From NCBI GenBank assembly GCA_037974665.1, contig CM075770.1, forward strand, positions 7,142,501 through 7,206,500: a stretch of 64,000 nucleotides of DNA. The letters are read 5' to 3'. The notes under the pieces are model-generated. The model saw nothing but the letters and a program-made list of their open reading frames with translations, was not told where the DNA came from and did not search any database. Below, in pieces: positions 1 to 64,000 of this stretch. The translations under genes were made by a program, and so were the position numbers. Source of the stretch: Ehretia macrophylla. Lineage: Eukaryota > Streptophyta > Magnoliopsida > Boraginales > Ehretiaceae. The number at the start of each line of letters is the position of its first letter. Within the stretch, counting starts at the first letter, position 1.

Positions 1-600
1 TTGAATAGTTCTCTCAGATTGTCCATCAGTTCGAGAGTGATAAGCTGTGCTGAAACTCAACTTCATTCCCAAAGCTTCTTGCAATCTCTTCCAAAATCGG
101 GAAGTAAAACGAGGATCCCTATCCGATACAATACTCATAGGCATCCCGTGCAATCTTACAATCTCCGCCACATACATATCTCCTAATTTCTCAGGACTAT
201 CCTCCTTTTTCATCGGTAAGAAATGCGCTGACTTAGTCAATTTATCCACTATGACCCAAGCGGCATCATGACCCTTTTGTGACCTCGGCAGGTCCATAAC
301 AAAGTCCATAGTTATATGATCCCATTTCCATAGAGGAATCTCTAACGGCTGAAGTAAACCTGCTGGTCGTTGATGTTCTGCTTTGACTCTCTGGTAAGTC
401 AAACACCATGCCACAAACTCCGCGATCTCTCTCTTCATGTTATTCCACCAATAGTGTTGCTTCAAATCCCGGTACATCTTTGTTCCACCGCGGTGAATAA
501 TGCATCTTGAATTATGGGCTTCTTCAAGAATCTTCTTTTTCAGCTCTGGCTCATTAGGAACACAAATCCAATTCCTAAACCTCCAAATACCATCATCATG
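1..600 (-). pseudogene. gypsy integrase remnant (zinc-binding and catalytic core), cut by window edge
   Basis: The minus strand encodes the integrase H2C2 zinc-binding region ([16 protein letters not shown] near 430-510), then core motifs such as [13 protein letters not shown] and [15 protein letters not shown]. Near the window edge comes a stretch related to [16 protein letters not shown]. The enzyme would join element cDNA to the chromosome. The C-terminal part and the chromodomain lie outside the window. Decayed. Confidence 0.8.
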
Positions 601-779
601 AAACTTGAAATCTGTGTTGCTTTTTTTAATCTTCTGAAACTGTTGGTCCTTCTGTTGAGGCTCTCGCAATTCAAACAACAAGGTGGATTGAACTTGTGTA
701 GTGGCAAAAAGTAACCCTTTTCGAGTCAATTGTGGTTTCCACAAGAATGCTTCCTCTAATAACTCCTGCACCTTGACTT

Positions 780-1240
780 CCAGTTTTGCCATGCTTGCTT
801 TCCTACTTAAGGCATCTGCAACTACATTTTCTTTACCGGGCACATAATTGATTGTGCAGTTATAGTCATCCAAAAGCTCCATCCACCGCCTTTGCCTCAT
901 ATTCAACTCTTTTTGTGAGAACAAGTATTTCAAGCTCTTGTAATCAGTAAACATCTAGAACTTGTTACCCCACAGATAGTGCCTCCATTTCTTGAGTGCA
1001 AACACGATAGCCGCTAATTCCAAATCATGCGTCGGGTAGTTCAATTCATACGGCTTCGGTTTCCTAGAAGCATACGCAATCACTCTACCATTTTGCATCA
1101 ACACACAATCTAGTCATTCCTTCGAAGCATCGCTATAGATTACAAAACCTTGATTCCCTTCAGGCAATGCAAGAATAGGTGCAGTAGTCAATCTTTTCTT
1201 CAATTCTTGGAAGCTGTTCTCACACTTGTTATCCCACAAA
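780..1240 (-). pseudogene. gypsy RNase H remnant
   Basis: Minus-strand motifs typical of Ty3/gypsy RNase H are visible: VIYSDASKE near 1115-1140, [19 protein letters not shown] near 970-1030, and [13 protein letters not shown] near 780-815. This domain degrades the RNA strand during reverse transcription. It lies between RT and integrase, as in chromoviruses. Decayed. Confidence 0.75.
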
Positions 1241-1399
1241 AACTTTGTTTTCTTTTGAGTGAGCTTTGTAAGTAGTCCTGCAATCTTAGAGAAATCTTTC
1301 ATGAATCTCTGATGATAGCTGGCAAGACTAAGAAAACTCTGAACCTCCGTAACATTTTCTGGCTTGTTCAAAGACATCACCGCTTCTATCTTTGCTGGA

Positions 1400-2010
1400 T
1401 CCACTGCTATTCCCTCTTGGGATATGATATGCCCTAAAAATGTAATCTGCTGCAACCAAAATTCACTTGTTAAACTTTGCATACAATTGATGCTCTCGAA
1501 GTTTCTGCAATACCAACCGCAGATGTTGTTCATGCTCAGCCTCGGATTTCGGGTATACCAAAATATCATCAATGAAGATCACCACAAATTGGTCCAAGTA
1601 GGGTTGAAACACCCTGTGCATCAAATCCATAAAAGCTGTAGGGGCATTGGTTAGTCCAAATGGCATCACCACATATTCATAATGCCCATATCTTTTCCTA
1701 AAAGCCATTTTAGGCACATCTTCCTTTTTGATTCGCAACTGATAGTACCCTTACCTCAAGTCGAGCTTTGAATACACTTTGGCTCCTTGAAGTTGATCAA
1801 ATAACTCGTCGATCAGTGGAAGTGGGTATTTATTCTTGACAGTCACTTGGTTCAATCCTCGGTAGTCGATGCATAGCCTCAACGTTCCGTCTTTCTTCTT
1901 TACAAATAGGACTGATGCACCCCCACAGAGAAGAACTTGGTTGAACAAACCCCTTCTTCAACAATCCTTGCAATTGGTCCTTCAATTCTTGTAGCTCGGC
2001 CGGTGCCATA
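1400..2010 (-). pseudogene. gypsy reverse transcriptase remnant
   Basis: The minus strand carries the RT landmarks of Ty3/gypsy: [76 protein letters not shown], and the catalytic FIDDILVY near 1555-1580. Family and domain order are clear. Broken in several places. Confidence 0.85.
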
Positions 2011-2279
2011 CGATATGAACTCGATCTCCCAATTTGGGGGTAAACTGGGCAATTCTTCTGGAAACACATCCGCATAGTCTTTGATCACTGGCATCTCCTC
2101 CAACTTAGCTTTGTCCGACGGCTTGTTGATGAGGTAAGCTAAGTATCCACTACACCCTTTTCTCAAGGACTTCACTGCTTTCGTAGATGAAATGATAGAA
2201 CTCCCGGTGAAATCTCTTCGACCCATTACCTCCAGTATTGGTTGACCAGGTACCAGGAACGTTACAATCTTCGTCCAGC

Positions 2280-2640
2280 AATCTAGTTGGACATGATGCT
2301 TTGCCAACCAGTCCATCCCTAAGATGACCTCATAGTCTCGAAAAGGTAATACAATAAGATTGGCTGAGAATTCCCTATCCTTAATTTGGATTTTACATGC
2401 TTTACAAGCTGAGCTAGTAACAAGTTTAGAACCCATCGGAGTACCAACTTCTACTTCATAAGGCAAACGTACAACTCGTAGTTTCACACGTTGCACACAT
2501 AAGGGAATAATAAATGAATGAGTAGCACCTGGATCAATTAGTACCCTAATAGGTTGATTCAATATGAAGAATGTACCTTCAACAACAGCGGTCTCCTCTG
2601 GAAGCTCCTCGCACTCAATAGCGTAAGCTCGAGCCTGAAC
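2280..2640 (-). pseudogene. gypsy aspartic protease remnant
   Basis: Minus-strand sequence near 2520-2560 matches the retropepsin active-site loop region (VLID.GATHSFI). It is followed by [14 protein letters not shown] near 2300-2350, the conserved downstream block of gypsy proteases. It sits between the gag zinc knuckles and RT as expected. This protease would process the Gag-Pol polyprotein. Confidence 0.78.
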
Positions 2641-2679
2641 TCTAGGAACTGGAATCTTGCCTTTACCAGCTAGTTTAAC

Positions 2680-3705
2680 TTGATTTTGTCCTGCTTGCCA
2701 TTTAGGACAATCCTTGATCTGATGCTGATCACTGCCACACCACACACATCGTCCTGACTTCTTCCAGCACTGGTCCTCGGTATGCCCCTTCTTGTCACAA
2801 TAAGAACAGTTGATAGACTGAGTAGCAGGTGAACTACTCGTGGATCCGCAGGTGGAAGAGGCTGATGGCGCTTTAGTCGGGCCACAGTTATTAGCTGGTC
2901 TATTCTGGCTCTGGCCCTGACTACGACTCTGACTCTGGAATTTCCTTTGTTGCCCTGAAGGCTGGTATGGTTTCTTGTTCGGCCGGCTCGAACCGGCTCT
3001 ATCAAGTTTCCTTTTCTCAACTCGGGAAGCAGCAGCAAAGAGAGCAGAATAGGTATTGAAGTCATGCAAAGCCAACTGGTCCTGAATCTCTGGCCTCAAT
3101 CCAGTCGTAAATTTCCACATCTTCGCCTCAGGAGTACTGACCATGTATTGAGCATAGCGAGACAGTCAGTCAAAACGAACCTCGTACTGGGCCACCGTCA
3201 TGTTACCCTGGTTCAGGTGCATGAATTCCTCAATCCGCCTCTGCCTGAAAACTGCAGGTACATATTTCTCCTTGAATGCCTTAACGAAATTACCCCACAA
3301 GCGAGGTGTATGATCAGTTTCCCACAGTGCCTCCACAATGTGCCACCAATGCTTAGCATCCCCGTGCGACAAAAACACAACAAACTCGACCTTTTCTTCA
3401 TTAGTATAATCAAGTGGCCTGAAAATCCTCTCGATCTCAGACAACCAAGCCTCTACTTTTTCATCATCAGCTTCCCCGTGGCCTGAAAGTCAAGGAACTC
3501 TCTCATTCTGCTATGTCTCTCATGGTTACCATCATTCCTATTGTTGTTGTTGTTTGCTTCACGTGCATCTTGACGTTCCATCACTCGCGATATGCGATCC
3601 ATGGCATTCGCCATCATATTAATCATAGCTATGCCGGGATTAGTTTGATAAGCATCTCTGGTCTCTTGGGGCTCACCGCTCCTATTAGTAGTGCGGGTAC
3701 TAGGG
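2680..3705 (-). pseudogene. gypsy gag remnant with two zinc knuckles
   Basis: Capsid-type motifs are visible on the minus strand: EIERIFRPLDYTNEEKVEF, HWWHIVEALWETDH, KEKYVPAVFRQRR and NQGNMTVAQYEVRF. Two CCHC zinc knuckles follow near 2700-2815 (CSYCDKKGHTEDQC and CVWCGSDQHQIKDC). The upstream edge is placed by comparison with the related gag whose start is near 22876. Gag packages the element RNA into virus-like particles. Decayed. Confidence 0.8.
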
Positions 3706-3940
3706 CCAGCCCGATAAACAATTTATTGAAATACGATAAGACAAGAATTTAATGCATAAGACATGCAACATAATATAGATACACGATTCTAAAAACAATT
3801 AAGACATGTTAATCACATAAGCACAATGAATATAGAAGGCACAATTAACATTATCACACAATAACATATAGACAAATCATCCTAATTACCTTAGGGCTTC
3901 TACCCATGGTCCGAGAGTTAAACTCGGCTTAAGCAATCTA

Positions 3941-3953
3941 AGCTCTGATACCA
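3941..3953 (-). other. primer-binding site, initiator tRNA-Met
   Basis: The minus strand reads TGGTATCAGAGCT, the usual plant gypsy/copia primer site complementary to the 3' end of initiator tRNA-Met. It is separated from the LTR end at 3967 by 13 bases. This fixes the orientation and shows that the adjoining LTR piece is the 5' LTR of the minus-strand element. Confidence 0.88.
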
Positions 3954-3966
3954 TTCTCCTATAAGG

Positions 3967-4373
3967 TGTCACGCCTCAACATGGCCTATAAAGGTTAGAC
4001 TAGGGTGTGATTTAAACATTCAAGTCATATCTCGTACTTAATCGTTCATGAAAGTTTAACACTTAACATTTTAGCCTAAACTCCAAAATTTTTTGGGAAA
4101 ACAGGCAGCATAACGGTTGTAATTGGGCTCTTTAGTTTGACCTAATTCTCAAAACGCCTCAAAATTTTAAATCTCAATTTCATTTCCAACAAAGATTACT
4201 ATTTATCATCAATTGAAACGCCTACTAGTTGTCTCGAAGTCTCGTTTGATTAATAACCTAGCATGATACAATGGCTCGCTTGTTTGTTAATCCTCGTTAC
4301 AAAAGTACTTGTTGATCTTAGCTTAACAATGAATACCTGTTTAAGATTGGATAGGTTCATTTTACTTAATTCC
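3967..4373 (-). repeat. U5-side piece of a gypsy 5' LTR (minus orientation)
   Basis: It starts TGTCACGCC, matching the U5 edge of the LTRs at 14667 and 23155. It runs about 407 bases and then stops abruptly at a junction with an LTR of opposite orientation. Its reverse complement matches 6890-7294 at roughly 85 percent, including the LTR edge, so the two ends of 3967-7294 form a long imperfect inverted repeat. Confidence 0.85.
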
Positions 4374-7294
4374 TTCAAGCCTTTCATTTTTCTTTCATTA
4401 TTCCTCTCTTTCTCTCATTCTTTCTCTCATTTCTCCTCTCTCTCTCGGCCCTAGCTGAAAATATACTCTCCATAGCTTAAGTTCATCACTCAATGGTTCA
4501 TCAAGATATGCAAGCTACTAGGAACTCGACCAAGCAAAGCTAGAATGCAAAAGACACACATGCAAGCTCATTGAACCTTCATTTCGGCTTAGGTGAGTTT
4601 GTTAGCTTCCATTTCATTTTCTTTTTGTTCTAGCCACTTGCACATACTAAGAACATGGTTACTAAGCTAGGAAATTAGAGAAAATCAAGTGGTCTCTCGG
4701 CTAAGCAAGGAAAAAGGTCAACATTGTGCTTCATCAAGAGTTTGTGCATCTTCCTTGTTGTCTTGCTAAGGTGAGGGCTAAAACTTCTTGAAAAGCTTTC
4801 AAAAACCACATGCATGCCTTTAAATGTCTATTTTTACTTCTGTACTTGTGATATATGTGTCTTCATGAGCTTTTGTAAACATGCATGGCAAGATATTTGG
4901 CTAGAATGTGATGATAGATGAAATCGCGTATGGGACAGTCTTCTGTTTTGTTGGTGCGAGGTGATTTTGACCAGGTAAATGATGTTGAAAATGTGTAAAA
5001 ATTGGAATGTAACTCGTTTTGCCAGTTCTGAGCATTTTTCGCAGAAATAGGACAAAGCTAATTTTGATTCTAAGGTCCTCAAAATGGAAAAAATATCAAT
5101 ATGTGTCCAAATCTGGAAAATCTGGGAAAATGAAGCAAGTTTTGGTAGGTTCACTATCCTTGTAGAACGAACCAGTTTTGTCTTAGTAAATGATATCCAA
5201 AATGCATAAAATTTGGTGTGCTGCTATATTTCTCAGTTCTGGACATTTTTTTCAAAATAGACTAAGGCCAAATCTGACCCTAAAGTCCTAAAAAACGACA
5301 AGTATTGAAATATGTACAAATCTGGACAGTTTTGCGTAGTCTCACGGTTTTGGCTATAACTCTTGGACCCGAACTCCAAATGATGTGAGGTTTGTTTCTG
5401 AATTTAGTTCACTCCTTAAGATTTAATTTGATATCTTGTTCACTTGAATTGGATATTTTTTGCTTGTTTCAATGATTGTAGGAAAACAGTCCATTGCAGT
5501 GAGGGTTTCATCTAGTGATATGCTATGAAAATTATTGTAACTTCTCTTGTTGTGTTAAATGTTTGGGATTGTGGCACTTGGATGTTGTGTGGACTATTTG
5601 AATGATTGAGGATGTTTAATTAATCGATGCATGGCTTGAGTTTAATTAAGTGATCACCTGTGGCTTAATTACACGGGTAAGCATGAATTAAAACCCTAGT
5701 GACTAGGAAAATTCGCTAAGTGTTGATCCTATTGATATCGTGTTTAATCATGTAATTAGGAGGCTGCCCTTATAGCCCTAAATGTGATCCCGATGATTAC
5801 ATGTTGACAAGTAGACCTTTTTTGCACCCAGTCCCACGTAAACGTCGTTGCATGTGGTGTGACTTTATTATTTGATTATGTGAACTTTGAAATGAGTTAT
5901 ATGATTTGATTTACATGCGTTACATGGCTGCCCGTTTAATATTCATATAACTCCATGTGCTTTACTAGTGAAATTACTTGGCATATCGTGCCCCGCGTGT
6001 TTACTTGTCATATCGTGCCCCGCGTGTTTACTTGTCAATGTGCAATCTTATGACTGCTCGGAGGCAACCTACTTCGCTATCCTCCTAATGTGATATATTA
6101 AATGTCATAAATGTGCATTGCATACAAGGTTGAAACCTTTCTTTCTGGCGTGGTAGTGTTCACGTACACCGGGCGGCATCGGGCTTGCCGGTGCAACCGT
6201 GACTACCATTGTCCAATTCTTTCTCTCGCTTGGGGGCTAGACTTTCTCAGAGAGTTGGGTCATAGGATTTCGGGGTACATCCGAAGTACACCCATTTGGT
6301 GTGATAAGGGGATGATTTGAAGTCGGCCGCAACACCTGATACTGGAAATGAACTGAGAGCAAAAGCTCACCGTATCCTTTTCACAATGTGTATAAGTACT
6401 CTCGCTTGGTTCCTAGAGGACCTCAGAGAGGAAAGACGGGTAATTGTGTTCTTTTACTTTTATATTACGTTATGTACTTACTTGTGATGTAATGTCATGC
6501 TTGCAAAAGGGTTTTCATAAGTTGAACCGGAAAATGAGTTTCAAAACTTATTTCTCGTTCCCCTTCGCTGAGTTCATAAGGACTCACCCTCTTTTATCAT
6601 CTCAGGTGAAGAAGACCAGGAACAGGTACCCGAAGACAACGTGCCTAATCATGATTCCTTGAAATGATTGCTTACCCAACGTGCCTTACGTGACTATGGA
6701 CATTTTGTGAACGATATGTTGCTTGAAGACTATTTCGTATGTTACTTGTTATTGTATTGTAAATGACCCCTGTTGTAATTTGGGGTCTAATTTTGGCTTG
6801 TATTGATCATAACTAGTTAGACACTCTTGGTCATTTTTGCTATCGCTACTGGCTAGTATCTATAATAAGATTATGAAGTGTCAGGTAAGGATTAAGTAAA
6901 ATTAATCTATCCAATATTAAACAGGTACTTATTGTTAAGCTAAGATCAACATGTACATTTGTAACAAGGATCAACTAACAAACGAGACATAGTATCATGC
7001 TAGGCTATTAATCAAACGAGACTTCGAGATAACTAGTAGGCGTTTCGATTGGTTACAAACAGTAATCTTAGTTGGAAATGAATTTGAGATTCAGAGTTTT
7101 GAGGTCTTTAGAAAATTAGGTCAAACTAAGGAGCCCAATTACAGCCGTTATTATGCCAGTTTTCTGGAGAATTTGTGGAGTTTAAGCTAAAACGTTAAGT
7201 GTTAAACTTTCATGAACGATTAAGTACGTGATATAACTTGAATGTTTAGATCATACCCTAGTCTAACCTTTATAGGTCGGGTTGGGGTGTGACA
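4374..7294 (+). repeat. gypsy LTR, plus orientation, lacking its U3 start
   Basis: From the junction at about 4374 the sequence is collinear with the plus-strand LTR at 41611-44564 and with the reverse complement of the LTRs at 14667-18364 and 23155-26906. It includes a pyrimidine-rich tract at 4375-4450 and ends in GGGGTGTGACA at 7294, directly against 5S spacer. Roughly 650 bases of the U3 end are absent. It is either the 3' LTR or a solo LTR of a plus-strand element. Confidence 0.85.
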
Positions 7295-7364
7295 GAATGG
7301 GTCGTCTCTCTGGGCTGGGACTGTAAACCATCAACACATAAGGGCTTTGCAACATCAACGTGAC

Positions 7365-7483
7365 GGGTGCGATCATACCAGCACTAATGCACCAGATACC
7401 ATCAGAACTCCGAAGCTAATCGTGCTTGAGCGAAAGTAGTACTAGGATGGGTGACCCCTTGGGAAGTCCTCATGTTGCACCCC
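7365..7483 (+). rRNA. 5S rRNA gene copy 1 (mixed type I/II)
   Basis: Full length from GGGTGCGATC to TTGCACCCC. The 3' half is type I, but the A-box region reads GAAGCTAATCG, mixing both types. First copy after the gypsy LTR edge at 7294. Its upstream spacer block keeps only about 70 bases. Confidence 0.9.
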
Positions 7484-8044
7484 CTTTTAATTTTTTTTTG
7501 GCCCCGTTTAGCCTTGCCAAGATGCTTTAGCCATCACATTTCTATTATCGAGTCCTACGGCATCTTAGGCAAGACAACTTCGCTTCGCAGAGAGGCTGGG
7601 CCTACAAATCAGGGGTCTGGGGCTTGTGACCTGGTGTCCGTTGCTCTGATGCCCATAACTTTTGATCAGTAAGGAGTTATCCGATGCATATCATAATGTT
7701 GGAAATCTCTCTGGGAGGTCTACGATAGGGGCAGTATGCATGCTTTGCTGTGCCTTATTTCAGAGGCTAAAATCGAACGTTTTCATCAGTTTTGGCCCAC
7801 TTTAATTCTTTTTGCGCTGTTGTTTCATCCCAGATCGTTCGTATTGAGCTGCAAAAAGGACGACAACCTAACTCGTGGGACATTAGAGAGCCCTACAACG
7901 CGTTGATATCATGTCTTGCAAGGTTGCTACATTGTTGAAGCAGATGGGTTGTCGATAAGCCCATTGGGCCTTTCAAATAGGTCGTCTCTCTAGGCTGGGA
8001 CTGTGAACCGTCAACACATAAGGGCTTTGCGCCATCAACAAGAC

Positions 8045-8163
8045 GGGTGTGATCATACCAGCACTACTGCACCGGATTCCGTCATAACTCTAAAGTTAAC
8101 CTTGCTTGGGCGAGAGTAGTACTACGATGGGTGACCCTTTGAGATGTGCTCATGTTGTACCCC
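8045..8163 (+). rRNA. 5S rRNA gene copy 2 (type I, diverged)
   Basis: 680 bases after copy 1. Several private changes lie in the middle and 3' part (CGTCATAACTC, GAGATGTGCTC, TTGTACCCC). It is among the most diverged full-length copies, and function is unlikely. Confidence 0.85.
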
Positions 8164-8724
8164 TTTTAATTTTATTTTTTTCCTCGTTTAGCCTTGCCAA
8201 GATGCTTTATCCATCACATTTCTATTATCGAGTCCAACGGCATCTTGGGCAAGACAACTTCGCTTTGCAGAGAGGCTGGGCCTGCAAACCGAGGTCCTGG
8301 GGCTTATGAGCTGGTGTCCGTCGCTCTGATGCCAATAACTTTTGATCCGTAAGGTGTTATGCAACGCATAGCATAACGTTGAAAAGCTCTCTGGGAGCTC
8401 TACGATAGGGGTAGCATTCCTGCTCAGCTGTGCCTATTTTCAGAGCCCAAAATCAAACATTTTCATCAGTTTTGGGCTACTTTAATTCTTTTTGTGCTGT
8501 TGTTTCATCCCGCATCGTTTGTCGTGAGCAGCGAAAAGGACGACTACCTAACTTGTGGGACATTAGAGCACCCTACAACACGTCGATATCACGTCTTGCG
8601 AGGTTGCTACGTTGTTGAAGTAGATGGGTTATCGATAAGCCCATTGGGCCTTTCGAATAGGTCGTCTCTCTGGGCTGGGACTGTGAACCATCAACGCATA
8701 CGACCATTGCATCCTCAACATGAC

Positions 8725-8843
8725 GGGTACGATCATACCAGTACTAATGCCCCGGATCCCATTAGAACTTTGAAGCTAAGCGTGCTTGGGCGAGAGTAAT
8801 ACTAGGATGGGTGACACCCTTGGAAGTCCTCGTGTTCCACCCC
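8725..8843 (+). rRNA. 5S rRNA gene copy 3 (type II)
   Basis: Carries GCCCCGGATCCC and GAAGCTAAGCGTGCTTGGGCGAG, with the C-box region reading GGGTGACACCC. First type II copy of the alternating stretch. Confidence 0.9.
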
Positions 8844-9404
8844 GGTTTAATTTTTTTTTTTTGCCTCATTTAGCCTTGCCAAGATGCTTTATCCATCACA
8901 TTTCTATTATCGAGTCCTACGGCATTTTAGGCAAGACAACTTCGCGTCGTCAAGAGGTTGGGCCCGTAGACCAAGGGCGTGGGACTTGTGACCTAGTGTA
9001 CGTCACTCTGGTGCCCATAACTTATGATCCGTAAGGTGTTATGTGGCGCGCAGCATACTGTTGGAAAGTTTTCCAGGAGCTCTACGATGGGAACAGTAAG
9101 ACTGCTTTGCTACACCTATTTTTGGAGCCCAAAATCGAACATTTTCATCAGTTTCGGTCCACTTTTCTATTTTTTGTGCTTTTTTCATCCCGGATCATTC
9201 GTCGTCAGCCACGAAAAGGATGACAACCTAACTCATAGGATATTAGAGGGCCCTATAACGCGTCGATATCACGTCTTGCAGTGATGCTGCCTTGTTGAAG
9301 CAGATGGGTTGTCGATAAGCCTATTGGGCCATTTGAATGGGTCGTCTCTCTTGCCTGTGACGGTGAACTGTCAACCAATAAGGGCTTTGCACCATCAACA
9401 TGAC

Positions 9405-9523
9405 GGGTACGATTATACCAACACTAATACACTGGATCCCATAAGAACTCCAAAGTTAAGCATGCTTGGCCGAGAGTAGTACTAGGATGGGTGACCCCCG
9501 GGGAAATCCTCATGTTGCACCCC
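9405..9523 (+). rRNA. 5S rRNA gene copy 4 (type I, mixed)
   Basis: The 5' half resembles neither type cleanly (CGATTATACCAACAC, CCATAAGAAC). The A-box is GAAGTTAAGC-like with one change, and the 3' end CATGTTGCACCCC is type I. Confidence 0.88.
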
Positions 9524-10086
9524 GTTTTAAAATTTTTTTTTTTTGCCCCGTTTAGCCTTGCAAAGATGCTTTATCCATCACATTTCTATTATCGAGTCCT
9601 ACAGCATCTTGGGCAAGACAACTTCTATTGGCGGAGAAGATGAGCCTACAAACTGGGGGCCTGGGGCTTGTGACCTAGTGTCCGTCGCTCTGATGCCCAA
9701 AACTTTTGATCCGTAAGGAGTTATGCGATGCATAGCATAACGTTGGAAAGCTCTCTGGGAGCTCTACGATAGGGGCAGCATGCCTGCACTGTTGTGCCTA
9801 TTTTTGGAGCCCAAAATCACACATTTTCAATAGTTTTGGCCCACTTTAATTCTTTTTGCGCTGTTGTTCGTCCCGGATCGTTCGTCGTGAGCCGCAAAAA
9901 GGAAAACAACCTAACTCGCGGGACATTAGTGCACCCTACAACGCGTCAATATAACGTCTTGCGAGTTTGCTATGTTGTTGAAGCAGATGGGTTGTCGATA
10001 AGCCCATTGGGCTTTCGAATGGGTCGTCTCTCTGGGCTGGGACTCTGAACCGTCAACGCATAAGGGCTTTGTGCCCTCAACAGGAT

Positions 10087-10205
10087 GGGTGCGATCATAC
10101 CAGCACTAATGCCCCGGATCCCATCAGAACTTTGAAGCTAAGCGTGCTTGGGCGAGAGTAGTACTAGGATGGGTGATACCCTTGGAAGTTCTCATGTTCC
10201 ACCCC
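10087..10205 (+). rRNA. 5S rRNA gene copy 5 (type II)
   Basis: The first 75 bases are very close to the plant 5S consensus, with an intact A-box (AAGCGTGCTTGGGCGAGAG) and GTAGTACTAGGATGGGTGA. The C-box then departs with TACCCTTGG. One of the better-kept copies. Confidence 0.92.
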
Positions 10206-10769
10206 TGTTTAATTTTTTTTTTGCCCCGTTTAGCCTTGCTAAAATGCTTTATCCATCACATTTCTATTATCGAGTCTCACGGCATCTTGGGCAAGACAAC
10301 TTCGCATCGCCGAAAGGTTGGGCCTGCAAACCGAGGGCGTGGCACATGTGACCTGGTGTCTGTCGCCCCGGTGCCTATAACTTATGATCCGTAAGGAGTT
10401 ATGCGGCACACAGCATACCGTTGGAAAGCTCTCTGAGAGCTCAACGATGGGAGTAGCAAGCCTGCTCTGTTGCGCCTATTTTCAGAGCCTAAAATTGAAT
10501 ATTTTTATCCGTTTTGATCCATTTTTCTTCTTTTTGTGCTTTTTTTTTTTGGTCCTGGATCGTTTGTCGTGAGCCGTGAAAAAGACGATAACCTAACGCA
10601 CAGGATATTAGAGGGCCCTACAACACGTCGATATCACATCTTGCAAGGATGCTCCATTGTTGTAGCAGATGGGTTGTAGATAAGCCCATTGGTCCTTTCG
10701 AATGGGTCGTCTCTCTGGGCTGGGACTGTGAACCGTTAACACATTAGGGCTTTGCACCATCAACATGAC

Positions 10770-10888
10770 GGGTGCGATCATACTAGCACTAATGCATCAG
10801 ATTGCATTAGAACTCCGAAGTTAAATGCGCTTGGGCAAGAGTAGTACTAAGATGGGTGACCCCTTGGGAAGTCCTCATGTTGCACCCC
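10770..10888 (+). rRNA. 5S rRNA gene copy 6 (type I)
   Basis: Full length with type I 3' end. The A-box region is altered (GTTAAATGCGCTTGGGC), which should weaken TFIIIA/TFIIIC recognition. Confidence 0.88.
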
Positions 10889-11448
10889 CTTTTAATTTTT
10901 TTTTTGCCCCGTTTAGCCTTGCAAAGATGCTTTATCCATCATATTTCTATTATCGAGTCCTACGGCAACTTGGGCAAGACAACTTCTCTTCGCAGAGAGG
11001 CTGGGCCTGCAAACCGGGGGCCTGGGGCTTGTGACCTGGTGTCCGTCGCTCTGATGCCTATAACTTTTGATCCGTAAGGAGTTATGCGATGCATAGCATA
11101 ACGTTGGAAAGCTCTCCGGGAGCTCTACGATAGGGGTAGCATGCCTGCACTACTGTGCCTATTTTCGGAACCCAAAATCAAACGTTTTCATCAGTTTTGG
11201 CCCACTTTAATTCTTTTTGCATTGTTATTCATCCCGGATCATTCGTCGTGAGCCGTGAAAAGGATGAAAACCTAACTCGCGGGACATTAGAGCATCCTAC
11301 AATGCGTCGATATAAGGTCTTGCGAGGTTGCTACATTATTGACGCAGATGGGTTGTCGATAAGCCCATTGGGCCTTTCGAATGGGTCGTCTCTCTTGGCT
11401 GGGACTTTGAACCGCCAACACATAAGGGCTTTGCGCCCTCAACAGGAC

Positions 11449-11565
11449 GGGCGATCATACCAGCAGTAATGCCCCGGATCCCATCAGAACTTCGAAGCTA
11501 AGCGTGCTTGGGCGAGAGTAGTTCTAGGATGGGTGACACCCTTGGAAGTCCTCGTGTTCCACCCC
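11449..11565 (+). rRNA. 5S rRNA gene copy 7 (type II)
   Basis: Two bases shorter at the 5' end (GGGCGATC instead of GGGTGCGATC). The rest is a good type II sequence with an intact A-box and GGGTGACACCC. Confidence 0.9.
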
Positions 11566-12125
11566 CGTTTAATTTTTTTTTTCCCTGTTTAACCTTGCTA
11601 AGATGTTTTATCCATCCCATTCCTATTATTGAGTCTCATGGCATCTTGGTCAAGACTACTTCGCATCGCCGAAAGGTTGGGCCTGCAAACCGAAGGCGTG
11701 TGGCATGTGACCTGGTATCCGTCGCTCTGGTGCCTATAATTTATGATCCGTCAAGAGTTATGCGGCACACAACATACCGTTAGAAAGCTCTCCGAGAGCT
11801 CAACGATGGGGGCAGTAAGCCTACTATGTTGCGCCTATTTTCGGAGCCCAAACTCTAACGTTTTTATCAGTTTTGGTCCACTTTTCTTCTTTTTGTGCTT
11901 TTTTTTTGTCCCAGATCGTTCGTAGTGAGCCGCGAAAAGGACGACAACCTAACGCACAGGATATTATAGGGCCCTACAACACGTCGATATCACGTCTTGC
12001 AAGGATGCTCCGTTGTTGTAGCAGATGAGTTATAGATAAGCCCTTTGGGCCTTTCGAGTGGGTCATGTGTCTGGGCTGGGACTGTGAACCGTCAACACAT
12101 AAGGGCTTTACACCATCAACATGAC

Positions 12126-12244
12126 GGGTACGATCATACCAGCACTAATGCACCAGATTCTATCAAAACTCCGAAGTTAACCGTTCTTGGGCGAGAGTAG
12201 TACTAGGATGGGTGACCCCTTGGGAAGTCCTCATGTTGCACCCA
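12126..12244 (+). rRNA. 5S rRNA gene copy 8 (type I)
   Basis: Full-length type I with a changed A-box (AACCGTTCTTGGG) and 3' end TTGCACCCA. Preceded by the usual ACATAAGGGC block. Confidence 0.89.
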
Positions 12245-12789
12245 CTTTTAATTTTTTTTTTTGCCATGTTTAGCCTTCCCAAGATGCTTTATCCATCATA
12301 TTTCTATTATCGACTCCTACGGCATCTTGGGCAAGACAACTTCTCTTCGCAGAGAGGTTGGGCTCGCAGACCGAGGGCCTAGGGCTTGCGACCTTGTGTC
12401 CGTCGCTCCGATGCCTATAACTTTTGATCTGTAAGGATTTATGTGGTGCACAACATACTATTCGAAAGCTCTCTGGGAGCTCTACGATGGGTGCAACATG
12501 CCTGCCTGGCTCTGGCTATTTTCGGAGCCCAAAATCGAATGTTCTCATCAGTTTTGGGCCACTTTAATTCTTTTTGCACTATTGTTTCATCCCTGATCGT
12601 TTGTCGGGTGCCACAAAAAGTACGACAACCTAACTCGCGGGACATTATAGTGCCCTACAACGCGTTGATATCACGTCTTGCAAGGATGCTACGTTGTTGA
12701 AGCATAAGGGTTGTCGAACGAATGTGCCATCTCTCTAGGCTGGGACTGTGAACTGTCAACACTCAAGGTCTTTGTGCCCTCAACATGAC

Positions 12790-12886
12790 GGGTGTGATCA
12801 TACTAGCACTAATGCCCCGGATCCCATTTGAACTCCGGAGCTAAGCGTGCTTGGGTGACACCCTAGGAATTCCTCGTGTTCTACCC
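12790..12886 (+). pseudogene. 5S rRNA gene copy 9 (type II, internal deletion)
   Basis: The copy goes from the A-box GTGCTTGGG directly to TGACACCCT. About 22 bases that hold the intermediate element and the start of the C-box are missing. The ends of the gap are the two GGG runs of the normal gene, so slippage or recombination between short repeats is likely. It cannot make a normal 5S RNA. Confidence 0.88.
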
Positions 12887-13448
12887 CCGTTAAATTTTTT
12901 TTTTGCCCTGTTTAGCCTTGCCAAGATGCTTTATCCATCACATTTCTATTATCGAGTCCCACGGCATCTTGGGCAAGACAACTTCGCTTCGTCGAGAGGC
13001 TGGGCCTGCAAACTGAGGGCGTGGGACTTGTGACCTGGTGTCCGTCGCTCCGGTGCCCATAACTTATGATCCGTAAGGAATTATGTGGCACACAACATGC
13101 CAATGGAAAGCTCTCTAGGAGCTCAACGATGGGGGCAGTAAGCCTGCTTTGCTGCACCTATTTTCGGAGACCAAAATCGAATGTTTTTATCAGTTTTGGT
13201 CCTCTTTTCTTCTTTTTGTGCATTTTTTTCATCCCAGATCGTTCGTTGTGAGTTGCAAAAAGGACAACAACCTAACTCACAGGATATTAGAGGGCTCTAC
13301 AATGCGTCGATATTACGTCTTGTGAGGATGCTGCGTTGTTGTAGCAGATAGGTTGTCGACAATCCCATTAGGCCTTTCGAATGGGTCATCTCACTGGACT
13401 GGGACTGTGAACCGTCAACACATAAGGGCTTTGCGCCATCAACATGGC

Positions 13449-13567
13449 GGGTGCGATCATACCAGCACTAATGCACCGGATTCCATCAGAACTCTGAACT
13501 TAACCGTGCTTGGGCGAGAGTAGTACTATGATGGTTGACCCCTTGGAAATATTTCATGTTGCACCCC
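13449..13567 (+). rRNA. 5S rRNA gene copy 10 (type I)
   Basis: The first 45 bases follow the consensus. Changes gather in the 3' third (GATGGTTGACCCC, AAATATTTCATG), which hits the C-box. Confidence 0.88.
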
Positions 13568-14128
13568 CTTTCAATTTTTTTTTTGCCCCATTTAGCCTTG
13601 CCAAGATGCTTTATCCATCACATTTCAATTATCAAGGCCTACGGCATCTTGGGCAAGACAACTTCGCTTCGCGGAGAGGCTGGGCCTAAAAACGGAGGGC
13701 CTGGGGCTTGTGACCTGGTGTCCGTCGCTCTGATGGCCATAACTTTTGATCCGTAAGGAGTTATGTGACGCATAGCATACCGTTGGAAAGATCTCCGGGA
13801 GCTCTACGATAGGGGCATCATGCCTGCTTTGCGCTGCCTATTTTGGGAACCAAAAATCGAATGTTTTCATCAGTTTTGGCCAACTTTAATTCTTTTTGCA
13901 CTGTTGTTTCGACCCGGATCGTTCGTTGTGAGCCGCGAAAAGGACGACAACCTAACTCGCGGGATATTAGAGCTCCCTAAAACACGTCGATATCACATCT
14001 TGCAAGGTTGCTACGTTGTTGAAGCATATAGGTTGTCGAAAAGTCCATTAGACCTTTCGATTGGGCCGTCTCTCTAGGCTGGGACTATGAACCATCAACA
14101 CATAAGGGCTTTGGGCCATCAACATGAT

Positions 14129-14247
14129 GGGTGCGATCATACCAGCACTAATTCACCGGATTCCATCAGAACTCCGAAGATAAGCGTGCTTGGGCGAGAG
14201 TAGTACGAGGATTGGCGACCCTTTGGGAAGTCCTCGTGTTGCAGCCC
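14129..14247 (+). rRNA. 5S rRNA gene copy 11 (type I-like)
   Basis: Full length with several private changes (AATTCACC, GAAGATAAGCG, GGATTGGCGACC). Its spacer is cut short near 14525 and joined to the start of another spacer, so the gene of the next unit has been lost. Confidence 0.87.
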
Positions 14248-14525
14248 ATTTTTTATTTTTTTCTTCCTGTTTAGCCTTGCCAAGATGTTTTATCCATCAC
14301 ATTTCTATTCTTGAGTCCCACAACATCTTGGGCAAGACATCTTCGCTTTGCAAAGACGTTGGGCTCGCAAACCGAGGACCTGGGGCATGTGACATTGTGT
14401 CCGTTGCTCTGATGCCCATAACTTTTGATCCATAAGGAGTTATGCAGCGCACAACATACTCTTGGAAAACTCTCTGGGACCTCTACTATGGAGGCAGCAT
14501 GCTTGCTCGGCTGTGCCTATTTTTT

Positions 14526-14661
14526 AACCCGTTTAGCCTTGGCAAGATGCTTTATCCATCACATTTCAATTATCGAGTCCCAAGGCATCTTGGGCAAGGC
14601 AACTTCGATTCGCGGAGAGGCTGGGCTCGTAAACCGAGGGCTTGGGGCCTATAACCGGGTG
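14526..14661 (+). repeat. truncated 5S spacer unit without its gene
   Basis: After CCTATTTTTT the sequence jumps back to the beginning of the spacer (CCCGTTTAGCCTTGGCAAG). A normal unit would continue CCTATTTTCGGAGCC. The breakpoint falls in a T run present in both segments, so a deletion of about one gene plus spacer through the T tracts is inferred. The remnant continues to the insertion site of the element at 14667 and resumes at 26907. Confidence 0.82.
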
Positions 14662-14666
14662 TCCAT
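14662..14666. repeat. target-site duplication, left (TCCAT)
   Basis: TCCAT immediately left of the element matches TCCGT immediately right of it (26907-26911) with one difference. The uninterrupted spacer elsewhere reads GGTGTCCGTCGCTC at this place, which confirms the insertion point. Confidence 0.8.
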
Positions 14667-17600
14667 TGTCACAACCCCAACCCGACCTATAGAGGTTAGG
14701 CTAGGGTGTGGTCTAATCGTTTGTGTTCTTTTACGACTATAACGGGTTAACAAAGGTTAAGCTTATCTGTTAGACTAAAACTCCAAAAAATTTTTCCGGG
14801 AAACCGGCAGCATAACGACTGTAATTGGGCTCTTTAGTTTGACCTAATTTTCTAAACGCCTTAAAACTTTCAATCTCATATTCAATTCCAACTAAGATTA
14901 CTATCCATCACCAACCGATATACCTACTAGTTATCTTGAAAGTCTCGTTTGATTAACAACCTAGCATGATAACTATGTCCCGTTTATTGGTTGAATTCCT
15001 GTTACACAAGTACCTATTGATCTTAGCTTACTATTGAGTGCGTAGGTGGAATTAGATAGAGTTACATCATTGATTTCTTCACCTAGTGATTGAGTTGCCT
15101 ATGGTAGTTACTAAATCAAAACAGTAATAGCAACTCACAAGAGAGTGTCGTCTAGTCATAGTCAGTACGAGCCAAAATTAGACCCCAAATTACAACGGAG
15201 ATCATTTACAATAACAACGACAAACAACATAAGAGGTAGTCTTCAAAACAAACATATCGTTCACAAAATAGTCAATCAAGTAAGACACGTAAGGCAGGCA
15301 ATCACTTCGAGTCATCAATAGGCACGTCATCCTCGGGTACCTGTTCCTGATCTTCTTCACCTGAGATGATAAAAGAGGGTGAGTCCTTATGAACTCAGCG
15401 AGGGAGAACGAAAAATATGTTTTGAAAACCCTTTTTTCAGTTAGCTTATGAAAAACCCTTTTGGAAAGCATGACATATAACACAAGTAAGTTTTATAACG
15501 TAATATAAGAGTAAAAGAACACATTTACCCATCTTTTCTCCCCGAGGTCCTCTAGGAACCAATCGAGAGTACTTATACACATAGTGAAAAGGATACGGTG
15601 AGCTTTTGCTCTCAATTCATTTTCGATAACAGTTGTTGCGTCCGACTTCAAATCATCCACTCATCACACCAAATAGGTGTACTCCGGATGTACCCCGAAA
15701 TTCTACGACCCAACTCTCCGAGGAAGTCTAGCCCTTAAGCGAGAGAGAGAATTGGACCATGGTAGTCACGGTTGCACCGGCAAGCCTGATGCCGCCCGGT
15801 GTGCGTGAACGCTACCATGCCAGAATGAAAGGTTGCAACCTTGTATGCAATGCACTTTTATAACATTTAACATATAACATTAGGAGGACAACAAAGTAGG
15901 TTGCCTCCGAGCAGTTATAAGATCGCACATTGACAAGTAAACACACGAGGCATGCTTTGACATGTAATTTCACTTGTAAAACACATGGAGTTATATAAAT
16001 ATTAAAAGGGCAGCCATGTAACACATGTAAATCAAGTCATATAACTCATTTCGTGGTTCACGTAAGCAAGTAATAAGATAATACAAGCATGCAACGATAT
16101 TTACATGAGACCGGGTGCAAGAAAAGTCTACTTATCAACATGTAATCATCGTGAATCACATTTAGGGCTATAAGGACAACTAGGGGCAGCCTATTAACCT
16201 TCCTCAACATCAATTATAATTCACAAAAGAGTGGTTTCTATCTTGGGAACCTACTGGGCGATTAGGGTTTGCTAGGCCGAGCTCGGGGTTTGTTTCGTTT
16301 GCTAAGCACCATAAGCATCTCTTAAACCATTTCAAGCATACTTAACATTTATTAGGCAGCCCACTAATCACACAATTAAACACAATAACCATAGGATCAT
16401 CGCTTAGCGAGTTTTCATAGTCGATAGGGTTTCAATTCATGCTTACACGTGCGATTAAGCCACAAGTTGTCACATAATTAAACCCAAGTCATGCATCGAT
16501 TAATTAAAACATCCAAAACAGTCCACACAACATCCAAGTGCCACAATCCCAAGCATTCGATACCACAAGAGATGTTACAACATTTTCAAAGCATATCACT
16601 AAACAAAACCTCACTGCAATGGTCTGTTTTCCCACAATCATTTGGACAAGAAAACAATCTCCAATTCAAATGAACAAAATTTCAAATTAAATCTTAATGA
16701 GTGATTTAAATCCATAAACAAACCTTGCATCATTTGGAATTCGGGCTTAAGAGTTATGGCCAAAACAGTGAGACTACGCAAAACTGTCCAGTTTTAGACA
16801 CATTACAATTTTTTCCAATTTTGCGGGTCTTCGAATCATAATTGGCTTTGGTCTATTTCTGACAAAAATGTCCAGAACTGCAAAATATAGCAACCTACCA
16901 ATTTTCATGCATTTTCTAGGCTAAAACAGTTTCGTTCTACAAGGTCAGAAGGCTGCCAGATTCTACTTCAACTTTCCAATTTTTTTCCAGATTTAGATAC
17001 CTTTCAGTGTTTTGCCATTTGGAGGCCTTAGAGTCACAATTGGCCTTGGTCTATTTCTATGAAAAATGTTCCGAAATTGGAAAAACTAGTCACCTACCAA
17101 TTTTCACGCATTTTCAACATCATTTACCAAGCCAAATCTACTTCGCTCTACCAAGTCAGAAATCTGCCAGCTAAGCGATTTTACCTATCTTCAAGTTCTA
17201 GCCATGCATGGTCATATAAGCTCATATACACACATATACAACAACTAAAGAGGTAAATATAGTCATATGATGGCATTCATGTGATTTTTGAAAGCTTTTA
17301 AAAGAGATTAACCCTCACCTTAGCAAGATAATAGATGAAGATGCACAATGCTCTTGAAGATGCACAAAAGGCCTTCTCTCCTTGCATGGCCGAGGGATAA
17401 CTTGTGGTTATTTTAATTCCTAGCTTAGTTATCATGTTCTTAGTATGTGCATGTGGTTAGAACAAAAGGAAGTGAAATAAAAGCTATCAAACATACCTAG
17501 GGCCGAAATGAAGAGTTCTATGAGCTTGCATGCATTTTTTTCTTGCTTCTTGCTTGCTTGGGCTGCTATGGATGAGTTTCTTAGAGTCCTTGAGTGCCTA

Positions 17601-18364
17601 GGAAAATCTTAGAAGATGTGCTAGAGCTATGGAGCTTAAGGATGCAGGCTTGGCCGAGAGATAGAGAGAAAATGAGAGAATGAAAGCTTGAGAGAAAGAA
17701 ATAGAATATTGGTGTATGTGGTCGGCCTTGAGCTACTAAAAATCTGACTTTGTGCTATATTTGAACATTATTTGAATTGTTTGGCATACTTTGGTGATGT
17801 GGCCGGACAAGCATGCTTGGTGATGGCTTTGGTTTCATTTTTTATGCATTGTTTTAAGTGTCTATGTCATAGCTTGTCTAGGAATGTTTTTAATTTATCC
17901 AATTCTTGTCAAATGCATGTTATGGTCGGCCAAAGCATTGTTCAATTCTGAATTTTTGTCATGTTTTGAGCTTTATTTTATTGTAGGTGCATGGGTTTTG
18001 CAAAAGAATAAAGAATGGCCAGTGTTTAGCGTTTTGTCTTTTAGTGCATTGACTTAGGATTAGAATATTAGTTAATGGAGTTTGTAGGATTATTTAATAG
18101 TCTAGTGCTTCGTGTAAGATGCTTTCTTGATTAGCGTGCGGGAACGCTTACCTAGGTCTAGGGCACGCACTACGAGGTAAGACATGAACTACAAGACGAA
18201 TGCACGTATTCCAAGTAAATGCACACAATCCTAAAAGAATGTATTTAATTCAATGCAAGGCACGCAAATCAGGACACGACCCTTAAACCTAGGTCAAGGC
18301 ACGCAATTCTAGGTTAGGGCACACGAAATGAGGTATCACAAGTAAATCGAGGTCGGGCCTTACA
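14667..18364 (-). repeat. 3' LTR of the element (3.70 kb)
   Basis: Runs from TGTCACAACCCC to GGGCCTTACA (TG...CA ends). It matches 23155-26906 along its length with scattered differences. It contains a purine-rich stretch near 17650-17705 (pyrimidine-rich on the element's own strand) and a block shared with other LTRs here near 15640-15810. Confidence 0.93.
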
Positions 18365-18379
18365 TCCTCCCTTCCTTAA
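18365..18379 (-). other. polypurine tract
   Basis: On the minus strand AAGGAAGGGAGGA directly abuts the 3' LTR, the normal place for plus-strand DNA priming. Confidence 0.8.
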
Positions 18380-18399
18380 AATAATTTTGTCCCAAAATT

Positions 18400-18560
18400 C
18401 AATATTACCTTTGAAATAATGCCGAATACTGTTGCTCCATCTGGTCTTGCCTTTCCCACGTTGCTTCTTCGACTCCATGGTGGTCCCATAGCACTTTCAC
18501 CATCGGTATCGACTTGTTGCTCAATTCCCTATCTTGTTCGTCTAGAATTCAAATAGGCTT
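18400..18560 (-). pseudogene. chromodomain remnant
   Basis: Minus-strand sequence reads DRELSNKSIPMVKVLWDHHG then EEATWERQDQMEQQY. This is the chromodomain found at the C terminus of integrase in plant chromoviruses, and it guides integration toward particular chromatin. Decayed. Confidence 0.78.
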
Positions 18561-18599
18561 TTCTTCATAAGACAAGTTCTCTCGAAGCTGCAACGGCTC

Positions 18600-19700
18600 T
18601 GGCTCCAAGATGTGTGATGGATCAGGGTGATACTTCCGTAGCATTGAGACATAGAAGACATCATGAATATTGGAGAGGTTTTGGGGTAGTTCTAGACAAT
18701 ACGCCAATTTGCCAACCTTCTCAATTATCCCAAATGGTCCTACAAACCTCGAGCTCAACTTTCCACCCTTGCCATGTTTAATCAGTCCCCTCCGAGGTAA
18801 TAATTTCAAGAACACCTTGTTGCTAATCTCAAACTCCAAATTCCATCTCTGTCGGTCTGCATAACTTTTATGCCTGCTTTGGGCAGTAAGCATCTGTTTC
18901 TGAATGAGGTAGACATTATCAACAGTCTTCATAAGTTCAGGTAGAAGGGTCGGGTCAAAAGTCTTCGTCTCACCTACCTCATCCCAGTAAATTGGGGATC
19001 GATACTTACGTCCATACAATGCCTCAAATGGGGCCATCCCGATAGTGGCCTGATAGCTGTTATTATAAGCGAACTCTGCTAAGGGCAGATATTTCTCCCA
19101 ACCTTTTCCGAAGTCTAGAACACACGCCCTCAGCATATCCTCCAGAATCTGAATAGTTATCTCGGATTATCCATCAGTCTGAGGGTGATAAGCTGTACTA
19201 AAACTCAACTTCGTCCCCAAAGCTTCTTGTAATCTCTTCCAAAATCGGGAAGTAAAACGAGGATACCTATCCGACACGATACTAACAGGCATCCCATGTA
19301 GCCTTACTATGTCCGCTACATATATATTTCCCAGTTTCTCAGGACTATCCTCCTTGTTCATCGGTAAGAAGTGTACTGACTTAGTCAATCTATCTACTAT
19401 GACCCAAATGGCGTCATGACCCTTTTGTGACCTGGGTAGGTCAATGACAAAGTCCATAGTTATATGTTCCCATTTCTATTGGGGAATTTCCAACAGTTGT
19501 AGTAAACCTGCCAGTCATTGATGTTCTGCTTTGACTCTCTGACAAGTTAAACATCGTGCCACAAACTCCGCAATCTCTCTCTTCATGTTATTCTACCAAT
19601 AGTGTTGCTTCAAATCCCGTTACATCTTTGTTCCACCGGGGTGAATGGCGTATCTCGACTTATGGGCTTCTTCAAGAATCTTCTACTCTGGGTCATTAGG
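18600..19700 (-). pseudogene. gypsy integrase remnant
   Basis: Core motifs [35 protein letters not shown] and TAYHPQTDG are followed by the C-terminal GPFY-type region (RFVGPFGIIEKVGKLAYCLE, then RKYHPDPSHILEPEPLQLRE). Domain order and spacing are normal for chromoviruses. Broken. Confidence 0.85.
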
Positions 19701-19929
19701 AACACAAATTCGACTCCTGAACCTCTAAATACCATAATCATGAAACTTGAAATCTGTGTTGCTTTCCTTAATCTTCTAAAACTGTTGGTCCTTCTATTGA
19801 GCCTCTCGTAATTCGGACAACAAGGTTGATTGAACTTGTGTAGTGGCAAATAGTAATCCCTTTTGAGTCAAATGCGGCTTCCACAAAAATGCTTCCTCTA
19901 ACATGTCTCATACCTTAACCTCCAATTTT

Positions 19930-20440
19930 GCCATGCTCGCCTTCCAGCTTAAGGCATCTACTACCACATTCGCTTTACCAAGCACATAATTGATTGTGCA
20001 GTTATAATCATCCCAAAGCTCCATCCACCGTCTTTGCCTCATGTTCAACTCTTTTTGTGAGAACAAGTGCTTCAAGCTCTTGTGATCCGTAAACACCTCA
20101 AACTTGTTACCCCACAGATAGTGCCTCCATTTCTTGAGTGCGAACACAATAGCCGTTAACTCCAAATCATGCGTCGGGTAATTTAATTCATACGACTTCT
20201 TTTCCTAGAGGCATATGCAATCACTCTACCATTCTACATCAGTACACAACCTAGTCCTTCTATAGAAGCATCGCTATAGATCACAAAGCCTTGACTCCCT
20301 TCATACAATGCAAGAACAGGTGCGGTTGTCAATTTTTTCTTCAATTCTAGAAAGTTGTTCTCGCACTTGTCATCCCACATGAACTTCGTTTTCTTTTGAG
20401 TGAGCTTTGTAAGCGGTCCGGCAATCTTTGAGAAATCCTT
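19930..20440 (-). pseudogene. gypsy RNase H remnant
   Basis: [16 protein letters not shown] near 20235-20285, then [19 protein letters not shown] near 20110-20165 and [14 protein letters not shown]-type sequence, ending in [16 protein letters not shown] near 19910-19960. It lies between RT and integrase. Confidence 0.8.
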
Positions 20441-20579
20441 CACAAATCTCTTATAATAGCCAGCTAAACCAAGAAAACTTCAAACCTCCGTAACATTTTT
20501 CGGCTTCTTCCAAGACATCATTGCTTCTATCTTTGCTGGGTCCACTGCTATTCCTTATTGAGATATGATGTGCCCCAAG

Positions 20580-21170
20580 AATGCAATCTGCCGCAACCAA
20601 AATTCGCATTTGCTAAACTTTGCATACAATTGATGTTCCCAAAATTTCTGCAATACCAATCGCAGATGTTGTTCATGCTCAGCCTCGGATTTTGAGTATA
20701 CCAAAATATCATCAATAAAGATCACCACAAATTGGTCCAAGTAGGGTTGAAATACCTTGTGCATTAAGTCTATAAAAGCTGTAGGGGCATTGTCGGCCCA
20801 AATGGCATTACCACAAACTCATAATGCCCATATCTCATCCTGAAAGCCGATTTAGGTACATCCTCTTTTTTGATCTGCAGCTGATAATACCCTTGTCTCA
20901 AGTCGAGTTTTGAATACACTTTAGCTCCTTGAAGTTGGTCAAACAACTCATCGATCAATGGAAGTGGGTATTTATTCTTGACGATCACTTGGTTCAATCC
21001 TCGGTAATCGATGCATAGCCTCAATGTTCCATCTTTCTTCTTTACAAATAGAACTGGTGCACCCCACAGAGAAGAACTCGGTTGAACAAACCCCTTCTTC
21101 AACAATCCTTGCAATTGGTCCTTCAATTCTTGTAGCTCGACTGGTGCCATACGATAGGGAGCTTTAGATA
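20580..21170 (-). pseudogene. gypsy reverse transcriptase remnant
   Basis: [59 protein letters not shown] and [19 protein letters not shown] give the standard gypsy RT blocks, including the YxDD-type FIDD motif. Broken. Confidence 0.88.
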
Positions 21171-21479
21171 TTGGTTGGGTGTCAGGCAGTACTTCTATTA
21201 CAAACTCGATTTCCCGATCCGAGGGTAAACCAGGCAATTCTTCTGGAAACACGTCAGCATAATCTTTAATCACAGGCATCTCCTCCAACTTAGCTTTGTC
21301 CGATGGCTTGTTGATAAGGTAAGCTAAGTATCTACTACACCCTTTTCTCAAGGACTTCACTGCTTTCATAGACGAAATGATGGAACTCCCGGTGAAGTCT
21401 CTTCGACCCATTACCTCCAGTGTTGGTTGACCAGGTATCTGGAATGTTACAATCTTCGTCCGACAATATAGTTGGGTAT

Positions 21480-21840
21480 GATGCTTTGCCAACCAGTCCA
21501 TCCCTAAGATGACTTCATAGTCTCGAAAGGGTAACACTATAAGATTGGCTGAGAATTCCCTATCCTTAATTTGGATTTTACATGCTTTACAAGCTGAGCT
21601 AGTAACAAGTTTAGAACCCATCGGAGTACCAACTTCTACTTCGTAAGGAAAACATTCAACTCGTAATTTCACACGTTGCACACATAAGGGAGTAATAAAG
21701 GAATGAGTAGCACCTAGATCAATTAAGACCCTAATAGGTTGATTCAGTATCAAGAATGTACCTTCAACAACAGCAGTCTCCTCAGGAAGCTCCTCGCACT
21801 TAATGGCATAAGCTCGGGCCTGAACTCTAGGAACTGGAGT
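21480..21840 (-). pseudogene. gypsy aspartic protease remnant
   Basis: [18 protein letters not shown] followed by [18 protein letters not shown] near 21660-21780, and [18 protein letters not shown] near 21480-21530, match the retropepsin domain of chromoviral Pol. Confidence 0.8.
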
Positions 21841-21894
21841 TTTGCCTCTACCAACTGGTTTATTTTGATTTTGTCCTCCTTGCCATTTAGGGCA

Positions 21895-22880
21895 ATCCTT
21901 GATATGATGATGATCACTGCCATACTGCACGCATCGTCTTGACTTCTTCTAGCATTGGGCCTCGGTGTGACCCTTCTTGTCACAGTAAGAACAGTTGATA
22001 TACTGAGTAGCAGGTGAACTACTTGTGGATCCACGGGTGGAAGAGGCTAATGGTGCTTTAGACGGGCCACAGTTATTGACTGGTCTGTTCTGGCTCTGGC
22101 CCTAACTGCGACTCTGAGTCTGGAATTTTCTCTGTTGCCTTTGAGGCTGGTAAGGTTTCTTGTTCGGTTGACTTGAATCGGCTCTATCAAGTTTTCTTTT
22201 CTCAACTCGGGAAGCAGTAGCAAGAAGAGCAAAAAGTCATGTGAAGCCAACTGACCTGAATTTCTGGCCTCAATCCAGGGGTACTGACCATGTATTGAGC
22301 ATAACGGGACAGTTTGTCAAAACGAGCCTTATACTGAGCCACCGTCATGTTACCCTGGTTCAACTGCATGAATTCTTCAATTCGCCTCTGCCTGGAAACT
22401 ACAGTTACATATTTCTCCTTGAATTCCTTAAAGAAATTACTCCACAAGTGAGGTGTATGATCAGTTTCCCAAAGTGCCTCCACAGTATGCCACCAATGCT
22501 CAGCATCCCCGTGCAACAGAAACACAGTGAACTCGATCTTTTCTTCATCAGTATAGTCAAGTGTCCTGAAAATCCTTTCAATCTCAGACAGCCAAGCCTC
22601 TGCCTTTTCATCATTAGCTTCCCCGAAGAATTTGGACGGGTGAAAATCAAGGAACTCTCGCATTCTGCTATTTCTCCCATTGTTACCCCCATTCCTGTTG
22701 TTGTTATTGTTGTGGGTTGCTTCACGTGCATCTTGACATTCCATTACTCGCGACACGTGATCCATAGCGTTCGCCATCATGTTAAACATGGCCATGTCAG
22801 GATTAGTTTGATGGGCATCTCCGGCTTCTTGGGGCACATCGCTCCTATTGGTATTGCGGGTACTAGGGCCAACCATCTAT
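21895..22880 (-). pseudogene. gypsy gag remnant
   Basis: Starts MVGPSTRNTNRSDVPQEAG at about 22876 on the minus strand. It continues through an asparagine-rich stretch (ATHNNNNNRNGGNNGR), MREFLDFHPSKFFGEANDEK, EHWWHTVEALWETDHTP and NQGNMTVAQYKARFDKLSRY. Zinc-knuckle sequence (CSYCDKKGH-type) lies near 21895-22000. Broken. Confidence 0.85.
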
Positions 22881-23130
22881 AGGCACATATTATTATGCAT
22901 AATTTATTGGAATACGACAAGACAAGAATTTAATGTATAGAGTATGCAACATACAATTTCAGGTAGGCATAAAATTTTCAAACAACGAAGGCATATTAAT
23001 CACATAAGCACATAGAAACAAAGATGGCACAATTAGCATTGTCACGCATTAACACACATAAACAAGTCATCCTAATAACCTTAGGGCTTCTACCTATGGT
23101 CCGAGAGTTAAACCTAACTTAAGCAATCTA

Positions 23131-23143
23131 AGCTCTGATACCA
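23131..23143 (-). other. primer-binding site, initiator tRNA-Met
   Basis: TGGTATCAGAGCT on the minus strand, 11 bases from the 5' LTR edge at 23155. Same site and similar spacing as in the element at 1-7294. Confidence 0.9.
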
Positions 23144-23154
23144 TTAATATAAGG

Positions 23155-26100
23155 TGTCACGTCCCCAACCCGACCTATGGAGGTTAGGCTAGGGTGTGAT
23201 CTAATTGTTTGCGTTCTTTTACGACTATAACCGGTTAATGAAGGTTAAGCTTATCCATTAGACTAGAACTCCAAAAAAAAATTTTGGGAAACTGGCAGCA
23301 TAATGGCTGTAATTGGGCTCTTTAGTTTGACCTAATTTTTCTCAAAACTTTCAATCTCAGATTCAATTCCAACTAAGATTACTATCCATCACCAACCGAT
23401 ATGCCTACTTGTTATCTTGAAAGTCTCGTTTGATTAACAACCTAGCATGATAACTATGTCCCGTTTATTTGTTGAATTCCTGTTACAAAAGTACCTGTTG
23501 ATCTTAGCTTACTATCGAGTACCTAGGTAGAATTAGATAAAGTTACATCATTGATTTCTTCACCTAGTGATTGAGTTGTCTATGGTAGTTACTAAATCAA
23601 AACAGTAATAGCAACTCACAAGAGAGCGTGTGTCGTCTAGTCATTATCAATACAAGCCAAAATTAGACCCCAAATTACAACGGGGGTCATTTACAATAAC
23701 AACAATAAACAACATAAGAGGTAGTCTTCAAAACAAACATATCGGTCACAAAATAGTCACAGTCAAGTAAGGCACATAAGGCAGGCAATCACTCCAAGGA
23801 GTCATCAATAGGCACGTTATCGCCGGGTACCTATTCCTGATCTTCTTCACCTGAGATGATAAAAGAGGGTGAGTCCTTATGAACTCAATGAGGGGGAACG
23901 AGAAATATGTTTTGAAAACCCTTTTTTCGGTTAGCTTATGAAAAACCCTTTTTGAAAACATGACATATAACACAAGTAAGTTTTATAACGTAATATAAGA
24001 GTAAAAGAACACATTTACCCGTCTTCCCTCCCTGAGGTCCTCTAGGAACCAAGCAAGAGTACTTATACACATAGTGAAAAGGATACGGTGAGCTTTTGCT
24101 CCCAATTCATTTCCGATAACAGTTGTTATGGCCGACTTCAAATAATACACTCATCACGCCAAATGGGTGTACTCCGGATGTACCCCAAAATCCTATGACT
24201 CAGCTCTCCGAGAAAGTCTAGCCCCGAAGCGAGAGAGGGAATTGGACCATAGTAGTCACGGTTGCACCGGCAAGCCCGATGCCGCCCGGTGTACATGAAA
24301 CGCTACCATGCCAGAATGAAAGATTGCAACCTTGTATGCAATGCACATTTATAACATTTAATATATCACATTAGGAGGACAACAAAGTAGGTTGCCTCCA
24401 AGCAGTTATAAGATCGCACATTGACAAGTAAACACACAAGGCATGCTTTGACATGTAATTTCACTTGTAAAGCACGTGGAGTTATATGAATATTAAACGG
24501 GCAGCCAAGTAACACATATAAATCAAGTCATATAACTCATTTTGGGGTTCATGTAATCAAGTAATAAGATTAAACAAGCATACAATGACATTTACATGAG
24601 ACCGGGTGCAAGAAAAGTCTACTTATCAACATGTAATCATCGGGAATCACATTTAGGGCTATAAGGACAACTACGGGCATCCTATTAACCATCCTCAACA
24701 TCGTTTATAATTCACAAAAGAATGGTTTATGACTAGGGAACCTACAGGGCCATTAGGGTTTTCTAGGCCGTGCTCGTGGTTGGTTCATTTGCTAAGTACC
24801 ATAAGCAACTCTTAAACCATTTCAAGCATACTTAACATTCATTAAGCAGCCCACTAATCACACAATTAGACACAATAACCATAGGATCATCACTTAGCGA
24901 GTTTTCAAAGTCAATAGGGTTTCAATTCATGCTTACAGGTGCGATTAAGCCACAAGTTGTCACGTAATTAAACCCAAGCCATGCATCGATTAATTAAAAC
25001 ATCCTCAATTATCCAAAACAGTTCACATAACATCCAAGTGCCACAATCCCAAGCATTCACTACCACAAGAGAAGTTACAACATTTTTCAAAGCATATCAC
25101 TAAACAAAAACCTCACTGAAATGGTCTATTTTCCCACAATCATTTGGACAAGCAAACAATCTCCAATTTTAGTGAACCAAATGTCAAATTGAATCTTAGT
25201 GAGTGATTTAAATCTAGGAACAAGCCTCGCATCATTTGGAGTTCGGACTTAGGAGTTATAGTCAAAACGGTGGGACTACGCAAAATTGTCTAGTTTTAGA
25301 CACATTACGATTTTTGCCAATTTTGAGGGTCTTAAAGTCATAATTGGCTTTGGTCTATTTCTGACAAAACTGTCCAAAACTGCAAAATCTAGCAAACTAC
25401 CAATTTTCATGCATTTTAGACATCATTTTCTAGACTAAAAAGGTTTTGTTCTACAAGGTCAGAGGGCTGCCAGATTCTACTTCAACTTTCCAATTTTTTT
25501 CCAGATTTAGATACCTTTCGATGTTTTGCCATTTTGGAGGCCTTAGAGTCCGAATTGGCCTTGGCCTATTTCTCCAAAAACTGCTCAGAACTGGAAAAAC
25601 TAGTCACCTACCAATTTTCACGCATTTTCAACATCATTTACCAGGCAAAATGTACTTCTCTCTACCAAGTCAGAAATCTGCCAGCTACGCGATTTTACCT
25701 ATCTTCAAGTTCTAGCCAAATATCTAGCCATGCATGGTCATATAAGCTCATATACACACATATACAACAACTACAGAGGTAAATATAGTCATATGATGGC
25801 ATGCATGTTATTTTTGAAATCTTTTAAAAGAGATTAACCCTCACCTTAGCAAGATAATAGATGAAGATGCACAATGCTCTTGAAGATGCACAAAAAGGCC
25901 TTCTCTCCTTGCTTGGCCGAGAGATAGCTTGTGGTTCTTTTAATTCCTAGCTTAGTTATCATGTTCTTAGTATGTGCATGTGGTTAGAACAAAAGGAAAT
26001 GAAATAAAAGCTATCAAACATACCTAGGGCCGAAATTAAGAGTTCTATGAGCTTGCATACATTTTTTTCTTGCTTCTTGCTTGCTTGGGCTGCTATGGAC

Positions 26101-26906
26101 GAGTTTCTTAGAGTCCTTGAGTGCCTAGGAGAACCTTAGAAGATGAGCTAGAGCTATGTAGCTTAAGGATGCAGCCTTGGCCAAGAGATAGAGAGAAAAT
26201 GAGAGAATGAAAGCTTGAGAGAAAGAAATAGAATGTTGGTGTATGTGGTCGGCCTTGAGCTACTAAAAATCTGACCTTGTGCTATCTTTGAACATTATTT
26301 GAATTGTTTGGCATGCTTTGGTGATGTGGCCGAGACAAGCATGCTTGGTGATGGCTTTGGTTTCATTTTTTATGCATTGTGTTAAGTGTCTATGTCATAG
26401 CTTGTCTAGGGATGTTTTTAATTTATGCAATTCTTGTCAAATGCATGTTATGGTCAGCCAAAGCATTGTTCAATTCTGAATTTTTGTCATGTTTTGAGCT
26501 TTATTTTATTGTAGGTGCATGGGTTTTGCAAAAGAATAAAGAATAAAGAATAAAGAATGTCTAATGTTTAGCGTTTCGTCTTTTAGTGCATTGACTTAGG
26601 ATTAGAATATTAGTCAATGGAGTTTATAGGATTATTTAATAGTCTAGTACTTCGTGTAAGATGCTTTCTTGATTAGTGTGCGGGCACGCTTACCTAGGTC
26701 TAGGGTACGGAGTACTAGGTAAGGCACGAACTACGAGACGAATGCACGTATTCCAAATAAATGTACGAAATCCTAAAAGAATGCACATAATTCAATGCAA
26801 AGCATGTAAATCAGGACACGACTCTTAAACCTAGGTCAAGGCACACAATTCTAGGTTAAGGCACACGAAATGAGGTATCGCACGTAAATCGAGGTCGGAC
26901 CTCACA
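23155..26906 (-). repeat. 5' LTR of the element (3.75 kb)
   Basis: Runs from TGTCACGTCCCC to CGGACCTCACA. Slightly longer than its partner, partly because an AAAGAAT-type microsatellite near 26533-26560 has an extra repeat. Divergence from the 3' LTR looks highest at the U5 edge and lowest in the U3 half. Confidence 0.93.
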
Positions 26907-27242
26907 TCCGTCTCTCCGATGCCCATAACTTTTGATTTGTAAGGAGTTATGCGGTGCACCGCATACAGTTGGAAATCTCTCTGGGAGCTCTATGATGGGG
27001 GCAACATGCCTGCTCAGCTACGCCTATTTTTGGAGCCCAAAATCGAACGTTCTCATCAGTTTTGGGCTACTTTAATTCTTTTTGTGCTGTTGTTTCATCC
27101 CAAATCGTTCGTCGTGAGCTGCAAAAAGGACAACAACATAACTCGTGGGACATTAGAGCGCCCTACAACGCGTCGATATCATGTCTTGCGAGGATGCTAC
27201 GTTGTTGAAGCAGATTGGTTGTCGATAGGCCTTTCAAATGTA
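26907..27242 (+). repeat. 5S rDNA spacer block between two insertions
   Basis: Starts with TCCGT, the right copy of the target duplication, and continues the interrupted spacer (CTCCGATGCCCATAACTTTTG). It runs through the conserved middle of the 5S spacer to CCTTTCAAATG and TACCGTC. There is no 5S gene in it. It ends at the composite insertion starting at 27248. Confidence 0.9.
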
Positions 27243-27247
27243 CCGTC

Positions 27248-27478
27248 TGTGATACACCCAGGCTAAGCGAATACCCTGGCCTTAACGGTCCAGCGGCAGA
27301 GGCACACCCGCGATGCACACTATGCACAAATTGTCCTCTTTGGTACCCCACTGGGCCCTCAAGGTTTTGTTTCTCCCACAGTCTCCCATGAGAAAAGCGC
27401 TATGCACGAATACACGAGTTGCCTCTATATATTCAGGAGTACCACTTCCTAGACTTCCGATGTGGGATAGTTTACACA
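27248..27478 (-). repeat. TRIM-like LTR, copy 1 (231 bp)
   Basis: TGTGATACACCC to GATAGTTTACACA, nearly identical to 27554-27784. On the minus strand it contains CCCACATCGG and TATATAGAGG, a common promoter-like arrangement of small plant LTRs. As the 3' LTR of a minus-strand unit it is followed on its inner side by a purine-rich tract (minus strand, 27481-27498). Confidence 0.75.
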
Positions 27479-27553
27479 TATCCACCCCCCCTTGGAGGAC
27501 CCCGCGTCCTCACGGGTCAACGGGTCAACGGAAGACAGGCTCTGATACCACTT
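27479..27553 (-). mobile_element. 75-bp internal region of a TRIM-like element
   Basis: On the minus strand it starts with the primer site TGGTATCAGAGCC (27538-27550), three bases inside the copy-2 LTR. It ends in a purine-rich tract (CCTCCAAGGGGGGGTGGA) next to copy 1. A tRNA-Met primer site and a polypurine tract flanked by short direct LTRs are the hallmarks of terminal-repeat retrotransposons in miniature. There is no coding capacity, so it would need another element's enzymes. Confidence 0.72.
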
Positions 27554-27784
27554 TGTGATACACCCAAGCTAAGCGAATACCCTGGCCTTAACGGTCCAGC
27601 GGCAGAGGCACACCCGCGATGCACACTATGCACAAATTGTCCTCTTTGGTACCCCACTGGGCCCTCAAGGTTTTGTTTCTCCCACAGTCTCCCGTGAGAA
27701 AAGCGCTATGCACGAATACACGAGTTGCCTCTATATATTCAGGAGTACCACTTCCTAGACTTCCGATGTGGGATAGTTTACACA
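27554..27784 (-). repeat. TRIM-like LTR, copy 2 (231 bp)
   Basis: Differs from copy 1 at only a few bases (for example CCCAAGC against CCCAGGC), so the pair is young or recently duplicated. Both copies are followed by TATC on the right. Confidence 0.75.
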
Positions 27785-27949
27785 TATCAAATGCGTCGTC
27801 AAGGGCAAGGGCACATTGGCCACCAATACCCAAGCCGATATTGTCCGCTCTGCACAGGGAATCCACTATGGGCCCACACACTCACTCACGGTTTTGTTCC
27901 AACGCCAGCTAAGCGAATACCCTTAGGGGTAGAGGCACACTGCACGTGG
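27785..27949. repeat. flank with a partial third TRIM-like LTR start
   Basis: Unassigned sequence up to about 27904, then CTAAGCGAATACCC and GTAGAGGCACAC, which match the first 60 bases of the two LTRs in diverged form. It merges into the gypsy LTR remnant. Confidence 0.5.
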
Positions 27950-28682
27950 GACGCATCGTACCTCAGCGAGAAAGGGTCGTAGGATCAGGATACATCCGGA
28001 GTATCCCAACTTGTTGGTGTTTGGGGTTTACCGGCACATGCGTGAAGTTCATGGCTCGTGTCTCGTGATTGAAGACTTGAAGTGGAACCGTATTCTTTTT
28101 AATGTGGTTAACTACTTGCTATTTAATCTTGTTGTTATATTATATATATGATTTCTTGTATCTGCATATCACAATGCACGCCTGGTATGTTGCATCACCT
28201 CCCTCACTGAGTAACTTGGTTACTCATTCCTCTTTTCAACATATTTAAGGAAAAGCTGAAGATTGGATTGCCTCCTGTGTGACCCACTTGCTCTATCAGT
28301 GTGTAAAACATGAAAGAATGTGATAATGATATGCTTGTATTGTATTTGAGACTTTGTGCCCATGTATGTATTTATTTTATATCAAGGATTGTAATATTAA
28401 AGTTTTAGTTTTGTTTGATGATTAGATACTAGTGGTTCGTAATAACTTCAATTGTTTACTTTTCTGTTTAGTTGACTTGCACGCTGATAGGGATAAAACA
28501 AATAGAAGCTGTGGATTATAGTCTTATGGATGTATATTGTAGTTTACAGGTTTCTAGATAGTCCTATAAATAGGGAAAATTCCATCTGTTTTTTCCTAAA
28601 TTTCGTGCCCAGGGTTTGGATTTGGGTTGAGAATAGCGTGATAAATAGGAGTCCTGATCTCGTGAGGGATTGGGGCGTTACA
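27950..28682 (+). repeat. gypsy LTR remnant, 3' half, plus orientation
   Basis: GGGTCGTAGGATCAGGATAC near 27966-27985 matches a block shared by the other gypsy LTRs here. The sequence then runs to a U5-type end (GGATTGGGGCGTTACA) against 5S spacer. It belongs to a different subfamily from the 3.7-kb LTRs, and its U3 half is absent or replaced by the TRIM-like unit. Confidence 0.7.
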
Positions 28683-28745
28683 CTGTCTCTCTGGGCTGGG
28701 ACTTTGAATCGTCAACACATAAGGGCTTTGCTCCCTCAATATGAT

Positions 28746-28864
28746 GGGTGCGATCATACCAGCACTAATACCCCGGATCCCATTAGAACTTTGAAGCTAA
28801 ACGTGCTTGGGCGAGAATAGTACTAGGATGGGTGACACCCTAGGAAGTCCTCGTGTTTTACCCC
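28746..28864 (+). rRNA. 5S rRNA gene copy 12 (type II)
   Basis: First copy after the composite insertion. Type II throughout, with GAAGCTAAACG in the A-box and 3' end GTGTTTTACCCC. Confidence 0.88.
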
Positions 28865-29424
28865 CGTTTAATTTCTTTTTTGCACCGTTTAGCCTTGCCA
28901 AGATGCTTTATCCATCACATTTCTATTATCGAGTCCCATGGCATCTTGGGCAAGATAACTTTGCTTCACGAAGAGGCTGGGCCCAAAAACCGAAGGCGTG
29001 GGGCTTACGACCTGGTGTCCGTCGCTCTGGTGCCCATACTTTTGATTCGTAAGGAGTTATGCAGTGCACAGCATACCATTGGAAAGATTTCTAGGAGCTC
29101 TACGACGGTGGTAGCAAGTCTGCTCAGCTGTGCCTGTTTTCAGAGCCCAAAATTGAATTGTTTCATCATTTTCGGTCTACTTTTCTTATTTTTGCGCTTT
29201 TTTTTCATCCCGGATCGTTCATCGTGAGATGCAAAAAGGACGACAACCTAACTTGCGGGATATTACAGGGTCCTACAATACGACAATATCATGTCTTGCG
29301 AGGATACTGCGTTGTTGAAGTAGATGGGTTTTCGATAAGCCTATTGGGCCTTTCGAATGGGTCATCTCTCTGTGCTAGGACTGTGAATCATCAACACATA
29401 AGGGCTTTGCGCCCTCAACATGAC

Positions 29425-29542
29425 GGGCGCGATCATACCAGCACTAATGCCCAAATCCCATCAGAACTCCAAAGTTAACCGTACTTGGAAGAGAGTAGTA
29501 CTAGGATGGGTGACCCCTTGGGAAGTCCTCATGTTGCACCCC
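29425..29542 (+). rRNA. 5S rRNA gene copy 13 (type I)
   Basis: One base shorter (ATGCCCAAATCCC). The A-box is altered to AACCGTACTTGGAAGAG. Confidence 0.87.
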
Positions 29543-30100
29543 CTTCTATTTTTTTTGCCCCGTTTTGCCTTGCCAAGATGCTCTATCCATCACATTTCTA
29601 TTACAGAGTCCCACGGCATCTTGGGCAAGACAACTTCACTTCGCGGAGAGACTGGCCCTACAAACCGAGGGCTTGGGGCTTGTGACCTGGTGTCCGTCGC
29701 TCTGATGCCCATAACTTTTGATCTGTAAGGACTTATGCGACGCAAATCATACCGTTGGATAGTTCTCCATGAGCTCTACGATGGGGGCAGCATGCCTGCT
29801 CTGCTGCGCCTATTTTCAGAGCCTAAAATTGAACGTTTTCATCAGTTTTGGGCCACTTTAATTCTTTTTGCATTGTTGTTTCGTCCAGGATCGTTAGTCG
29901 TGAGCCGCGAAAAGGACGACAACCTAAGTCACGGGATATTATAGCGCCCTACATAGTGTCGATATCACGTCTTGCGAGGATGCTACATTGTTGAAGCAGA
30001 TGGGTTGTCGATAAGCCCATTGGGCCTTTCGAATAGGTCGTCTCTTTGGGCTGGGACTATGAACCGTCAACACAAAAGGGTTTTGCGCCCACAACATGAC

Positions 30101-30219
30101 GGGTGTGATCATAACAGCACTAATGCCCCGGATCCCATCAAAACTCCGAAGCTCAGCGTGCTTGGGCGAGAGTAGTACTAGGATGGGTGATACCCTGGGA
30201 AGTCCTCTTGTTCCACCCC
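30101..30219 (+). rRNA. 5S rRNA gene copy 14 (type II)
   Basis: Good type II sequence (GCTCAGCGTGCTTGGGCGAG, GATACCCTGGGAAG). It keeps the consensus CTGGGAAGTCCTC of the 3' arm. Confidence 0.9.
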
Positions 30220-30777
30220 CGATTAATTTTTTTTTTCCCCGTTTAGACTTGCCAAGATGTTTAATCCCTCATATTTCTATTCTCGAGCCCCACGGCATCT
30301 TGGGCATGACAACTTCTCTTCACAGAGAGGCTGGGCTTGCAAATCGAGGGCGTGTGGCTTGTGACCTAGTGTCTGTCGCTCTGATGACCATAACTTTTGA
30401 TCCGTAAGGAGTTATGTGGCGTACAGCATACCGTTGGAAAGTTCGTCGGGAGCTCTATGATGGGGGCAACAAGCCTCCTCAGCTGCACCTATGTTCAGAG
30501 CCCAAAATTGAACATTTTCATCAATTTTCGTCCACTTTTCTTCTTTTTGTGCTTTTTTTCATCCCAGATCGTTCGTCGTGAGTCGCGAAAAGGATGACAA
30601 CCTAACTCACAGAATATTAGAGAGCCCTACATTGCGTCGATATCACGTCTTGCAAGAATATTGCGTTGTTGAAGCAGATGGGTTGTGGATAGGCCCATTG
30701 GGCCTTTCGAATGGTCGTTTCTCTGGGCTAGGATTGTGAACTGTCCACATAAAAGTGCTTTGCGCCATCAACATGAT

Positions 30778-30896
30778 GGGTGCAATCATACCAACACTAA
30801 TCCACCAGATTCCATCAGAACTCCGAAGTTAACCGTGCTTGGGTGAGAGTAGTACTAGGATGGGTGGCCCCTTGGGAAGTCCTCATGTTGCACCCC
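30778..30896 (+). rRNA. 5S rRNA gene copy 15 (type I)
   Basis: Type I with GGGTGGCCCC in the C-box. It is the first of two I-II-III runs (30778-32082 and 32765-33827). Confidence 0.89.
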
Positions 30897-31456
30897 CTTT
30901 TAGTTTTTTTTTGCCCCGTTTAGCCTTGTCAAGATGCATTATCCATCATATTTCTATTATCGAGTTGCATGGCTTCTTGGGCAAGACGACATTGCTTCGC
31001 AGAGAGGCTGGGCTCACAAACCGAGGGCCTGGGCCTTGTGACCTGGTGTCCGTCGCTCCGATGCCCATAACTTTAGATCCGTAAGGAGTTATGCGACGCA
31101 CAACATATTGTTGGAAAGTTCTCTGGTAGCTCTACGATGGGGGCAACATGCCTACTCGGCTGCGCCTATTTTCAGACCCCAAAAGCGAACGTTCTCATCA
31201 GTTTTGGGCCACTTTTCTTCTTTTTGCGTTGTTTTTTCGTCCCGGATCCTTCGTCATGAGCCGGGAAAAGGACAAAAACCTAACTCGCTGGACATTAGAG
31301 TGCCTTATATCACGTCGATATCACGTATTGGGAGGATACTACGTTACTAAAGCAGATGGGTTGTCGATAAGCCCATTGGGCCTTTTGAATGGGTCGTCTC
31401 TCTGGGCTGGGATTGTGAATAGCTAACACATAAGGGCTTTGCACCCTCAACATGAT

Positions 31457-31575
31457 GGGTGCAATTATACCAGTACTAATGCCCCGGATCCTATCAGAAC
31501 TCCGAAGCTAAGCGTGCTTGGGCGAGAGTAGTACTAGGATGGGTGATACCCTGGGAAGTCCTGGTATTCCACCCC
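31457..31575 (+). rRNA. 5S rRNA gene copy 16 (type II)
   Basis: Consensus-like from GCCCCGGATCC through GTAGTACTAGGATGGGTGA. The 5' end is changed to GCAATTATACC and the 3' end to CTGGTATTCC. The spacer after it is about 55 bases short. Confidence 0.9.
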
Positions 31576-32081
31576 CGTTTAATTTTTTTTTTTGCCTCGT
31601 TTAGCCTTGCCAAGATGCTTTATCCTTCACATTTCTATTATCGAGTCCTACGGCATCTTGGGCAAGACAACTACACTTCACGGAGAGGCTGAGCCTACAA
31701 ACCGAGGTTGTGGGGCTTGTGACATTGTGTCGGTCACTTCGATGCCCATAACTTTTGATCCGTAAGGAGTTTTGCGGTGCATACCATACCGTTGGAATAC
31801 TCTTTGGGATCTCTACGATTGGGGCCGCAAGCTTGATCGGATGCACCTATTTTCGAAGACCAAAATTGAACATTTTCAATAATTTATGTCTACTTTTCTT
31901 CTTTTTGTGCTTTTTTTTCATCACGGATCGTTCATTGTGAACTGTGAAAAGGACGATAACCTGACTCGCTGGATATTAGAGGGTCCTACAATATGTCGAT
32001 ATCACGTCATGCGAGGATGCAGTGTTGTTGAAGCAGACAGTGAACCGTCAACACATATGGGCTATGCCCTATCAACATGAC

Positions 32082-32200
32082 GGGTGCGATCATACTAGCA
32101 CTAATGCACCAGATTCCATCAGAACTCCGAAGTTAAGCTTGCTTGGGCGAGAGTAGTACTAGTATGGGTGACCCCCTCGGAAGTCCTTGTGTTGCACCCC
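32082..32200 (+). rRNA. 5S rRNA gene copy 17 (type III)
   Basis: GAAGTTAAGC A-box start and GACCCCCTCGGAAG. The following TTTTTATAT is the mark of type III units, although the 3' end is GTTGCACC rather than GTTACACC. Confidence 0.9.
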
Positions 32201-32764
32201 CTTTTTATATTTTTTTTTCGCCCCGTTTAGCCTTGCCAAGATGCTTTATCCATCATATTTCTATTTTCGAGTCCCACGGCATCTTGGACAAGACAACTTC
32301 ACTTCACGGCGAGGCTGGGCCTACAAACCTAAAGCGTGGGGCTTCTGACCTAGTGTCTGTCGCTCCGGTGCCTATAACTTTTGATCCGTAAGGAGTTATG
32401 GGGCCCACAGCATACCGTTAGAAAGCTCTTCGGGAGCTCTACGATGGAGGCAACAAGCATGCTCTGCTGTGCCTATTTTCAGAGCCAAAAATCAAACATT
32501 TTCATCAGTTTCTGTCCATTTTTCTTCTTTTTGAGCTTTTTTTTTCATCCCGCATCGTTCGTCGTGAGCCGCGAAAAGGACAACAACCTAAATCATAGGA
32601 TATTAAAGGGCCTTACATCGCGTCAATATCACGTCTTGTGAGGATGCTGCGTTGTTGAAGCAGATGGGTTGTAGATAGGCCCATTAGGCCATTCGAATGG
32701 GTCGTCTCTCTGGGCTGGGATTGTGAACTGTCGACACAAAAGGGCTTTGTGCCATCAACAAGAC

Positions 32765-32883
32765 GGGTGTGATCATACCAGCACTAATACACCGGATTGC
32801 ATCAGAACTCCGAAGTCAATCGTGCTTGCGCGAGAGTAGTACTATGATGGGTGACCCCTTGGGAAATCCTTATGTTGCACCCC
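32765..32883 (+). rRNA. 5S rRNA gene copy 18 (type I)
   Basis: Type I with private changes (GAAGTCAATCG, GCTTGCGCGAG, CCTTATGTTGC). Its spacer is cut at 33180, where a second copy has been fused in. Confidence 0.87.
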
Positions 32884-33180
32884 TTTTTAGTTTTTTTTGC
32901 CCCGTTTAGCCTTGCCAAGATGTTTTATCCATCATATTTCTATTATCGAGTCCCACGACATCTTGGGCAAGACGACATCACTTCGCAGAGAGTCTAGGCT
33001 CATAAACCGAGGGCTTGGGGCTCGTGACCTGGTGTCCGTCGCTCCGATGCCTATAGCTTTTGATCCGTAAGGAGTTATGCGGCGCACAGCATACTGTTGG
33101 AAAGTTCTTTGGGAGCTCTATGATGGGGACAGCATGCCTGCTTGACTGCGCCTTTTTTCGGAGCCAAAAATTGAACGTTC

Positions 33181-33264
33181 TCATCAGAACTCCGAAGCTA
33201 AGCGTGCTTGGGCAAGAGTAGTACTAAGATGGGTGATACCCTGGGAAGTGCTCGTGTTCCACCC
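33181..33264 (+). pseudogene. 5S rRNA gene copy 19 (type II, 3' part only)
   Basis: Spacer sequence GAACGTTCTCATCAG runs straight into 5S sequence CATCAGAACTCCGAAG. CATCAG occurs in both the spacer and the gene, so a deletion between these six bases removed the rest of the spacer and the first third of the gene. A- and C-box regions remain but the 5' end does not. Confidence 0.9.
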
Positions 33265-33826
33265 TCGTTTAATTTTTTTTTTGCCCTGTTTAGACTTGCC
33301 AAGATGCTTTATCCTTCACATTTCTATTATCGAGTCCCACGGCATCTTGGGCAAGACAACTTCGTTTCGCGGAATGGCTGGGCCCTTAAAATGAGGGCAT
33401 GGGGCTTGTGACCTGGTGTCCGTCGTTCCGATCCCCATAAATTTTGATCCATAAGGAGTTATGTGGTGCACAACATACCATTAGAAAGCTCTCTGGGAGC
33501 TCTACGATGGGGGTAGCAATTCTGCTCGGCTGCGCCTGTTTTCAGTGCCCAAAATTGAACATTTTCATCAGTTTATGTCCACTTTTCTTCTTTTTGCGCT
33601 GTTTTTTCCTCCCGGGTCGGTCATCGTTAGCCGTGAAAAGGACGACAACCAAACTCGCGGGATAGTAGAGGGTCCTACAATGCGTTGATATCATGTCATG
33701 CGAGGATGCTGCGTTGTTGCAGCATATGGGTTTTCGATAAGCCCATTGGGCCTTTCGAAGGGGTCGTCTCTCTGGGCTGGGACTGTGAACCACCAACACA
33801 TATGGGCTTTGCGCTATCAACATGAC

Positions 33827-33945
33827 GGGTGCGATCATACCAGCACTAATATACCAGATTCCATTAGAACTCTGAAGTTAAGCGTGCTTGGGCGAGAGTA
33901 GTAGTAAGGTGGGTGACCCCCCCGGAAGTCATCGTGTTACACCCC
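33827..33945 (+). rRNA. 5S rRNA gene copy 20 (type III)
   Basis: Consensus A-box (AAGTTAAGCGTGCTTGGGC). Changed intermediate element and C-box (GTAGTAAGGTGGGTGACCCC). 3' end GTGTTACACC and TTTTTATAT after the gene. Confidence 0.9.
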
Positions 33946-34507
33946 CTTTTTATATATTTTTTTTGGCCCTGTTTAGCCTTGCCAATATGCTTTGTCCATC
34001 ATATTTCTATTTTCGAGTGCCACGACATCTTGGGCAAGATAACTTCGTTTAGCAGAGAGGTTGGACCTACAAACCGAGGGCGTGGGGCTTGTGACCTGGT
34101 GTCCGTCACTCCGGTGCACATAACTTTCGATCCGTAAGGAGTTATACGGCACACAACATACCGTTAGAAAGCTCTCCAAGAGCTCTACGATAGAGGCAGC
34201 AAGCCTACTCGGCTGCACCTATTTTCGTAGCCAAAAATCAAACGTTTTCATCAATTTTGGTCCACTTTTCTTATTTTTGTGCTTTTTTTGTCCCGGATCG
34301 TTTGTTGTGAGTCGCGAAACGGACGACAACCTAACTCACTAGATATTAGAGGGCCCTACAACGAGTCGATATCATGTCTTGCAAGGATGCTACATTGTTG
34401 AAGCAGATGGGTTGTCAATAAGCCCATTGGGCCTTTCGGATAGGCTGTTTCTCTGTGCTGGGACTGTGAACTGTCAACACATAAGGGCTTTGCGCCATCA
34501 ACATAAC

Positions 34508-34626
34508 GGGTGCGATCATACCAGCACTGATGCACCGGATTCCATCAGAACTCCGAAGTTAACCGTGCTTCGGCGAGGGTAGTACTAGGATGGGTGTCCC
34601 CTTGGGAAGTCCTCGTGTTGCACCCC
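34508..34626 (+). rRNA. 5S rRNA gene copy 21 (type I-like)
   Basis: Type I A-box with CTTCGGCGAGGG, GGGTGTCCCC in the C-box, and 3' end CGTGTTGCACC as in type IV. It follows a type III copy, the position held by type IV in the later blocks, but lacks the type IV marks. Confidence 0.88.
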
Positions 34627-35187
34627 GTTTTAATATTTTTTTTGCCCGGTTTAGCTTTGCCAAGATCCTGTATCCATCACAATTCTTTTTTCGAGTCCCA
34701 CAACATCTTATACAAGACAACTTCGCTTCGCAGAGAGGATGGGCCCGCAAGCCGAGGGCTTGGGGCTTTTGACCTGGTGTCCATCGCTCTGATGCCCATA
34801 ACTATTGATCCGTAAGGTGTTCTGCGGCGCACAGTATACTGTTGGAAAACTCTCTTGGAGCTCTACAATGGGGGCATAATGCCTGCTCGGTTGCGCTTGT
34901 TTTTGGATCCCAAAATCAAATGTTTTCATCAATTTTGGGCCACTTTAATTGTTTTTGCGTTGTTATTTCATCCTGAATTGTTTGTCGTGAGCCGTGAAAA
35001 GGATGACAACCTAACTTGCGAGACATTAGAGCACCCTACAGCATGTCGATATCACGTCTTGCGGGGATGCTGCGTTGTTAAAGTAGATGGGTGGTAGATA
35101 AGCCCATGTGGCCTTTCGAATAGGCCATCTCTCTGGGCTGCGACTGTGAACCATCAACATATAAGGGCTTTGCGCTATCAACATGAC

Positions 35188-35306
35188 GGGTGCGATCATA
35201 CTAGCACTAATGCCCCGGATCCCATTAGAACTCTGAAACTAAGCGTGCTTGGGCAAGAGTAGTACTAGGATAGGTGACACCCTAGGAAGTCCTCGTGTTC
35301 CACCCC
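35188..35306 (+). rRNA. 5S rRNA gene copy 22 (type II)
   Basis: Type II with GAAACTAAGCG and GGATAGGTGACACCC. It lies outside the regular four-unit order, just before it begins. Confidence 0.89.
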
Positions 35307-35865
35307 CGTTTAATTCTTTTTTTGCCCCGTTTAGCCTTGCCATGATGCCTTATCCATCACATTTCTATTATTGAGTCCCACAGCATCTTGGGCAAGATAA
35401 CTTCACTTCGCGGAGAGGTTGGGCCCGTAAACCAAGGGCATGGGGCTTATGATCTAGTGTCCATCGCTCCGGTGCCCATTACTTTTGATCCATAAGGAGT
35501 TATGCGGCGCAAAGAATACCGTTGGAATGATCTCCGGGAGCTCTACGATGGAGGCAGTAAGCCTGCTCGGCTGTGTCTATTTTCGGAGCCCAAAATTGAA
35601 TGTTTTCATCAGTTTTGGTCCACTTTTCTTCTTTTTGAGCTTTTTTTCATCCCAAATCGTTCGTTGTTAGCTACAAAAAGGACGACAACCGAATTCATGG
35701 ATATTCGAGGGTCCTACAATGTGTAAAAATCATGTCTTGCACGGATGCTGCGTTGTTGAAGTAGATGGGTTATTGATAAACCCATTGGGCCTTTCTAATG
35801 GGCCGTCTCTCTGGACTGGGACTGTGAACCATCAACACATAAGGGCTTTGCGCCATCAACATGAC

Positions 35866-35985
35866 GCGTGCGATCATACCAGCTCTAATGCACCGGATTT
35901 CATTCAGAACTCCAAAGTTAACCGTGCTTGGGCGAGAATAGCACTAGGATAGGTGACCCTTTGGGAAGTCCTCGTGTTGCACCCC
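35866..35985 (+). rRNA. 5S rRNA gene copy 23 (type IV)
   Basis: 120 bases. Carries AGCTCTAATGC, the extra base in ATTCAGAAC, and TAGCACTAGG, all shared with 38335 and 40828. Starts GCGTGCG. Confidence 0.9.
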
Positions 35986-36535
35986 CTATTAATTTTTTTT
36001 TTGCCCCATTTAGCCGTGCCAAGATGCTTTATCCATCCCATTTCTATTATCGAGTCCCACGACATCTTAGGCAAGACAATTTTGCTTCACGGAGAGGATG
36101 GGCTCGCAAACCGAGGGCCTGGGGCATGTGACCTGTTGTCCGTCGCTCTGATGCCCATAACTTTTGAACAGTAAGGAGTTATTTGGTGCACATCATACCG
36201 CTGGAAACCTCTACAATGGACGCAGCATGCCTGCTCGGCTGCGCCTATTTTTGGATCCCAAAATCGAACGTTTTCATCAATTTTGGGACACTTGAATTCT
36301 TTTTGCGCTGTTGTTTCATCCCATATCGTTTGTCGTGAGCCACGAAAGGGACAAAAACCTAACTCACGGGACATTAAAGTGCCCTACAATGCGTTGATAT
36401 CACGTCTTGCGAGGATGTTGCGTTATTGAAGCATATGGGTTGTCGATAAGCCCATTGGGCCTTTCAAATGGGCCGTCTCTCTGGGATGGGACTGTGAACC
36501 GTCAACACATGAGGGCTTTGCGCCATCAACATGAC

Positions 36536-36654
36536 GAGTGCGATCATACCAGCACTAATGCACCGGATTCCTTCAGAACTCCGAAGTTAACCGTGCTTGG
36601 GCGAGAGTAGTACTATGATGGGTGACCCATTAGGAAGTCCTCATGTTGCACCCC
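36536..36654 (+). rRNA. 5S rRNA gene copy 24 (type I, A of block 1)
   Basis: Starts GAGTGCG and has TACTATGATGG, both shared with the copy at 39003. Followed by the shortened spacer, so the next gene is only 465 bases away. Confidence 0.9.
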
Positions 36655-37000
36655 ATTTTAAATTTTTTTTTGGCTCGTTTAGCCTTGCCAAGATGATTTA
36701 TCCATCACATTTCTATTATCGAGTCCCACGGGATCTTGGGCAAGACGACATCGCTTTGCAAAGAGGCTGGGCTCACAAATTGAGGGCCTGGGGCTTGTGA
36801 CCTAGTGTCCGTCGCTCCGATGCCTATAACTTTTGATCTGTAAAGAGTTATGTAGCGCACAACATCATGTCTTGTGAGGATGCTACTTTGTTAAGGCATA
36901 TTGGTTGTCGATAAGCCCATTGGGCCTTTCGAAAGGGCCGTCTGTCTAGGCTATAACTGTGAACCGTCAACACATAAGGGCTTTGCGCCCTCAACATTAC

Positions 37001-37118
37001 GGGTGCAATTGTACTAGTACTAATTCCCCGGATCCATCAGAACTCCGACGCTAAGCGTGCTTGGGCGAAAGTAGTACTAGGATGGGTGATACCCTGGGAA
37101 GTCCACGTGTTCTACCCC
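37001..37118 (+). rRNA. 5S rRNA gene copy 25 (type II, B of block 1)
   Basis: Shares GCAATT, CTAG at the start and GTCCACGTGTT at the 3' end with the copy at 39468. One base shorter in GGATCCATC. Confidence 0.89.
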
Positions 37119-37679
37119 CATTTAATTTTTTTTTGCCCCCGTTTAGCCTTGCCAAGATGTTTTATCCTTCACATTTCTATTATCAGGTCCCACGGCATCT
37201 TAGGCAAGACAATTTCGCTTCGCAGAGAGGCTGGGCCAGTAAACCGAGGGCGTGGGGCTTGTGACCTGATGTCCGTCGTTCCGATGCCCATAACTTTTGA
37301 TCCGTAAGGAGTTATGTAGCGCACATCATACAGTTCGAAAGGTCTCCGGGAGCTCTACGATTGGGGCAGCAAGCCCGATCGGCTGTGCCTATTTTCGGAG
37401 CCCAAAAATGAACATTTTCATTAATTTTGGTCAACTTTTCTTATTTTTGTGCAGTTTTTTCATCCCGGATCGTACGATGTGAGCTACGAAAAGGAGGACA
37501 ACCTAACTCACGGGATATGAGAGGGTCCTACTGTGTGTCGATATCATGTCCAGTGAGGATGCTGCATTGTTGAAGCAAATGGGTAGCCGATAAGCCCATT
37601 GGGCTTTTTGAATGGGACGTCTCTCTGGGCTGGGACTGTGAACCGCCAACACATATGGGCTTTGCGTCATCAACATGAC

Positions 37680-37797
37680 GGGTGCAATCATACCAGCACT
37701 AATGCACCGGATTCCATTAGAACTCCGAAGTTAAGCGTGCTTGGGCGAGAGTAGTCCTAGGATGGGTGACCCCTGGGAAGTCCTCGTGTTACACCCC
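37680..37797 (+). rRNA. 5S rRNA gene copy 26 (type III, C of block 1)
   Basis: A-box is consensus (AAGTTAAGCGTGCTTGGGC). Close to the plant consensus except GTAGTCCTAGG and a one-base shorter C-box (GACCCCTGGG). Confidence 0.91.
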
Positions 37798-38334
37798 TTT
37801 TTATATTTTTTTGGCCCCGTTGAGCCTTGCCAAGATGCTTTATCCATCATATTTTTATTATCGAGTCCCATGGCATCTTGAGCAAGACAACTTCGCTTCG
37901 TGGAGAGGCTGGGCTAACAAACCGAGGGCATGGGGCTTGTGACCTGGTCTCTGTCTATCCGGTGACCATAACTTTTGATCAGTAAGGAGTTATGCGATGC
38001 ACAACATACCGTTGGAAAGCTCTCCGGGAGCTCTACAATGGAGGCAGTAAGCCTGCTCGGCTGTGCCTATTTTCGGGCTCCAAAAATTGAACATTTTCAT
38101 CAGTTTTGGTCTACTTTTCTTCTTTTTGAGCATTTTTTTCATCCCGAATCGTTCGTCATGAGTTGCAAAAAGGACGACAACCTAATTTGTCGTCAAAATC
38201 ACGTCTTTCGTGGATGCTGCATTGTTGAAGTGGATGGGTTATCGATAAACCCATTGGGCCTTTCTAATGGGTCGTCTCTTTGGACTGGGACTGTGAACCG
38301 TCAACACATAAGAGCTTTGCGCCATCAACATGAC

Positions 38335-38454
38335 GAGTGCGATCATACCAGCTCTAATGCACCAGATTCTATTCAGAACTCTGAAGTTAACCGTGCTTGG
38401 GTGAGAGTAGCACTAGGATGGGTTACCCCTTGGGAAGTCCTCGTGTTGCACCCC
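38335..38454 (+). rRNA. 5S rRNA gene copy 27 (type IV, D of block 1)
   Basis: AGCTCTAATGC, ATTCAGAAC and TAGCACTAGG identify type IV. Starts GAGTGCG. C-box changed to GGGTTACCCC. Confidence 0.9.
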
Positions 38455-39002
38455 CTATTAATTTTTTTTTGTCCCGTTTAGCCGTGCCAAGATGCTTTAT
38501 CCATCACATTTCTATTATCGAGTCCCACGGTATCTTGGGCAAGACAACTTCGTTTCACGGAGAGGATGGGCCTGCAAACCGAGGGTCCGGGCATGTGACC
38601 TGTTGTCCGTCACTCCAATACCCATAACTTTTGATCCATAAGGAGTTATTTGGCGCACATCATACCGTTGGAAACCTCTACGATGGGGGCAGCATGCCTG
38701 CTAGGCTGCGACTATTTTTGGATCCCAAAATTGAACGTTTTTATCAATTTTGGGACACTTGAATTCTTTTTGAGATGTTGTTTCATCCCGGATCGTTTGT
38801 CATGAGCCACAAAAAGGATGAAAACCTAACTCGCGGGACATTAGAGCGCCCTACAACTCGTTGATATCACATTTTGCGATGATGCTGCATTGTTGAAGCA
38901 TATGGGTTGTCGATAAGCCCATTAGGCATTTCGAATGGGTCGTCTCTCTGGGCTGGGACTGTGAACCATCAACACATAAGGGCTTTATGCCATCAACATG
39001 AC

Positions 39003-39121
39003 GAGTGCAATCAGACCAGCACTAATGCACTGGATTCCATCAGAACTCCAAAGTTAACCGTGCTTCGGTGAGAGTAGTACTATGATGGCTGACCCAATGG
39101 GAAGTCCTCATGTTGCACCCC
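39003..39121 (+). rRNA. 5S rRNA gene copy 28 (type I, A of block 2)
   Basis: GAGTGC start and TACTATGATGG pair it with 36536. Further changes are GGCTGACCCAATGGG and CTTCGGTGAG. Again followed by the shortened 465-base interval. Confidence 0.89.
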
Positions 39122-39467
39122 CTTTAAAAATTTTTTTTGGCTCGTTTAGCCTTGCCAAGATGATTTATCCATCACATTTCTATTATCGAGTCCCACGGGA
39201 TCTTGGGCAAGACGACATCGCTTCGCAGAGAGGCTGGGCTCACAAACTGAGGGCCTGGGGCTTGTGACCTGGTGTCCGTCGCTCCGATGCCTATAACTTT
39301 TGATCTGTAAAGAGTTATGTGGCGCATAGTATCATGTCTTGCGAAGATGCTACGTTGTTGAAGCAGATGGGTTGTCGATAAGCCCATTGGGCCTTTCGAA
39401 TGGGCTGTCGCTCTGGGCTGGGACTGTGAACCGTCAACACATAAGGGCTTTGCGCCCTCAACATTAT

Positions 39468-39586
39468 GAGTGCAATTATACTAGCATTAATGCCCCGGAT
39501 CCCATCAGAACTCTGAAGCTAAGCGTGCTTGGGCGAGAGTAGTACTAGGATGGGTAATCCCCTGAGAAGTCCACGTGTTCCACCCC
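39468..39586 (+). rRNA. 5S rRNA gene copy 29 (type II, B of block 2)
   Basis: GTCCACGTGTT and GCAATTATACTAG pair it with 37001. C-box reads GGGTAATCCCC. Confidence 0.9.
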
Positions 39587-40116
39587 CGTTTAATTTTTTT
39601 TTTGCCCCGTTTAGCCTTGCCAAGATGTTTTATCCTTCACATTTCTATTATCGAATCCCACGGCATCTTGGGCAAGACAACTTCCATTCGCGAAGAGGTT
39701 GGGCCCGCAAACCGAGGGCGTGGCTTGTGACCTCGTGTCCGTCGCTCCGATGCCTATAATTTTTGATCCGTAAGGAGTTATGCGGTGCACAGCATACCAT
39801 TGGAAATCTCTCCAGGAGCTCTACAATAGGGGCAGCAAGCTTGCTCGGCTGCGCCTATCTTCGGAGCCCAAAATTGAACATTTTCATTAATTTTGGTCAA
39901 CTTTTCTTCTTTTTGTGCATTTTTTTCATCTCAGATTGTTCATTGTGTGCTGTGAAAAGGACGACAACCTAACTCGCGGGATATTAGAGGGTCCTACAAT
40001 GCTTCGATATCACGTCTTGCGAGGATGCTGCATTGTTGAAGCATATGGGTTTTCGATAAGTGCATTGGGCCTTTCGAATGGGTCGTCTCTCTAGGCTCTG
40101 ACTGTGAACCGTCAAC

Positions 40117-40145
40117 ACATATGGGCTTTGCCCCATTAGCATGAC
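40117..40145 (+). promoter_or_regulatory. 5S upstream element (-29 to -1)
   Basis: Plant 5S genes commonly use an AT-rich element near -28 and a C at -1. Here ACATATGG lies at -29 to -22 and the gene is preceded by GAC. The corresponding sequence in most other units is ACATAAGG, at the same distance. Confidence 0.5.
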
Positions 40146-40264
40146 GGGTGCGATCATACCAGCACTAATGCACCGGATTCCATTAGAACTCCGAAGTTAA
40201 GCGTGCTAAGGCAAGAGTAGTACTAGGATGGGTGACCTCCTGGGAAGTCCTCGTGTTACACCCC
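40146..40264 (+). rRNA. 5S rRNA gene copy 30 (type III, C of block 2), best-kept C-box
   Basis: The only copy with the plant consensus GGATGGGTGACCTCCTGGG, covering the C-box, together with a nearly normal 5' half (GCACCGGATTCCATTAGAAC). The A-box start AAGCGTGCT is kept but the following bases are AAGGCAAGAG instead of TGGGCGAGAG. If any copy here is transcribed this is a candidate, yet that change makes it doubtful. Confidence 0.92.
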
Positions 40265-40265
40265 C

Positions 40266-40285
40266 TTTTTATATATATATTTTTG
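40266..40285 (+). terminator. Pol III-type T tract after 5S copy 30
   Basis: A T5 run directly follows the CCCCC end of the gene and a second T run follows an AT repeat about 10 bases later. T runs terminate RNA polymerase III. Most copies in the array keep a run of 4 to 11 T within about 20 bases of the gene. Confidence 0.6.
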
Positions 40286-40827
40286 GCCCCGTTTAGCCTT
40301 GCCAAGATGCTTTATCCATCACATTTTTATTATCGAGCCCCACGGCATCTTGGGCAAGACAACTTTGCTTCGCGGAGAGGCTGGGCCTACAAACTGAGGG
40401 CGTGGGGCTTATGACTTAGTATCCGTCGCTCCGGTGCCTATTACTTTTGATTCGTAAGGAGTTATGCTGTGGACAGCATACTGTTGGAAAGCTCTCCGGG
40501 ACCTCTACGATGGGGGCAGTAAGCCTGCTCGGCTGTGCCGGGTTTCGGAGCGCAAAATTTAACATTTTCATCAGTTTCTGTCGACTTTTCTTCTTTTTGA
40601 GCTTTTTTTTCATCCCAGATCATTTGTCGTCAGCTGCGAAAAGGATGACAACCTAATTCACGGGATATTCGAGGGTCCTACAACGAGTCAAAATCATGTC
40701 TTGTGCAGATGCTGCGTGTTGAAGTAGATTGGTTATCGATAAACCCATTAGGCCTTCTAATGGTTCGTGTCTCTAGATTGGGACTGTGAACCATCAACAC
40801 GTAAAGGCTTTGCGCCATCAACATGAC

Positions 40828-40947
40828 GGGTGCGATCATACCAGCTCTAATGGACTGGATTCCATTCAGAACTCCGAAGTTAACCGTGCTTGGGCGAGAG
40901 TAGCACTAGGATGGGTGACCCCTTGGGAAGTCCTCGTGTTGCACCTC
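40828..40947 (+). rRNA. 5S rRNA gene copy 31 (type IV, D of block 2)
   Basis: Type IV marks present (AGCTCTAATGG, ATTCAGAAC, TAGCACTAGG). 3' end GCACCTC followed by a T run of more than ten. Confidence 0.9.
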
Positions 40948-41494
40948 TTTTTTTTTTTTTTGCCACGTTTAGCCGTGGCGAGATGCTTTATCCATCACAT
41001 TTCTATTATCGAGTCCCACGGCATCTTGGGCAAGACAACTTCGCTTCACGGAGAGGATGGGCTCGTAAACCTAGGGCCTGGGGCATGTGACCTGTTGTTC
41101 GTCGCTCCGATGCCCATAACTTTTGATCCATAATGAGTTATTTGGCGCACATCATACCATTAGAAACCTCTACGGTGGGGGCAGCATGCCAGCTCGGCTG
41201 CGCCTATTTTTGGATCCCAAAATCGAACATTTTCATCCGTTTTGGTCCACTTTAATTCTTTTTGAGTTGTTATTTCATCCCATATCATTTGTCGTGAGCC
41301 GTGGAAAGGACAAAAACCTAACTCGCAGGACATTAGAGCGCCCTACAATACTATGATATCACATCTTGCATGGATGCTGCGTTGTTGAAGCATATGGGTT
41401 ATCGATAAGCCCATTGGGCCTTCCGAATAGGCCGTCTCTCTGGGTTAGGACTGTGAACTGTCAACATATAAGGGCTTTGCACCATCAACATGAC

Positions 41495-41610
41495 GGGTGC
41501 AATCATACAAGCACTAATGCATCGGATTCCATCAGAACTCCGAAGTTAACCGTGCTTGGGCGAGAGTAGTACTAGGATGGGTGACCCTTTGGGAAGTCAT
41601 CATGTTGCAC
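41495..41610 (+). pseudogene. 5S rRNA gene copy 32 (type I), interrupted at its 3' end
   Basis: Clean type I sequence until CATGTTGCAC, where a gypsy LTR begins (TGTGAGGCCC). The last few bases of the gene and the T tract are absent. It marks the right end of the array in this window. Confidence 0.92.
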
Positions 41611-44564
41611 TGTGAGGCCCAACCTCGATTTGCGTGCGATACCTCGTTTCATGTGCCCTAGCTTAGATTTGCGTGCTTTGACCTAGGTTTAAGAGTCGTG
41701 TCTCGTTTTATGTGCCTTGCATAGAATTACATGCATTCATTTAGGGTTGCGTGCATTTGCTTGGGAAACGTGCATTTCTCTCGTAGTTCGTGCCTTACCT
41801 TGTAGTGTGTGCCCTAAACCTAGAAAAGCATGCCCGCACACTACTCAAGAAAACATCTTACACGAATTACTAGATCATTAATTAATCCTACAAACTCCAC
41901 TAACTAATATTAAAATGCTAATTCAACTCACTAGAAGACGAAATTGCACCAAAAGCTAAGCATTCTTTATTCTTTATTCCTTATTCTTTTGCACATCCTA
42001 AACACACAATATTATATTGCTCAACCAAGACAAAAATTGAGAATCTTGCACAAGCTTGGCTGACCACATGGAGCATTTGAACAAGCATTGCAATTTCAAA
42101 ATTATACCTAGACATTCTATGACAAGCTCATGACACAAAGCATAAAAAAAAAAAAAATGACTCAAAACTCTACCCAAAGCTCCACCATCTCGGCCCACTC
42201 AATCACCCATGCTAGAAAATTCAAACATGCTCTTGAAGACACAAAAATCAGAATTTTACAAGCTCAAGGCCGACCAAATGCTCAAGCCTTTCATTTTATT
42301 CTCTCATTCTCTCTTTCTCTCATTCACTCTCTCATTTCCTCTTTCTTTCTCTCGGCCTTAGCTGCAATTCAACACTCCATAGCTAAAGCTCATCATCCTA
42401 TGATTCATCAAGGCATTCAAGCCACTAAGGAACTCGACCAAGCAAGCTAGAAGCCAAGAAGCATGAATGCAAGCTCATAGCACATTCATTCGGGCCTTAG
42501 GTATGTTGATAGCTTCTCTTTCATTTTCTTTTTGTTCTAGCCACTTGCACATACTAAGAACATGGTTACTAAGCTAGGAATTAGAGAATCTCAAGTTGTC
42601 TCTCGGCTAAGCAAGAAGAAAAGTCGATCTTGTGCTTCATCAAGAGTTTTGTGCATCATCATTGTTGTCTTGCTAAGGTGAGGGCTAAAACTCTCTTGAA
42701 AAGCTTTCAAAAACAACATACATGCCTTTAAATGTCTATTTTTACCTCTGTACTTGTGATATATGTGTGTACATGAGCTTTTGTAAACATGCATGGCAAG
42801 ATATTTGGCTAGATTGTGAAGATAGGTGAAATCGCATAAATGGACAGTCTTCTGACTTGTTGGACCGAAGTGAATTTGACCAGGTAAATGATATTGAAAA
42901 TGCGTGAAATTTGGTAGGTGACCAGTTTTGCCAGTTCGGAGCATTTTTCAAAGAAATAGGCCAAAGCCAATTTGGACCCTAAAGTCTCCAAAATGGAAAA
43001 ACATCAAAAGGGGGCCAAATCTGAAAAATCTGGGAAGATGATGCAGGTTTTGGCAGATTCACTGTCCTTGTAGAACGAACCAGTTTTGACTTAGTAAATG
43101 ATGTCCAAAATTCATACCATTTGGTATGTTACTAGGTTTTTCCGTTCTGGACATTTTTGTCAGAAATAGACTAAGGCTAAATCGGATCCTAAAGTCCTCA
43201 AAAATGACAAGTATTGAATTGTATGCAAATCTGGACAATTTTGCGTAGTCTCATGGTTTTGGCTATAACTCTTGAACCCGAACTCCAAATGATGCGAGGT
43301 TTGTTTCTGGATTTAGTTGACTCCTTAAGATTTAATTTGAAATTTTGTTCACTTGAATTGGAGATTTTTTGCATGTCTCAATGATTGTGAGAAAACATAC
43401 CATCGCAGTGAGGTTTTCATCTAGTGATATGCTTTTTCTATTATTGAAACTTCTCTTGTTGTATTAAATGCTTGGGATTGTGGCACTTGGATGTTTTGTG
43501 GACTGTTTTGAATGCTTGAGGGTGTTTTAATTAATCGATGCATGGCTTGAGTTTAATTACGTGACAACTTGGGGTTTAATCGCACGGGTGAGCATGAATT
43601 GAAACCCTAATGACTAGGAAAACTCACTAAGTGTTGATCCTATGGATATTGTGTTTAATTATGTGATTAGTAGGCTGCCCGTAGTTTCCTTTATAGCCCT
43701 AAATGTGATTCCGATGATTACATATTGACAAGTAGACCTTTCTTGCACCCGGTACTAGGTAAACGTCGTTGCATGTTGTATGACCTTATTATTTGATTAC
43801 GTGAACTTTGAAATGAGTTATATGACTTAATTTACATGTGTTACATGGCTGCCCATTTAATATTCATATTACTCTCTGTGCTTTATGAGTGAAATTACGT
43901 GTCATCTCGTGCCTCGCGTGTTTACTTGTCAATGTGCAATCTTATGACTGCTCGGAGGCAGTCTACTTTGTTGTCCTGTTAATGTGATATAGTAAATGTC
44001 GTAAATGTGCATTGCATACAAGGTTGCAACCTTTCATTCTGGCGTGGTAGCGTTCACATACACCGGGCGGCATCGGGCTTGTCGGTGCAACCTTGACTAC
44101 CATTGTCCAATTCCCTCTCTCGCTTGGGGGCTAGACTTCCTCGGAGAGTTGGGTCGTAGGATTTTTGGATACATCTGGAGAACACCCATTTGGCATGATA
44201 AGTGGATGATTTGAAGTCGGCTGCAACAACTGATACTGGAAATGAACTGAGAGCAAAAGCTCACCGTATCCTTTTCACTATCTGTATAAGTACTCTCGCT
44301 TGGTTCCTAGAGGACCTCGGGGAGGAAAGACGGGTAATTGTGTTCTTTTACTCTTATATTATATTATGAACTTACTTATGATATATGTCATGCTTGCAAT
44401 AAGGGTTTTCATAAGTTGAACCGAAAAAAGAGTTTCAAAACTTATTTCTCGTTCCCCCTCGCTGAGTTCATAAGGACTCACCCTCTTTTATCATCTCAGG
44501 TGAAGAAGACCAGGAACAGGTACCCGAGGACAACGTGCCTATTGATGACTCCTTGGAATGATTG
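41611..44564 (+). mobile_element. gypsy LTR, plus orientation, U5 end missing
   Basis: Starts TGTGAGGCCCAACCTCG, the reverse complement of the outer edge of the LTR ending at 26906. It stays collinear with that LTR family (pyrimidine-rich tract 42295-42355, shared block near 44030-44220, CTCACCCTCTTTTATCATC near 44477). At about 44564 it stops, roughly 640 bases before the expected end, and mitochondrial-like DNA begins. It is the left LTR of a lost plus-strand element or a broken solo LTR. No internal coding part remains. Confidence 0.88.
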
Positions 44565-46884
44565 AACCAATAGAAACGATTTCAGTGCCCTTCTCTAGGG
44601 TTAAAGCAAAACGCACCATCACCTGCAGCCCTTTCCTTTGTCGGGGACTTCGACAAAATGAAAATGGGTGGCATCGTCGTATGCTCCACTTTTGTTGCCT
44701 TAGTTTTTATCCTGAAGTACTCCTATGGCCAATATGTCACCCAACCTACTTAAACAACCGTTAGGCTTGGCCCCGTCCTGTTTGGAGAATGACCCCTTAT
44801 GGCATGGCATGGCTTAGTTAGTTATTCTCGCAGTTCAGATAAGATTCGGCCCGCCACTTCTTTGAAAGCATGGTTCTGGCCCCCCTCATTCTTTGAGCTC
44901 GTCCATTCGTTGGGTGATCCCTTGCTCTCACGTTTGAGTGTTTGGTCGTCGTTTAGGCCTGTGAGTGACATTTATGCTCATTGTAGTCATCTACGAGGTT
45001 CTTCGCACCTGGATAGTACTAGGACCGCTGTGCCCCAGGCTTAATCAGATAAATCTGCCCCAGCCTTTAATCAGATAAATCTGCCCGCCCTATGACCCAC
45101 CACTAAAAATGAACCTTGCAATGAGACGTGGACATTCCCTATGCTGCGGTTCCCTCCGGTCCGTTCCCGGGTTGGGTTAGGGGAACATCTGAGCGATTGC
45201 CTTCGCGGATCCAAACGTACTCACAAGGCACACAATAAGAATAAGATCAATAGAGACTTAATAAGGGGGGACCATTTGAGCTGCAGATTGTAATGCTCCT
45301 AGAGAGGCAAATTTCAAATATTAAGGAGTGAAAGTTCCCAAAATCAAGTAGTTGATCATATCCTTCTATGAATCGTACGAGCACATCCTCTGTCACCCCT
45401 CACCGCACTTACAGCTCTATACCCCAACCTAACTTGCTCTGACCAACTCGACCCATCAGTCTTCACCAGGTCGCCATCTTCTAATTTCTTCTTTGAAAAG
45501 ACACTAGGCAAAGTCGCTAGGGTTTTTGAGGCTTTGCCTCAACTTGGACAGAAAGCCTAGTTGCTTGTTTTGGGGTTGCTTGTTGACCAGGCTGGCCACA
45601 TAGTCAACCGTGGAGTCGACATCATTGGGGTAAGGTCTCATTTCCTGAGCAATTTCTTTCGTTCATTGGCAGATCTCCTTGATCCGTTCCGCCAGCTTGA
45701 GGTTATGTTGATCCGCATCCTTATATTATATGGAGTCGACAAGCCTTCTCCTTTCTTCTTCAAGGGAGCTAGCTTCCTCATCTGGCGAATGAGAGAAATT
45801 GAGATCGAAGAGCAGTCGCTTCGACGAGCCGGTACCGCTACCCCCCATTCAAAGAGGCAATCTATCCATGTACGAAAGCAGCCAATTCAGAAAGTCCTGA
45901 ATGTTCAAAGCATCCTGCAAGAAAGTGAAGGCACACGAAAAAAAGACTTTCCCTAAAAAAGCATTGGTGAAATAGAAAAGAAACATAAATTTAAAAAACG
46001 AAGGCAACAAGATTGAAAAAGATTCAACATTCTTGATCTTTCTTTTTACTAGTCTTATCGGCTAGAATAAATGGGTGGGTTGTCTCCTGTCTGATGATCT
46101 TTTCTATGGGTATAACTACTTTGAGCAATCAAACTTCGACCCAGATGTGCTTTCGCTTCGAATGTCCAAACCGTGGTCGTTATTGCCTGTATAGCTTTCG
46201 TCAGCAGAGATCTAGCAACGCATTCTAGGCACAGATCATTGGTATTGGATGTATCATTAGGTTGTGCAGAGTCAAATCTGCTCCATTTTTTTTTCCATTG
46301 CAGAAAAAAGATCCCTTACCCCTACTTTCAAACATGATGAATAGGAAGTCTGAGAGGCTGCAGGTACTATGGATCCTCTGACTCCCAATTGGGTTGCCTT
46401 CCCTGGTCTCATCGGTGTTACCTGTAGGTCGTGATGTGCCTTGAGATAGCCATCTCCTGTCCCCCTGCCGGTGGGGAATCCGCTCCTAGGTTGTCGCTCT
46501 GCTGCATCTGGCCCGTCCTCTAGGCACCTTTAGAAGGCCGGGAGTGTGACAACGTACATGCTTCCTTTTACTCCATAGGGTCTTCTCATCAGTTGCAGGG
46601 TTAAGTGGCCCGATATTGACTTGGCTTTGCCAAAAGGCCTCATCTCTAAAAGCCTAGCTTGCGAGGCGTCCATCTCGCTGTAGGATTCCAAACCCCGCTT
46701 CGCTCTTGTGACATGCTATGTTTCCCCTCTTTATTCCCAAGTAAAGGGTGAATCCCATGCATCAGTTTGTGGATCGTGGTCTCACACACCAATCCATATA
46801 GGTGACCTTAGAAGGTCGGTTGCCCTACCTAAACCAATCATCATATCGGTCCCTAGGCCCCATTGATAGAAAGGCTTGGCTTTA

Positions 46885-46917
46885 GAACCGTACATGGAGC
46901 TTCACCTCATACGGCTC
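46885..46917 (-). ncRNA. group II intron domain V (fragment)
   Basis: On the minus strand the 33 bases begin GAGCCGTATGAGGTGAA and end CATGTACGGTTC. They form the helix GAGCCGUAUG paired with CAUGUACGGUUC, including the AGC catalytic triad, around a short loop-and-bulge region. Domain V is the catalytic heart of group II introns and is common in plant organelle genes. The length is one base under the usual 34. I could not assign the host gene. In the nucleus it would be inert. Confidence 0.75.
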
Positions 46918-48180
46918 CTCTAGGGATAGAGGTAGGCCCAACCCAGGCTAGTGCAGTTAAGGTTGTTATACACGACCTCATAAGAAAAGAATGAAAAAAA
47001 TGATGTTTCTAGCTGTTGGTCTTTGACATAAAGAAATAAGTAATAATGAAAGGGACATCTGGAAATTTGGTCCTAGCTAGTGGAACAAGAAAGACATGGA
47101 TGGTTTACATGAGAAAACCAATAAAAAAATTACAAAAAAAACTCGAGAACTCCTATAACGGGTTTTCTGTAATTCCTGGAGAAACTTATTGAATTTCTGA
47201 AACATAAATAATAATGTTATACTTCAATTAAAGATCGAGTCAAGGGCTTTACAAAACAAAAAATATTTCTTAAGAACGTAGGTGACTTGCTTTAACTTTA
47301 AACGGCACCTTCCTTTTCTTAATATGAAAAGACACCAACCAGCTTTTAGATGAAAGAAATGAGGCCTTTCCTTGTAGGAATAGTTTTATAAATGATTCTA
47401 AATAATATGAGACCACCAAGGCCTCCCAAAAGATTATGAGTGAAGAAGATTCCAACAAACAAACCTTTGTATAGGCCGGGTATCATCTACATAACCGCAA
47501 AATTGGTTTCTTCAAGGAGAACGAAGCGAAGTCCCCCCTCAAAAGAGGGACAAGCATAACAGCTTCCGTATCAATAATTATTCCCCTGCTAGGCTTAATT
47601 TGGGCTTTTCAGTCTCCTTCTTTTTAATTGCACGAGATAAGGAAAACGGGATATCAAGCGGGGAAGACAGTAACGGTGAGGGAAAGGCAAGTAGTTAGAA
47701 GCAGGAAGCATAGGAAACAACAGTAAGAGCAAGAGTAGTTCGCAAGCAACTAAGAAGGAATCGGCCATTCAGGGTACCCCTTGATGAATGAGCATCAATC
47801 CTGGATGAAGGCGGTCTTTTTTTGTGGAAGGGAATCTTGACTAAAAAGATGCTTAGTGGGGCAAAGAGATTCGAAGGTTCAGAGATAGGCTAGAGTTAAC
47901 AAAAGGCCGATAAAGATTAACCTTTTTATTTGAGCCTAACTATATAATATATAAGGGGGAGCATAGATAGATTTAAGAAATGATTGATCTGACCATAAAA
48001 TAGGAATACGTACGGTACTCAAGCGGAAGTAGAGCAAAATGTTTCCCTTGAAAGAAGTACAAGCGAAACGATACATAGATCTGGCTGGGAAACTACAATC
48101 TTGCTTAGGTTACATTGGCAATAAGTACTTCAACCATTTTATTCAATTTTCTACTAAGTAAGCTTGCCCCATGAGACAGT

Positions 48181-48185
48181 GGACG
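48181..48185. repeat. target-site duplication, left (GGACG)
   Basis: GGACG immediately before the LTR at 48186 is repeated exactly at 58052-58056 right after the 3' LTR. Confidence 0.9.
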
Positions 48186-50609
48186 TGTGAAACCCCACTT
48201 TCCTGCTTATCTCGTTTTACGTGCTATACCTCGTTTTGCGTGCATATGATCTGTTTATGTGCTATAGGACCTAGAAAGTTATAATTTTGATGTCAATACT
48301 CCTAATACGTGCTAAATGTGCATTCATGAAATTTTTATCAAAAACGGAGTCAGAAATTTTATCGTCGATTTTCAATGAATAGTATTTTCGAAACACGTCC
48401 GCTAAAATTTTGAAACTGGTCTTTTTAACCCTTCTAGACCTAGTCCACGGAATTTAATAGACCCGTGTTTGATGAAAACAGTTTTAAAATCGACTTAAGA
48501 ATTTATTAGGGTTTTTACACCGACTTTTGCGAAAATCGAGTTTTAAGCCGACTCGGGTGAAATTGTTGGATTGTAAAACTTCTTGTCACCTAAAAATAAT
48601 CCACTTGAGATATCTTGGGGGTTGCATAATTATTTTTAACTTGGTGAGCAATAGAATGCAATTAAAGTCATTAAAAACACAAAAATACTAATTAAAACTA
48701 ACTTTGACTTTGCATTTTTTTAATTGACCAAGCTTTTAAATACTACTTGTCATCAACACACACTCACACAACACAAAACACACTCCACAAACACACACAA
48801 GGCCGAGAGGAAGAAGAGAGAAAAAGAAAAGAAATTTCAAAGTTTTTCAATCCAATTTTTCAAAGAAAAACCTAGTTTTTGTCCGTAGAACTTTGCACCG
48901 ACTTGGATTCTGCTTGTTGGGCACGCAGAGCATGCATTCCTAGGCTTATATCGCATCTAAGGTGAGAGAAAAATTCTAGATCTCAAAATGTCATTTTTGT
49001 ATTTTTGCGTATAAATGAAGATTGAACCGTTAGAATTGAAATCTGATGATAGATTATTGCTCCTTGCATGCTAGGAATCGTTATATACTAATACTACGAA
49101 TTTCTGTCGGATGTAGCATAATTTTTATTTTTCGGGTATTTAATGTTGATTAAAATGTTCAAAGTTGAATTAAATGAGTTGTGTTGATCGAAATCGATTG
49201 TCGTCGATTTCTAAATACTTGATAATTACGTGTTAGCGTTGTTGTAATGCCGAATTTTCGATTACATTGTTCGTGTGAAAACCCGGAAAATCCAGCCATG
49301 ACATCCTAGGGTTTTAGGGTTATCGGGCATGATTTGGAGGTGTTATGGTGGATTTCCGAGAGGACTAATGTAGTAGGTTGAATGGGTGAGTGATAGGAGC
49401 TGATTTGGCAATGTTTGGATTAGTAGATTGTAAGTTATGAATTTTAGAAGTTTATGTGGTCATTCTTTAATTTCTTGAACGATACCTTTAGATGGTTGGG
49501 TGGTGTTTGAGTGTTGAATGGTGAGTTGTTGATGAGTAATTTAGGGTTTAATTATGTATATTATGCATGTCCGGTTAGATGGCCTACTTTGTCATCTAAC
49601 TACGTTGTTTGTTGTTTAATTTAATATTGATGTTATATTGATGTTATTGATTGATTATTATTGAATGCGGGAATCGGGCACTTTCGTTGTTGATCTCCCA
49701 ATTGATTGATTGATGATTGATTGATGATTAATGATTATGGAGTCTTGGTATGTGTATGCCACATCTCGGGCAACGTCGGGCTGTCGAGTTGATAACGGCA
49801 TGACTGCCATAGGCTACCCCCGGCTCGCATGACGGAGGTGTCATGGAGGGAGGGGCTAGTGAGGTACCTCGGGTGCGTGAGTAATGGGGAGTTATAAGAA
49901 GAATGGTTGAGATCGTGATGGCATTTGGAGCTACACCAAATAGAGTATCCTTTAATGAATGGTTATATAGTTATGTGATGATAATGTTATTATTGTTGTT
50001 GTGTGTTTACTTGCTCAAAGGACTAAATCCAGGGAGCGTAGTGAATACTGTCGAGATCTATCGGATCCTCACTGAGCTTATGTATGTAAGCTCACTCTCT
50101 ATTATTGCATGCTTACAGGTGTTGCAGAGCCGGATTACGGGTACGTGCCTCCTGAGGAGGAAAATGTGCCTTACGTGGACGAGTCATATGTTCCTGAGTC
50201 TTATCCATGATTATATGTTGTTTAAATGTCATGTATATTAGCTTAATAGACTTTTATATGCTTTATGGTTCTTATTGTAATAGATGTTGAAAGATGATGA
50301 TCCAAACGATGTTAATTTAGTGGCTTTCTTTTGTCTATGGTTAAGTTGTAGTTGTGTCTCAACTTATTTTTGAAATGTATGATAAAGTTGAGGTATTGTA
50401 TGTCATGTTGGAACGGAGGCGTATAACGAGGATGGTTTATTGTATAATATGGTTGTGTTGTATGTTGTTGTTTGTATTGAGGAATTACTGGATGTATGAT
50501 GTTTTATGAGGTTGGTTTAGAACTTCGGAAATCTGTTTACTGTCGTTATGCCGCCGAAATTCCGTTGCGTCCTGACTGATTATAGGTGGGGTCGAGTTGG
50601 GGCGTGACA
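48186..50609 (+). repeat. 5' LTR (2.42 kb)
   Basis: TGTGAAACCCC to GGGGCGTGACA. Contains a TTTTAAATAC-type TATA motif near 48734, a CA-rich stretch after it, and a TGAT microsatellite near 49704-49735. Confidence 0.95.
48733..48742 (+). promoter_or_regulatory. candidate TATA box of the LTR promoter
   Basis: CTTTTAAATA lies about 550 bases into the LTR and is followed within 30 bases by CATCAACAC, a plausible transcription start context. The same sequence is present in the 3' LTR near 56175. Inferred from motif and position only. Confidence 0.4.
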
Positions 50610-50616
50610 GTTTAAG

Positions 50617-50628
50617 TGGTATCAGAGC
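50617..50628 (+). other. primer-binding site, initiator tRNA-Met
   Basis: TGGTATCAGAGC seven bases after the 5' LTR edge. Confidence 0.92.
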
Positions 50629-50903
50629 GCATGTTAGTTGTCAGCCGGGAAATTCTCGGAATGTGGGTAATGGTCTTAGCATGAAATATGTATGAAAAGA
50701 AAGAAAAGTGAAATATGTATTGGTATGATTAAATGATTATGTGATTATGTGATTTAAGTGCTTATGTGATTATGTGATCAATTTTCTTATGTGATTGAAA
50801 CTTATGTGATTTATGTTCTTTATATGAGTTTGTTGTTATGTGTTAAAAGTTGTATATAATCTGTTTATGTGTTATAACCTGTGCTAACTCTTTGATTAGT
50901 ACG

Positions 50904-52150
50904 ATGGCCGGTAGACTGAGGACTCGTGGTAGGCCCGAGATTGTAGATGAGGTCCCTGGTAATGTGGCACAGGGCAGTGATAGAGGTGATGTCAGGTTAG
51001 GGTCAGCAATGGATCGGATTGCAGATTTGATGGCTGGGCAGGCCCAGTTGTTAGCAGGTTAGGCTGTTCAGACTCAGGCGTTGCAGGCTCAGATACAGAA
51101 TGTACAGGGAGGTAATCACGATCGAGGTACTATGAAGGAGTTTCTGGGGTACTATCCTCCTAGATTTCAGGGAGAGCCTGATGATAGGAAGGCCGAGTCG
51201 TGGATTAGTAAGTTAGAGAAAATTTTTGATTCTCTCGGGTACACTGATGAGAGGAAGGTGACTTGTGCTGTCTATTTGCTTGATGATGAGGCAGAGGAAT
51301 GGTGGCGCACTGTGAGAGCCAGTTGGGAGACCCGGGGTGTTCCGTATGTTTGGGATACCTTTCTGACTGCTTTTAGGGATAAGTATGTCCCGAGGGTTGC
51401 ACGAGAGAGGAGAGAGGCTGAGTTCTTGTCCTTGGTGCAGGGGGATTCTACTGTGGCTCAGTATGAGGCTACATTCACTAGGTTGTCCCGGTATGCACCG
51501 GAGTTTGTAGCTGTGGAGGAGAGGAAGACCCGTAGATTTATGTTGGGATTGAGGCCCGAGATTCAGGATGCAATGGCTCTGAATCGCTATGATATCTTCA
51601 CTGAGGCTTTTGATGCAGCTTCTAGGTTAGAGAAGAGGAAAGGGGATCAGATTGTCTCCAGTCAACCTAGTAAGAGGCCGTATCAGCCACAGGGCCAGCA
51701 GGTTATATATAGGCCTCCAGTACAGTAGGTTGTCTATAGGCCACCAGCCCAGCAGGGTTCTTATAGGCCACAGGGTCAGCAGAGTTACTATCGGCCTCAG
51801 TTTCAGCAGAGGCCATATCAGGTTCAGACTCAGTATAGGCCAGCGCAGTCTCAGGGTCAGTACAGGCCTAGTGTGGTGAGACCTCAGCAGCAGGCTGTAT
51901 CAGCTGCTTCATCAGCTTCTGGTTCTTCTAGAGGTAGTGTTAGTGCCACATCATCGCAGTGTAATTACTGCAAGCGCCCAGGGCATGTGGAGTCCGACTG
52001 CAGGGTAAAGGCAGGGACATGTTTGGGTTGTGGTAGCATCGAGCATAGGGCGAAGGATTGCCCTAGATATGCGAGGACTGAGGATCGGGCAGCAACTCAG
52101 AGTTACCAGGGTAGGCCTACAGGCAGTGTACCACAGCAGTAGCGGGTTCA
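50904..52150 (+). pseudogene. gypsy gag
   Basis: Starts MAGRLRTRGRPEIVDE at 50904. Capsid region: MKEFLGYYPPRFQGEPDDRK, LEKIFDSLGYTDERKVTCAV, EEWWRTVRASWETRGVPYVW, DKYVPRVARERREAEFLSL and GLRPEIQDAMALNRYD. A glutamine- and tyrosine-rich repeat stretch near 51680-51880 precedes two zinc knuckles near 51960-52061 (CNYCKRPGHVESDC and CLGCGSIEHRAKDC). Gag forms the particle and binds RNA. Broken by a few of the element's breaks. Confidence 0.9.
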
Positions 52151-52172
52151 GGCTCGGGCTTACGCAGTTGAT

Positions 52173-52560
52173 ATGGAGGAGATGCCTGAGGAGACTGCAG
52201 TTGTGGAAGGTAACTTCCTTATACTTGATCAACTTGTTAAAGTGTTGATTGATTCTGGTGCTAAGCATTCTTTCATTACTCCTGCTTGTGTGCAACGTGT
52301 TAAATTGCAACCTGAAAGATTGCCTTATGTGGTTGAGATTAGTACCTCTTTGACTGATAAGTATGTTACTAGCTTAGTATGTAAGGATTGTATAATACAT
52401 GTTAAGGGGCATAATTTTCCTTCGGACCTTATTTTATTTCCTATCCGGGGGTATGATGTTATTCTGGGTATGAATTGGCTTTCTAAGTATGATGCCCAGT
52501 TGAACTGTAGAACCAAGGTAGTACAGTTTCTTTTGCCAGATCAGCCAGTAGTAGAAGTAG
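52173..52560 (+). pseudogene. gypsy aspartic protease
   Basis: [20 protein letters not shown] carries the DSG active-site motif near 52251, followed by [14 protein letters not shown] and [20 protein letters not shown]. Same frame as gag and RT, so a single Gag-Pol polyprotein is expected, as in many plant chromoviruses. Confidence 0.88.
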
Positions 52561-52799
52561 CGGGTAACCAGGGTGCTAAGACGAGTTTTGTTATCTCAGC
52601 AACTAAAGCCGTTAAGTTGATGAGTAAGGGGTGTTCGGGTTATCTAGTTTATTTGATCAACAAGCCATCTGATAAGCTACAGCTAGAAGAAGTCCCTATT
52701 ATCTGGGAATATCCTAATGTATTTCCCGAGGAGTTGCCAGGATTGCCGCCTGAGAGGGATATAGAGTTTGTGATTAATCTTGTTCCCGGTACTCAACCC

Positions 52800-53420
52800 A
52801 TTTCTAAATCGGCGTACCGGATGGCACCAGCTGAGTTGAAGGAGTTGAAGACTCAGTTACAGGAGTTATTGAAGAAAGGATTCATTCAGCAGAGTTCTTC
52901 ACCTTGGGGAGGTCCTGTTTTATTTGTGAAGAAGAAGGATGGTACTTTGAGATTGTGTATTGATTACCGTGGTTTGAATCAGGTGACCATCAAGAATAAA
53001 TATCCTTTTCCTTTGATTGATGAGTTGTTTGATCAACTTCAGAGAGCCAAAGTCTATTCTAAATTTGATTTGAGGCAGGGGTATTATCAGCTTCGGATTC
53101 GTACGGAGGATGTTCCGAAGTCTGCCTTTAGGACTCGGTACGGGCGTCATGAGTTTGGTGTTATGCCCTTTGGTTTGACCAATGCACCGGCAGCATTCAT
53201 GGATCTTATGCATCGAGTCTTTCAGCCGTACTTGGACCAATTCGTGGTGATTTTTATTGATGATATCTTGGTCTATTCTAAATCTGAATCGGAGCACGAG
53301 CAACATCTACGGCTTGTATTGGAGAAGTTGCAGGAGCATCAGTTGTTTGCCAAGTTCAGCAAATGTGAATTTTGGCTGCAACGGATTTCTTTTCTTGGCC
53401 ATGTTATTACACAGAGTGGT
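52800..53420 (+). pseudogene. gypsy reverse transcriptase
   Basis: All RT blocks are present: [109 protein letters not shown], then [16 protein letters not shown]. This polymerase copies the element RNA into DNA. Confidence 0.93.
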
Positions 53421-53599
53421 ATTTCTGTAGATCCCACTAAGATTGAATCGGTGATGTCTTGGAAGCGGCCAGAGAGTGTTACTGATATCCGTAGTTTTCT
53501 TGGCTTGGCGGGTTATTACCGTAGGTTTGTCAAGGACTTCTCAAAGATTGCGGGGCCACTATCTAAGTTGACTCAGAAACGGACTATCTTTAATTGGGA

Positions 53600-54060
53600 C
53601 GAGAAGTGTGAGAGTGGATTTCAGGAGTTGAAAAAGAGGTTAACTACCGCTCCAGTACTTGCTCTACCAGAGGGGACCGATAATATGGTCATTTACAGCG
53701 ATGCATCCAAGGAGGGCTTGGGATGTGTTCTTATGCAGGATGGCCGAGTTATTGCCTATGCTTCTCGAAAGTTGAAGCCTTATGAAGAAAATTATCCGAC
53801 TCATGATCTTGAGTTGGCAGCAGTTGTCTTTGCACTCAAGAAGTGGCGTCATTATCTGTGGGGTAGTAGGGTTGAGATTTTCACTGATCATTAGAGTCTT
53901 AAGTACTTATTCTCACAGAAGGAGTTGAATATGCGCCAGAGGAGATGGATGGAGCTTCTTGGAGATTATAATTGTTCTATCAATTATCTGCCTGGAAAGG
54001 CAAATGTTGTGGCAGATGCTCTCAGCCGGAACGCTAGTATTTCTTGTTTGGCTGTCAAGA
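53600..54060 (+). pseudogene. gypsy RNase H
   Basis: [60 protein letters not shown] and [17 protein letters not shown] follow in order after RT. Confidence 0.88.
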
Positions 54061-54229
54061 AGTGGGAGATTCTTAAGGAGTTTAGTTATTGGATACCAGA
54101 GTTCACTCAGGTTAGGGTGATGTGTTCACATCTCCGTATTCAGCCTTTATTATTGTCTCAGATCAGGGAAGCTCAGCAACTTGATGTTAAACTTCAGAAG
54201 ATCAAGGATCAGATCACGGATGATCAATC

Positions 54230-55400
54230 TGACTTCAAACTGCATGAGGACGGTATTCTTCGATTTCGGAACAGGGTTTGTGTTCCCGATGAACCGGGCT
54301 TGAGGCGAGGTATTCTGGAGGAAGCTCATAATTCTAAATATACTATTCATCCCGGTGGAACCAAGATGTATCGGGATTTGAAGCAACATTACTGGTGGAA
54401 CAACATGAAAAGGGAGGTTGCTCAGTTTGTGTCTAGATGTTTGACTTGTCAGATAGTGAAAGCCGAGCATCAACGACCTGCAGGTTTGCTTCAGCCGTTG
54501 GCTATACCAGAGTGGAAATGGGAACATATTACGATGGACTTCATCACTGGGTTGCCTAGATCACCGAGGGGTAATGATGCAGTTTGAGTTGTCGTGGATC
54601 GTTTGACGAAGACAGCTCATTTTATCTCGATGAAGATGGGAGATGAGGTTACAAGGCTGACGGATCTCTATCTGGATCAGATTGTTAAACTTCACGATAT
54701 TCCATCTAGTATTGTCTCTGATCGAGATCCTCGATTTACTTCTCGTTTGTGGGAGAAACTTCAGGAGACTTTGGGTACTCAGTTGAACTTCAGTACCGCG
54801 TATCATCCACAGACCGACGGTCAGTCTGAGCGGACTATTCAGATTCTGGAAGATATGCTTAGGGCTTGTGTTCTGGACTTCGGGAAGAACTAGGAGAAAC
54901 ATCTACCACTTGTCGAGTTTGCCTATAATAATAGTTATCAAGCTTCTATTGGGATGGCACCTTTCGCAGCTCTTTACGGTCGTAAGTGCCGTTCACCTTT
55001 ATATTGGGACGAGGTAGGAGAGATGAAGACTGTTGATCCGACTATCATGCCAGAATTTCTTGAGAAGATTGAGAATGTTCAGTTGATCAGGCAGAGAATG
55101 CTTACGGCGCAGAGTAGATTCAAGAGTTATGCTGATAAGCGTCGTCGAGACTTGGAGTTTGCAGTTGGAGATCGAGTTTTCTTGAGATTGTCTCCTCGAA
55201 AGGGGTTTGCTCGTTATGGTAAAGGTGGAAAGCTGAGTCCGAGATTTGTAGGGCCGTTTGAGATTACTGGCAGGGTTGGTAAGTTGGCATATCGGTTGGC
55301 TTTACCGGAGAACTTCTCTAATGTCCACGATGTATTTCACGTGTCTAATTTGCGGAAATATAATCCGAATCCTTCTCATATTCTTGAGCCAGAGCCGTTA
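54230..55400 (+). pseudogene. gypsy integrase
   Basis: H2C2 zinc-binding region near 54327-54455 ([17 protein letters not shown], then CLTCQIVK). Core motifs: [39 protein letters not shown] and [17 protein letters not shown]-terminal region: RFVGPFEITGRVGKLAYRLA and FHVSNLRKYNPNPSHILEPE. Broken. Confidence 0.9.
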
Positions 55401-55429
55401 CAGCTTCGAGAGAATTTGACTTATGACGA

Positions 55430-55590
55430 GCGTCCGATTCGTATTCTAGATCAGATGGACCGAGAGTTGAGGTCGAAGAGGATTCCGATGGTTAAGGTGT
55501 TGTGGAAGCATCACGGCATTGAGGAAGCTACGTGGGAGAGACGAGATCAGATGCAGCAGCAATACCCAGATCTATTCTGTACATCAAGTA
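55430..55590 (+). pseudogene. chromodomain at the C terminus of integrase
   Basis: RILDQMDRELRSKRIPMVKV, then LWKHHGIEEATWERRDQMQQ and QYPDLF. This places the element among chromoviruses, with the Tekay-like variant of the domain. Confidence 0.88.
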
Positions 55591-55615
55591 AGAATGTCGA
55601 GGATGAAATTTCTAT

Positions 55616-55630
55616 AAGGAGGGGAGAAAG
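55616..55630 (+). other. polypurine tract
   Basis: AAGGAGGGGAGAAAG directly before and touching the 3' LTR edge. Confidence 0.88.
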
Positions 55631-58051
55631 GGAAACCCCACTTTCATGCTTATCTCGTTTTACGTGCTATACCTCGTTTTGCGTGCATATGATCTGTTTA
55701 TGTGTTATAGGACCTAGAAAGTTATAATTTTGATGTCAATACTCCTAATACGTGCTAAATGTGCATTCATGAAATTTTCATAAAAAACGGAGTCAGAAAT
55801 TTTATCGTCGATTTTCAGTGAATAGTATTTTCGAAACACGTCCGCTAAAATTTTGAAACTGGTCTTTTTAACCCTTCTAGACCTAGTCCACGGACTTTAA
55901 TAGACCTGTGTTTGATGAAAACGGTTTTAAAATCGGCTTTAGAATTTATTAGGGTTTTTACACCGACTTTTACAAAAATCGAGTTTTAAGCCGACTCGGG
56001 TGAAATTGTTGGATTGTAAAACTTCTTGTCACCTAAAAATAATCCACTTGAGATATCTTGGGGGTTGCATAATTATTTTTAACTTGGTGAGCAATAAAAT
56101 GCAATTAAAGTCATTAAAAACACAAAAATACTAATTAAAACTAACTTTGACTTTGCATTTTTTTAATTGACCAAGCTTTTAAATACTACTTGTCATCAAC
56201 ACACACTCACACAACACAAAACACACTCCACAAACACACACAAGGCCGAGAGGAAGAAGAGAGAAAAAGAAAAGAAATTTCAAAGCTTTTCAATCCAATT
56301 TTTCAAAGAAAAACCTAGTTTTTGTCCGTAGAACTTCGCACCGACTTGGATTCTGCTTGTTGGGCACGCATAGCACGCATTCCTAGGCTTATATCGCATC
56401 AAAGGTGAGAGAAAAATTCTAGATCTCAAAATGTCATTTTTGTGTTTTTGTGTATAAATGAAGATTGAACCGTTAGAATTGAAATCTGATGATAGATTAT
56501 TGCTCCTTGCATGCTAGGGATCGTTATATACTAATACTACGAATTTATGTCGGATGTAGCATAATTTTTATTTTCCGGGTATTTAATTTTGATTAAAATG
56601 TTCAAAGTTGAATTAAATGAGTTGTGTTGATCGAAATCGATTGCCGTCGATTTCTAAATACTTGATAATTACGTGTTAGCGCTGTTGTAATGCCGAATTT
56701 CGATTACATTGTTCGTGTGAAAATCCAAAAAATCCAGCCATGACATCCTAGGGTTTTAGGGTTATCGGGCATGATTTGGAGGTGTTATGGTGGATTTCCG
56801 AGAGGGCTAATGTAGTAGGTTGAATGGGTGAATGATAGGAACTGATTTGGCAATGTTTGGATTAGTAGATTGTAAGTTATGAATTTTAGAAGTTTATGTG
56901 GTCATTCTTTAATTTCTTGATCGATGCCTTTAGATGGTTGGGTAGTGTTCGAGTGTTGAATGATGAGTTGTTGATGAGTAATTTAGAGTTTAATTATGTA
57001 TATTATGCATGTCCGGTTAGATGGCCTACTTTGTCATCTAACTACGTTGTTTGTTGTTTAATTTAATATTGATGTTATATTGATGTTATTGATTGATTAT
57101 TATTGAGTTCGGGAATCGGGCACTTTCGTTGCTGATCTCCCAATTGATTGATTGATGATTGATTGATGATTGATGATTATGGAGTCTTGGTATGTGTGTG
57201 CCACCTCTCGGGCAGCGTCGGGCTGTCGGGTTGATAACGGCATGACTGCCATAGGCTACCCCCAGCTCGCATGACGGAGGTGTCATGGAGGGAGGGGCTA
57301 GTGAGGTACCTCGGGTGCGTGAGTAATGGGGAGTTATAAGAAGAACGGTTGAGATCGTGATGGCGTTTGGAGCTACACCAAATAGAGTATCCTTTAATGA
57401 ATGGTTATATAGTTATGTGATGATAATGTTATTATTGTTGTTGTGTGTTTACTTGCTCAAAGGACTAAATCCAAGGAGCGTAGTGAATACTGTCGAGATC
57501 TATCGGATCCTCACTGAGCTTATGTATGTAAGCTCACTCTCTATTATTGCATGCTTACAGGTGTTGCAGAGCCGGATTACGGGTACGTGCCTCCTGAGGA
57601 GGAAAATGTGCCTTACGTGGACGAGTCATATGTTCCTGAGTCTTATCCATGACTATATGTTATTTAAATGTCATGTATATTAGTTTAATAGACTTTTATA
57701 TGCTTTATGGTTCTTATTGTAATAGATGTTGTAAGATGATGATCCAAACGATGTTAATTTAGTGGCTTTCTTTTGTCTATGGTTAAGTTGTAGTTGTGTC
57801 TCAACTTATTTTTGAAATGTATGATAAAGTTGAGGTATTGTATGTCATGTTGGAACGGAGGCGTATAACGAGGATGGTTTATTGTATAATATGGTTGTGT
57901 TGTATGTTGTTGTTTGTATTGAGGAATTACTGGATGTATGATGTTTTATGAGGTTGGTTTAGAACCTCGGAAATCTGTTTACTGTCGTTATGCCGCCGAA
58001 ATTCCGTTGCGTCCTGACTGATTATAGGTGGGGTCGAGTTGGGGCGTGACA
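55629..58051 (+). repeat. 3' LTR (2.42 kb)
   Basis: Collinear with 48186-50609 over the full length, ending GGGGCGTGACA. Its outer-edge bases merge with the polypurine tract, so the left boundary is uncertain by a few bases. Confidence 0.93.
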
Positions 58052-58056
58052 GGACG
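58052..58056. repeat. target-site duplication, right (GGACG)
   Basis: Exact match of 48181-48185. Confidence 0.9.
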
Positions 58057-61000
58057 CTTTTCATTCCTCTTTGGTCCCTTCCTTTTTTTTCTATGGTTAC
58101 TCGGCCAAGTAAAGTCAATTTCAAGTCTTGCTTTAAGAAAAAGACGTTTGACTTTTGGAAAATGAAGACTGAATCTTTCCTTGGCAAAGGGGATCCCCAT
58201 TCCCCTTTCTCTAAAATAATAAGGGTTCCAAAAAGCTTACCTTATATTATAGAAAAGTTTTTGAAAGGGGCAGGTTTCAGTCTTCAAGTCTGTCTTCTTC
58301 AATGGATAAGATTCAAAGGGCTTGACTGCACCTTCATCTGTGGCTTACGAAAAAAGGAGAATCCAAGGGCTCTTTACTAATATAATATCATAGGGGACAC
58401 TTCCTTGAAGAAAGCCGTACTCCCATCAACTTTTAAGTAGATAAAGAAGTTCAAGCTAGTGACATCAGCTATCGGCTATTGGCCTTTGTGAAAGCTTCAC
58501 CTCAATATGTTTGATACCTTTCCAAACCTTCTTCTTCGTCAATGATTATGGGTCGCTCCTGTCCTGTAGTTCGATACACTAGTCTAAGGCTAGTTGCCTA
58601 TGCAACATCTTGAGTTTATAGTACAGTTAGCTTTGGTTATCACTACACCCTCTCTAGACAAACGATTTGATTCAAACCACTCTACTACTTGTACAGTAGC
58701 ACTCTGGCTTAATAATCGCATAGGCTCCCGGGAACCCTACTCAAGAAAGAAGGGGACTCCCTAAAAGAGACTGCTAACTGGTATGGAGGGACTAGCTTTG
58801 CTTGCTTCCTAGTCAAATATGCCTTATCTGTCTTACTTTAATATGAATGGTAAAAGAAAAAAGAAACTTCCTACAGATTGCTCGAACCATGTAATCTAAT
58901 CAATGCGCCTATTCCCCTAAATCAAGACAAAAGGGATTCCGAGTGCTTTATATATAAACCAGCGATACCACTATGGGATAGTGAAAGGCCCCATCTTCAG
59001 TCTCGTCCTTACATTAGACCAAGGGGAATCACGACTGCTTCCTTGCCAAAATAACGAGGAGATGGAAAGGCAGATAGATTGGGTAAGGGAGTACGAGTTG
59101 ATATCGATAACCATTGGCATTCGAGCCAACCTAAATAGCATCGATGAGTATTGGTCAGATAATGACTAGCTCTTTCGACTTGGGTAAAACAAGACTTTCC
59201 TTCAGGTTTTAAGTCACACAACTGATCTGCGACATCCTTTCTTATAGCCACTAAGTTGTGTTTTTTAGGAATGTTAATGCTTTCATCAACGCCCCATTCA
59301 TCTCAAAATGAAGTCGTAACAAGATAGTCGTAGAGACACCTGTGGTTGGATTGAATCCTTCGCTTTATTATGATATAGAGTACTTTGAAATTGAGTGGCA
59401 TTTGGGCCCATAGATAAAGTCACTGAGAAGCGTTCTAAATACTTTTCAACAAGGGCATAAAGCATAAGAATAAAAGTGATCTTTCCATTATAATATAATA
59501 GAAAAAGGAACCCGGACTCAGTAATAGAATAACTATCTCGTAAGAAGAAGAACGAAAACAAATGGTGCATTTAGGTGATTTCCATATCATATTGGAATCT
59601 CAACTAGGACAGGAGGGGCAGTCTATTATTCCAATCCAACAAAGACGATCAGGGAACTGCCAGTTCTCCTTATCCAGTCTAGCTATCCATCCAAGAGCCA
59701 GGATCCACTCCAGTTGGAGTTTTTCTTGTTGCAAAGTCATTCAAGTTCAAGCGTCACTATAATATATACTAAGACAAGAAGGAAGAAAAAAGCTAGGCAT
59801 TCCTAGGAAAGCCCTTGCTTAAGAGGAAAGACTGCTTGTTACATGAGAGGGTACGTACTGTCAGAACGAAAGGGAGAACGAACAAGTATTCATCTCTATC
59901 TCTCCAAGCGACTACTACTAAGTTGATATTCTTTTTGGAAGAAAGACCATGACCGGACCTAAGCCCCCCTCAATAGGGTCTCTCATTTCTTTTCTAAGGT
60001 ATATTAGCTGTCTGTGAAAGGCTTTCTCGCCTACTCTACTAAACTAATAAGATTGAATATTAAAAAGAAGACGCACCTGGGATCAGATACATCTTGAATC
60101 CATGAATTCTGGTTTTTCCTTTTTTTTAGTCAATCGATGAGAGAAAAAGTCGAAGTGGGCAAGGTTATTTACTTTATGAACCAGTAACGAATGGTTCCGG
60201 TGAAGAGGTCTCGTAGCCAAAAGTCAATCAATCCACCAGTTCATTTTATGATTGATTAGAAAGACCAACCCCGGCCCTAGTGAGAAGAAGATGGTTAGAT
60301 GCCAATTGAAAGAGGGGTAGTTTTATCCATGATGATAGGGTGGCTCTCTTTGCCCTTTCAATCTGCTTCCTAAACTAAATGAGGATCTAGCTGTGGATGA
60401 TGTCCTAGCAGGAGAGTCAACCTTTGAATATTAATGCCTGCCCTATTGGAGATTCCAACTATAGCTTTTATGCATTTATGCATTTTCTTTTTATGCGACA
60501 AGTATGTGACCTTGGGAATTAGGTTCGGGAGTTGCTTCAGCAATTTAAGCTAGTTCTAGGTGTCAATAATAGAAAAAGATTGGGAAAGACCATGGAGGTT
60601 GACAAACCTATGCTGTTGGGAAAGCCTCTCATCAAGAAGAAAAAAAGAAAGTAGGACAATAGCTGACTGAACCTTTGGGCTCTTTTTCTGTAAAGATCCT
60701 TTTCTTAAAGGGACATTTCCGCACTCATTTCAGATCATAGAGGTCGGGCTTCAGTCGAACAACCTTCTCCCTCCCTTCCGCCAATGAAACTACTCTTGCA
60801 AAGTCAAAAGGTAAAGGTTGTCTTCGTAACTAATCAAAGCATTGGAATGAAATCGTGGGCTTACAGGTATAGATAGCTTGGTTTTTGAATAGATAAGACC
60901 TTCCTATAGAGGATATTTGGACGGGGTGGGCTAAGCTAATCAGCAAGCTTATTCAGACATGTTTATGCACAGATAGCAGATATTGATTCAAAACTCTTCC

Positions 61001-61906
61001 TTAGTGACTTAGGCTTAGTTGACCTACCTTTATTGAGGAGCTACAGACTTAAGAAACTGCCATAGATTGCAGTTTACCTAACGTTCTAACAACTATCTAG
61101 TTCTACCAGCTATAATCCATAGATGATCTTAGTAAGCTAATCAGAAGGCTTATCCGTACATGATAGCGGCATTCTGACCTAAAGGGAAAAGGCCTTCCCT
61201 GCGGGGCCTTACGCACTCAACTTGCAGGAAAACCGTGTCCTAGGCATATTAATTCTAGTCGCATAAAGGCAGAAAGAGAGAATGCTATGTTTAGATAGAT
61301 AGGTAAGCGTGTAGGGGAGTCTTACCCAGGTGAAACTTGAATGCCTGCAGTCAGGAAGCTTGGATAAACCTTGTAAGGGCCGTTGATAGAAGTAGCCATT
61401 AAAGGAAGAAAGAGCTACTAAGCACGCTATAAGAGAGAGACGTTTGATGATATTTCCTATACCTATTGGCCTTTTTCTACTTATCTTTCGCTCAATCACC
61501 AAAAATTAGATTATATAAGAAAGTTGACCGCTAAAGAGCTTCTTTTCCTTTTCCTGTACCTGCCTCAGGTTTATAAACGTTCTTCGGCATAGTCTTTTTC
61601 CTCAACCAAGACTGGCAGCTTCTACAACTCTTTCAAAGCTAGTATAGGTAGAAAAGCTTTTGGCAAGGGACTAGACTAAACCTTTGTTCGTACTGGAGGG
61701 CGAACCTTTCCATTGAGGCCTTAAAGTTTTCCACTGGAAATGTCTCTATGCCAAGCTTCATGCCTTTGTTTTGAATGATTTTCTAACAAGCTGTGGAACT
61801 TCCCGCCCCGGGATTCGGACTTATTTACCATAGGAAGTAGTCCAATCTTTTTCAAAATAAGATAAGCCAATCCTAGAAGAATAACACAGGAAGGATCAGC
61901 ACTATC
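58057..61906. other. mitochondrial-like DNA (NUMT), right part
   Basis: Continues 44565-48185 across the retrotransposon. Contains the 3' end of mitochondrial rrn18 (59308-59357). Otherwise no gene is recognised: open frames are all under about 115 codons and none matches a family I know. A partly repeated motif (TAAGCTAATCAG near 60934 and 61133) is present. The right edge at 61906 is set by another LTR; the segment may go on beyond it. Confidence 0.65.
59308..59357 (+). pseudogene. rrn18: 3' end of mitochondrial 18S rRNA (rrn18) fragment
   Basis: TGAAGTCGTAACAAG, then a diverged middle, then GGTTGGATTGAATCC. The GTCGTAACAAG core marks the 3' end of small-subunit rRNA, and the ending TTGAATCC is the plant mitochondrial form (plastid ends GGATCACCTCC, nuclear 18S ends GGATCATTG). 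Several differences from the usual mitochondrial sequence fit decay in the nucleus. Only about 50 bases remain; sequence before and after is not rRNA. Confidence 0.8.
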
Positions 61907-64000
61907 TGTAGTGCCCCGATCCCGCACGGGACTAAGACTTCTATCGATCTCTTTAATCTCAACCCGATCCCAAACCCGGTCACAATTTTAAGGAAAAACG
62001 GATAGAATCTCCTCTGTACCGGGGACATTCGGAGATCTATAAACATGCATAATTCAAGCATTCTAACATTCAACAACATAAAGCCAATCTTTCATGCTAC
62101 CACCAACATACATTCGTCCCTTCCACCGATTCAATAGCAATTAACAATTCCAAACAACTCTATTTCCTGTTATATGCACTCCTATTCAACATACTTGGTT
62201 GTAATCAAAATGTCATGCATAATATACAGGTATCGATGCCACTAAACAATTAACATATTAACATACTATACATTTTAGTCACGAGCTTACAATACTTGAC
62301 AACCTTGCTACATAAAGACATACTAGACTACACGGTCTCGAAATATATAAAAGAATGACTTCAAGAGCCTTAATTACAATGAGTAATCAAATAAACACGA
62401 GGGAGTCTATATATAATATGTACAAGCACCACGTGATGGCAATTCACAGCCCTTCTCGGGAGATGCGCCTGAAGTCCTTACAAAATATTAAAGTGAGGCT
62501 GAGCATACATAACATGTATGCCCAGTGAGGGATAGACCAAGAAAGGGTCGTGCAAAACAAATAATAGACAACAAATAGGTCAAGGCCAATTAACAGTATC
62601 TCGACACATAAGCCATGTAGATTCAATTAATATAGCACGCAGTAATAAATAATTATAACACACATTGAGAGGTTTCGAGACTAAAAAAGAAATGATTCAT
62701 TCAAGACGATATACAAGCCATATAACACTTTCAATTCGATATAACACTTTCGATTCGATATAATGCTTTCGATTCAATAACGATATACGATTTTTGATAA
62801 ACGATAAGCCGGCGAATCCCCCTTATCTCTCCAATGGGTGTACTCCGAATGTACCTCGATCCTACGACCCAACTCTCAATGGTAGCATTGTCCCAAGTGA
62901 GAAAGCGGACTCCGAGGGTAGCAATATTCCAAGTGAGAGAGGGAATAGGAAACGGTGCTAGAGCATACCCAATACCGGCAAGCTCGTTGCTGCCCAACAA
63001 GGCCCATCGTAACCATTCCTGACCATGGTTGCAACCAACGAGACGATACAAGACTTGACACGACAAAACACAACACGACATGGCATAACATACATGTCAC
63101 GACACTTATCAAATATGGCCAACATACATAACAATAAATGCACAATCGAGTACACAAACAATACAATTAAGGTAAAATATTAAGTTAGTTAAAATACCAA
63201 GAATGATTCAACCCTCACCTTTACTGAGCTCCAAAATACGAGAAACAGTTCAATGGATCAACCTTATCATGCAATATAATATATATTTATCACGAGGATT
63301 CACATAGTTAACATTTATAACCGATATTCAATGTTCGGTCTATATATCATTCAACTAAGCAATATATCCATGAAATGCAATGACAATCAATATAGGAAGT
63401 ATAGGGTGCGTGCGACATTTCAAGGTAACACAAGTCTAATTCTCAATTTCAACTATTATGCTTAAAGTCAATAGAAATTATGCGCCTAAGAACTCATATG
63501 ATAACCAAACTTGAAACTGACTTCACACCCCATTCAAGGACATTTTATGATCCACTTAAAAGCTATGAAACCCTGGTTCGGCCGACGTTTACCCAAAAAC
63601 CCTGATTTCCCTCTTACAGTTTTACAAAAGAACTATATCACCCGAAATCCCAACCAACGTAAAAAATGCATGGAAAGTGCCTCCATGACCTACTAAGACA
63701 AATCCCTAAATAAAAACGAGCAAACAGACAACTCCGTTTTTCGGCCCCAACTTAAAATAGGCCCATTTTCATGATTTTCTCAAAGAGCATCTCAATTTTA
63801 TTCCACATTATGTCAATCTAATATGCCAAAGACCTACATGAGCGAGGAATTCAAAATCCGAGACGAAAATATTTTCTAGGTCATTTTCATAGCAAAAGTA
63901 CTATTCAATCATCTTCCCCAAGTGCCATTTTCATTTTCAATCATTCAACAAGCATTTTAAACCATCAAATATATTCTATCGAGTCATTAGAGCATATAAG
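61907..64000 (-). mobile_element. gypsy-type LTR of a further family, minus orientation, cut by window edge
   Basis: Starts TGTAGTGCCCCGATCCCG, a typical U5-side edge read in minus orientation. At 62833-63000 it shares the GGGTGTACTCCGAATGTACC and CTACGACCCAACTCTC block with the LTRs of the elements to the left. The rest is only distantly related. At least 2.1 kb long with no coding region in view. It bounds the mitochondrial-like DNA. Confidence 0.65.

Follow-up and report, generated by a model that had tools for sequence, protein, structure and literature searches.

A four-unit higher-order repeat at the end of a decayed 5S rDNA-type array in Ehretia macrophylla

The window, that is, the whole stretch of 64,000 nucleotides analysed here, belongs to contig C7 of Ehretia macrophylla and carries a tandem array of 5S rDNA-type units, mostly 655-683 bases long, broken up by two insertions. 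Its content is 31 matches to the Rfam 5S_rRNA model, scoring 49-102 bits for a gathering score of 38, together with one partial 5S copy at 33182-33264, all on the + strand. The right end of the array falls within the window: over 50 kb, units were present in none of five stretches sampled rightward and in all five sampled leftward. The larger insertion is bordered by a 5-base target duplication (TCCAT/TCCGT), while the smaller one is possibly a solo LTR. The main features are as follows.

7296 to 41613, + strand: degenerate 5S rDNA-type tandem array, window part, delimited by the ends of unit homology
8045 to 14128, + strand: two-unit higher-order zone in the left part of the array (0 of 2000 shuffles)
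14667 to 26904, - strand: Gypsy-type LTR retrotransposon, 12.2 kb, inside the array, LTR pair 91.3% identical (BLAST)
27244 to 28683, no strand assigned: smaller of the two insertions, about 1.44 kb, with ends TG...CA
41611 to 44564, + strand: LTR of the same family as the inserted Gypsy-type element, at the right end of the array

5S rDNA is a textbook case of concerted evolution. Near-identical units, the hallmark of that process, are not what the window array contains: identity averages 82.5% over all pairs of units, and the 5S gene copies are about 85.5% identical to one another. The contrast drawn in the initial annotation with normal 5S genes therefore holds, insofar as the units are not near-identical monomers. 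All 32 copies differ from a plant 5S reference sequence at 7-35 positions, and under a different end-gap rule 31 of 31 copies stand at 6 or more differences from it. One copy, 37680, has zero differences in the three promoter boxes; an intact gene with its internal promoter, as expected of functional 5S rDNA, was found in none of the window copies. In the spacer, C-to-T changes affect 20.3% of CG, 12.6% of CHG and 6.5% of CHH sites, with T-to-C at 2.1%, and this decay at CG and CHG would be that expected of methylated DNA.

At the right end of the array, the initial annotation had proposed a repeat of four successive units, A to D, on the basis of ten 5S starts from 35866 to 41495. All ten are indeed Rfam 5S_rRNA matches on the + strand, and the spacing of 2466-2493 bases between equivalent copies is confirmed. 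The parts of the repeat are given below, the figure after each unit letter being that of the copy.

35533 to 41494, + strand: four-unit repeat covering 2.4 periods (each 2466-2493 bases), with units running C (second half), D, A, B, C (first half)
35188 to 35865, + strand: C0, chimeric, first half of Y type and second half of C type
35508 to 35558, + strand: left junction of the tetramer within unit 35188, a putative fossil crossover point
35866 to 36535, + strand: D0, with an inserted T and an 11-base gap common to D1 and D2
36536 to 37000, + strand: A1, 465 bases, with a 222-column gap (at 36862) common to A2
37001 to 37679, + strand: B1, weakly paired (82/19)
37680 to 38334, + strand: C1
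38335 to 39002, + strand: D1
39003 to 39467, + strand: A2, 465 bases, gap as in A1, at 39329
39468 to 40145, + strand: B2
40146 to 40827, + strand: C2
40828 to 41494, + strand: D2
41495 to 41610, + strand: last 5S copy, truncated by the LTR

Equivalent units, about 2.47 kb apart, are the closest to one another, with identities of 92.0% for A1-A2, 86.9% for B1-B2 and 87.0% for C1-C2, to be set against the overall mean of 82.5%. Unit 35866 takes its place as the preceding D, as had been proposed (D0-D1 89.7%, D0-D2 89.1%, D1-D2 88.3%). A tree of the monomers, built on 31 units with stub 41495 excluded, supports the A pair at 100/97, the D triple at 100/95, the C triple (35188, 37680, 40146) at 93/95 and the C pair at 87/86; the expected grouping of like with like is thus clear for A, C and D, whereas the B pair is recovered weakly (82/19). 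Sharing of 8-mers, which requires no alignment, leads to the same pairing for A, C1-C2 and D, while for B the best partner of 37001 is 39468, but 39468 is marginally nearer to 31457 (0.37 vs 0.35). Neighbours do not group together: in the right-hand part they share 82.7% on average, as against 84.8% at lag 4, with 84.8% again at lag 12 and 84.1% at lag 8. The run of six successive lag-4 comparisons (35188 to 38335) was matched by none of 500 shuffles of unit order, all lags and run lengths being tried; four codings, based on all sites, on transversions only, on the spacer only and on spacer transversions only, each gave 0 of 2000. When the whole window array is averaged, lag 4 is still the best lag, yet the shuffle p is only 0.054, because the tetramer occupies just the right end. 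As the definition of a higher-order repeat demands, the units follow a fixed order and resemble their equivalents one period away more than their neighbours, and trees and shuffles agree: the four-unit repeat is real.

We may ask whether gene conversion between units four apart, instead of block duplication, could have created this likeness. The excess identity is uneven from one part of a unit to another, and the A pair is more alike than the B or C pair, as conversion might leave it; past the left junction, however, the lag-4 excess runs along whole units, without deficit in 31 of 31 alignment windows (30 positive, 1 zero) over the six successive comparisons, gaps are shared in different units of the block, the spacing is constant, and nothing would hold conversion to lag 4. 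No equally strong patches of likeness at other lags were seen in the tetramer zone, and we regard conversion as very unlikely. Tandem arrays are also prone to assembly error, so that a misassembled or duplicated read path has to be considered. Equivalent copies are 8-13% apart, far beyond the read error of a finished consensus, and the A-unit deletion junction exists at exactly two places, both in the window, among 40 matches scored genome-wide, which makes an artefact barely credible.

The tetramer differs in some details from what had first been described. Its order stands, while its start lies half a unit further left: diagnostic columns of unit 35188 are of Y type in 10 of 11 cases to the left of the junction and of C type in 9 of 9 to the right, and, since this unit is C only in its second half, the four-unit order starts near 35.53 kb. 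Copy 41495 had been taken as the next A member; it is a 119-base stub cut by the LTR at 41611, without A gene marks and nearest to units 30778 and 36536, and therefore cannot be assigned to A. Among the four marks thought to be private, AGCTCTAA and GTCCACGTGTT deserve the name, being limited in the window to the three D units and to the two B units, respectively, but TACTATGATGG appears also at 13524 and 32840, and GTTACACC at 33936. Better marks are the 222-column gap of both A units, and the 11-base gap with the inserted T of all three D units, the gaps falling on the same alignment columns in each copy.

The tetramer is accompanied in the same array by the two-unit zone of the left part, where lag-2 likeness persists through seven successive comparisons. 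A three-unit order at 30101-33147 was also considered (shuffle p 0.043-0.069 for all sites, 0.09-0.10 for the spacer, 0.29-0.51 for transversions and 0.61-0.78 for spacer transversions) and was not accepted. Two unit types, x and Y, with marks almost restricted to contig C7, tend to alternate over the window, neighbours differing in 8 of 10 and 13 of 20 cases (shuffle p 0.046 and 0.18, combined 0.030); as an array-wide rule this alternation is weak, though the left lag-2 zone is strong.

Comparison of equivalent units tells something of their history. Their gene part differs less than their spacer (40/479 vs 249/1981, p 0.009), which could reflect residual constraint; when CG and CHG sites are dropped, the gap between gene and spacer fades (25/398 vs 131/1587, p 0.21). 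The K2P distance is 0.129 between tetramer copies and 0.074 between the two LTRs of the inserted element, which suggests that, given equal rates, the block was duplicated before the retrotransposon came in. Because C (second half) and D occur three times, no fewer than two block duplications are required.

The window array is not isolated. Arrays with the unit of about 680 bases were found on at least 13 of the 20 contigs of this 1.58-Gb genome (12 by spacer matches, plus contig C9), in a sample drawn by high match score, not randomly, with 40-47 matches scored per search out of 10,135-274,483 loose first-look candidates. Such dispersal on many contigs would also be displayed by a Cassandra-type TRIM retrotransposon repeated in tandem, and elements of this type do carry 5S sequence. 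Yet each of the 22 loci retrieved from outside the window is a tandem array of one unit, with no single element among them, and reading the unit consensus by eye revealed no Cassandra-type primer-binding motif; we hold this origin to be extremely improbable. What is found at many loci is tandem arrays of 5S rDNA descent, as expected of a derived satellite.

These arrays differ in age and in order. Among 15 arrays or array pieces compared, within-array identity ranges from 81 to 96% and falls as the median number of gene differences rises (Spearman coefficient -0.94, 15 groups), and in most of them units group by array. The array of contig C10 is near-canonical, with a median of 2 differences from the 5S reference, and a working array built on the 680-base unit may exist there, for example; C7, C14 and C17b are decayed. 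Array C17b displays a six-unit order of its own (lag 6 mean 91.1%, other lags 82.0-83.2%, 0 of 1000 shuffles), and the array of contig C1 a two-unit order (lag 2), where seven units are 93-99% alike within their kind and about 85% against the alternate kind. As all 12 units of the latter array stand 9 or more positions off the 5S reference, units that were already non-canonical have recently been multiplied in pairs, so that amplification of non-functional units, function being judged from sequence alone, is witnessed there. Contigs C2 and C12 share 11 successive units, 97.5-99.6% alike and in register. No multimer order emerges in most sampled arrays, with shuffle p above 0.05 in 9 of 15 groups, the window array included (0.054). 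Among the 15 groups tested, we make no claim for a tetramer signal in array C7c (two pairs at 90% and 88%, p 0.028), for lag 3 in C9 and C17a (p 0.025 and 0.031) or for lag 2 in C14 (p 0.002, but an increase of only about one point).

The window array might simply be the aged margin of a functional 5S locus, where a chance duplication of four units was kept. It does sit at an array end, with insertions, and the four-unit block is short, at 2.4 periods. However, five more stretches over 50 kb leftward are equally degenerate (within-array identity 81-83%) and hold no good copy, at least 13 contigs carry arrays of the 680-base unit, and two other arrays have six- and two-unit orders; we consider this explanation rather unlikely. 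Very probably, the window contains the right end of an old, silenced and decaying array of a genome-wide 5S rDNA-derived satellite, shaped by local unequal exchange. We propose the following scenario. Arrays with one 680-base unit, as now found at many chromosomal places, would have spread there by some route, after which homogenisation or decay would have proceeded locally, array by array. On contig C7, homogenisation of the whole array would have ceased, and unequal exchange, with sister or homologous arrays out of register, would have duplicated blocks of neighbours that were already divergent, two units on the left and four at 35.5-41.5 kb; the observed junction in chimeric unit 35188 would mark one exchange point. 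The copies would then have decayed, chiefly by C-to-T changes at CG and CHG, while retrotransposons were inserted. The tetramer is a record of array re-duplication, with no known function.

The satellite-like higher-order structure first proposed is supported by the identities, the tree and the shuffles, and the analogy is strengthened because the units are degenerate, no fewer than 13 of the 20 contigs carry arrays, and those of C17 and C1 have orders of their own. In alpha-satellite higher-order repeats, divergent monomers are repeated as a block and equivalents are closer than neighbours, the blocks being usually highly homogeneous over long stretches. Long homogeneous multimer runs of this centromeric type are absent from the window, where the tetramer covers about 6 kb in 2.4 periods, at 87-92% identity (copies 8-13% apart); the dimers of the contig C1 array (93-99%) come closer. 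5S rDNA-derived satellites are known, such as PcP190 in frogs, 5SHindIII in Hoplias and the B-chromosome satellite of the plant Plantago lagopus; as described in the accessible sources, they are likewise tandem repeats of 5S descent acting as satellite DNA. In the present genome it is the whole gene-plus-spacer unit of about 680 bases that has been retained, on at least 13 contigs, with private two-, four- and six-unit orders. In pikes (Esox), as here, 5S units are amplified over many chromosomes, and in the pikes they are heavily methylated; according to the accessible part of that work, the pike units are largely intact, without significant pseudogenisation, and their higher-order organisation is classed by kind of block (continuous, interrupted, inverted, dispersed) with no member-specific multimer marks, in contrast to the decayed units and multimer orders of Ehretia (PMC5437419). 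The maize 5S array has, in the text accessible, an old TE-rich end where units are diverse and TEs have inserted, at a single locus and not at many, and no multimer order is reported there (PMC10335936). Wheat 5B similarly interleaves 5S units and LTR retrotransposons, with more divergent genes, though the mean gene divergence in the part available, 2.8%, differs from the 85.5% identity of our gene copies (PMC5688495). The mosaic array of Landoltia punctata has unit classes side by side in an order called random in the accessible text, whereas unit order repeats here (PMC8264772). As far as these sources go, satellites derived from 5S and higher-order organisation of 5S are each known, but separately; a plant 5S satellite with locus-private multimers was not met in the literature searched, mostly without subscription papers, and its absence is not firm.

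It is tempting, if still somewhat speculative, to think that in this plant lineage the 5S family may have largely turned satellite: most arrays would be pseudogenes without ribosomal role that are still multiplied, each older array would grow by a multimer peculiar to it (of two, four or six units), and arrays of graded age would display all the stages between a gene array and a satellite, with blocks also transferred between chromosomes (C2/C12). From near-canonical C10 to decayed C7, C14 and C17b, graded arrays with private multimers allow one to follow when homogenisation ends and block exchange begins. Caution is in order for such genomes, since 5S counts and 5S FISH sites need not mirror working genes. 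Decay of methylated, amplified 5S arrays is discussed, in the accessible part of the pike paper, as one long-term scenario (PMC5437419); the genome of Ehretia macrophylla resembles a more advanced stage of that scenario and renders it testable.

The Rfam search of the window returned 31 5S_rRNA matches, all on the + strand and scoring 49-102 bits, to which a 32nd, partial copy is added. Apart from two insertions, the left and right groups form a single array:

7365-14247, + strand: 5S array, left group (Rfam)
14667-26904: Gypsy-type element of 12.2 kb with 3.7-kb LTRs, inserted in the 5S array (target duplication TCCAT/TCCGT)
27244-28683: insertion of 1.44 kb in the 5S array
28746-41613, + strand: 5S array, right group (Rfam)
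33182-33264: 32nd 5S copy, partial

The units, each a 5S gene with its spacer, mostly measure 655-683 bases; exceptions are two of 465 bases, one of 625 and two that are partial and fused, in which the spacer is joined either to a 5S gene at the common CATCAG (32765-33826) or to the run of T that follows the gene (14129-14668), as in short-homology exchange. The mean identity between units, 82.5%, is far below what functional 5S rDNA, with its nearly identical units, should show. On contig C7 the array continues leftward, with units in all five stretches left of the window, and none of the five stretches to the right contains any, its right end lying inside the window. At 7294 and 41611 the array is bounded by LTRs of the family of the 12.2-kb element, which makes three array contacts of one family; between 3967 and 7294 two LTR pieces of this family, in opposite orientation, abut near 4375 in a rearranged junction. 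At 48189-58052 stands another Gypsy-type element, a younger one, whose 2.4-kb LTRs are 97.7% identical. Within the 1.44-kb insertion a stretch of 235 bases recurs 306 bases further along, 99% identical (27248-27788), and this repeat would be much younger than its surroundings.

From unit 35188 through unit 40828 the closest units are those four apart, in the fixed order claimed by the initial annotation, which trees, order shuffles and common gaps bear out with some corrections. The excess over background is 3.3 to 5.8 points in six successive comparisons and ends abruptly leftward, 34508 against 37001 being below background; such a run was matched in 0 of 500 order shuffles, and in 0 of 2000 for each of four codings, transversions only included. 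Averaged across the entire window array the signal is borderline (p 0.054), because the four-unit order is local. The proposed grouping into members A, B, C and D (35533..41494) holds for the A pair, the D units and the three C units, with tree support of 100/97, 100/95 and 93/95; it is weak for B (82/19), since unit 31457 is about as close to the second B copy as the first B copy is. A 222-column gap is common to both A units, and an 11-base gap with one inserted base to all three D units. The further reading, a higher-order repeat of the kind found in satellites, is supported for a multimer that is short, old and local, the likeness to centromeric satellites being one of repeat structure. 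Elsewhere in the array, a two-unit order runs through the left part (seven comparisons, 8045 to 12126; 0 of 2000 shuffles), and a three-unit order between the left and right zones (30101-35187) is not robust, suggestive at best.

Unit 35188 tells us where the block begins. Its first half is of the Y type, one of two unit types in the C7 array (10 of 11 diagnostic columns), its second half of the C type (9 of 9), and the switch, which falls between 35508 and 35558, is one preserved exchange point; the repeated block thus starts in mid-C, takes in D, A and B and ends halfway into the following C. As the second half of C and D are present in three copies, at least two duplications are required. 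From the junction onward none of the 31 lag-4 windows (comparisons of units four apart) is in deficit, which favours block duplication over patchy conversion. Going by what is generally known of tandem arrays, this would have proceeded by unequal crossing-over. Among the 40 matches scored, an A-unit query spanning the deletion junction aligned over its full length at no place but its two copies in the window; the remaining 38 stop at query position 197-216, and within these matches the tetramer looks private to the window array.

Gene differences were counted against an assumed plant 5S reference sequence. All 32 window copies differ from it at 7 to 35 positions. Changes from the unit majority cluster at CG and CHG sites: C to T in the spacer reaches 20.3% at CG, 12.6% at CHG and 6.5% at CHH, T to C being 2.1%. 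Equivalent tetramer units differ by 8.4% in the gene versus 12.6% in the spacer (p 0.009), which may or may not reflect residual constraint; without CG and CHG sites the contrast is no longer significant (6.3% versus 8.3%, p 0.21).

The assembly comprises 1.58 Gb in 20 contigs, the window being C7:7142501-7206500. Spacer searches (47 and 40 matches scored) placed the unit on at least 12 contigs, and fetched sequence adds C9, hence at least 13, leaving out C6 and C18, where matches are to 5S only; these spacer and 5S counts cover 40 to 47 scored matches out of 10,135 to 274,483 loose candidates and are not copy numbers. Six of the 28 loci returned lie inside the window, and each of the 22 outside it is a tandem array of the window-type unit; no 5S gene with a different spacer was found among eight fetched loci of best 5S score (118.2-118.7 bits).

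We compared 201 units, 31 from the window and 170 from 15 other stretches (one a single unit), with group statistics for those 15 groups that hold at least five units. Identity within groups spans 81.2% to 95.7%, and lower identity accompanies more gene differences (Spearman -0.94) and lower CpG content (Spearman 0.80). In the tree, C4, C17a, C14 and C1 each keep their units to one side of a branch, those of C17b (a second array stretch on C17) need two changes, there is partial mixing among C8, C9 and C10, and the stretches from C7 intermingle with one another. Units of C12 and C2 interleave, 11 successive ones being 97.5-99.6% alike in register (C12:67266000-67275999, C2:87970000-87979999), which points to a block of array copied from one chromosome to another, or between contigs that are wrongly assigned. 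The youngest array among those compared (C10:17071500-17081499) has 95.7% within-array identity, a median of 2 differences from our assumed reference and a CpG ratio of 0.97; judged from its sequence, it would be the nearest of them to a working locus.

Other arrays have multimers of their own. C17b (C17:78785000-78794999) shows a six-unit repeat, 89-93% at lag 6 versus about 83% otherwise, over five successive pairs (0 of 1000 shuffles). On C1 (C1:4288000-4297999) seven units of 648 and 678 bases alternate, identity being 93-99% within a kind and about 85% between kinds (p 0.004); since all 12 units there carry non-canonical genes, with 9 or more differences from the presumed reference, units unlikely to work as genes would have been recently multiplied in pairs. 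Multimer order gave p above 0.05 in nine of the 15 groups tested, including the window as a whole (0.054); in C7c, C9, C17a and C14 p ranged from 0.002 to 0.031, the effects being small or the pairs few, and we claim no order there.

Published accounts describe 5S rDNA-derived satellites in frogs, fish and the Plantago lagopus B chromosome, 5S rDNA amplified on many chromosomes in pike, where higher-order organisation was examined (PMC5437419), old, diverse regions rich in transposable elements in maize (PMC10335936) and wheat (PMC5688495), and mixed unit classes in Landoltia (PMC8264772). Set beside what these accounts present, the Ehretia macrophylla arrays combine known features and add multimer orders that differ from array to array. 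Of greater interest than the window's tetramer is the condition of the 5S family across the genome as a whole.
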